Below are positions 1 through 39,673 of a DNA stretch of 39,673 nt, one piece after another. The DNA is from Gammaproteobacteria bacterium (GTDB lineage Bacteria > Pseudomonadota > Gammaproteobacteria > HK1). Both the position numbers and the translations under genes were made by a program. Within the stretch, counting starts at the first letter, position 1, and each line of letters opens with the position of its first letter. The notes below the pieces were generated by a model. That model searched no databases, was not told where the DNA came from, and worked only from the letters and a program-made list of their open reading frames with translations. Location: NCBI GenBank assembly GCA_021773635.1, contig JAJFJV010000038.1:1-39673 (forward strand), in the 5' to 3' direction.

Positions 1-156
1 GGGATGCCAGAAATGGCGCATGTACTCACCCAGGGGGGTATCCGGGCCACACTCACTCAGCAGGGTGCCCGGTTCCGGAATAACTGAACTGTAATAACCA
101 CCATAAGGAATCAGCTTGGGACGCCCGGCGGTTTTCTCTGCTTTAGTTGCACTCAT
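1..156 (-). CDS. Rieske non-haem iron oxygenase, N-terminal fragment cut by window edge
   Basis: The first 52 codons of a minus-strand gene are present; the rest lies outside the window. The ATG at 156 is preceded by GGAGAG at a good distance. The visible part aligns without gaps to the N-terminus of the next gene, whose start is at 2073, with 38 of 52 residues identical by my count. Both share the block GRPKLIPYGGYYSSVIP and then the LGxYMRxFWxP motif that precedes the Rieske domain in oxygenase alpha subunits. The gene is therefore a tandem paralogue of its neighbour and probably a terminal oxygenase subunit as well. The Rieske and catalytic-iron motifs are not visible, so function is inferred only from the paralogue. 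The substrate is unknown. Confidence 0.8.
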   Translation of the reverse strand, partial: MSATKAEKTAGRPKLIPYGGYYSSVIPEPGTLLSECGPDTPLGEYMRHFWHP

Positions 157-467
157 CAAACACTCTCCAAAGAATAGCAGGTTGAAATAAGGGAATTGAG
201 CCCCTTCCATCTCCGCATATGCAAGGTGGAGCAGGCCGCGAATGCGAGACTCTCTCATTTACAGAAGCAGCTGTCCAATTAAATTTGGAGAAATAAACAC
301 TTATAAAACATGGGGTTATTGGTGTTTCTTGCGAATAAACGACTACGCAGAAAACGCGAGCTAATGCCCTAAGGCATTGTTGGAATTCACAAAAGCCATT
401 GCCGGATAGAGCGGAAAAGATGGGACGAGCGGTGGCGCATTGAGAACGGCTACCTGCGCAGCCGCAC
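157..467 (-). promoter_or_regulatory. Gene-free region carrying the leader of the first Rieske gene
   Basis: This stretch has no convincing gene. On the minus strand it contains AATTGGACAG (271-280 on plus), followed downstream by a GAGAGTC-type box near 245-257. Both elements recur upstream of the second Rieske gene (2208-2217, then near 2185-2195), so they are likely conserved promoter or operator parts that were duplicated with the gene. An AT-rich TATAAG lies near 300 on the minus strand, but I see no clear -35 partner. The open frame across the region has no family features and is probably chance. Confidence 0.4.
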
Positions 468-500
468 AAAAAAAAGGGGGCGCATAAAGCGCCCCCAAAA
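468..500 (-). terminator. Rho-independent terminator of the second Rieske gene
   Basis: A perfect 8-bp GC stem (GGGGGCGC at 476-483 with GCGCCCCC at 489-496, loop ATAAA) lies just downstream of the stop at 529. On the minus strand it is followed by a run of eight T. The position and polarity fit termination of the oxygenase transcript. Confidence 0.88.
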
Positions 501-528
501 CTACACTGAGTTTTTAGCTAAACAGAGA

Positions 529-2073
529 CTAATCGTAGCTCTTCTCAAGCTCTGCATACTTCTCGTTGATGAAGGCCACCCGATCAGCACCCTTGAGACC
601 ACTATCAAGACTTTCCGTGTTCAGGGCAATAATCTTGTCAGCGATATCACGACGACGGGCAACCTCGTCCGGCAGGTTTTTCGCGCCCGGGATCATCAGG
701 ATGTTGCCCTGACAGTAGACACTCGGGGTCGGATCTTTCTTGAACCACTCATTGAAGGCAGATGCCGAAGCGTTGGGGTTGTCACCACTCAACGCATCAC
801 GCAGCAGCTTGCGGAACATGTAGACACCACCGTCCGCCTTCATCGGGTTCTCCAGGGAGTGCACCGCGATAGGACGCTGCGAGATGATCGCCTCGTAATC
901 GCCCGGTGCCCACTGTGCGTCCTTGTAGGACTCACGGCTCCGGTGATCCGGCTGCGGCACCGGGAACGGAACTCTCTCTCCATCCGAACCCGCCTTTGCA
1001 TCCCAGTACTTCTGCAGTTCCGGACGACGACGGGAAACCTGGCCGTCGAGGAAGTCGATGGTCTCGAAACCGATGAGATGCTTGAGCGCCACACCGATAC
1101 CACGCGGGTCGATGCCCGGGCCAATCACCCGCCAGCCAATCATCTTGCTCGCGGTGTCGTTAACCGGCACCGTCCAGCGAATCATGTGCAAGCGGCTAAA
1201 CACCTTGCGCGCCTCACCCGTCTCAAAGAGATAGGAGTGGAAGCTGATATCCGGCAGCATCTGCTGATTGATACGGATGAAGATCTTGCCGTCATCAATG
1301 CGTCGTGAGGAGGTCCAGGCCATGGAACGACCTTCGTTAACCGGGTAAAACTGCAGGTCAGGACGCACCAGATAGGGAGCCGCACCGGCCTCACCAAAGG
1401 TAGTGGACTGTTCATGTCCCGGCACTACAGCGGTGGTGTGCAGTGGAATGTGATGGTACTGATCAGCAGAGTTATCCTGCACCTGCAACCAGTTACAATC
1501 CTGATAGTTACTGAAGGCTACCAGCTCGTCACCATCAGCGACGGTGAAGCCGTCTTCCCATTCGGGGAAAGCAGGCTCTTCTTCCGGCGGGCCCATATAG
1601 GCAAACACCAAGCCACTACGCTCAAAGGCCTTGTAGGCGGGCTGCCAGACACCAGCGGCAAATTTCTCACCTTCGGCTTCTTCACCCTTGGCGGCGGGAA
1701 CCTCGAGGCACTTGCCATCTACATCGAATACCCAACCGTGATAGCAGCACATGATGCCCTGCTCTTTTACCAGGCCGTATTCCAGTGAGGCACCACGGTG
1801 ACAGCAATGGGCGTGGAGTACGCCAACATTACCACTCAGGTCGCGGAAGGCCACCAGCTCTTCACCGAAGAGCTCGACGTAACGCGGGGTATCGGTCAGC
1901 TCTTCCGACAAACACACCGGCTGCCAGAAGCGGCGCATATAATCGCCCAGCGGGGTGCCAGGACCGGACTCGGTCAACAACGGCTCGGTATCCGGAATAA
2001 CGGAGCTGTAATAGCCGCCATAAGGAATCAGCTTGGGACGCCCGGCGGTAAGATCTGCTTTATTTACACTCAT
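529..2073 (-). CDS. Rieske [2Fe-2S] aromatic ring-hydroxylating oxygenase, alpha-type subunit
   Basis: This 514-residue protein is a Rieske non-haem iron oxygenase, which uses electrons from a reductase to insert oxygen into aromatic or related substrates. The Rieske cluster ligands are visible as C90-x-H92 and C109-x2-H112. The mononuclear iron motif D204-x2-H207-x4-H212 follows, within a DxNW...DN..D context where many relatives have EN rather than DN. The start at 2073 is chosen over longer possibilities because GGAGAAG precedes it and the N-terminus matches the tandem paralogue. No beta subunit, ferredoxin or reductase gene is seen, which suggests a homo-oligomeric enzyme of the phthalate, vanillate or phenoxybenzoate oxygenase type that borrows electrons from elsewhere. 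The substrate cannot be told. A strong terminator ends the gene, so it is probably transcribed alone. Confidence 0.9.
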   Translation of the reverse strand: MSVNKADLTAGRPKLIPYGGYYSSVIPDTEPLLTESGPGTPLGDYMRRFWQPVCLSEELTDTPRYVELFGEELVAFRDLSGNVGVLHAHCCHRGASLEYGLVKEQGIMCCYHGWVFDVDGKCLEVPAAKGEEAEGEKFAAGVWQPAYKAFERSGLVFAYMGPPEEEPAFPEWEDGFTVADGDELVAFSNYQDCNWLQVQDNSADQYHHIPLHTTAVVPGHEQSTTFGEAGAAPYLVRPDLQFYPVNEGRSMAWTSSRRIDDGKIFIRINQQMLPDISFHSYLFETGEARKVFSRLHMIRWTVPVNDTASKMIGWRVIGPGIDPRGIGVALKHLIGFETIDFLDGQVSRRRPELQKYWDAKAGSDGERVPFPVPQPDHRSRESYKDAQWAPGDYEAIISQRPIAVHSLENPMKADGGVYMFRKLLRDALSGDNPNASASAFNEWFKKDPTPSVYCQGNILMIPGAKNLPDEVARRRDIADKIIALNTESLDSGLKGADRVAFINEKYAELEKSYD

Positions 2074-2184
2074 CGTTTCACTTCTCCATACATGAGCAAA
2101 TTTATTGGATAGTAATCCAGGAAGCAGGCCCTGATGCGCGTTCTTCCACGTCGACTCCAGATGTGGTGCGCTGACCTGAAGCGC

Positions 2185-2217
2185 GACTCTCGCACCGGGC
2201 CAAAATTCTGTCCAATT
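2185..2217 (-). promoter_or_regulatory. Conserved leader boxes upstream of the second Rieske gene
   Basis: On the minus strand AATTGGACAG (2208-2217) is followed by a GAGAGTCGCGC box, as in the leader of the first Rieske gene. They lie about 115-145 bp before the ATG, compared with about 90-125 bp in the first leader. TTGGAC could act as a -35 element, but no good -10 is apparent. Conservation between the two leaders is the main evidence. Confidence 0.35.
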
Positions 2218-2256
2218 CATTTATTACATGTGATTTATTGCGTAAAAGAATAATCA

Positions 2257-2272
2257 CCCTATGATCGTAGGG
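2257..2272. promoter_or_regulatory. 16-bp near-perfect palindrome, operator candidate
   Basis: CCCTATGATCGTAGGG is an inverted repeat with a single T/G mismatch pair. It lies in the AT-rich gap between the ABC ATPase stop and the second Rieske gene, about 185 bp upstream of that gene's ATG. It resembles a dimeric regulator site. No such site was found upstream of the first Rieske gene. Confidence 0.3.
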
Positions 2273-2368
2273 ATATTAAGGCTTCAACTCTTATTTATGC
2301 CGGAGGCAGGAGAAACACTACTGGCCGAAAACGAGGAAAAAACCAGAGCACCACCAAGCAAAGGCAAT

Positions 2369-3112
2369 CTAGGGCGCAGATATGCACGCCAAGTATGCCT
2401 GCTCCAGACTACCGCCAAATTGTTGCCGGCACGCCTCAGGGGTACCAACGAAACGGAGCCGCCCGCCATGGAGGATTCCCATGCGATCACAAAGGGACTC
2501 GACATCCGTGAGCAGATGAGTGCTAAAGAATACGGTTCGCTTGCGGGCACGCAATTCCTCAAGAAAACGTTTTACGAGGATTCGCGCCTTGGGATCGAGC
2601 CCCGACATGGGCTCATCAAGGATATAAAGCTCCTTGTTACTCAGAAAACAGGCGATGAGACCGAGCTTCTGGGCCATGCCCTTGGAATACTGCCGCACCG
2701 GCCGGGCCAGGGCGGCCACCTCCAGATCCAGACTGGCACACAGGGCCTCCAAGGTGGCGGTATCTGCCCCGCTCCCGTGTAAACGCGCCGAGTACCGCAG
2801 AAAGTCCCTACCGGTCAGGTAGTAGGGTGGCAGGAAACGCTCGGGCAGATAAGCCAGACGACGCCTCGCCGCAATCAGGCGGTGAGAGACACCAAAAACC
2901 TCGATCTTCCCGCTATCCATCTCAGAGAAATCCAGCAGGCCTTTCAGGCTGGTAGTCTTTCCAGCACCGTTGACTCCCACCAACCCAAAAAACTCACCCT
3001 GGGTTACGGAAAATGAGAGGTCCTTCAGCACCGGGGTGCGCCCAAAGCACTTGTCCACCCCGGTGAAGGAAATGGCAGGAACAACATCCGATGATGACAC
3101 TTCGGTCATCAT
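2369..3112 (-). CDS. ABC exporter ATP-binding protein
   Basis: This is a 247-residue nucleotide-binding subunit of an ABC-2 type exporter. It has a Walker A motif (GVNGAGKTT), a Q-loop region, a signature motif in the variant form YSKGM, Walker B with D-loop (LYILDEPMSGLDP) and the switch histidine in FFSTH. The ATG at 3112 is preferred because AAGGA lies 7 nt upstream. The sequence is of the NatA/CcmA/GldA-like single-domain class. No permease lies next to it; the only one in the window is at 7337-8107, and I infer that the two work together although two pilin genes, a cyclase and an unknown gene separate them. It follows the second pilin gene by 51 bp in the same direction and may be cotranscribed with it. 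The transported substrate is unknown. Confidence 0.9.
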   Translation of the reverse strand: MMTEVSSSDVVPAISFTGVDKCFGRTPVLKDLSFSVTQGEFFGLVGVNGAGKTTSLKGLLDFSEMDSGKIEVFGVSHRLIAARRRLAYLPERFLPPYYLTGRDFLRYSARLHGSGADTATLEALCASLDLEVAALARPVRQYSKGMAQKLGLIACFLSNKELYILDEPMSGLDPKARILVKRFLEELRARKRTVFFSTHLLTDVESLCDRMGILHGGRLRFVGTPEACRQQFGGSLEQAYLACISAP

Positions 3113-3163
3113 CAACAGGTCCTTGAGGCGAGAACAACTCTGCGAGATATAAGGGTAAAGGTG

Positions 3164-3886
3164 CTAGTAGAGGTGGATACCATTGCAGTCCTGATCATCC
3201 GCTGCCACATTCCAGATAAACGGTGCCGCTGCGGTAATACACGTGGCCAACATGCCGCCCCAGTTGTTGGCATTGGCAAAGATAACCGGTGCTGCCAGTG
3301 CTCCCCGAATCACGCCGGTTAGTGGTACACCGTCATCCAGTTTGATATCCAGTTCAAGCATGATGCTCACGGGGACACCCCGCCCGATCACCAGATTAAG
3401 ACGCACCGGATTGGTACCCTGATAATCTGAAGTACGACCAATGGTCACGACATTGTTGAAGGCATTGAGAGGAGCCAGGTTATTGGTGGTACTGGGCTCC
3501 ACCGCGGCACTGCCTAGATAGGCGCCCTGTATGAACCCGGCCTTGGAAAGCTGTTCCCACAGGGCATTGGCCTCATCATAGACATTGGCACCTGCCACGT
3601 TATCCAGACGGCCATTGTTATTACCGCCGCCGGTAACGGCCACACCAATAGCCGCACCCGCCGGCACAGCCCCCCAGTCACCAGGGACATTGCGGTAGCG
3701 ATCAACAAACCCGAAATAGGCTGCCTGGATATGGCTGCTCATGTCTGCCAGGTTGCGAACCTTGGCACTGTTAATCATCTCCTGGCCTTTCAGGATGGCA
3801 CCCAGCAACAGGCCGATAATCACCAGCACGATGGCGATTTCCACCAGCGAGAATCCAGCCTCACGCCGCCGCAGACCCCTCTCCAT
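3164..3886 (-). CDS. Type IV prepilin, second of a tandem pair
   Basis: The 240-residue protein has a class III signal peptide with an 11-residue basic leader ending in EAG, cleaved before FSLVE, which keeps the conserved Glu at mature position 5. A hydrophobic assembly helix follows (IAIVLVIIGLLLGAILKG). The globular part has a glycine/asparagine-rich GGGNNNGRLDN loop. Near the C-terminus two cysteines, roughly 18 residues apart, could close a D-loop disulfide as in type IV pilins. It is a close paralogue of the pilin at 4037-4750. GGAG sits 5 nt before the ATG. A terminator lies between the two pilin genes, so this copy probably has its own weaker promoter or depends on read-through. I infer a filament subunit of the MSHA-like system encoded nearby. 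Confidence 0.9.
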   Translation of the reverse strand: MERGLRRREAGFSLVEIAIVLVIIGLLLGAILKGQEMINSAKVRNLADMSSHIQAAYFGFVDRYRNVPGDWGAVPAGAAIGVAVTGGGNNNGRLDNVAGANVYDEANALWEQLSKAGFIQGAYLGSAAVEPSTTNNLAPLNAFNNVVTIGRTSDYQGTNPVRLNLVIGRGVPVSIMLELDIKLDDGVPLTGVIRGALAAPVIFANANNWGGMLATCITAAAPFIWNVAADDQDCNGIHLY

Positions 3887-3941
3887 TGCAACTCCTTGCA
3901 GTATTCATCCAGAACCAAAAAAAACATTCTGTTCACGGAAT

Positions 3942-3969
3942 AGTATATAGCACGGATATTTTGACAAAG
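3942..3969 (-). promoter_or_regulatory. Possible sigma-70 promoter for the second pilin
   Basis: On the minus strand a -10-like TATACT (3942-3947) is separated by 16 bp from a poor -35-like CTTTGT (3964-3969), about 55 bp before the pilin ATG. The site lies just past the terminator of the first pilin gene, where a separate promoter would be expected. The -35 match is weak. Confidence 0.3.
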
Positions 3970-3978
3970 GGTGCCGAT

Positions 3979-4007
3979 AAAAAAAAGCCCGGCACAAGCC
4001 GGGCTTT
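3979..4007 (-). terminator. Terminator of the first pilin gene
   Basis: The stem AAAGCCCGGC (3984-3993) pairs with GCCGGGCTTT (3998-4007) around a 4-nt loop. On the minus strand a T run follows. It lies 30 bp after the stop of the pilin gene at 4037 and would cap a short, abundant pilin transcript. Confidence 0.87.
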
Positions 4008-4036
4008 GAATTACCTTGGCAGGAGGTACTACAGTT

Positions 4037-4750
4037 CTAATATAGAAAGACCGAGTTACAATCTTGGTCATCCGCAGCAACGTTCCAGATAAAGGGGGCT
4101 GCGGCCGTCACACACGTGGCGGTGGTGGCGCCCCAGTTGTTGGCCCCCGCAAAAATCGTAGCTGCAGCCAGCGAACTCCGTAGCACGCCGGTGATGGGTA
4201 TACCATCGTCCAGTTTGGTATCCAGCTCCAGCTGGATGTTCACTGGCACCCCGCGCCCGAGTACCAGTAGCAGGCGCACCGGAGCCGTTCCCATGTAGTC
4301 GGGAGTACGACCAATGACTACCACGTTATTAAAGGCATTAAGTGGCGACAGGTTATTAGTTGTGGTGGGCTCTGTAGCGGCTGTTCCCGCATAAGCACCC
4401 TGAATAAATCCCGCCTTGGAAAGTTGTTCCCACATCGCATTTGCCTCGTCATAGACATTGGCACCCGCGACATTATCCAAACGTCCATTGTTATTGCCAC
4501 CACCCGTAATCGCCACACCGATAGCGGCCGTTGCGGGAGCCGCAGCCCAGTCACCGGGTACCCGGCGATAGCGGTCAATGAAACCAAAATAGGCCGCCTG
4601 GATACCGGCATTCATATCGGCAAGGTTGCGCACCCGGGCACTGTTGATCAGCTCTTGCCCCTTGAGTATGCCGCCGAGCAACAGGCCAATGATTACCAGC
4701 ACGATGGCAATCTCGACCAGAGTAAATCCGCTTTGCTTTTTGTTCATCAT
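4037..4750 (-). CDS. Type IV prepilin, first of a tandem pair, likely major pilin
   Basis: This is a 237-residue prepilin with a short basic leader (MMNKKQSG) cleaved before FTLVE, with Glu at mature position 5 and a long hydrophobic helix. It shares the GGGNNNGRLDN loop and the C-terminal cysteine pair with its downstream paralogue. Two adjacent ATG codons (4750 and 4747) follow GGAGG at 5 and 8 nt, and either may be used. A sigma-54 -24/-12 element lies about 55 bp upstream of the start and a strong terminator follows the gene, so it is probably transcribed as a single-gene, highly regulated unit. That is the usual pattern for a major pilin. The assembly machinery is encoded at 10,136-24,726. 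The tandem duplication could give two alternative or mixed filament subunits. Confidence 0.92.
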   Translation of the reverse strand: MMNKKQSGFTLVEIAIVLVIIGLLLGGILKGQELINSARVRNLADMNAGIQAAYFGFIDRYRRVPGDWAAAPATAAIGVAITGGGNNNGRLDNVAGANVYDEANAMWEQLSKAGFIQGAYAGTAATEPTTTNNLSPLNAFNNVVVIGRTPDYMGTAPVRLLLVLGRGVPVNIQLELDTKLDDGIPITGVLRSSLAAATIFAGANNWGATTATCVTAAAPFIWNVAADDQDCNSVFLY

Positions 4751-4781
4751 TACTTCCTCCGGGGAAACTGATTGGTTTAGT

Positions 4782-4799
4782 GCTTCCCTCTTGGGAAAC
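4782..4799 (-). other. Hairpin at the expected 5' end of the pilin mRNA
   Basis: On the minus strand GTTTCCC and GGGAAGC can pair (7 bp with one G-T) around an AAGA loop. The expected start from the sigma-54 promoter falls within or just before this stem. A 5'-terminal hairpin could protect the pilin transcript, but this is an inference. Confidence 0.35.
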
Positions 4800-4804
4800 T
4801 ATCA

Positions 4805-4821
4805 AGCAATATCAATGCCAA
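4805..4821 (-). promoter_or_regulatory. Sigma-54 (-24/-12) promoter for the first pilin gene
   Basis: The minus strand reads TTGGCATTGATATTGCT. The GG and GC dinucleotides are separated by exactly 10 bp, and the 16-base consensus TGGCACGN4TTGCW is met at all specified positions except C6 and G7. Transcription would start near 4794, leaving a leader of about 45 nt with GGAGG before the ATG. The window encodes a sigma-54 activator with an intact GAFTGA motif in the pilus operon, which supports the assignment. Confidence 0.75.
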
Positions 4822-5236
4822 CCTTTGTCGCTGCCCAGGAACTGATACGCTACCGGCCGACCCCACCCTCCCGGCACTTGCCGCCGTCCAGCCCACTGTC
4901 TAGACTCAGCAACGTTTTAAACGGAGTGCCTAATAGCCGAAATTCGGAGCATACGGAAAGTTACACTGGATTCCCGCATCGGCGGATATAAGCGTAGTGG
5001 TGCCTTTGAAGGCCCCCGCGTTCCGCCCAGACCCTCGTACACGTTGGGAATTAGCTGGAAACCCGATCATTCGTGGCCGCGCACGCGCGGCTGCGTGACA
5101 GCAACACAGGGGGCCAGGGAATAGCGGTACAACAGGGATGTCCGGGCACCATATTCTACGGAAACAACGGAGCTTCCGGATACTTGCCCTGTATAGTTTT
5201 AAGAGGCGCCCAAGAACCAACAACAACGGAATGCCC
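4822..5236. other. Gene-free region between divergent pilin and cyclase genes
   Basis: No convincing gene is present. The pilin side holds two short perfect or near-perfect palindromes, GTCTAGAC (4898-4905) and CGTTTTAAACG (4913-4923). They sit roughly 105-130 bp upstream of the predicted pilin start, a usual distance for binding sites of sigma-54 activators. A 16-base GC palindrome, GCCGCGCACGCGCGGC, lies at 5076-5091. A TATAGT about 40 bp before the cyclase start could be its -10. The roughly 107-codon minus-strand frame here has no family features. Confidence 0.4.
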
Positions 5237-6493
5237 ATGCTGAAGACTCTCAAGCCCTACCGCGCTCAGATAGCCGTCGTACTGGGTGTATTTATACTTT
5301 TCATGGCCAACGCCATCGGCTCCTTCCAGTTCTTCCTGGATTTTGGACCCGGCGCCTCCAGCCTGCGGGCAACCGCGGGCAGCCAGGAGTTCTATGTTCT
5401 TCTGGTTCTGGGCATCACCCTCTCCTTTCTGCTTCCGGTACTTAGCCCCATTAAGGCATCGATCTGCACCCTGATTGCCACCGTGCCGGTGTTCTATATG
5501 GGCGTCTCGCCGGCAGCCGCACGTTCGCTGGTGCCAATGGAATATTCCCTGCTCACCATCCTGATCCTGTTCGGGGTCAACGTGCTCGCAAGCTGGTTCA
5601 GAGAAAATCATAAAAAACAAGAGCTTCTTGGCGTTTTTGGGCAGTATGTCCCACCCGAGCTGGTGGCTATTATCAATCAGGGTACGGAACGCCCCAACCT
5701 TGAAGGTGAAGCTCGTGAAATGACCGTGATGTTCTGCGATGTGCATAACTTCACCAGCATCTCCGAGGGGCTGGGCCCGCGCCAGCTCACGGCACTCCTG
5801 AATGCCCTGCTCACCCCCATGACGCGTATCGTCTACAAGCATGGGGGCACCATCGACAAGTACATTGGGGATGCGCTCATGGCCTTTTGGGGTGCGCCAC
5901 TCGAGAACCCGCAACACGCCAGAAACGCCCTCCTCGCCGCCCTGGAGATTCAGCAAACGGTGCGCGAACTCGCCTCCACCTTCCGCAGCCGTGGATGGCC
6001 AGAAATCACCCTTGGAGTGGGACTAAATTCCGGCGTCATGAATGTAGGCAACATGGGCTCTGAATACCGTATGGCCTATACGGTGATTGGCGATGCCGTG
6101 AACCTCGCATCGCGTCTCCAGGACCTGACACGCGTCTACCATAGCGGCATTATCGTGGGTCAGACGACCCAGTTAGCGGTACCGGAAATGCTCTATAGAG
6201 AGCTCGATTTGGTGCAGGTTAAGGGCAAAAAGGTGCTTACGCGCATTTACGAACCCTGTGGTCCGGCAGACAGTATGAGCGAAGCCGTTCAGAAAGCAGT
6301 GAAGCAGCATAATCAGGCCCTGAGTCACTACTTCCAGCGTGAATGGGACACGGCGGAATCCTTGTTTCAGACACTCGAGCCGATGCCCGCTACCGACAAG
6401 CAAAAGGGTCTTTATCTGGAGCGAATCAAAGCATATCGGCTCAATCCACCGCCACCGGAATGGGAAGGGGAAACGCGCTACCTGGAGAAATAA
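5237..6493 (+). CDS. Membrane-bound class III adenylate cyclase
   Basis: The protein is about 418 residues long. Four predicted membrane helices (about 11-28, 52-70, 72-90 and 103-121) are followed by a class III nucleotide cyclase domain. The metal-binding aspartates are D168 (in MFCDVHNFTS) and D212 (in YIGDALMAFW). K208, in the DKYIGD block, is the lysine that reads adenine in adenylate cyclases. The transition-state Asn and Arg are present in DAVNLASR. Relatives often carry a CHASE2 sensor between the first helix and the following helices; here only about 22 residues lie in that place. ATG codons exist at 5138, 5231 and 5237; the last is preferred because CGGA lies about 6 nt upstream, but this is uncertain. 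It is divergent from the pilin gene and convergent with the next gene. I infer a cAMP link to pilus control. Confidence 0.85.
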   Translation: MLKTLKPYRAQIAVVLGVFILFMANAIGSFQFFLDFGPGASSLRATAGSQEFYVLLVLGITLSFLLPVLSPIKASICTLIATVPVFYMGVSPAAARSLVPMEYSLLTILILFGVNVLASWFRENHKKQELLGVFGQYVPPELVAIINQGTERPNLEGEAREMTVMFCDVHNFTSISEGLGPRQLTALLNALLTPMTRIVYKHGGTIDKYIGDALMAFWGAPLENPQHARNALLAALEIQQTVRELASTFRSRGWPEITLGVGLNSGVMNVGNMGSEYRMAYTVIGDAVNLASRLQDLTRVYHSGIIVGQTTQLAVPEMLYRELDLVQVKGKKVLTRIYEPCGPADSMSEAVQKAVKQHNQALSHYFQREWDTAESLFQTLEPMPATDKQKGLYLERIKAYRLNPPPPEWEGETRYLEK

Positions 6494-6507
6494 CGGTAAA
6501 AAACTGC

Positions 6508-6536
6508 CGAAAAGTCAACGTACTGTCGACTTTTCG
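6508..6536. terminator. Weak inverted repeat between convergent genes
   Basis: CGAAAAGTC (6508-6516) is repeated inverted as GACTTTTCG (6528-6536). It overlaps the end of the minus-strand gene and follows the cyclase stop by 15 bp. The stem is AT-rich, so any bidirectional termination would be modest. Confidence 0.3.
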
Positions 6537-7330
6537 ACACTTTTTACTTGCAGTTCTTCGAGCTTTCTTTCGAGAAAACGTAATTCATGGGGGTCCTGTA
6601 TCGCCCCCTCTGCTATCAAACCGCCAATCAGCAGGCGCGCACTTTCCAGCTCACCCATATCCTCCAGCACGACAATGCTCATATCCCGCGCCCAGAAAGG
6701 CACCGATGGCCCCGTGGCCCGCGCCGTGATGGCCTGCGCATAGCGCAGGGCAAGCGGCATATCCTTTAACTGGTGTTTGGCGACGATGACGGCATGGGCC
6801 AGCCAACGCCAGCGGCGATTGGGATCGTCCAGGAACTGGCGATACACAAAATCCAGCATCCGTCGTTTCTTAAGCTCCACGGTCACCGTTCCATAGAGGC
6901 GACTTGCCGCCAGCAACGGATATTGGCCACGGGGGTCAAGTGCCAGTATGCGACCGAGCCAGGCCTCTACCCGGGCGTAATCGAGGCGGGAAAAGGGCAG
7001 GCTGATACCGGGTTGATTGTCGAAGGCCTGTAGCCACAGCATTAAAAACTTTGCCAACACAATAGAGTCGCCGAGGCTGGCCATACGCAAAACACGTACT
7101 GAGGGCGGAGGGGAAAGATCCTCTGCCCTTGCCTTGGGATCGGGAGCGGCGGCATGCCAGGACAACTGGGCGACAAGAGAGCCGAGCAGTATCAGCACAA
7201 CGGGCCAGGGCACAAAGTCCAACCGGCGCTCCCGGGTGGCGCCGGACAAAAAGGCAGCACCCAAAGGCGCCAGCCATGCCCGCAGCATTAACAAGATCCG
7301 TCGGCTATTGCTCTGCTTTCCCGGGCCCAT
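6515..7330 (-). CDS. Unknown single-pass membrane protein with TPR-like helical domain
   Basis: I cannot name this 271-residue protein. A cytoplasmic N-terminus of about 40 residues is followed by one membrane helix (around WPVVLILLGSLVAQLSW). The remainder is helix-rich, alanine/leucine-rich and resembles TPR or other alpha-solenoid repeats, which would lie in the periplasm. The ATG at 7330 lies 6 bp after the stop of the ABC-2 permease gene, so the two are almost certainly cotranscribed and may form one complex with the ATPase at 2369-3112. No catalytic motif is visible. An accessory subunit of the exporter is the likeliest role, inferred only from context. Confidence 0.75.
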   Translation of the reverse strand: MGPGKQSNSRRILLMLRAWLAPLGAAFLSGATRERRLDFVPWPVVLILLGSLVAQLSWHAAAPDPKARAEDLSPPPSVRVLRMASLGDSIVLAKFLMLWLQAFDNQPGISLPFSRLDYARVEAWLGRILALDPRGQYPLLAASRLYGTVTVELKKRRMLDFVYRQFLDDPNRRWRWLAHAVIVAKHQLKDMPLALRYAQAITARATGPSVPFWARDMSIVVLEDMGELESARLLIGGLIAEGAIQDPHELRFLERKLEELQVKSVEKSTVR

Positions 7331-7336
7331 ACCGAA

Positions 7337-8107
7337 TTACAGGTTCTTGCGATAAAGGTCGAACAGCCCTGCCGCCGCGATCAGGCTGAGATAGATGGCT
7401 GTCTGACCCAGGATCGGGAGCAGATCGGACCACTGGCCAGCCCCGTAAATCAGCCATTCCGAGGCAGTAAAACGATCCAGATCGGGTAACACATAGGCGA
7501 TCGCCTGCAACACCCCGTTGATCACCATTTGCGACACGGATTGATCCTGTAGCAGGGGCTCCTGTCCGATAAGCCGGAATGCGGCCATACTGCGCGACAG
7601 CAAATAGAAGGCCATCACCGCACTCAGGCCCAGGGTGACCTGATTGAAGGTAAAGAGGCAGAGTACGCTGAAGGCCGTGACCAGCAGTAGTTCACAGGCG
7701 AGCGAAATCCCCCACAGCAGGGCATCCCCCGGGGGCACATATAAACTGAGGCACAGGGTACAGAGAATCGCCACGGCCAATGCCAGGGTCGAATATCCCG
7801 TCAGCTTTGCAAAGAACCAGGTGGCCCGGGTGATGGGCAGGGAGAGCACCAGTTCCAGCCCCTTGTCATTAAATTCCCTGACCAGACTGGTGAGCACAAA
7901 GAGGCTTATCATGAAGACTGTGGCGGCGCGTAACAGAGCACCCAGAAAGCCGCTCTGGAATTGCCGACTCTCGGTGATAGCATAGGCGCCGATAAACTCC
8001 GCCAGCCCCAAGCCAGCCAGAAGCAACACCACCACCAGCCACAGCAGGCGGTTACGGATCGCTTCCAGCAGAGTGTAATAGGCAATGCTGACCAGGGGAT
8101 GTTGCAT
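7337..8107 (-). CDS. ABC-2 type exporter permease
   Basis: The 256-residue protein has about six hydrophobic segments and the layout of ABC-2 permeases. The first helix follows a short cytoplasmic N-terminus (LLEAIRNRLLWLVV). A cytoplasmic loop with the typical VREFNDKGLELVLSLPITR sequence, thought to couple to the ATPase, lies between helices 2 and 3. It ends with a helix and a short basic tail. It is the first gene of a two-gene unit with the TPR-like gene downstream. Its likely ATPase partner is encoded 4.2 kb away at 2369-3112 in the same orientation. The ribosome-binding site upstream of the ATG at 8107 is weak. The transported compound is unknown. Confidence 0.85.
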   Translation of the reverse strand: MQHPLVSIAYYTLLEAIRNRLLWLVVVLLLAGLGLAEFIGAYAITESRQFQSGFLGALLRAATVFMISLFVLTSLVREFNDKGLELVLSLPITRATWFFAKLTGYSTLALAVAILCTLCLSLYVPPGDALLWGISLACELLLVTAFSVLCLFTFNQVTLGLSAVMAFYLLSRSMAAFRLIGQEPLLQDQSVSQMVINGVLQAIAYVLPDLDRFTASEWLIYGAGQWSDLLPILGQTAIYLSLIAAAGLFDLYRKNL

Positions 8108-8249
8108 GCGGGTGATCTTTAAATTCCTGGAAACCTGTTGGATTTAGGCGCTCGTAACGAGGGGAAGCCAGATTGAGACAGATTTATTGGTCGTTTGAGG
8201 ATAATAGTCGTTCTATTAGAGGCTTACGCGTCCTGCTCACGCCTTATAC

Positions 8250-8327
8250 CCTACATCCCTGTATATAACAAAAAGGACCGGGAAATATGGCCAATATAGC
8301 TTTTCCGCACGACTACATGGATGTAGG
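8250..8327. repeat. Separated inverted repeat in a divergent promoter region
   Basis: CCTACATCC (8250-8258) recurs inverted as GGATGTAGG (8319-8327), with 60 bp between. The copies lie between the divergent permease and kinase genes, and the second overlaps the AGGAGG that could serve the kinase. They could bind a regulator as a loop or occlude translation. Chance is not excluded. Confidence 0.3.
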
Positions 8328-8344
8328 AGGTAGGGCGACGCAGG

Positions 8345-10120
8345 ATGCTAAAGCCGAGTAGAGCAGTCCTAAGTCCAACAGGCTCCTTTAGAAAGCTTTA
8401 CTATACCCCAATGCCCTCCGAGCCTAGCACCGCCAGCAGACTGATTGCCTCTGCCATCCGCAACGAATACCGGCTGCTGGCCCTGATGCTCATGCTGCTG
8501 CATTCAGCCGTATGGTGGGACTTTGGTGGTTACCTGTCACGCTCCCTGTTACTCGCCCATCTTGGCCTGTTCCTTATCTGGCAGCCGGTCTGGCGACGCG
8601 ATCAACGCCTTGAGTGGCAAGGCAGCCTGAATCTCATTTTACCCACCCTCGCCTTTATTTACTGGCTGAACTGGCCACTGGTGACCTTCTGGGTATTACT
8701 GCTCACCGGCATCGTCGGCGGCCGCGTTACGGCCGCGCGAGCAGAGCGTAACGCCTACATGATTGCCCTGATATTTCTCGTCTCGGAGTTATTGATCGGC
8801 TGCCTGCCACCGATGTTTTCTATTTACTCCCTGGCCACTGAAGTGCAGGTTTTCTTTGGCTACGCCCTCTTTGTGCTGCCGCTCGGCCTGCTGGTCTTTC
8901 CCACTCGCGAACGGGGCCACGAACGTACCCGTGCGGTCGACTTCCTGTATGGATTGACGGTCTCCCTGCTGGCCGCGATTCTTGGGCTCGGTAGCCTGCT
9001 CAGCACCTACTCCACCGGTGCCCCCTATGCCACCGCCTTATTGCAGGCCATCGTCGCTATCAGCCTTTTTCTGCTGGCCATCAGCTGGCTGTGGGCACCT
9101 CAGGGGGGGTTCAGTGGTCTCGGACAGTTGTGGGAACGCTACCTGCTTAATATCGGCACCCCTTTCGAACAGTGGGCGGGGGGGGTGGCCCGGCTGGCCG
9201 ACCAGCAGCAGAGCCCGCGCGAATTCCTGCCCTCCGCAATGCAGCAATTTATTGATCTACCCTGGGTGGCAGGTATTACCTGGAATGCCACCGGTTCCAA
9301 GGGGAGTCTCGGAACCGTGACCAGACACACCCTGAGAGTCCGCGATGGTGAGGTGCAGGGCGTCGTCTACGCCCATCGTCCGCTGGGAACGGCGCTATTG
9401 CTGCACGGCAAATTGCTGCTCAATCTACTCGGCCATTTTTATAGCGCCAAGGAACGGGAACGGGAACTGGCCCAGCAGGCGCATTTGCAGGCCATCTACG
9501 AAACCGGGGCACGGGTCACGCACGACATAAAAAATTTGCTCCAGTCCCTCAACACCCTGACCCTGGCCCTCCAGCAAAGCGGTGGCGAGCAGCGGGCGGA
9601 TGCCCTGCGTCTACTGGAAAATCAGCTGCCCCATATCACCCAGCGCCTTCAGCTTGCCCTGGACAAACTACAGACCCCGGTGACCGAGCAAACCACTCAA
9701 ATGCTGTTGAGTGAATGGTGGGAAAATCTGAAAACCCGAAATCTTGGCCGGAGGCTCCATTTCCACGAAACACTGACGGCAGACCCCCTCATCCCACTGG
9801 ACTGCTTCGACAGTGTGGTGGAAAACCTGCTGGAAAATGCACGATTCAAGCGTCAGTCAGAACCAGCACTTTCGATTTACGTGGAGGTCACGGCCGACGC
9901 TGATCATCTGGAACTGAGCGTTCGCGATACCGGTGCAGGCATTTCAGCGGAAACTGCCGGCAATCTTTTCAAGGGCGCCCTACCCTCCGCCAGTGGTCTC
10001 GGTATCGGCCTCTATCAGGCGGCCCGACAGGCCGAGCAGGCTGGATTCAAGCTGAGGCTACGCGGCCGGAAAGCGGGCGATGTCTGCTTTGTGCTGGAGC
10101 GCGTCAGCCAAGGCCTTTAG
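8345..10120 (+). CDS. Polytopic membrane sensor histidine kinase
   Basis: This is a 591-residue kinase. The N-terminal half has about eight hydrophobic helices and forms a membrane sensor rather than a periplasmic domain. A GAF-like linker of roughly 100 residues follows. The HisKA region has the phosphoacceptor H393 in RVTHDIKNLLQSL, and the catalytic domain shows the N box (VVENLLENA), G1 (DTGAG) and G2 (SGLGIGLY). The general plan resembles PrsK-type kinases that partner sigma-54 regulators. The only response regulator in the window is such a regulator, at 23299-24726, at the far end of the pilus operon. I infer that they form one two-component system. The ATG at 8345 has AGGAGG 14 nt upstream; an ATG at 8411 is an alternative. 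The gene converges on the pilus operon, 15 bp from its last stop. Confidence 0.88.
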   Translation: MLKPSRAVLSPTGSFRKLYYTPMPSEPSTASRLIASAIRNEYRLLALMLMLLHSAVWWDFGGYLSRSLLLAHLGLFLIWQPVWRRDQRLEWQGSLNLILPTLAFIYWLNWPLVTFWVLLLTGIVGGRVTAARAERNAYMIALIFLVSELLIGCLPPMFSIYSLATEVQVFFGYALFVLPLGLLVFPTRERGHERTRAVDFLYGLTVSLLAAILGLGSLLSTYSTGAPYATALLQAIVAISLFLLAISWLWAPQGGFSGLGQLWERYLLNIGTPFEQWAGGVARLADQQQSPREFLPSAMQQFIDLPWVAGITWNATGSKGSLGTVTRHTLRVRDGEVQGVVYAHRPLGTALLLHGKLLLNLLGHFYSAKERERELAQQAHLQAIYETGARVTHDIKNLLQSLNTLTLALQQSGGEQRADALRLLENQLPHITQRLQLALDKLQTPVTEQTTQMLLSEWWENLKTRNLGRRLHFHETLTADPLIPLDCFDSVVENLLENARFKRQSEPALSIYVEVTADADHLELSVRDTGAGISAETAGNLFKGALPSASGLGIGLYQAARQAEQAGFKLRLRGRKAGDVCFVLERVSQGL

Positions 10121-10135
10121 TACAGGCAGGCGGAA

Positions 10136-10864
10136 TCAGGGCAGCTTCCCCGCGGCCACCATCCGGCTCATCAGCACATTACCGGAAAGCCAGACCACCA
10201 GGTCGTCAAATTCACTGCCCACCTGCTGGCTAAAGCCCTTGAGAACTACAATGTTATCCCCGTCGGTATTCTCCAGCTCGTCCGCAGAGGTGGCCGGGGC
10301 CGCTCCATTTTTTCCCCGGGACAGCACCACGGCAGGAACATTGGTGGCAACGTTGTTTCCGCCGGCACTGTCGAGCACGGTGAGTGCTCCATTGGAACAG
10401 AGTTCAAAGGAAACCCCGATAGTGGCCGTTCCACAGGCCGTACCGTCGGTGTCATCGGCGAAGGCCGGGGTCACCCGGTAGGCGTAGTTATTGGCCCAGG
10501 CATCGCTTTGGCCCATACCCAGTTGTACCCACGGCAAGTTGCCCTCGTTGGTGACGCAGACGAGCGGGGCTCCCGTTCGGTCCTCCTGGCCATCGCCGAC
10601 ATTGGCCGCAGGAATGGTATTGCAGGGGGCCGCGGCACTCGCGCAATCGGGGCAGGCGATACGATTATTGGCCATGGAAAAACCGTACAAGGCCTCCTTC
10701 ACCTCCTCCAGTTGGCTGCGGGTCTCGCTGACATTACGCAAATCCATCTGGGTGGCCAGGGGCACCAGCAAGGCTCCCAGCATCAGCGCGACTATGGCTA
10801 TAACCACCGCCAGTTCGATGAGGGTAAAACCCTTCCCGGTATGTACTCGTAATTCAGGGTGCAA
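10136..10864 (-). CDS. Minor type IV prepilin (GspH/PulG-like)
   Basis: The mature protein starts FTLIELAVVIAIVALMLGALL after a leader ending HTGKG, with Glu at position 5. The frame stays open far upstream inside the previous gene. The best start is a TTG at 10864, giving a 12-residue leader and an 11-bp overlap with the preceding stop at 10854-10856, with CCAGG upstream; the total is then 242 residues. The globular domain has several cysteines, including an ACPDC block, followed by GNLPWVQLGM and DAWANNYAYRV. This pattern is common in small prepilins of proteobacterial pilus and type II systems. It is the last gene of the assembly operon. With the large PilX-like protein before it, it probably forms a filament tip or primes assembly. 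Confidence 0.85.
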   Translation of the reverse strand: MHPELRVHTGKGFTLIELAVVIAIVALMLGALLVPLATQMDLRNVSETRSQLEEVKEALYGFSMANNRIACPDCASAAAPCNTIPAANVGDGQEDRTGAPLVCVTNEGNLPWVQLGMGQSDAWANNYAYRVTPAFADDTDGTACGTATIGVSFELCSNGALTVLDSAGGNNVATNVPAVVLSRGKNGAAPATSADELENTDGDNIVVLKGFSQQVGSEFDDLVVWLSGNVLMSRMVAAGKLP

Positions 10865-12599
10865 TGATATGTACCTGGTCGTTAAAAGCATTGGTGCGGC
10901 GCAGGCGCACAAACTCGTCATCCCCCGCCGTGTCATTACCCACCAGAGGCTGCAGGGCATGATTGGGGTCGAATTCATAGTAACTGCCCAGTGTGCCGGT
11001 GACACGATTCTGCCCGGCAAGCTGCGCCCCCGCACTCACAACAATCGCCTGCACCGCATTACTCGCCGTTGTCCCCACCAGTGTCAGGCAATCAGTACCC
11101 GGCGCACAAGGCACGGGAGGCGGTGCCCCGCTCCCGTCTCCCACATGAATAGAGGAAGCTGCCACATAGAGTAGCTGGTGCCAATTATTGCTCACCAGCC
11201 ACAGGGGTAATTCATCCGGGACGCCCAAATCAAACTGGATCTTCTTTCCCTCAATCTCGCCCCCGGTATCGGCATCATCCACCAAAGTACCTTGCCCGCA
11301 TTGATTGCCTGACTGGGGCCCCGATACTGCAATATCGGTAATCCGCACCAGCACATTGGACGTAATCGGAAAGGGCGTGGTGTTGATCTTGAGATCGCGC
11401 TCACGATGCTTGTCCCACTTCGGGCGTTTAATCTTTACCCCGTCCGGGTCTCCGGAGTCGGCAGTAAAGACAAATTCAAATTTCCGGTTGATCTGGGTAT
11501 TGGGTTCCCCCAGACAGGTGAGTAAACCCGGGTTTCCCGGCTGTCCCGCAAGCGCCGTTACATTGCAATTCACTTGCTCGATAGTCGTCCAGGTACACTG
11601 GGTGCTGGTACCGTTAAAGGTAATATCACCCACTTCCAGCTCCCCGAGGGTGACAGTACCGCTCACAGTGGTGTCCGCATTGTTGATATTCCACTTGGCC
11701 TTGAAGGTGGTGAAAAACTGTTCTCCCGGCCAGCTAAAAGGCAGCAGTCCTTCGCGAGTGCCCACGGCGCCGTTATAGACGGAAGCAACGGGCCCCGCGC
11801 CAAAGGGGCTCAACCAAGGATAAAGCTCACGATTATTCCATGTGTCATCAGGATCAACCGGATTCCAGGCCGCGGCTTCATTCCACGGGCTCCATTTCCC
11901 ATCCCTGAAGGTCCGTAAGACCTGCCCGACCTCACCCAGAATACGCCGCTCAACCAGCGGCATAACATCGGTCTGGGCGATGGGCATTACCCGGTCATTA
12001 AAGGTATTACTCCGTACCGCATTGATGAAAACCAGATCGTCATTGGCATTTTCGCCCTCGAGATAATCATCATCGTTATTACTGGTGCGATTTTGCTGGG
12101 CCACAACGGGCGCTCCCGGGGCAATGATGGCTGCAACCATACCGGCTGCACCGTTCACGGAGATGAGCCCCAGGGTCTCGCTGTTAATCGGCTCCGCGCT
12201 GCCGTGGTCCCGGAAACTGCTGGAAAGCGCATACCAGAGGGTCTCACCACTGCCATCGAGAATATTGGCCATGCGCAAGGTCTTCCACGGTAGCCGCCCG
12301 ATGTAACTGGGGCACTGAATGCCGGCAAACAACTCGGCGACACCATCATTGTCGGTATCGGGACAGGGCAGACTGCCGGGGCGATTGGCATCATTCACTG
12401 CCCGCCCGACAAGCGCCGCCTTGGCCTCGGCCAGCGCCCGCATGGTATGCGCCTCCGCAGCTACCTGATTGTCCGTGGAACGGTTGAGACCCTCGAGCAA
12501 CAGGCCCGCCCCCACCAGCACCACGAGGGTCAGCAGGACCAGCAGGGCAGCACCTTGCTGGCGCTTGGGGGGTTTCTGCCTGGTATGTTCAGACCACAC
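10854..12599 (-). CDS. Large PilX/GspK-like minor pilin
   Basis: This 581-residue protein begins with a basic leader ending RQQG and a hydrophobic helix starting AALLVLLTLVVLVG. It lacks Glu at mature position 5, as GspK and PilX-type minor pilins often do. The start is a GTG at 12599, 23 bp after the mshK stop; no better start is visible, although no clear ribosome-binding site precedes it. The N-terminal globular part has LPCPDTDNDG followed by GRLPWKTLRM, a module shared with the next minor pilin. The motif FNDxVxxIA occurs twice, near residue 210 and at the very C-terminus. The unusual size suggests an exposed tip subunit. I infer a role in initiation of the filament or in adhesion. Confidence 0.8.
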   Translation of the reverse strand: MWSEHTRQKPPKRQQGAALLVLLTLVVLVGAGLLLEGLNRSTDNQVAAEAHTMRALAEAKAALVGRAVNDANRPGSLPCPDTDNDGVAELFAGIQCPSYIGRLPWKTLRMANILDGSGETLWYALSSSFRDHGSAEPINSETLGLISVNGAAGMVAAIIAPGAPVVAQQNRTSNNDDDYLEGENANDDLVFINAVRSNTFNDRVMPIAQTDVMPLVERRILGEVGQVLRTFRDGKWSPWNEAAAWNPVDPDDTWNNRELYPWLSPFGAGPVASVYNGAVGTREGLLPFSWPGEQFFTTFKAKWNINNADTTVSGTVTLGELEVGDITFNGTSTQCTWTTIEQVNCNVTALAGQPGNPGLLTCLGEPNTQINRKFEFVFTADSGDPDGVKIKRPKWDKHRERDLKINTTPFPITSNVLVRITDIAVSGPQSGNQCGQGTLVDDADTGGEIEGKKIQFDLGVPDELPLWLVSNNWHQLLYVAASSIHVGDGSGAPPPVPCAPGTDCLTLVGTTASNAVQAIVVSAGAQLAGQNRVTGTLGSYYEFDPNHALQPLVGNDTAGDDEFVRLRRTNAFNDQVHIIAP

Positions 12600-12622
12600 G
12601 GGAGAGGTGATTTCCGCCCCGC

Positions 12623-13156
12623 TTAGCGGGTGACTGTAGCCCCGGGAGGGCCACCGGGCTCCGCTGTCCGGGTGCCGGGATCCGAAGAATCCTTCGCCTT
12701 GCTGGCAAAGGCACGCTCGGCGTCTTCCGCGGGTTTGCGCTGGTAGGCATCCAGCAGACTGCCACTCACAATATCGATCTTCTGGCCGGGCTTCAGCCGT
12801 ACGGTATCAGAGCCGTTGGGCAGCATAATACGCACGCTGCCGCCAGCGGCACGCTGGGTCTCAACCTGTATCCCCTCGCCCGAAGATTTACCGCCGGGGA
12901 CGAAACTGCCGTTAATCCAGGTGCTGTGGTGTTTTTTGCCGCGCAGAACTATGCCATTGATGGTGACGGGCGGCGGCGCAGGGGGTGCCTCTGCGCTCTT
13001 CTTTTGAACCGGATCACCCAGGCGATAGGCATCGCGAAGCTCGTTCAGGGCATCGCGCTGCTCAACCGTAGAAAAAAGTCTTCCGGTAACCTGGGCCGGG
13101 ACGTTGCTGGCAAGCACAAGAAAAACACAGGCGAAAATTAGCGCTAAGGCTCTCAT
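12623..13156 (-). CDS. mshK: MSHA biogenesis protein MshK-like, periplasmic
   Basis: The 177-residue protein has a signal peptide (ALALIFACVFLVLASNVPAQ). The segment GRLFSTVEQRDALNELR comes next and then a proline-rich linker. The C-terminal part contains VTINGIVLR, a TWINGSFVPGG block and VRIMLPNGSDTVRLKPGQ, all typical of MshK-like proteins encoded after mshJ. The start at 13156 overlaps the stop of mshJ as TGATG; a longer frame exists, but this start gives a proper signal peptide. By analogy with PilP/GspC it would connect the inner-membrane platform to the secretin MshL. The tail after about residue 140 is low-complexity and poorly conserved. Confidence 0.8.
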   Translation of the reverse strand: MRALALIFACVFLVLASNVPAQVTGRLFSTVEQRDALNELRDAYRLGDPVQKKSAEAPPAPPPVTINGIVLRGKKHHSTWINGSFVPGGKSSGEGIQVETQRAAGGSVRIMLPNGSDTVRLKPGQKIDIVSGSLLDAYQRKPAEDAERAFASKAKDSSDPGTRTAEPGGPPGATVTR

Positions 13157-13767
13157 CACGCCCCCTCCTGCGGCTGCCGGACAGTAAGCCACTGAAGTGC
13201 GCAAACGGCGCTGATGTTCTCGTGGGTCGGGGCCTGGATTATCCCTTCCTGCTTACGCCTGATCGCACAACGGTTGACACTGAAGTGACCCTTGGCCTGG
13301 CTGTGTATCTGCTGAAAAAGATTCAGCAAATCGTTCTCATGCAGCAGGCCGATTTGCAGATTCATCTCGCTGACAAAAACCTCGAAACGCCCCGATGGTA
13401 TCGGGAATTCCGGGACGTGAGTATCCTGTGCATTGATGTCGTAGCGCAGCGAGGGCAGTTTTATGGTGCGCGCCGCGGCACCCAGGGCCTCCACCCAGTC
13501 CAGGCGGTGTTCCCCGCCTATCACGCCATCAGACTCGAGCACCTGGTAGCGGGGATAGAATTTTTCGATGAGCTTGCGCTCTTCATCAAGGGCAAGGAAG
13601 CGGGCTCGGGATGAGGCCAGCTTGCCCTGTTCCCGCTTGTGAATGTTCTCGGACTGCTGGTTGAAATAGTGTGCCCCGCTCACCAGCGCGCCACCCAATA
13701 CCAGAGCAAGCCCAAGAAAGATGCTTGCACCGCGGATTACCGTCCAGTCAATTTCAGCTAATCTCAT
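13156..13767 (-). CDS. mshJ: MSHA biogenesis protein MshJ-like (PilO/GspM type)
   Basis: The 203-residue protein has a short cytoplasmic tail and a single membrane helix (SIFLGLALVLGGALVSGAHYF). A charged coiled-coil stretch follows, roughly residues 37-70. The periplasmic domain is predicted alpha/beta and resembles PilO. It overlaps the MshI gene by 14 bp and MshK by 1 bp, which implies translational coupling and fixed stoichiometry. As in other pilus systems it is expected to pair with MshI in the inner-membrane alignment complex. The assignment depends mainly on gene order and topology, since the sequence is poorly conserved in this family. Confidence 0.75.
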   Translation of the reverse strand: MRLAEIDWTVIRGASIFLGLALVLGGALVSGAHYFNQQSENIHKREQGKLASSRARFLALDEERKLIEKFYPRYQVLESDGVIGGEHRLDWVEALGAAARTIKLPSLRYDINAQDTHVPEFPIPSGRFEVFVSEMNLQIGLLHENDLLNLFQQIHSQAKGHFSVNRCAIRRKQEGIIQAPTHENISAVCALQWLTVRQPQEGA

Positions 13768-15367
13768 GGCTCGCCCGCACTACGATTCGGATAGAAAATT
13801 TTGCGCCTGTAGCCGCATCGACACGACCGGTCCGGCCCGTCATGCGTCCCTCGGAACTGGTATCCAGCGGCACTTCCATCAGCTTGGCAGATTCCACCAC
13901 CGGATTTTTTTCCAGCACGGCAATAAAACGAGTGAGGGTCTTCAGCGCTTCACGATAATTGCCATCGAAGGGTTCAAGGCGCCCACTCACCCACGCCAGC
14001 TGATATAACTCTTCGCCCACCTCGGCACCGGCGCCCCCGGCATAGGGATTACTGGGCCGGGCAGATGCCTTCTCGGCACCCACCGGAGCTTTTGGATCAG
14101 TCGCTGTTTTCCAGTCAATGGCCTTGAGATAGAGGCCGGGAAAACGATCGAGTGCCCGGCTCAGCACCATCATCATTTGCTCCGGCGTACTACGATAACG
14201 CTTCAGGACCTCGGCCATTTCTACCGCAGTTTTTAATTGATAGGCATCGGCAGGCGCCTTGGGGAGAGTTTTCTGACCAAGGGCATAGCGCTCCTGGTAG
14301 AACAGGGCCTGTCGTGTGAAGGCCGCTGCTTCATCCCGGACCACAACACTATTGAAAAACTGAAAACCACTCCAGGCGATGCTACCGGCAAGCAACAGCA
14401 CAGCCGCCGCTTTCATCCCGATACGCGCGCGGTGGAGGCGGATGTAGCGCGTCTCCTTGTCCGTACCGTAATAGTTGGGTGGCGCCTCGGTTGCGAGCAA
14501 ACGGGCAAAAAGTGCATCTGCAAAGGGAGTCGCCAACTCTCCCTTCAGACCCACCTTGCTCGCCATATCAGCGACATCCACCAAATGATAGCGGGTTGCC
14601 ACAGTATCAGCGGCCTGATGCCGAAGATCGCCAAGGATACGTCCGTGCCCCAGGAGAAAAACATCCAGCGGCGTATCCCGGGACAGCAACCGGAGACTGT
14701 TGAGATAGCGGCGGAGCTTCTCTACCTCACCGAGAATGTAGGAGGACACCTGGCTGGCATCGAGCTTGGGCATATAGGCCAGGCGGCTAATCTTCAAGTC
14801 CTTGCCTTCAAAGAAGGTCTGGCGCAGGCCGCCAGAACCCTGCAGGGTGACCAGCAGGGTATGGGTGGAACTGGCAGGAATGCGCTTGAGTAACGAGGCG
14901 CTGATCACGGGCAGCGAATAGATCCCCGCCAGCGGTACCTTGTAGCGTTCGATCTGGCCAACCCACGGGTCCAGTAACTCCTGACGGATAAGTGCGGTAA
15001 ACAATACCCGGTCATCTCGCCGACCATCCGGCTCACGCCCCTGAAATACCGCATGTACGTAGCGGCACTCACGGAACAGGCGGTTCTGGCGAGTATTGAT
15101 CAACGCCCGCCGGTCGCCTCCAAACACGTGAGGGATGGTCTCGTGGCGAAACTCCTCTTCCACCACGTCGACCAAAATGTAGATAGGTACCGGCGGAGCG
15201 CTCTCCAGATATTTTGAGAAACGTCCCAGCCCGGCTTCGTCGGGCCGGAAACTCAGGGTTTCCTGGGCACGCCCGTGCTGCCACTGGTGAACACAGAGGC
15301 GCCCGGCAGTGAGCACGCAGACACGGCGGTCGGCGACGCTAAATCTTGAGCTTGGCAACAAGGTCAT
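13754..15367 (-). CDS. mshI: MSHA biogenesis protein MshI-like (GspL or PilM-PilN type)
   Basis: This 537-residue protein combines two modules. Residues 1 to about 320 form a cytoplasmic actin-like fold similar to PilM or the GspL cytoplasmic domain. Then comes one membrane helix (AAAVLLLAGSIAWSGFQFF) and a periplasmic part with a helical segment and a ferredoxin-like domain as in PilN. Functionally it replaces the separate PilM and PilN of classical type IV pili, linking the ATPase MshE to the periplasmic MshJ. The ATG at 15367 lies 29 bp inside the end of mshG, which suggests translational coupling. Confidence 0.78.
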   Translation of the reverse strand: MTLLPSSRFSVADRRVCVLTAGRLCVHQWQHGRAQETLSFRPDEAGLGRFSKYLESAPPVPIYILVDVVEEEFRHETIPHVFGGDRRALINTRQNRLFRECRYVHAVFQGREPDGRRDDRVLFTALIRQELLDPWVGQIERYKVPLAGIYSLPVISASLLKRIPASSTHTLLVTLQGSGGLRQTFFEGKDLKISRLAYMPKLDASQVSSYILGEVEKLRRYLNSLRLLSRDTPLDVFLLGHGRILGDLRHQAADTVATRYHLVDVADMASKVGLKGELATPFADALFARLLATEAPPNYYGTDKETRYIRLHRARIGMKAAAVLLLAGSIAWSGFQFFNSVVVRDEAAAFTRQALFYQERYALGQKTLPKAPADAYQLKTAVEMAEVLKRYRSTPEQMMMVLSRALDRFPGLYLKAIDWKTATDPKAPVGAEKASARPSNPYAGGAGAEVGEELYQLAWVSGRLEPFDGNYREALKTLTRFIAVLEKNPVVESAKLMEVPLDTSSEGRMTGRTGRVDAATGAKFSIRIVVRASHEIS

Positions 15368-16544
15368 AGATGGGTCCTAGAACCGAAACCATCACCCAGA
15401 TGAGCAAGCCGCCCAGCAGAAAGGTCATAGCGGGTCCAATCATGGACTGAAGTTTTTCGATGGAATCACGCACATCGCGTTCGTAGAAATAGCTGATATT
15501 AAGCAGCGCCTTATCCAGCGCACCGGTATTTTCCCCCACTCGCAACATCCGTAGCACCAGGGGCGGAAACAATCCGGCGTATTCAAAGCTCGCACTGATG
15601 CTCGCACCATCTGAAATCTGTCGGCTGGCCCGACGTGTCGCCGCTGCAATGGCCTTGTTATCCACCAGGCCTTCGGTAATCCGCAGACACTCCAGCACGG
15701 TCACGCCCGATTCATAAAGCAGGGCAAAATAATTCGCAAAACGGGCCAGAATGATTTTTTTCTGCACCGGCCCGATCACCCATAGCTTGAGCTTGAGTTC
15801 GTCCACTGCATAGTCCACCGCGGGACTCAGGCGCCGCAGGGCAATAAAGCCGAAAAACGCGATGATCGGCGCCAGAATCACCACATACCAGTAAGCGACA
15901 AAGAAATTCGACACACTGATGAGTACGCGGGTATGCAAGGGCAGCGATTCCCCCATAGACTTGACGAACTGAACCAGCTGCGGCACCAGATAGGTCATCA
16001 GGAAAAACACCACCAGCAACACCACGGTTCCGACCAGGGCAGGGTACATCAGCAGTTTTTTTACATGCTCGGCCTGCTCGTCCTGCCACTTGAGGTTTTC
16101 CGTAATCTTGGCCAGCACCTCCGCCACCCGACCACTGAACTCGCCAGCACGCATGAGGTTAACGAAGACGGAATCAAACACCTTGGGATATTGAGACATT
16201 GCACCCGACAGCGATGTGCCTCCCTCGATCGACTCAATCATGCCTGCCACGATCTCTTTCAGACGGGCATCGTCCACGGAATCCCGCAGATCAGCCAACC
16301 CGTCCACCACCGGAACCCCCGCCGAAAGCAGTTGCTCCAGATGGAAGCAGAAGGTGATGAGATCGGCACGCTGAATCGCAACTCCGGTGGCACCACCGGA
16401 ACGTGTCCGCACCTCTTTTGAATTGACTAAATCCAGCCCCATACGGGACAAACGCGACTCTAAATCAGCCGCATTCACCGCCTCCATACTGCCCACCGCG
16501 GTCTTGCCGCGATCATCCATGGCCTTGTACTGCATCATGGGCAT
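15339..16544 (-). CDS. mshG: Inner-membrane platform protein MshG (GspF/PilC family)
   Basis: The 401-residue protein is a type II secretion/type IV pilus platform protein with two GspF repeats. The first (about residues 65-190) contains FHLEQLLSAGVPVVDGL and ends in a hydrophobic segment. The second (about 270-390) contains FANYFALLYESGVTVLECL, LRVGENTGALDKALLNI and a last helix. It would anchor pilin extrusion and contact MshE. Its length is normal for the family. It lies directly after mshE with an 11-bp gap and overlaps mshI by 29 bp. Confidence 0.93.
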   Translation of the reverse strand: MPMMQYKAMDDRGKTAVGSMEAVNAADLESRLSRMGLDLVNSKEVRTRSGGATGVAIQRADLITFCFHLEQLLSAGVPVVDGLADLRDSVDDARLKEIVAGMIESIEGGTSLSGAMSQYPKVFDSVFVNLMRAGEFSGRVAEVLAKITENLKWQDEQAEHVKKLLMYPALVGTVVLLVVFFLMTYLVPQLVQFVKSMGESLPLHTRVLISVSNFFVAYWYVVILAPIIAFFGFIALRRLSPAVDYAVDELKLKLWVIGPVQKKIILARFANYFALLYESGVTVLECLRITEGLVDNKAIAAATRRASRQISDGASISASFEYAGLFPPLVLRMLRVGENTGALDKALLNISYFYERDVRDSIEKLQSMIGPAMTFLLGGLLIWVMVSVLGPIYDLVAKLKI

Positions 16545-16554
16545 AATGAAAAAC

Positions 16555-18291
16555 CTAGGCGAGCCTTGAAGTCAGGTCTACTACCCGGGAAACCTCGTCC
16601 AGGCTGGTCACACCCTCGAGAACCCGCCGTATGCCATCCTCGGCAAGGGGCACGAAATCTTTGGCCAGCGCCGCCTTGATGAGCTCCCGTCCCGTTGCAC
16701 GGTGTGCCACCAGTTCGTCGAGCTCACTGTCAAACTTCAACACTTCGATAAGTGCAAGCCGACCGCTGTAACCGTGATGATCACACTGGACACAGCCGTT
16801 GGCACGGTAGATGGGCACCACCTCCTCACCGATACCCATACCCAGGACCTGACGCATCATTTTTGGTGGTTCATAGGCTTCCTTGCAGTGCGCACAGAGC
16901 TTGCGCACCAGCCGTTGCCCAACGATGCCGATAATATTTCCCGCGATCACCTCCGACGGGACACCGGTATCCAGCAGGCGTGGAATAGCACCCAGGGCAG
17001 AGTTGGTATGCAGGGTGGAAAAGACCTGGTGTCCGGTCATGGCGGCGCGGAAGGCCATCTCGGCAGTCTCGCTATCGCGGATCTCACCCACCAGAATAAT
17101 ATCCGGGTCCTGGCGCATGAGGGTGCGTACGCCGTTGGCAAAATCAAGCTTCGCCGCCTCGTTGACCGAGGTCTGGCGAATCATCTCCATGGGATATTCC
17201 ACCGGGTCTTCGAGGGTCATGATATTGACCGCCTCGGTATTGAGCTCGGTTAACATCGAATACAGGGTGGTGGTCTTACCGCTGCCGGTGGGGCCGGTTA
17301 CCAGGATGATGCCCTCGGGGCGCGCCATCATGAGATTGAGGGTCTCAAAGGTTTCTGAGTGCAAGCCCAGCTTTTCCAGCGGCACGATTCCCTTCTGCCG
17401 ATCCAGTACCCGGAGCACGATGTTCTCACCGTAGTTGGTGGGCAGGGTGGAAACGCGAAAATCAATGGGATGCCCGGAAACCGAAAGAGATATACGGCCG
17501 TCCTGTGGTGCCCGCATTTCAGCGATATTCAACGCCGCCATTACCTTGACGCGCACCGCAATGGCCGACCAGTAGTTACGGTGCAGGCTACGAATCTGAC
17601 GCAGCACGCCATCAATACGATAGCGGATACGAAGAAAGTCATGTTCCGGCTCGAAATGGATATCCGAGGCGCCCCGCTTGACCGCATCTGACAGCAGCGC
17701 ATTAACCAGACGCACCACTGGCTGACTGTATTCCTCGCTCTCCGCCTCCAAGCTAGCGTAATCGATCTCGCCGGTCTCGATCTCCTGGAGGATGCCGTCA
17801 ATCGACATCTCATAGCCGTAAAACTGATCGATGTACTTGTCGATCTCGGTCTCGCCGGCAAGCAAGGGCAAGACATCCACATCTCCGCCCAGTAAAGCGC
17901 GCGCCTGATCCAGCGCGATAACATTAAAGGGGTCGGCCATAGCCAGGGTGAGGAGTTGTTTTTCCTCATCGAAGGTGATCGCCAGCATGTGGTGGCGACG
18001 GGCAACCTCCTTGGGGATGGATTGCACTACATCGCTGTCAACCACCACTCGCGCAAGGTCGACACTGTCGTAGCCAATCGCTCCACCCAGCACGTCACGA
18101 ATAACCGCCTCGGTGGCAAAGCCAAGGTGCACCAGGATCTTGCCCAGATGCTCCTTGTTTTTCTTCTGTTCGGTAAGGGCAATGCGAACCTGATCTTCGC
18201 TGACAACCCCCTTGCCAACAAGCAACTCACCGATACGACGATGTCGTACCGGTGCTTCCATATGGATGGAAGGAGAAGAGTTGGTGTTCAT
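16555..18291 (-). CDS. mshE: Pilus assembly ATPase MshE with N-terminal MshEN domain
   Basis: The 578-residue AAA secretion ATPase powers pilus extension. The C-terminal motor has Walker A (GPTGSGKTTTLY), an Asp box, Walker B with His box (IILVGEIRDSETAEMAFRAAMTGH then STLHTN) and a zinc-binding module with paired cysteines (CAHC and CVQC). Residues 19-70 carry an MshEN-type pattern, RIGELL...G...L..Q followed by LGKIL..LG, which in Vibrio MshE binds c-di-GMP. Extension may therefore respond to c-di-GMP; this comes from family knowledge and has not been shown here. The start overlaps the stop of mshN as ATGA. No retraction ATPase of the PilT type is present in the window. Confidence 0.94.
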   Translation of the reverse strand: MNTNSSPSIHMEAPVRHRRIGELLVGKGVVSEDQVRIALTEQKKNKEHLGKILVHLGFATEAVIRDVLGGAIGYDSVDLARVVVDSDVVQSIPKEVARRHHMLAITFDEEKQLLTLAMADPFNVIALDQARALLGGDVDVLPLLAGETEIDKYIDQFYGYEMSIDGILQEIETGEIDYASLEAESEEYSQPVVRLVNALLSDAVKRGASDIHFEPEHDFLRIRYRIDGVLRQIRSLHRNYWSAIAVRVKVMAALNIAEMRAPQDGRISLSVSGHPIDFRVSTLPTNYGENIVLRVLDRQKGIVPLEKLGLHSETFETLNLMMARPEGIILVTGPTGSGKTTTLYSMLTELNTEAVNIMTLEDPVEYPMEMIRQTSVNEAAKLDFANGVRTLMRQDPDIILVGEIRDSETAEMAFRAAMTGHQVFSTLHTNSALGAIPRLLDTGVPSEVIAGNIIGIVGQRLVRKLCAHCKEAYEPPKMMRQVLGMGIGEEVVPIYRANGCVQCDHHGYSGRLALIEVLKFDSELDELVAHRATGRELIKAALAKDFVPLAEDGIRRVLEGVTSLDEVSRVVDLTSRLA

Positions 18292-19895
18292 CCGCTGCTC
18301 TTCGGTCCGCCCAGGGCGCGTATACGTTCCTGCACCCCCTCGCCTGGAACACTGGAGGAGCGGCCATCGGCAAGTTCCAGCGCCCGTCGATAGTATTTCA
18401 ACGCAGATTCCCGCTGGCCCAGGTGGTCCAGACTGACCGCCAGATTAAAGGCGAAATCCGGGTTCTCGTTGGCACGCCGATAGGCCTCAAAGTAAGCACC
18501 CTGAGCCTCCGCCCAACGGGCCTGGGCAGCGAAAAGATTTCCAAGGGTAAAATGCAGGTGGGTGGAATCAGGCTCACGATCCAGCAATTGTTTGATTCTG
18601 CTCTCTCCCGCCACCGGATCCAGCTTCCGATTCATACCCATCAGCGCCGTCTGGGCAACACTGTCATGGGGATTTCGGCTCAGTAGTTCCAGGTAGATGC
18701 GCCCGGCCTTTTCATCTTCACCATCCCCGAGCGCAATAGCCGCCATGCCAAGCAGGGCATCCCGATTGGCCGGTTCGCGCTTGAGGACTTTTTGGTAAGC
18801 ACTGCGTGCAGCCGCATGATCACCCTCACCATAAGCCGTATAGGCTGCTGTAAGCAGGGGATGAATACGATCCGGTGCCCGACGCCGGGTAATGCGGATA
18901 CCCGGTGATGGAGGCAAAGTGGCCGGGGTAGCCGCGACCGCCAGGGCCGCCTCGAACTGTTCATCGCTGAGCGCGGGGGCCGCAGCTGTAGTCGCCGTAC
19001 TGGTTGCCGGTCCGGCAGTGGCTTTCGCCTCACGACCGGGCGAGAGATCACCCCGGGCCGGAGGCTCAACCGCCATCACAGCCGCTTCCACTGGCGCGGC
19101 AACGGGAGCCGGTGCCATCATCGCAACCGATGGCTGAGGTGCCGGCGTAGCAATCGGGGCAGTGGCTCGGGGCGGTAACGGTCTTGGAGAGAAAGAGGAA
19201 GCCGGTTTGAGAGATGACCAGAGATAATAACTACCACCTCCCAGTCCGAAGAGCAGTAGCAGCCCAAGGCCATACCAAAGGCCACGGCCCTGGCCTTCCG
19301 ACGCCGGCGACTTTGCGGTAAATACCGCCTGCGCAGTGCTCTGGGAATCTTTCCACACGCGTTTGCGCGGGCTGGTTTCAGTATCTTCGCCGGCGGACGA
19401 TTCAGGCCCTGGCTGCGGCTCTGAATCCCCGACGTCATCCAGAATGGTGGTCGGAGCGGTCATTTGCCCGGTACCGTCAAAATAGTCGTTCACCGAGCGC
19501 CGGGCGGCGCGCGCAGAGGGTAAGGTTGCGGAAGTATCCTCCAGCGGAACATTGTGCTCGCCAGAGAAGGAGAGCGTCCCGTCCTGCTCCTCATCCAGGG
19601 AAGGCAACCCCCGATCCGCACGTGCCTCCGCTATCTCTTCCTCCAGTTCCAGACTGAGGGAATCCGACAGCTCCCGCTCGGCGGTTTCCGGATCTTGCTC
19701 AAACTCGTTCTCCAGAGAAGCTTCTTCGCCTGCCGACGCATCCTCACTCGCCACGGCTTCCCCGGCACCTGTAGCCTCCAGGGGATCGAGGCTAAGCTCC
19801 TGGCTGGTATCACTCTCGGTCCCATCAGGCTTTTTTCCGCCGCCGGCTTCCCTCGCCTTTTCCGCCTTTTTCAAGGCGTCCATCAGCAGGCTCAT
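18288..19895 (-). CDS. mshN: MshN-like TPR protein
   Basis: The 535-residue protein begins with MSLLMDALKKAEKAREAG, a signature shared by MshN-like and related pilus/secretion proteins. A long acidic, low-complexity cytoplasmic stretch of about 180 residues follows, with one membrane helix (GLWYGLGLLLLFGLGGGSYYLW). Next comes a proline/alanine-rich linker. From about residue 345 to the end there are TPR repeats (for example YGEGDHAAARSAYQKVLKREPANRDALLGMA). It overlaps mshL upstream and mshE downstream with ATGA junctions. The likely role is a periplasmic scaffold for MshL or pilin assembly. The length of the acidic region is notable. Confidence 0.85.
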   Translation of the reverse strand: MSLLMDALKKAEKAREAGGGKKPDGTESDTSQELSLDPLEATGAGEAVASEDASAGEEASLENEFEQDPETAERELSDSLSLELEEEIAEARADRGLPSLDEEQDGTLSFSGEHNVPLEDTSATLPSARAARRSVNDYFDGTGQMTAPTTILDDVGDSEPQPGPESSAGEDTETSPRKRVWKDSQSTAQAVFTAKSPASEGQGRGLWYGLGLLLLFGLGGGSYYLWSSLKPASSFSPRPLPPRATAPIATPAPQPSVAMMAPAPVAAPVEAAVMAVEPPARGDLSPGREAKATAGPATSTATTAAAPALSDEQFEAALAVAATPATLPPSPGIRITRRRAPDRIHPLLTAAYTAYGEGDHAAARSAYQKVLKREPANRDALLGMAAIALGDGEDEKAGRIYLELLSRNPHDSVAQTALMGMNRKLDPVAGESRIKQLLDREPDSTHLHFTLGNLFAAQARWAEAQGAYFEAYRRANENPDFAFNLAVSLDHLGQRESALKYYRRALELADGRSSSVPGEGVQERIRALGGPKSSG

Positions 19896-21544
19896 TTGGA
19901 TTGCCCCTGGGGAAGGCCCGTCTGTGGCTTGGCCGATTTCAGATTTTCAGGCAGGAAGCGCTGGAAGTTGGCGAGATCTCCGGAAACGCTGGGACTGCGA
20001 ATTACTGTAGGCCGCAAGAAGATCACCAACTCGGTTTTGGTGAAATCATTGTCACGGGATTTGAACAGTTCACCCGTGGGGCCTTCCTGCTCGGACAGAA
20101 CTGGCAAGCCAGCCGTGTCCTTTCGTACCGAGTCCTGCATCAGCCCACCCAATACTGCAATCTGGTTGCTCTGAAGCCTCAACATAGACTCCATCTCACG
20201 CACCTGGATCACGGGAATACTATTGGGGATATCCCCCACCCCGGTCCTTAAATCCGGATTTGGGTCATCGACACTGCGATCAGAACGGGTAATGGTCGGT
20301 CGTACATTGATGACCACCTCATCGCTGGCACTGATCTGAGGCGTCACCGCCATCACCAGACCCACCGGCACCGTATGGGGTGTTGTGGTCGTGTTCTTGT
20401 CCGCTACACCATCCGTTATCACCGTTTCCGTCTCTACCGTGAAGAAAACCAGATTTTCCACCACCTTGAAAATCGCTGTCTGATTATTAAGCACCATGAT
20501 CTTCGGGCTGGAGAGCACCCGGACATCACCAAACTCTTTGAGCAGGTTCACAGTCAGGGAAAAATCCTGATTCCCCCCCGGCTTGGCATTGTCAAATATT
20601 GCTGTGGCAAAGGCCGTTCCCGGGATAGTCGTGGGACCGAGGACTATACTGCTTGCAGCCCCTGCAAGGATGTCGAAATTGATACCCGATTGGTATGTAT
20701 CGTTCAACTCCACCTCGACAATAGTGGCCTCCATCATGACCTGTCTACGTGCACTGCCCAGCACTTTATCCAGGTAATCCCGTACCTTGGCATGTTGACG
20801 CTCGGTAGCGGAGATGGCGATGATCCCTACCTCCGGATTGGGAATGATCAAACCTTCATTAACCCCACCCGAATCTTCACTGGTAAGCGGATTTACGGTC
20901 GCAGCCAGGATCTCCCGGAGACTATTCGTCAGGGTCTCCCAGAAATGGTTTTTAGAGCTACTACTCACCTCAGTGGCGGAGTTATTGTTACCTCCCCCGC
21001 CGCCACCGCCACTTTCGCTATCGCTACCGGTAGTCGCTATCTGGGTCGCCACACTCACAGTACCCTCGGTGTCCCGCGACATATTGACGTAGTCCACGGT
21101 GTAGGTCTTGAGATAGGGCCGATCCGGAGTAATGAGCAGGGCTTTATTCTGAATCCGGTAACGCAGATCGATAAGCCGGGAAAGGCGATCGAGGATCTGC
21201 GGCAGAGTCTGATCTATGGCGTTGAGGGTGACGTTACCGGTGATATCCGGGTGAATATCCACATCTCGCTTGGCATCCCGTGCCAGCGCAAACAGCAGCT
21301 CACGCACCGGTACGTTATCCACCACCACGGTGTAGGTTTCGGCTTTCGGGGTTGCCTTGGGCGCCGGTAAAATGGGGGCCCGCACCACCGGTTGCGGGAT
21401 CACCGCAGCCGGGGCCGCATGGGTGGTGCCGATGTGGCCAGCAGAAGGCTGCCGGGGCTTCGGTGGGGGGGTTGTACAGGCAGACACCAGACTTGCGCCC
21501 AGCAATAGCACCAAGACTCGCCACCATCCAGACTGATTGCGCAC
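19892..21544 (-). CDS. mshL: Outer-membrane secretin MshL
   Basis: The 550-residue secretin forms the pilus exit channel. A lipoprotein signal ends LVSAC (C23). A proline-rich linker leads to the N-terminal secretin/TonB short domain (about residues 75-145, [22 protein letters not shown] and DITGNVTLNAIDQTLPQIL). After a Gly/Asn-rich insert comes an N1-like domain. The C-terminal secretin domain contains VMMEATIVEVELND, VRVLSSPKIMVLNNQTAIFKV and a gate region, and ends with QIAVLGGLMQD and TELVIFLRPTVI. The start is a GTG at 21544 with GGGAG 8 nt upstream. It is preceded by a 138-bp AT-rich gap, the largest inside the operon, where an internal promoter might lie. Confidence 0.94.
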   Translation of the reverse strand: MRNQSGWWRVLVLLLGASLVSACTTPPPKPRQPSAGHIGTTHAAPAAVIPQPVVRAPILPAPKATPKAETYTVVVDNVPVRELLFALARDAKRDVDIHPDITGNVTLNAIDQTLPQILDRLSRLIDLRYRIQNKALLITPDRPYLKTYTVDYVNMSRDTEGTVSVATQIATTGSDSESGGGGGGGNNNSATEVSSSSKNHFWETLTNSLREILAATVNPLTSEDSGGVNEGLIIPNPEVGIIAISATERQHAKVRDYLDKVLGSARRQVMMEATIVEVELNDTYQSGINFDILAGAASSIVLGPTTIPGTAFATAIFDNAKPGGNQDFSLTVNLLKEFGDVRVLSSPKIMVLNNQTAIFKVVENLVFFTVETETVITDGVADKNTTTTPHTVPVGLVMAVTPQISASDEVVINVRPTITRSDRSVDDPNPDLRTGVGDIPNSIPVIQVREMESMLRLQSNQIAVLGGLMQDSVRKDTAGLPVLSEQEGPTGELFKSRDNDFTKTELVIFLRPTVIRSPSVSGDLANFQRFLPENLKSAKPQTGLPQGQSK

Positions 21545-21682
21545 CGCATTTCTCCCGAGAAATACTACAAAAGACCTTTCGGCCTCAATAATTTAACCCG
21601 CATATTGTTCCGTAAATATAACGGCTTATAACATAATCTTGCCTAACCGGTGTAGCTCATCATACCCCAGCGCCTAAGCATT
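21545..21682 (-). promoter_or_regulatory. AT-rich gap before mshL, possible internal promoter
   Basis: This gap is clearly richer in A and T than its surroundings, while most neighbouring genes overlap. On the minus strand it holds TATAAG and TATATT elements within an inverted repeat (CCGTTATATTTACGG near 21611-21625). I see no good -35 at standard spacing. Confidence 0.3.
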
Positions 21683-23293
21683 TCAACCGAGGGTTTCAAT
21701 ATCCCGGACATTTCGGATGAAAGGCCGGTGTCGCTGCAGGCCATGGGGCAGCGCGGCCAAGGCGCGCCGCGCGAGCAGCATAGAGGGAAATTCGTTATAC
21801 AAAACACCGAACCCGGGCAGTCCGTCAATCATGGTTTGGTAGACATAGATCTGCTCCAGATCGTTGCGCCGCTGCCAGCGCTCAAGAAATTCCTCCAGAT
21901 GAGCACGCTGCGTCTGTTTGGTGACCAATAACTGGATGCTGTAGTGATTACCATCGGCAATTTGTAGCCAGGCTTTACTTGCCCGCAGGCGTTGATTTAC
22001 CAGGTCATCCCCGGATACGACTTTTTTCGGCGGGGTCAAGGCCTCGGTGCTCACATCGGCAATGACCGGCGGCTTTGCCGGTACGGCCTCGGGTAACTGC
22101 TCCGAGATGACCGGAACCTGATGCTGCGCTATGGCCGGAGGCGCTATGGGCAATGAGATTTTCTCGGGCACGGAGGCGTGCCCGGGAGCAAGTGCCAGAG
22201 TCTTCTCTACCATTGCCGGAACCACAGGTGCCGGCTCTATACTAACCGCTGTCCCGGCCACATCTGCAACCACCGCCGGCGCGGTGGGCGGTACCTGCTC
22301 AGGTACGGATACCCGGGGTGGGGTAACTGGCGCTGCATGGGGCGCAGCACTCAAAGCCTTGGGCGCCAATGTATCGTCGGGCAAGAAAAATCCCCCCTGC
22401 CACAGCGTGATCCCGACACTAAGCAGGATAAGTATCAGGCCACTCGCCAGCGCAAACTCGGGCATCCGGCTACGTTTTGGAGACTTCCCGAATTCGGTAT
22501 CGCGTATCGCCACCTGCACCTGCTTTACAGAGATATCGTGAATACCCGCCGCGAAGGCCGCAAGCAAACATTTATCCCCCAGGATATTGATCCGCCGAAT
22601 CAGTCCCAGCGAGGCCCGCGCAATTTTCCGGCAGGCCCGTTTGCCAAAAAGCTCGGGGCCACGATAGCCGGCGGCGCGTAAACGGAAATTGAGATAGGCA
22701 CGAATCTCCGGTTCGGTCAGCGGCGCCAGGGTAAAGCTGTGTACGATGCGTTCACGTAACTGGCGGATATTCTCTGCGTCGAGATTCTGTTCCAGCTCGG
22801 GCTGGCCAAAGAGCACGATCTGCAGCAATTTATCGTGCTGGGTCTCAAGATTACTAAGGAGGCGAATCTCCTCCAGGGTATCGAGGCGCATGCCTTGCGC
22901 CTCTTCAACAAAAACCACCACTTGCCGATTGGCCGCATGCCTTTCCAGCAATCCCTGTTGTAGCAGATGCATGACTTCCAGACGACTGGAATCAGCCGCC
23001 ACGTCGAGCTTCAGTTCCAGGGCAATGGCATGCGGGATGGCTTCAGGCGAAATACTGGGATTGGCGAGATAGACGATCTCCACCTGCTCGGGGAGTCGTT
23101 CCTCCAGCATCCGCGAGAGCATGGTCTTGCCGCTGCCCACCTCGCCCACCACCTTGACGATGCCATCGCCATTGGTGACCGCGTAAATCAGCGCCTCCAG
23201 CACCTCGCCACGCGCACCGCCGGGGTAGAACAAACGCGTGTCTGGCGTGATCTTGAAGGGTGCCTGATTAAGTCCGAAGTGTTCGTAGTACAT
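21683..23293 (-). CDS. mshM: ExeA/MshM-type AAA ATPase fused to a DamX-like SPOR domain
   Basis: The protein has about 536 residues. It starts MYYEHFGLNQAPFKITPD, typical of ExeA/MshM ATPases, with Walker A (GEVGSGKTML), Walker B-like VVVFVEEAQGM and sensor-type residues (LLQIVLFGQPEL). One membrane helix follows near residue 280-300 (LILILLSVGITLWQGG) and then a long proline/alanine-rich periplasmic linker. The last 90 residues (HYSIQLLVTKQTQ to LPHGLQRHRPFIRNVRDI) match the pattern of the DamX SPOR domain, which binds peptidoglycan lacking stem peptides. Vibrio MshM lacks such a tail. The ATG at 23293 is preferred; a TTG at 23302 overlaps the upstream stop. I infer that it helps to place the secretin at cell-wall sites, perhaps septal ones. 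Confidence 0.87.
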   Translation of the reverse strand: MYYEHFGLNQAPFKITPDTRLFYPGGARGEVLEALIYAVTNGDGIVKVVGEVGSGKTMLSRMLEERLPEQVEIVYLANPSISPEAIPHAIALELKLDVAADSSRLEVMHLLQQGLLERHAANRQVVVFVEEAQGMRLDTLEEIRLLSNLETQHDKLLQIVLFGQPELEQNLDAENIRQLRERIVHSFTLAPLTEPEIRAYLNFRLRAAGYRGPELFGKRACRKIARASLGLIRRINILGDKCLLAAFAAGIHDISVKQVQVAIRDTEFGKSPKRSRMPEFALASGLILILLSVGITLWQGGFFLPDDTLAPKALSAAPHAAPVTPPRVSVPEQVPPTAPAVVADVAGTAVSIEPAPVVPAMVEKTLALAPGHASVPEKISLPIAPPAIAQHQVPVISEQLPEAVPAKPPVIADVSTEALTPPKKVVSGDDLVNQRLRASKAWLQIADGNHYSIQLLVTKQTQRAHLEEFLERWQRRNDLEQIYVYQTMIDGLPGFGVLYNEFPSMLLARRALAALPHGLQRHRPFIRNVRDIETLG

Positions 23294-23298
23294 AGGCT

Positions 23299-24726
23299 TC
23301 AATGTTGATCCGCGCTATTGGACAGACGCTGCATGCGACTGTAAAGCGTGGTGCGATTAATTCCCAGCAATCGCGCCGCCTTGCTCAAGTTGCCACTACA
23401 CATTTTCATCGCCGCATTAATATAGCGTTGCTCCCAGACACCCAATACCTCATCAAGGCAAAAACACCCGGCACGCATCTGCTGGCGGGTCAGATCGTCC
23501 ACTGCCTCCTGGGTATCGGCAAAGAGATCGAGCTCCGCTTCCAGCTCCGTGAGCCCCACCTCGCGACCCGGATATCTCGCGCCAAGGCGAATAACAATAT
23601 TGCGCAACTCGCGCACATTGCCCGGAAAGGTATAGCTTTCGAGACGCTGTTTGGCGGCCTCGTCGAGACCAAAGGGTGCCACCTTTTCTGCATACAGCTG
23701 GCGAAAATGCTCAAGTAACATGAGGGCATCATGTTCGCGCTCGCGCAGGGACGGCACCACCAGCGTCAACACACTCAGGCGATGGTAAAGATCCTGGCGG
23801 AAATTGCCCGCGCGGATCTCTTCCAGCAACTCGCGGTTAGTCGCCGTCACCACCCGCGCCCTGGTGGTACGGGGACGCGTTTCTCCCAGGCGATAGTATT
23901 CGCCATTTTCCAGCACACGCAGGAGTTTGGGTTGCAGCTCAATGGGGAATTCACCGATTTCATCCAGAAACAGGGTGCCGGCACCGGCATCCTCAAAGAA
24001 ACCCGCACGTGCGGTGGTGGCCCCGGTAAAGGCGCCACGGGCATGACCAAAGATCTGGGCCTCCAGCAATTCTGCACTGAAGGCGGCGCAGTTGATGGTA
24101 ATAAGGGGTTCGCCGGATCGTCCACTGCGCCGGTGCAATTCCTCGACCACCAGCTCCTTGCCCGTGCCCGACTCGCCCTGGATTAACACGGGGAAAGGGG
24201 TATCTGCATATTGGACGATCTGGGCCTGCAAACCGGCCATCACCGCACTCTCGCCCATCAGGCGGTTGGCTGGCTCGGCGCGATCGACGTCTCTCCGTTC
24301 CGCATCCAGCATCATCAACTGGTGTTGCAGACGGGCGCGAAGCAAATCCGGTTCGCAAGGCTTGGGAATAAAATCCACTGCGCCCAGGGTCAGGGCATGG
24401 TGAATATTGGCGCGTTCACTCTGACCCGAGAGGACCAGAATCTTGGCCTCGGCGTTGGCCGCAAGGAGCTCACTGATAAGCGCAAAACCCTCATCGGGGG
24501 TATGCGGCTCCGGGGGTAAGCCGAGATCTACCAACGCCAGCAAGGGAGTGGAGTCGAGCTTTTCCAGCAGTTGATGGGTCTCCTGCCGGCTCGCTGCCTG
24601 ATAAACACTGAAATCTGCTTTAAGGGCCCACGCGAGGGATTCGCAGATCAGCGGGTCATCGTCGATGAGCAACAGGGCCGGAAGGGCCTGGGGCTTTACC
24701 TTTTGTCCGCTGGAACTTGCCTGCAT
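23299..24726 (-). CDS. Sigma-54-dependent response regulator (PrsR/NtrC type)
   Basis: The 475-residue protein has a receiver domain with an acidic pocket (IDDDP), the phosphoacceptor D67 (in LVDLGLP) and the switch lysine in PKPCEP. The AAA+ domain has Walker A (GESGTGKE), the sigma-54 contact loop GAFTGA and Walker B ([10 protein letters not shown]). The C-terminal Fis-type helix-turn-helix is intact ([23 protein letters not shown]). It is a complete activator. It begins the minus-strand pilus operon, 64 bp after ahcY, and its stop overlaps the possible TTG start of the MshM gene. Likely targets are the sigma-54 promoter at 4805-4821 and possibly others elsewhere. The kinase at 8345-10120 is the probable partner. 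Confidence 0.93.
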
Positions 24727-24756
24727 CTCTCGGCACCCGTTGCTGTCTGGTTTTCC

Positions 24757-24779
24757 GTCCCTCCTTTAAAAAGGGGGAC
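24757..24779 (-). terminator. Hairpin between ahcY and the pilus operon
   Basis: GTCCCTCCTTT and AAAGGGGGAC can form a 10-bp stem with one bulged base in the short gap after ahcY. The downstream tail on the minus strand (GGAAAACC) is not T-rich, so it may attenuate rather than stop transcription of metK-ahcY. Confidence 0.35.
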
Positions 24780-24790
24780 GCCACCCTTTA

Positions 24791-26104
24791 CTAATAGCGA
24801 TAATACTCCGGCTTGAACGGTCCCTCCGGGGAGAGCCGCAGATATTCTGCCTGCTCACTGGTGAGGGTCGTGAGCTGTGCACCCAGTTTCCCGAGATGCA
24901 GCCTGGCTACTTTCTCATCGAGCTGCTTGGGCAGGACATAAACCTCAAGGCCGTATTTTTCCGTGTTCTGCCACAGCTCGATCTGGGCCAGCACCTGATT
25001 GGTGAAGGAATTGGACATCACAAAACTGGGATGTCCTGTCGCACAACCCAGGTTAATGAGACGCCCCTGGGCCAGCACGATGATTTTCTTGCCGTCCGGA
25101 AAAACCACGTGGTCCACCTGGGGCTTGATGTTGTCCCAGCTGTAGTCCTCCAGCGAGGCCACGTCGATCTCGGAATCGAAGTGACCAATATTGCAAACGA
25201 TGGCATCGTTTTTCATTGCTGCCATGTGTTCATGGGTGATCACCCGCAGGTTGCCAGTGGCAGTGACGAAGATATCGCCTTTGGCGGCCGCCTCCTCCAT
25301 GGTCACCACACGATAACCTTCCATCGCCGCCTGCAATGCGCAGATGGGATCAATTTCAGTCACCCAGACCATCGCTCCCAGGCCACGCAGGGACTGGGCA
25401 CAGCCCTTGCCCACATCACCGTAACCCGCGACCACCGCAATTTTTCCGGCAATCATCACATCGGTGGCGCGTTTAAGCCCATCCACGAGCGACTCACGGC
25501 AGCCATAGAGATTGTCAAACTTGGACTTGGTAACCGAGTCGTTGACGTTGAAGGCGGGCACCTTGAGGCTGCCCTCGCGCATCATTTCATAGAGCCGGTG
25601 CACACCGGTGGTGGTCTCCTCGGACAGGCCACGCACATCCTCCAGCAGTTCCGGATATTTCTCATGCATGATCTGGGTCAAATCACCACCGTCGTCCAGA
25701 ATCATGTTGGGATGCCAGCCGTCAGGGCCGTGGATAGTCTGCTCGATACACCACCAGAACTCCTCCTCACTCTCCCCCTTCCAGGCAAATACCGGAATAC
25801 CCACGGCGGCCATGGCCGCGGCGGCCTGGTCTTGAGTGGAAAATATATTGCAGGAGGACCAGCGTAGCTCTGCACCGAGATCCACCAGGGTCTCCATCAG
25901 CACCGCCGTCTGGATGGTCATGTGCAGACAACCCGCGATACGCGCCCCGGCCAAAGGTTTCTGTCCCTGGTATTCCTCACGCAAGGCCATCAGCCCGGGC
26001 ATTTCACCCTCGGCGATAGCCACCTCCTTACGACCCCATTCCGCCAGACCCGGATCGGCAATCTTGTAATCAGGCTCTGTTTTCAATTCTGCTTGGCTGC
26101 TCAT
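24791..26104 (-). CDS. ahcY: Adenosylhomocysteinase (S-adenosylhomocysteine hydrolase)
   Basis: The 437-residue enzyme reversibly splits S-adenosylhomocysteine into adenosine and homocysteine, removing the product that inhibits methyltransferases. Recognisable parts are the substrate region with [13 protein letters not shown] and DDGGD, the lysine/aspartate block [13 protein letters not shown] and the NAD-binding [16 protein letters not shown]. The C-terminal cofactor-contacting tail ends FKPEYYRY. The length is normal for the bacterial form. It lies 12 bp after metK in the same direction, with AGGGA before the ATG, so the two form a methyl-cycle operon. I found no SAH riboswitch between them or upstream of metK. 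Confidence 0.97.
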
Positions 26105-26116
26105 GTCAGTTATTCC

Positions 26117-27277
26117 CTAAAAGCCCGCGGTGTCGCGCAGTGCCTCTGCCTTGTCAGTACGTTCCCAGGTGAAATCCGCTTCCTCACGACCGAAGTGGCC
26201 GTAAGCCGCGGTCTGGGCATAGATCGGCCGCAACAGATCCAGCATCTGGACGATGCCCCGCGGCTTGAGGTCAAAGTGCTCGGCTACCAGTTTGCCAATC
26301 TGCTCGTCGGAAATTTTCCCGGTACCAAAGCTGTCAATGCAGACCGATGTGGGTTCAGCCACCCCGATGGCATAGGAGACCTGTACCTCACAGCGCTCGG
26401 CAAGACCCGCGGCAACGATATTTTTTGCCACATAACGGCAGGCATAGGCAGCAGAGCGATCCACTTTGGACGGGTCCTTGCCGGAAAAGGCACCGCCGCC
26501 GTGACGGGCGAGGCCACCGTAGGTATCAACGATGATCTTGCGGCCGGTCAGGCCGCAATCCCCCACCGGCCCACCGGTGACAAAACGCCCGGTGGGGTTG
26601 ATGTGAATGCGGGTATCCTTGCTCAGCCATTCTTCAGGAAGCACGGGGGCGATGATCTCGTCCCGGACGGCCTCGTGCAGCTGCTTGTTGCTGATGTCCG
26701 GGCTGTGCTGGGTGGAGAGCACCACAGCGGTGATGGCCTCGGGTTTTCCATCCACATAACGAATGGTTACCTGGCTCTTCGCATCCGGGCGCAGCCACGG
26801 CAGGGTGCCATTCTTGCGCAGCTCGGCCTGACGTTGAACCAGCCGGTGGGAAAGCGTAATGGGTGCCGGCATCAGCACCTCAGTCTCATTGCTGGCATAA
26901 CCAAACATCATGCCCTGGTCGCCAGCACCCTGCTCATGGTCCTCGGAGGCATCCACGCCCTGGGCAATATCGGCCGACTGTTTGCCTATGGCGGTAATGA
27001 CCGCGCAGCTTTCCCAGTCAAAACCAATCGAAGGGTCGTCATAGCCGATGGTCTTGAGGCGTTGACGCACGACCTCTTCAAGGTCCACCCAGGCACTGGT
27101 CGACACCTCGCCGGCGAGCAGAACCATGCCGGTCTTGACCAGGGTCTCACAGGCCACTCGACCCGTCTTGTCCAGCTCCAGAATCGCGTCGAGCACCGCA
27201 TCTGAAATCTGATCCGCCACCTTGTCCGGATGACCTTCCGATACCGACTCGGAAGTGAGCAATTGTGCCTGAGCCAT
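26117..27277 (-). CDS. metK: S-adenosylmethionine synthetase
   Basis: The 386-residue enzyme makes S-adenosylmethionine from ATP and methionine. It shows the N-terminal [20 protein letters not shown] block, the ATP-binding [12 protein letters not shown] and the phosphate-binding [19 protein letters not shown]. The start at 27277 is set by AGAGGT 4 nt before the ATG and by the conserved N-terminus; a longer frame upstream is non-coding in character. It is the first gene of metK-ahcY and is divergent from tkt across 511 bp. Confidence 0.97.
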
Positions 27278-27788
27278 AGTTACCTCTGTATATGGGGTTG
27301 AATTTGAATGGTGCCGCAGCGCCCGGTCATCATGTGCCACAGTTATTTTCGACACATAACCGAGAAAGTTTAACACGAGACCCTCTGAACAGAGATCCCC
27401 GAGACCTCATCAAACCGATTCTTCAGGGGAAGATTACCTTAGTGGGCACAAGCGCCTCTTTTTGGCCCCTGGTTTGCGTATTCGGGGAGGCTGAGAGAAA
27501 ATGGCTGCTTCGCGCAAACGGGGTGGCTACGGCGCGTCATTCACGCAGTGGTGCCAATCCGATACGGATAGAGCGGCTCACCCACGTCATTCGGGTCAGA
27601 CTCGCTCCCTCAAACAGACAAAGCTCGCGAGTATGCCTTGCCTATCACTTTAGAGATTACGAACAACCCTCGCCCGCCGAAAGACGGCTCCGCGAATGCA
27701 CTCCACGATGGTGTGCAGTATCGGGAAGGCCGCTGAAAGGCGGCGTGGGGCTAAAAGAAATATCACCGCAATCGCCAGGAGAAATAAC
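27278..27788. promoter_or_regulatory. Divergent control region between metK and tkt
   Basis: No gene is supported in these 511 bp. A perfect CTCTG-AA-CAGAG palindrome lies at 27383-27394 on the metK side. On the tkt side small hairpins are possible: GCCG-AAAGA-CGGC near 27678-27690 and GCCGC-TGAAAG-GCGGC near 27731-27746, shortly before the AGGAG of tkt. No classical SAM or SAH riboswitch core and no MetJ-type box were recognised. The tkt leader may be long and structured. Promoter elements could not be placed with confidence. Confidence 0.4.
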
Positions 27789-29786
27789 ATGACTTCCCGC
27801 AGAGAACTTGCCAATGCCATCCGCGCCCTCAGCATGGATGCCGTCCAGAAAGCGAATTCCGGTCACCCCGGAGCGCCGATGGGTATGGCGGATATGGCTG
27901 AGGTCCTCTGGAACGACTTCCTTACGCACAATCCAGCCAATCCGAACTGGTATGACCGTGACCGCTTTGTGCTGTCCAATGGGCACGGCTCTATGCTCAT
28001 CTATTCGCTGCTACACCTGAGTGGCTACGATCTCGGCATCGAAGAGCTCAAGCAGTTCCGCCAGATGGGCTCCAAGACCCCGGGCCATCCTGAATACGGT
28101 TATGCCCCCGGCGTGGAAACCACCACCGGTCCGCTGGGCCAGGGCATCACCAATGCAGTAGGCATGGCCATCGCCGAAAAGGCGCTGGCGGGCCAGTTCA
28201 ACCGCGACGGCCACAACATCGTCGACCACAACACCTACGTATTCCTGGGTGATGGCTGCCTGATGGAGGGCGTCTCCAGTGAAGCCTCCTCTCTGGCCGG
28301 TACTCTGGGACTGGGCAAGCTGATTGCTCTCTACGATGCCAACAACATCACCATCGACGGCAACATCGACGGCTGGTTTGACGAGGATGTAGGCAAGCGC
28401 TACGAGGCCTATGGCTGGCACGTGGTCTATGGCGTGGATGGTCACGACGCCGACTCCATCAAGGCCGCAGTTGCCGAGGCCAAAGCGGAAACCGACAAGC
28501 CGAGCCTGGTTATCTGCACGACCACCATTGGCTTTGGTTCCCCGAACAAGGGCGGCAAGTCCGCCTGTCATGGTTCCCCGCTGGGCGACGACGAAATCGC
28601 ACTGGTACGCAAGGAGTTGGGCTGGGCACATGCCCCCTTCGTGGTTCCGGACGAGATCTATGCCGGCTGGGATGGCAAGGCCAAGGGTGCCGCTGCCGAA
28701 AAAGAATGGGACGGACGCTATGCCGCATACAAGGCTGCCTACCCGGAACTGGCGGCAGAATTTGAGCGCCGCATGGAAGGTGAGCTGCCGGCAAACTGGG
28801 CAGAGCTGTCCAATGGCTACATCAACGCCACCAACGAAGCAGCGGAAAACCTGGCTACTCGTCAGGCCTCACAGAAGTCCATCGCCGCCTTTGGCGAGAT
28901 GCTACCTGAGCTAATGGGCGGCTGTGCCGATCTGGCCTGCTCCAACCTGGCCATGTACGAAGGCTCCAAGCCCCTGTCCCGGGAAGTTAGCGACGGCAAT
29001 TACGTCCACTTCGGTGTGCGTGAATTTGCTATGTCTGCAGCGATGAACGGTATCGCCCTGCATGGCGGTTTCACCCCTTACGGCGCCACCTTCCTGATGT
29101 TCTCGGAATATGCCCGTAACGCCCTGCGCATGGCGGCACTGATGAAGATTCGCTGCCTCTTTGTGTACACCCATGACTCCATCGGTCTGGGCGAGGACGG
29201 TCCCACCCATCAGGCGGTGGAGCAGACGGCAACGTTGCGCATGATTCCCAATATGTCCGTATGGCGTCCCTGTGACACGGTTGAATCCGCAGTGGCCTGG
29301 ACTGCTGCCCTGGAACGCAAAGACGGCCCGAGCTGCATGATGTTCTCCCGTCAGGGTCTACCACACCAGGATCGTAGCGCAGAGCAGATTGCCGCTATCC
29401 GCAAGGGAGGCTATGTACTAGCCGACTGTGACGGCACCCCGGACGCGATCATCATCGCCACCGGTTCGGAAATCGGTATTGCACAGGATGCCGCCAAGGC
29501 ATTGACCGCCAAGGGCCGCAAGGTGCGGGTGGTTTCCATGCCTAACACCAATATCTTCGACCAGCAGGACGCCGCCTATCGCGAAACCGTGTTGCCCGCC
29601 GCAGTGCGTGCCCGGGTATCCGTTGAAGCGGGTGTGACCAGCGGCTGGCGCAAGTATGTTGGCCTTGATGGCCGCGTCGTGGGTATCGATACCTTTGGTG
29701 AGTCCGCCCCGCCGGAAGAGCTGTTCAAGCACTTCGGCTTCACCGCGGAAAACGTCATCAGCAAGGTTGAAGAAACCCTCGGCTAA
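27789..29786 (+). CDS. tkt: Transketolase
   Basis: The 665-residue thiamine diphosphate enzyme moves two-carbon units between sugar phosphates in the pentose phosphate pathway (or the Calvin cycle in autotrophs). Visible motifs are the substrate region [14 protein letters not shown], the ThDP/metal-binding [18 protein letters not shown] with the downstream DANN, the pyrimidine-domain glutamate region ([14 protein letters not shown]) and the C-terminal [15 protein letters not shown] block. The ATG at 27789 follows AGGAG at 7 nt and fits the family start. It is followed by gap and pgk in the same direction, a common proteobacterial order. Confidence 0.97.
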
Positions 29787-29816
29787 TCCTTCGACAATCG
29801 TAGTAAATGTAGAATG

Positions 29817-29840
29817 ACGGGGCGTGGCAACACGCCCCGT
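29817..29840 (+). terminator. Intercistronic hairpin with GCAA tetraloop between tkt and gap
   Basis: ACGGGGCGTG (29817-29826) pairs perfectly with CACGCCCCGT (29831-29840) around a GNRA-type GCAA loop. There is no T tract on either side. It is more likely a processing or stability element, or a partial terminator, than a full stop. Confidence 0.45.
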
Positions 29841-29884
29841 TGCGTGTACGGGCAATGGGGCCCCTGTGTAAGGCTAGAAAATAT

Positions 29885-30901
29885 ATGACCATCAAAGTAG
29901 CAATCAATGGATACGGACGTATTGGACGCAAGATTTTGCGTGCCCTCTATGAGTCTGATCGCACAGATGAAATTAGTATCGTGGCGATCAACGATCTCGG
30001 AAGTCCCGAGACCAATGCTCACCTGACTCAGTACGACACCATCCACGGACGCTTTCCCGGCGATGTCCATGCTGAGGAAGATGCCATCGTGGTTAACGGC
30101 GATCACATTCGCGTCTTCTCCGAACGGGATCCTGAAAATCTGCCCTGGGGTGAACTTGGGGTCGACGTAGTACATGAGAGCACCGGCTTTTTCACCAATA
30201 AAGAAAAAGCCAGCGCCCACCTGCGTGCCGGGGCTAAAAAGGTCATTATTTCCGCACCTGGCGATGCTGCCATGGATGCCACCATCGTCTACGGGGTTAA
30301 TCACGAAACCCTGCGGGCTGAAGACACCGTTATTTCCAATGCCTCCTGCACCACTAACTGCCTGGCACCCATCGCCAAGGTATTGCACGACAAGATAGGC
30401 ATTGGGCATGGTTTGATGACCACCATTCATTCCGTAACCAACGATCAAGTGCTCACCGACGTCTATCACGAAGACCTCCGCCGGGCACGCTCGGCGGTGC
30501 ATTCCATGATACCTACTACCACGGGTGCTGCCCGCGCGGTGGGTCTGGTGCTGCCGGAGCTCAACGGTAAACTCGATGGCTTTGCGGTACGGGTTCCGGT
30601 GATTAACGTTTCTCTGGTGGACCTCACCCTGACCATGGAACGGGACACCACTAAGGAAGAAATTGACGCCTTAATGAAAGAAGCATCAGAAACTGCGCCG
30701 CTAAAAGGGATCCTCGCCTACACTGAGAAGCCCCTGGTCTCTATCGATTACAATCACACGCCGCTTTCGGCCACCTATGACGCCTCCTTTACCAAGGTGC
30801 TGAATGGTCGTCTGGTAAAGCTCATCGCCTGGTACGACAACGAATGGGGCTTCTCCAATCGCATGCTCGATACCACCGTCGCACTGATGAATGCAAAGTA
30901 G
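29885..30901 (+). CDS. gap: Glyceraldehyde-3-phosphate dehydrogenase, type I, NAD-type
   Basis: The 338-residue enzyme oxidises glyceraldehyde 3-phosphate to 1,3-bisphosphoglycerate. It has the dinucleotide-binding INGYGRIGR, the NAD-side INDLG segment, the catalytic cysteine in [12 protein letters not shown], the catalytic His in [10 protein letters not shown] and the C-terminal [15 protein letters not shown]. The block [24 protein letters not shown] and the [10 protein letters not shown] segment match GapA-type enzymes rather than erythrose-4-phosphate dehydrogenase (Epd), which often occupies this spot in enterobacteria. The usual Tyr after HS is Val here. The start at 29885 gives the standard N-terminus; the ribosome-binding site is weak. 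A strong terminator follows. Confidence 0.95.
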
Positions 30902-30938
30902 GCTGGCATCCGGTCCGGGCTGAATGCCTGGCCACATG

Positions 30939-30973
30939 AAGGGCGCCTTCCCCGGGGAGTGCGCCCTTTTTTT
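30939..30973 (+). terminator. Rho-independent terminator after gap
   Basis: The stem GGGCGC (30941-30946) pairs with GCGCCC (30961-30966), with an inner TCCCCGGGGA palindrome, and is followed by seven T. It separates gap from pgk, which starts about 35 bp later and so needs read-through or its own promoter. Confidence 0.88.
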
Positions 30974-31005
30974 ATCACCATAGAACACCCCCGGTGGAGA
31001 GAATG

Positions 31006-32193
31006 ATGCAACCCCTTAAGATGACTGAAGTCGCATTGTCCGGAAAACGTGTCTTGATTCGTGAGGATCTGAACGTACCCCTGAAAGACGGGAAGATCAC
31101 CAGCGACACCCGTATCCGCGCAGCTATCCCCACCCTCCGTATGGCGCTGGATGCCGGAGCAAAGGTCCTGATCATGGCCCACCTCGGGCGACCCACCGAA
31201 GGTGAGGAGGCCGCGCAGTTCTCTCTGGCGCCGGTTGCCAAGCGCCTGTCTCAACTGCTTGAGCGCCCGGTTCCATTGCTCACAGACTGGATCGATGGTG
31301 ATAACGGTGATTGGGGAGATATCGCACTTTGTGAGAACGTCCGTTTCCTCAAGGGGGAAAAGGCCAATGACGACGCCCTTGCCCAACGTATGGCCGCACT
31401 CTGTGATGTCTATATCATGGATGCCTTCGGATGCAGCCATCGTGCCCACGCCTCAACCCACGGGGTCGCGCGCCTGGCCCCGCAAGCCTGCGCCGGCTTA
31501 TTGCTAAGCGGTGAACTGGACGCCTTGCATCGTGCACTGGATAAGCCTGCACGACCGTTAGTCGCCGTGGTGGGCGGTGCCAAGGTATCCAGCAAACTGG
31601 AGGGACTGAGTGCCCTCTCCTCAGTAGTAGACGGGCTGGTAGTGGGCGGCGGTATCGCCAACACTTTCCTCGCAGCCAAGGGCTATGCGGTGGGCAACTC
31701 TCTCATGGAGACAGACCTGCTCGGGGCCGCTGACGCGCTGATGGCAAAGCTGGAGCAGGAAGGGCGCAGCTTTCCGCTGCCGGAAGACGTGGTGGTAGCG
31801 AAGGAATTCAGTGCCGAGGCCGATGCCCGGATAATATCGGTAAGCGAAGTAGCTGAAGACGACATGATTCTGGACATCGGTCCGAAGAGCGCCAAACACC
31901 TGGCCGAGCTGCTCACAAAGGCGGGCACCATCGTCTGGAACGGACCCGTCGGCGCCTTTGAGTTGGAACCCTTCGCGGGTGGCTCCAAAACCATCGCCCA
32001 GGCCATTGCGGCGAGTCCGGCGTTCTCCGTGGCGGGCGGTGGCGATACTCTGGCAGCGATTGAGAAGTTTGGCGTCACCGACGATATTTCCTACATATCG
32101 ACGGGCGGCGGCGCCTTTCTCGAATTTCTGGAGGGCAAGAAACTACCGGCAGTGACCATGCTGGAAACACGTGCGGCGGAGCAGCTCACGTAG
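31006..32193 (+). CDS. pgk: Phosphoglycerate kinase
   Basis: The 395-residue glycolytic kinase transfers phosphate from 1,3-bisphosphoglycerate to ADP. The N-domain shows [15 protein letters not shown], the basic LIMAHLGRP and LCENVRF. The hinge and C-domain show [39 protein letters not shown] and [12 protein letters not shown], and the protein ends with [16 protein letters not shown]. Tandem ATG codons occur at 31003 and 31006; the second is spaced 6 nt from GGAG and is preferred. A GTG at 30994 is less likely. No pyruvate kinase gene follows, although pgk-pyk-fba is a frequent arrangement; purC and fba lie beyond on the other strand. Confidence 0.96.
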
Positions 32194-32205
32194 GATAGGC
32201 CGCTC

Positions 32206-32224
32206 CCGCACTTTGCGGATTTTT
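32206..32224 (+). terminator. Short terminator-like hairpin after pgk
   Basis: CCGCA-CTT-TGCGG is followed by ATTTTTAC, 12 bp after the pgk stop and touching the end of the convergent purC. The stem is only 5 bp. Confidence 0.4.
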
Positions 32225-33125
32225 ACGCGGTAAGGATTCTCCGGGCCTCCTGGTAACGCGCCGCGGTCTGGGCGATCACCTCTTCGGGCAGCTTGGGGCC
32301 GGGAGCCCGTTTGTTCCAATCCAGAGTCTCCAGATAATCCCGCACATACTGCTTATCGAAACTTTGCGGGGATGAGCCAGGCTGATATTGGTCTTGTGGC
32401 CAGAAGCGTGAGGAGTCCGGGGTCAGCACCTCATCGATCAACACCAGTTCATCATTCTCGTCGAGGCCAAACTCGAACTTGGTATCCGCGATAATAATGC
32501 CGCGCTCCAGCGCATAAGCCGCGGCAAACTCATAGATCCGGATGCTCGCATCCCGCACCTGGCGAGCCATATCCTTTCCCAACAACCGCTCCGCCTCGGA
32601 AAACCCGATGTTTTCATCATGATTACCACTGGCGGCCTTGGTAGACGGGGTGAACAGGATTTCTGGCAAGCGCTCTGCCTCCCGCAGCCCCGCCGGCAAA
32701 GCCACACCACAGATTTCACCGCTGGCCTGATAATCCTTCCAACCCGAACCCGCGAGATAACCACGCACGATGGCCTCCACCGGCAAGGGGCGCAATTTAC
32801 GCACCACCACCGCCCGCTCGGTGAGCAGACTCCGCTCAGAGGCATCCGGCACAACGTCTGCGAGTGAACGTGATGAGAGATGATTGGGAAGAATATGTCC
32901 GATTTTTGAGAACCAGAAATTGGACACCGCGGTAAGCACCTCACCCTTACCCGGAATGGGATCAGGCATTACGACGTCGAAGGCGGACAATCGATCGCTG
33001 GCAACGATGAGCAGGTGATCTTCGTCGGCCTCATAGATATCCCGAACCTTGCCTCTGGCCAGCAATGGCAGACTATCCAGTCGGGTCTCAAAAACAGTGG
33101 TGGATTTCTGTGTCATGGGAATCAT
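32223..33125 (-). CDS. purC: Phosphoribosylaminoimidazole-succinocarboxamide synthase (SAICAR synthetase)
   Basis: The 300-residue enzyme joins aspartate to CAIR in purine synthesis. It has the N-terminal GKVRDIYE (phosphate-binding), [10 protein letters not shown], the [17 protein letters not shown] block, [15 protein letters not shown] and the metal/substrate-binding [13 protein letters not shown] and [15 protein letters not shown]. The length corresponds to the longer form of about 300 residues rather than the form of about 240 residues in E. coli. ATG codons at 33125 and 33116 are both possible; neither has a clear ribosome-binding site. It follows fba on the same strand but is separated by a strong terminator, so it should have its own promoter in the short gap. 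Confidence 0.95.
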
Positions 33126-33151
33126 GATTCGGCAAACGGGCTCAAGGCCCT

Positions 33152-33193
33152 GAAATAAAAACGGCCCGGTGCCGAAAAAGGCTGCCGGGCCGT
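33152..33193 (-). terminator. Rho-independent terminator after fba
   Basis: ACGGCCCGG (33161-33169) pairs with CCGGGCCGT (33185-33193). On the minus strand TTTTTATTTC follows. It lies about 30 bp after the fba stop. Confidence 0.88.
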
Positions 33194-33225
33194 AAATTAA
33201 AGTAGCTAAGAACTACTTGTCGTCC

Positions 33226-34290
33226 TTACCGCACCTGCGGATCCAGTTCCCCGGACTCATAGCGGCTCACCATGGTCTCCAGGTCAATAGCCTTGATCTT
33301 GGAGGCCTGCCCCGCACAACCAAAGGCCTCATAGCGATCCAGGCAGATCTGCTTCATTGCTACGGTGGAAGCAATGAGGAATTTCCGGGGATCAAAGTTA
33401 GAAGGATTATCAATCAGATGCTTGCGTACCGCGCCGGTGGAGGCCATACGCAGGTCGGTATCGATATTGACCTTACGCACACCATTCCTGATGCCTTCGG
33501 CAATTTCCTCTACCGGAACGCCATAGGCCTGCCCCATCTCACCGCCGTGATCATTAATGATCTTCAGCCATTCTTGGGGAACCGACGAAGAACCATGCAT
33601 CACCAGATGGGTGTTGGGAAGGCGTGCATGAATCTCCTTGACTCGCTCGATGGAGAGAATGTCACCGGTAGGCGGACGGGTGAACTTGTAGGCGCCATGC
33701 GAGGTGCCGATGGCAATTGCGAGCGCATCAACTCCAGTCTGCTTGACGAAATCTGCGGCTTCATCAGGGGAAGTCAGGAGCTGCTCCATGGAGAGCTTGC
33801 CTTCGGCGCCGGAGCCATCTTCTTCACCGGCCTCACCGGTTTCCAGGGAACCGAGACAACCCAGCTCGCCCTCGACCGACACGCCGCAGGCATGCGACAT
33901 GGCAACCGTGGTCTTGGTCACATCGACGTTGTATTCATAGCTGGCGGGGGTTTTCATGTCCGCCTCGAGGGAGCCGTCCATCATCACGGAAGAGAAGCCG
34001 AGCTGGATGGAACGCTGACAAACCGCCGGGGAACCACCATGATCCTGATGAATTACGACGGGGAGGTCCGGGTATTCCTGCAAGGCGCCATCAAAAAGGT
34101 GGCGCAGAAAATGGGTGCCAGCATAACCGCGGGCGCCTGCGGAGGCCTGCAAAATAACCGGCGCATCCGCTTGAGCGGCAGCCTGCATGATCGCCTGGAC
34201 CTGCTCCAGGTTATTGACGTTGAAGGCAGGAACGCCATAGCTGTTTTCCGCGGCATGATCCAAAAGCTGCCTCAGTGAAATTAACGCCAT
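33226..34290 (-). CDS. fba: Fructose-bisphosphate aldolase, class II
   Basis: The 354-residue zinc-dependent aldolase splits or forms fructose 1,6-bisphosphate. It has the start [27 protein letters not shown], zinc ligands in VIHQDHGGS and VMHGSSSVP, the glutamate-rich ECxx-type block [12 protein letters not shown] and the phosphate-binding [11 protein letters not shown]. The length and sequence fit the class IIB group that includes CbbA-like enzymes. AGGAG lies 8 nt before the ATG. The gene is in the opposite direction to tkt-gap-pgk and has its own terminator, so it is a separate transcription unit. Confidence 0.95.
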
Positions 34291-34360
34291 CTTTGTATCT
34301 CCTAAATTTACCCAGAATACCCGCTAAAACAGGCGCCGACAGGGCGCACTACACAGGCCG

Positions 34361-34396
34361 AAAATAACACTCGCGCGACCGATGGTCCGCGCGAGT
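34361..34396 (-). terminator. Terminator of the ygfB-pepP-ubiH-ubiI unit
   Basis: ACTCGCGCG (34369-34377) pairs with CGCGCGAGT (34388-34396), with ACC/GGT extending the stem inward. On the minus strand GTTATTTT follows. It lies 50 bp after the last stop of the unit and upstream of fba. Confidence 0.65.
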
Positions 34397-34446
34397 AAAA
34401 AGAGGAATTATCACCTAGAATCGGCCTCTTACGCAAGAGGCCAGCA

Positions 34447-35673
34447 TCAAGAAAGAGGGGGCCACAACGCGGCGTTGTGCCGGGCCAAAGCGGGGAGATC
34501 CCCCTGCAAACCTGCCGCAAACTGCATGATCTCGTGTTTCACTAAAGGCATCCGATCAGTCATCTCCAAACCCAGCCCACGGAATAATTGTCGTCCCTTG
34601 CCACCTCCGGAAAATAACCAGTGAAATCCGTCCATACCGCACTGTACCAGATGGTTATGACCCTTGCGCCAGCGCTCATAACGTCGCAAGACGGCATGGC
34701 TACCGGGGTCACAATCACGAGCCAGGGCATCACGCAACACCTCCGCCAAAGCGATGGCATCGAGAAAGCCGAGATTGGCACCCTGCCCGGCCAGCGGGTG
34801 CACGGTGTGGGCGGCATCGCCGATAAGCGCAACCCGGGGCTCGGTATAACGCCGCGCATGCTGTCGGCGAAGCGGAAAAACGCCCCGCGGCCCCACTAGG
34901 GAGAAACCGCCAAAACGCTGTTCCAGCGCCTCATCCAGACGCTGGCAGAACCGCGCCTCATCCAACTCTTTTAATTCCGTTGCCAACTCGGGAGTAGTGG
35001 ACCAGACGATGGCAGAAAATTTATCTGGCAGGGGCAATACCGCCAGTGGACCGGTAGCCAGAAACCGCTGCCAGGCGGTCTCGGCATGGGGGCGCTCGCT
35101 TTGCACCACCGCCACCACCGCGTGCTGCCGATAATCCTTGCCATGAACGGGAATGCCCAACCCCTCGCGCACCCGTGAGCGGGCACCATCCGCGGCGACC
35201 ACCAGGCGTGCCCGCAGGCGAGTGCTATCAAGGCGCAGCTCGGCGTAGTCCCGCTGCACCGTAATCTCTTCCAGTGCTGCAGGGCGATACCAATGCACAT
35301 TGGAGAATTCAGCAATTCGACGCTCCAGCGCCATCTGCAGCATGCAGTTCTCCGCAATATGCCCCAGATGTGGCTGCCCCAGTTCGGCGCCGTCGAAGTG
35401 GACCGCGCCTGGACTACCCTCGTCCCATACCCGCATTTCGCGAAACACCCCCAGGCGCTCGCGGGAGACGTGGGGCCATGCCCCGATATTCTTCAGCATG
35501 GCTTCGCTGGCAAGGGTCAGGGCACTGACTCGTAAATCAAAACCATCGGCAGGAGGTGCCTTGGTGTGCGGGCTGCTCTCCACCAGGCCGACCTGCAGGG
35601 GGGAATTCCCGAGGGCACAGGCCAGGCTCAAGCCAACCATACCGCCACCCACGATCACCACATCCAGAGTCAC
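34447..35673 (-). CDS. ubiI: Ubiquinone-biosynthesis FAD monooxygenase, UbiI/VisC-like
   Basis: The 408-residue flavoprotein hydroxylase is of the UbiH/COQ6 family. It shows the FAD dinucleotide fold VVIVGGGMVGLSLA, the middle VVAADGARSRVRE motif and the second FAD motif IGDAAHTVHPLAGQGANLGFLD. This last form, with GDAAH, is typical of UbiI rather than UbiH. It probably inserts the C5 hydroxyl of the ubiquinone ring. The start is a GTG at 35673 overlapping the ubiH stop (GTGA), so it is translationally coupled. Assignment among UbiI, UbiL and UbiM rests on position and the motif, and is less sure than the family. Confidence 0.85.
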   Translation of the reverse strand: MTLDVVIVGGGMVGLSLACALGNSPLQVGLVESSPHTKAPPADGFDLRVSALTLASEAMLKNIGAWPHVSRERLGVFREMRVWDEGSPGAVHFDGAELGQPHLGHIAENCMLQMALERRIAEFSNVHWYRPAALEEITVQRDYAELRLDSTRLRARLVVAADGARSRVREGLGIPVHGKDYRQHAVVAVVQSERPHAETAWQRFLATGPLAVLPLPDKFSAIVWSTTPELATELKELDEARFCQRLDEALEQRFGGFSLVGPRGVFPLRRQHARRYTEPRVALIGDAAHTVHPLAGQGANLGFLDAIALAEVLRDALARDCDPGSHAVLRRYERWRKGHNHLVQCGMDGFHWLFSGGGKGRQLFRGLGLEMTDRMPLVKHEIMQFAAGLQGDLPALARHNAALWPPLS

Positions 35674-36890
35674 AGCGCCAACCCCCGGGAGAGGCGCGGC
35701 AACCTGCCAGCCAATCCCATGGCCTGACGTGCCAACCGTGCCTTCAATGGCCCGGCAAGGTCCATCCCCAGCAGGGCGAGCCCGCGCAGCGGCGAGAGCA
35801 AGGGCAAGTCATTGCAGAAAATCCTGATCAAGCCGTCGGTGAAGGCAGATGTCTGGCGCTGATCCTGCTGCCGCCACCTGGCATATTCCTCCAGCAGTGC
35901 TGCGCTGCCCGGGTCCTCGCCATTGGCAAGACCGTCCACCAGAATTTCGGCCAGTGCCGCCACATCCCGCAGTCCGAGGTTAAAGCCCTGCCCGGCCACC
36001 GGATGCAGCGTGTGGGCCGCATTGCCCAGGATCGCCGCCCGCTCACAGATTTGGCGCTCCGCGCGCAACAACGCCAGCGGGTATACCGCACGCTTTCCCA
36101 CTTGGCGAAATTCCCCCAGGCGGGAACCAAACTGTTCCCCGAGACGCTGGAGAAACTCGTGCTCCGACAGCTTTGCACAGGCCTTCGCCTGTTCCTCTCC
36201 CATGGTCCATACCAGACCACAGTGGTTATTGGCCATGGGTAACAGGGCCAAGGGCCCGGTGGGGCTGAAACGCTCGTAGGCAATATTGGCGTGCCTGCGG
36301 GAGGGGGTGACGTTCGCGGCCAGGGCCATCTGCCCGTAGGGGCGCTTGCGTACACCGATACCCAGCAGTTCACGCACGCTGGACTGGCCACCATCCGCCG
36401 CTACCAACAGCTTGGTTCGGCAACTCTCCTGCCGGTCACCGAGCGTATATTGCACGGTCAACGCATCATCCTCGCGGCTTATATGTGTCGCCCGTGCAGG
36501 ACATATTCTGGGAATTGAGGACAAAGCCTCGAGGCGTTCCCGTAGCACCGCACCGAGTGCCCGGGCACTGAGCACATAGCCCAGCGCATCCACGCCTTGT
36601 TCTTCGGCACCGATGCGCGTTACCCCGAAGCGACTCCGCTCGGAGATATGAATATGCCGGATCGGAGTTGCGTCATCGGCGATCCCGGACCATAGCCCCA
36701 GACTACCGAGGATCCGCCGGGTGCCCAGCGACAAGGCAAGGGGACGATCGTCATAGCTCGGCTGGGCTACACCACCCCATGACGTTGCCTCCAGTATGCC
36801 CACACGCAAACCGCTATCCCCCAGGGCGCAACCGAGGCTGGCACCCACGGGTCCCGCACCCACGATCAATACATCAAATTCGTCCGCCAT
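35670..36890 (-). CDS. ubiH: 2-octaprenyl-6-methoxyphenol hydroxylase
   Basis: The 406-residue FAD monooxygenase of ubiquinone synthesis has the N-terminal FAD fold LIVGAGPVGASLGCAL, the VVAADG-like LVAADGGQSSVRE motif and the second FAD motif LGNAAHTLHPVAGQGFNLGLRDV. The Asn in GNAAHTLHP is characteristic of UbiH, where most relatives have Asp. The ATG overlaps the pepP stop (TGATG). The order pepP-ubiH-ubiI is the classical gammaproteobacterial cluster and strengthens the call. Confidence 0.93.
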   Translation of the reverse strand: MADEFDVLIVGAGPVGASLGCALGDSGLRVGILEATSWGGVAQPSYDDRPLALSLGTRRILGSLGLWSGIADDATPIRHIHISERSRFGVTRIGAEEQGVDALGYVLSARALGAVLRERLEALSSIPRICPARATHISREDDALTVQYTLGDRQESCRTKLLVAADGGQSSVRELLGIGVRKRPYGQMALAANVTPSRRHANIAYERFSPTGPLALLPMANNHCGLVWTMGEEQAKACAKLSEHEFLQRLGEQFGSRLGEFRQVGKRAVYPLALLRAERQICERAAILGNAAHTLHPVAGQGFNLGLRDVAALAEILVDGLANGEDPGSAALLEEYARWRQQDQRQTSAFTDGLIRIFCNDLPLLSPLRGLALLGMDLAGPLKARLARQAMGLAGRLPRLSRGLAL

Positions 36891-38200
36891 CAGCTCTGTC
36901 CCACCATTGCCTCTATCTCATCCACCGCACGTGGCAAATCCCGGGTCAGCATCTGTACCCCATCCGTGGTGACCACAAAATCGTCCTCAATTCGAACCCC
37001 GATATTCCGCCATTTGCGGGCAATGCCGCTATCTCCCCCCTCCAGATAGAGCCCTGGCTCTACCGTGAGGCACATACCCGGCTCAAAGACGCGCCATTCT
37101 TCCCCCAATTTATAGTCCCCGACATCGTGAACATCCATACCAATCCAGTGGCCGGTGCGATGCATGTAGAACTTCTTGTATTTTTCTTTCTTGAGAATGG
37201 AGGCAAGACTGCCTTTCAAAAGCCCAAGGCTTTTCAATCCGGAAGCCAGCACCTCTACCGCCGCCTCATGAGGCTCATTCCAGTGCTTGCCCGGACGGAT
37301 CTGCTCAATGGCCGCCTCCTGAGCCTCCAGCACCAACTCATAAATCGCCCGCTGCGGCGCGCTAAAGCGACCGTTCACCGGAAAGGTTCGGGTAATGTCG
37401 GCGGCATAACAATCATATTCCGCCCCGGCATCGATCAGCACCAGTTGCCCATCCTGCAGGCTTTGATTGTTGGCCGTGTAGTGCAGAGTACAGGCGCTCC
37501 CTCCCCCCGCAACGATGGGCGTATAAGCACAGGAGCGGCAACCCGCACGCATGAACTCATGGACCAGTTCGGCCTCCAGCTCATACTCGTTCATCCCCGG
37601 ACGGCACACCGCCATGGCCCGCCGATGAGCGGATTCGCTGGCCGCCACCGCCTTTCCCATAGCCGCAATCTCGGCCTTGCTTTTGAACAGGCGCAGGTCA
37701 TGGAGCAGATGATCGAGGGTAACAAACTCTGCCGGCGCATGAACTCCGCTGCGCGCCCGGGAACGAACCTGACTAACCCAACCAAGTACCCGCTGGTCAA
37801 AGCTTGAATAGTTACCCATGGAGTAAAAAATACGATCCCGGTTTTCCAGCAGGCCCGGAAGGATGTCGTCGATATCACTGATGGGAAAGGCGTCATCTGC
37901 ACCGTAAGCGTCGCAAGCCCCTTCCAAACCCACCCGGCTGCCATGCCAGCGCTCCGCCTCGGCATCCCGCTCGCGACAGAACAGCAGATATTCTCCCTGT
38001 TCTCGCCCGGGAACAAAGGCCGCCACCGCATCGGGTTCGGGAAAGCCGGTGAGATAGTAAAAGTCGCTGTCTGGCCGGTAGATAAATTCTGCATCCCGAT
38101 TACGCTGTTTCACCGGGGGCGCGGAAATGATAACAATAGCGCCCTCATCCATGGTCTCCGTCAACCGTTTGCGCCGGCGGGCAAATTCTCGCTTGTCCAT
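36890..38200 (-). CDS. pepP: Xaa-Pro aminopeptidase (aminopeptidase P)
   Basis: The 436-residue metallopeptidase releases N-terminal residues linked to proline. It has an N-terminal creatinase-like domain (to about residue 170, with FYYLTGFPEPDAV) and a pita-bread catalytic domain. The metal ligands are visible: Asp in LIDAGAEYD, Asp in ADITRTFP, His in HRTGHWIGMDVHD, Glu in TVEPGLY and Glu in RIEDDF. ATG codons exist at 38206 (overlapping the ygfB stop as ATGA) and 38200; the second has AGGA spaced 6 nt upstream and is preferred. Confidence 0.94.
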   Translation of the reverse strand: MDKREFARRRKRLTETMDEGAIVIISAPPVKQRNRDAEFIYRPDSDFYYLTGFPEPDAVAAFVPGREQGEYLLFCRERDAEAERWHGSRVGLEGACDAYGADDAFPISDIDDILPGLLENRDRIFYSMGNYSSFDQRVLGWVSQVRSRARSGVHAPAEFVTLDHLLHDLRLFKSKAEIAAMGKAVAASESAHRRAMAVCRPGMNEYELEAELVHEFMRAGCRSCAYTPIVAGGGSACTLHYTANNQSLQDGQLVLIDAGAEYDCYAADITRTFPVNGRFSAPQRAIYELVLEAQEAAIEQIRPGKHWNEPHEAAVEVLASGLKSLGLLKGSLASILKKEKYKKFYMHRTGHWIGMDVHDVGDYKLGEEWRVFEPGMCLTVEPGLYLEGGDSGIARKWRNIGVRIEDDFVVTTDGVQMLTRDLPRAVDEIEAMVGQS

Positions 38201-38202
38201 CT

Positions 38203-38787
38203 TCATTCCTGGTCTGCCATCGGTACTTCGGTCTTGGCCCGCGAGTGTCGTAACTCCTCAAAAATCAATATCACCCCCACACGCACATATTCCACCAGCT
38301 CCGTGTAGGCCCGCTCGTTATCTTCATCTTCGGTCTGGCCCGAATCCACCCGGGAAATTTGTCCAAAGTCTGTGAGCAATTCCTGAGCATCCGCCGATAA
38401 AGCCGGGAGCTTTTCCGCACCGAGGCCCAGACCGGCTAAAAACCCTGCACACCAAAGCCCGAGGGCCGTACTGCGCTGTCCCACGGGAGCCCCGTCGGAG
38501 GGCAGGAACAGAACAAAATCACAGGCACTGGAATTGAGTTGCGTCACACTGTATTCCACCACACTGCGCATGGCAGCAATACATTCCTTGCGCAACAGAT
38601 CACCGGGCGAGGGCTCCGGAAATAACTCCCCTATCCAGCAGTCCTCGGCATTCTCAAGACCTGCACTCAGTAAACCACAGCACAAACCATGAGCCTCGGC
38701 GACACCAGACCCCGCCCCACTGCGCTCCAGCAAACGCTCCAGCTCTGCATAAACCTGATTGGCCGCAGCACCTTCATTCTCCACCAT
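38203..38787 (-). CDS. ygfB: YgfB/UPF0149 family protein
   Basis: The 194-residue protein of the UPF0149 family shows the N-terminal AEAHGLCCGLLSAG and the central ALGLWCAGFLAGLGLG typical of the family. No enzymatic function is known from sequence; Pseudomonas YgfB has been linked to control of AmpDh3 expression. It is the first gene of the ygfB-pepP-ubiH-ubiI unit, as in many gammaproteobacteria. The ATG at 38787 is preferred over an in-frame GTG at 38799 because GGA lies about 8 nt before it. Confidence 0.88.
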   Translation of the reverse strand: MVENEGAAANQVYAELERLLERSGAGSGVAEAHGLCCGLLSAGLENAEDCWIGELFPEPSPGDLLRKECIAAMRSVVEYSVTQLNSSACDFVLFLPSDGAPVGQRSTALGLWCAGFLAGLGLGAEKLPALSADAQELLTDFGQISRVDSGQTEDEDNERAYTELVEYVRVGVILIFEELRHSRAKTEVPMADQE

Positions 38788-38986
38788 AGTTCTATCCACT
38801 CATACCGTGAGGGGCTATGCTATCACCCCGCAACGATCCCCTGAATGCCTTGGTGCAGAAGAGCATCTGCACGGGCCTCCCATTGACCCCCAACCAAAGC
38901 CCATCTATATTTATGAACGGTTTGGAAGCGATTCCCCATACTTTTCTTCAACTTGATTACGGTCGGCTAAACTGCCCTTCTCCACC
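38788..38986. promoter_or_regulatory. Divergent intergenic region between ygfB and the zapB-like gene
   Basis: This is a gene-free stretch of about 200 bp from which both units should be transcribed in opposite directions. No specific promoter elements could be assigned with confidence. Confidence 0.4.
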
Positions 38987-39196
38987 ATGGAAACAGCAGA
39001 CATGCGAACTCTGGAAGCAAGAATCGACGAACTCCTCGAGGGCTGCGATCGACTGCGCGAGGAAAACCATGCCCTGCGCCAACAGCAAGCCAATCTCATG
39101 GGCGAGCGCGCCAGTCTGATTGAGAAATCGGAATTGGCACGGGGGCGAGTTGAGGCCATGATTTCCCGTTTGAAGGGCATGGAACCCAGCTCATGA
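38987..39196 (+). CDS. Small coiled-coil protein, ZapB-like (TIGR02449 type)
   Basis: The 69-residue protein is almost entirely a heptad-repeat coiled coil: LEARIDELLEGCDRLREENHAL, then LMGERASLIEKSELARGRVEAMISRLK. The ARxRVExMIxRLK end matches the short TIGR02449 family found just before zapA in gammaproteobacteria. By position and structure it probably aids Z-ring assembly with ZapA, as ZapB does in E. coli, but this is inferred. Its stop overlaps the zapA start as ATGA. A Met at 39002 is an alternative start. Confidence 0.85.
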   Translation: METADMRTLEARIDELLEGCDRLREENHALRQQQANLMGERASLIEKSELARGRVEAMISRLKGMEPSS

Positions 39197-39516
39197 GCGA
39201 TAATGCACGACCCGTCAATATCCGCCTGCTGGATAAGGAATACAGTGTTGCCTGCCCCGATGAAGAGCGTGAGGGCTTGCTGGAATCGGCCCAGTATCTG
39301 ACCGGGAAAATGCAGGAGATCCGCGAGGGCGGCAAGAATCTGCTCGGGGCAGAGCGTATTGCTGTCATGGCCGCCCTCAATATTGCCCACGAATTTCTTC
39401 AGCAAAAAGAAGGGGCCGACGAATACCGCCTCTCCATGTCCGAGGGTATCCGCCGGCTCGAGGAAAAAATCGAGCGCTCACTCGGTCGACGATCGGAAAT
39501 AGAAGGCGTAGACTAG
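39193..39516 (+). CDS. zapA: Cell division protein ZapA
   Basis: The 107-residue protein binds and bundles FtsZ filaments. It has the N-terminal ZapA domain (PVNIRLLDKEYSVACPDEEREGLLESAQYLTGKM), a central helix (ERIAVMAALNIAHEFLQ) and a charged C-terminal coiled coil. It is translationally coupled to the small gene before it, and the 6S RNA gene begins immediately after its stop, the conserved gammaproteobacterial order. Confidence 0.95.
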   Translation: MSDNARPVNIRLLDKEYSVACPDEEREGLLESAQYLTGKMQEIREGGKNLLGAERIAVMAALNIAHEFLQQKEGADEYRLSMSEGIRRLEEKIERSLGRRSEIEGVD

Positions 39517-39673
39517 AGCCCGGTGCTCCCTGCGGAGTTCGCCAGTGTGCTGGAGACACTTGAACCTATCTCAATGCCTCTGGGAACATGTAGTTGGGAT
39601 TGTTGTGTAGGCCCGCCTCGTAGCGGGAAACCTGATATTTCAAATACCGTTCCCTCTTGAACCTCTGCGGTTC
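39517..39673 (+). ncRNA. ssrS: 6S RNA (SsrS), 3' end cut by window edge
   Basis: Right after zapA comes a sequence with 6S RNA character. A GC-rich 5' arm (GCCCGGTGCTCCCTGCGG) should pair with a 3' arm beyond the window. A long internal region follows that would form the open-promoter-like bubble, and the CTCTTGAACCTCTGCGGTTC block near the end matches the conserved CTTGAACC..GGTTCAAGG hairpin of 6S RNA. The RNA mimics a melted promoter and holds sigma-70 RNA polymerase in stationary phase. The exact 5' end is not known, and the 3' part is missing. Confidence 0.85.

Follow-up and report, generated by a model that had tools for sequence, protein, structure and literature searches.

The first pilin gene of an MSHA-like pilus locus is probably driven via sigma-54 by a PrsK/PrsR-like system that is distinct from the genome's own PrsK/PrsR and that here would act through long DNA looping. 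The whole stretch of gammaproteobacterial DNA analyzed, referred to as the window, is 39,673 nucleotides long. By itself the site would amount to an unremarkable sigma-54 pilin promoter; the surprising part, and the reason for further interest, is that the proposed activator motif (UAS) is remote, 1.7 kb off and behind another gene. Support comes from sequence and from comparison: a conserved promoter site, the presence of rpoN and of an undamaged regulator gene, and a palindrome that occurs together with the kinase and the site from locus to locus. The comparison suggests which regulator, binding motif and target belong together in a widespread pilus locus.

The pilus locus

The relevant features of the window are as follows.

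2369-3115, minus strand: ABC ATPase gene of the conserved locus
3164-3886, minus strand: second pilin gene, sharing 80% identity with the first across the part that matches, with no sigma-54 site of its own scoring at least 12.5
3984-4007, minus strand: terminator-like hairpin between the two pilin genes, a strong hairpin in the scan
4037-4750, minus strand: first pilin gene, 237 aa, with an N-terminal methylation motif
4805-4821, minus strand: predicted -24/-12 sigma-54 promoter of the first pilin gene, from sequence match, rank and conservation; predicted start near 4794
4878-4906, plus strand: possible sigma-70 promoter of the cyclase gene, TTGCCG-N17-TAGACT, recognized by eye in a block kept in five genomes
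5138-6493, plus strand: divergent adenylate/guanylate cyclase gene, between the UAS pair and the promoter
6505-6520, no strand assigned: proposed UAS 2, TGCCGAAAAGTCAACG, score 15.3, 19 bp from UAS 1
6524-6539, no strand assigned: proposed UAS 1, TGTCGACTTTTCGACA, score 22.1, the top match in the window, overlapping the last permease codons
6515-8107, minus strand: two ABC-permease-type genes of the conserved locus
8345-10120, plus strand: weakly PrsK-like histidine kinase of the membrane, proposed from profile matches and co-occurrence to work with the regulator
10136-23302, minus strand: MSHA-like pilus machinery (secretin, TPR protein, MshEN ATPase, platform protein, AAA protein and others)
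23299-24726, minus strand: sigma-54 response regulator and proposed activator, with a receiver, a GAFTGA AAA+ domain and a Fis-type HTH

Searches with tblastn across 100 loci reveal a recurring layout. Genes for secretin, TPR protein, ATPase, platform protein, further pilus proteins and a pilin-like protein are accompanied by a convergent histidine kinase gene, two ABC-permease genes, sometimes a divergent cyclase gene, the pilin gene and often an ABC ATPase gene. The class III cyclase gene, frequent but not constant in loci of this kind, is divergent from the pilin gene, and the pilus may be connected to cAMP or cGMP. ABC-transporter genes flank the pilin gene in many loci.

The -24/-12 site before the first pilin gene

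Direct checking shows that the minus strand from 4821 to 4805 reads TTGGCATTGATATTGCT, near the consensus, with GG at 4819-4818 and GC at 4807-4806, confirming the minus-strand match with an exact 10-bp GG-GC spacing that the preliminary description had claimed. From C-12 at 4806 the pilin +1 is predicted near 4794, and with the pilin ATG at 4750, directly preceded by GGAGG, the predicted leader is about 44 nt long. That leader (4751-4794, minus strand) has a potential stem, GGGAAGC/GUUUCCC, beside the ribosome site that is kept in three congeners, and its folding is barely above that of shuffled sequences (z -1.27).

Loose -24/-12 matches are not in excess in the window, 105 being observed versus 109.7 expected from shuffles, and so rank and conservation were used instead. 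With a sigma-54 weight matrix built partly by hand from generally known base frequencies, the pilin site is the top sigma-54-like position in the window (17.7 versus 13.3 for the runner-up). The only other match of at least 12.5 in the window, at 7615, is within a permease gene and is not among the matches listed for the G001 and G002 stretches. The preliminary description had asked for a genome-wide scan: the strict pattern TGGCAYN5TTGCW occurs 11 times in the 2.55-Mb genome, which encodes rpoN, versus four for a reversed-pattern control, and the pilin site is one of the 11. Three of the other ten precede what we take, from their translations and without a family search, to be PEP-CTERM-like proteins; one precedes a presumed glutamine synthetase and one a presumed fliL-like protein, both likewise recognized from translations, and for none of the five remaining matches was a target recognized in this way.

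Conservation in relatives, which the preliminary description had also asked for, is the strong evidence for the site. Homologous pilins are present in 29 of 55 genomes (E <= 0.001). Among 23 loci scanned, the window and its two congeners share an identically placed site, scoring 17.7-18.1, and sites scoring 11.0-20.1 are at -53 to -133 before the pilins of G005, G007, G009, G012, G024, G027 and G044; no site was found before the pilins of eight genomes of the same family, among others. A larger set consists of the best 80 of 515 pilin loci, of which 77 were scanned after three without 250 bp of upstream sequence were left out. Within 250 bp upstream, a site of at least 12 occurs at 49 of these 77 versus three on the opposite strand, and at a threshold of 13 the numbers are 42 versus one. 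In 45 of the 49, the first base of the site precedes the match start by 50-89 bp, and in the other four by 110-139 bp. Site-bearing loci span Beta- and Gammaproteobacteria, though near-duplicates such as L125/L132, L148/L168, L154-L156 and L175/L179 mean that the counts overstate independence. The locus or its pilin is also carried by bins titled Chitinophaga pinensis or Bordetella parapertussis (L142, L143, L160, L170, L175 and L184), titles that look misassigned. With rpoN in the genome, the place kept in both congeners and the site recurring before related pilins, the earlier proposal that 4821-4805 is a sigma-54 promoter of the pilin gene is very likely right.

Coupling of the site to the kinase and regulator

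The sigma-54 activator domain has 14 matches in the genome, 11 of them strong (at least 154 bits), and the window regulator, whose gene is intact and retains GAFTGA, is among the 11. Its recognition helix, NRTTLYS, is identical in all ten aligned regulators. For the kinase the comparison used 65 loci with at least 4 kb of upstream sequence from the best 80 of 515; in some short loci, L146 among them, there is too little DNA for its presence to be judged. A site of at least 12 is found in 42 of 47 kinase-bearing loci versus one of 18 without the kinase. When ten other loci are added, giving 75, and first pilins are considered, a site of at least 10 accompanies the kinase in 50 of 52 loci versus three of 23 others. 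The first pilin was the one taken for L130, L154 and L155. L130 had been a candidate for a kinase locus without a site and was rejected as such, since its first pilin carries a site of 16.3. L154 and L155 have arrays of pilin genes, and there the last pilin gene also has a sigma-54 site (11.3 and 14.0), 2.5-2.8 kb from the best UAS.

Absence is joint as well. Eight genomes of the same family have the pilin and lack the site (G003, G004, G010, G011 and G013-G016), and in none of the eight was there a kinase at E <= 1e-10 or, at E <= 1e-70, a regulator exceeding 38% identity, the value reached by a single match in G010. An rpoN match is present in seven of them, partial in G004, and there is none in G003. 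There are exceptions in both directions: a site of 13.3 occurs in L106 (G005), where neither the kinase nor a close regulator nor an rpoN match was found; L128 and L171, which lack the kinase, carry sites of 10.5 and 11.2; L147 and L127 carry the kinase but score weakly for the site (8.7 and just below 10); L180, again without the kinase, reaches 14.6 for the UAS; and in G007, whose assembly is 81% complete, the site is present and neither kinase nor close regulator was found. The kinase frame of L104 (G044) contains stop codons and its site (11.0) and UAS (13.1) are weak, so that it is possibly a decaying copy of the circuit. Supported branches provide four independent contrasts. For the site, 3.1 of the four on average run in the expected direction and almost none in the opposite one, and for the UAS the figure is 3.9 of four; p is never below 0.125, as shared ancestry leaves only these four and puts significance out of reach.

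The link to a GAFTGA-containing activator suggested in the preliminary description gains support from the intact regulator, from the tracking of site with kinase and from the joint absence in the eight genomes. There are good grounds for considering it likely that the two-component system of the window, kinase 8345-10120 and regulator 23299-24726, activates the pilin promoter.

The proposed UAS palindrome

In the 240 bp before 54 sigma-54 sites, compared with dinucleotide shuffles, words of the form GTCGAAA..TCGACA recur at about 20 bp, and expectation-maximization from a typed seed yielded the palindrome TGTCGA-NATN-TCGACA, often in tandem, an element that the preliminary description had not picked up. 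The same palindrome emerges when training starts from random seeds on either 27 mostly Beta loci or 16 mostly Gamma loci alone, sets drawn from the 54 upstream sequences and grouped mostly by record titles. Each set's motif recognizes the other's sequences at a score of at least 8 (16 of 16 and 27 of 27), with one of 19 and none of 19 among kinase-free controls, which are the 21 kinase-free loci minus two without orientation. The letter N was counted as A in the UAS scans. In the stretch that begins 4.5 kb before the pilin start and ends 1.5 kb after it, a UAS of at least 14 is present in 44 of 47 kinase loci versus one of 18 others, among the best 80 of 515.

The usual arrangement in kinase-bearing loci is a near UAS, 68-243 bp before the sigma-54 site. 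Ten cyclase-bearing loci have the UAS between the cyclase and pilin genes, as do G027 and G008, the latter of the same family as the window's genome. In G007 (L097, 5168 and 6120) a UAS-like match of 18.3 follows the promoter at a distance of about 0.94 kb, on the other side of the pilin gene, and this may be a further odd case of UAS placement. Genome-wide, the exact consensus is found at two places, of which the one other than 6505-6539 has no tandem partner; with one mismatch allowed there are 22 places versus 44 for a control. With no genome-wide excess, only the local pair is considered meaningful and no wider regulon is claimed.

A proposed remote UAS pair behind the cyclase gene

Over the 39.7 kb window the best UAS match is at 6522 (22.1), with its partner at 6502 (15.3), and the cores are 6524-6539 and 6505-6520. 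The pair is where the 3′ ends of the convergent cyclase and permease genes meet, overlapping coding sequence at its inner end, and is 1712 bp upstream of the -24 element, beyond the divergent cyclase gene. Matrices trained on either half of the data likewise rank the pair first in the window. The same gap holds a UAS in G001, G002, G009 and G012 (the first two congeners, the others from a second genus), 1546-1628 bp from -24, though in G009 and G012 just one copy is strong and the other scores 5.8. In three congeners, with codons examined by eye, the residues encoded at the stronger copy vary and the half-sites stay TGWCGA/TCGWCA. Five genomes thus have a conserved activator motif more than 1 kb off and none nearby. 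The simplest reading is that the pair is an enhancer acting across the cyclase gene, and it is probably a working enhancer of the pilin promoter in this genome.

The alternative with most to be said for it retains sigma-54 and the window regulator, and has this genus use weak or diverged sites near the promoter, with the pair at 6505-6539 a relic or a helper. Near enhancers do prevail in other loci and in G008, and bEBPs tolerate weak binding sites. However, within 240 bp of the promoter no UAS is present in the window, its congeners or G009 and G012, where the scores, 0.2 to 6.2, are inside the range of shuffles (median 2.2, 90% at 6.8), whereas the remote pair retains a strong score in two genera. 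The sole conserved block near the promoter, GAGTCTAG..GGCAAGT, kept near the pilin gene in two genera, was considered as a diverged UAS and set aside, for by eye it reads TTGCSG-N17-TAGACT on the opposite strand and is instead a possible cyclase promoter. Use of near sites is accordingly judged unlikely. In the five far-UAS genomes the 330 bp preceding the promoter yielded no exact IHF site, a point against the main reading.

Within one family, then, G008 has a near UAS and G000 (the genome of the window), G001, G002, G009 and G012 have a far one, and in trees G008 is beside G009 and G012, with support of 98 for the cyclase and 66 for the kinase. The balance tips toward a natural sigma-54 enhancer having switched sides of a whole gene in this family and still working from 1.55-1.71 kb, with the cyclase gene inside the loop. 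If true, bacterial enhancer relocation becomes directly testable, and with near and far versions of one enhancer and the same recognition helix in the aligned activators, both the cost of distance and enhancer movement could be addressed.

Separation from the genome's own PrsK/PrsR

The best NCBIfam matches of the window regulator and kinase are TIGR02915 (339.1, below the cut-off of 502.6) and TIGR02916 (45.6, below the cut-off of 300). The genome's own PrsR and PrsK, on contig C5 (L079), score 727 and 584 bits, above the cut-offs, with a partial kinase sequence. PEP-CTERM-like genes of the same genome (G000; L001-L003) have sigma-54 promoters of their own with TTTACA elements, and at three such promoters the TTTACA-ending elements start 90-102 bp before the sigma-54 site, in agreement with the account of that regulon in PMC1569441. 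A PrsR-type pattern derived from these three promoters of the window's genome, rather than from a published logo, has no match with up to three mismatches in the pilin upstream region (4751-5300); the pilus UAS in turn is absent from the three promoters (scores at most 4.3). As the window pair is below the cut-offs, true PrsK and PrsR are encoded elsewhere and neither motif is present at the other's promoters, two related systems with separate motifs appear to coexist in one genome, and a small one.

It could still be that another activator, for instance the true PrsR on contig C5, drives the pilin promoter, as the 11 strong activator domains of the genome include a PrsR above its cut-off. The element present at the PEP-CTERM promoters is nevertheless missing upstream of the pilin gene, and both the site and the UAS track the locus's own kinase, which makes another activator quite improbable.

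Proposed mechanism

With the locus's own regulator preferred, the membrane kinase (8345-10120) would phosphorylate the regulator (23299-24726), which would assemble on the palindrome pair at 6505-6539. The intervening DNA, including the whole divergent cyclase gene, would loop out, and the GAFTGA ATPase of the regulator would remodel RNA polymerase-sigma-54 waiting at 4821-4805. Transcription would begin near 4794 and yield mostly the first pilin, because the terminator-like hairpin precedes the second pilin gene; that hairpin, 3984-4007, may keep the first pilin in large excess over the second. Phosphotransfer, regulator binding, looping and the start point are what we infer.

Two further readings would dismantle parts of this scheme. 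Palindromes between two convergent gene ends might be a bidirectional terminator or a chance feature with no role at the promoter. Those at 6505-6539, however, match a motif derived from promoter-upstream DNA of other loci, and are in tandem at a similar spacing; none of 300 shuffles reaches 22.1 (the largest value is 21.8) and none of the 300 holds such a pair. Control peaks are 13.2 in 72 kb of the genome's own DNA and 15.9 in 365 kb of kinase-free loci. A terminator or coincidence is therefore very improbable. That the -24/-12 match is itself due to chance and the pilin gene uses a different promoter is hardly credible: loose matches are just as frequent in shuffles, but the place is kept in congeners, the related pilin loci are strongly biased to the pilin strand, and the scan of 2900-5300 lists no sigma-70-like site before the first pilin gene on its strand.

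Relation to known systems

In the literature searched, with most subscription journals outside it, no earlier description of the control of this pilin locus or of its motif was recognized. Control of pilin by sigma-54 via PilS/PilR or Npa is already known. PilS/PilR is a two-component system with a sigma-54 activator that controls pilA, and its kinase has a PAS domain and HisKA; Pfam finds HATPase_c alone (E <= 0.001) in the window kinase. Like PilS/PilR and pilA, the window has such a system dedicated to a pilin promoter, whereas its machinery is MSHA-like and its enhancer is 1.7 kb away. Among Betaproteobacteria, according to the portion of PMC12316311 consulted, PilA is enriched among predicted sigma-54 targets.

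As with MSHA-type pilus loci there is a TIGR02519-matching secretin, an MshEN ATPase, a platform protein and a TPR protein. However, the secretin, for which TIGR02519 (MshL) is the best match, scores 222.8, below the cut-off of 250.2, and ABC-transporter genes, a cyclase gene and the kinase and regulator genes are part of the locus. The ABC-transporter genes flanking the pilin gene recall the Myxococcus PilGHI, an ABC transporter beside pil genes in the account excerpted from PMC6060248.

The PEP-CTERM regulon, as set out in the relevant part of Haft 2006 (PMC1569441), has a -24/-12 site and a repeated 17-nt upstream element, whose occurrence from genome to genome matches that of a kinase and a Fis-type sigma-54 regulator. 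The window resembles it in having a -24/-12 site, an upstream element, and a kinase and regulator whose best matches are of the TIGR02916 and TIGR02915 types. It differs in its motif, TGTCGA-N4-TCGACA rather than one ending in TTTACA, in having a pilin as target, and in scores below both cut-offs.

Activator sites can be as far away as 3 kb on the upstream side and 1.5 kb on the downstream side, by the summary in an excerpt of PMC7408454. Naturally remote bacterial enhancers seem rarely documented, to judge from the section of PMC3844500 on the subject, where the 3 kb upstream case consists of artificial glnA constructs, and rocG of Bacillus subtilis, with a natural activator site about 1.5 kb downstream, is cited as characterized. 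The window is like rocG in the roughly 1.5 kb scale of the distance between activator site and sigma-54 promoter, and unlike it in that the proposed site lies upstream, on the far side of a divergent gene, and in that relatives carry the same element close to the promoter.
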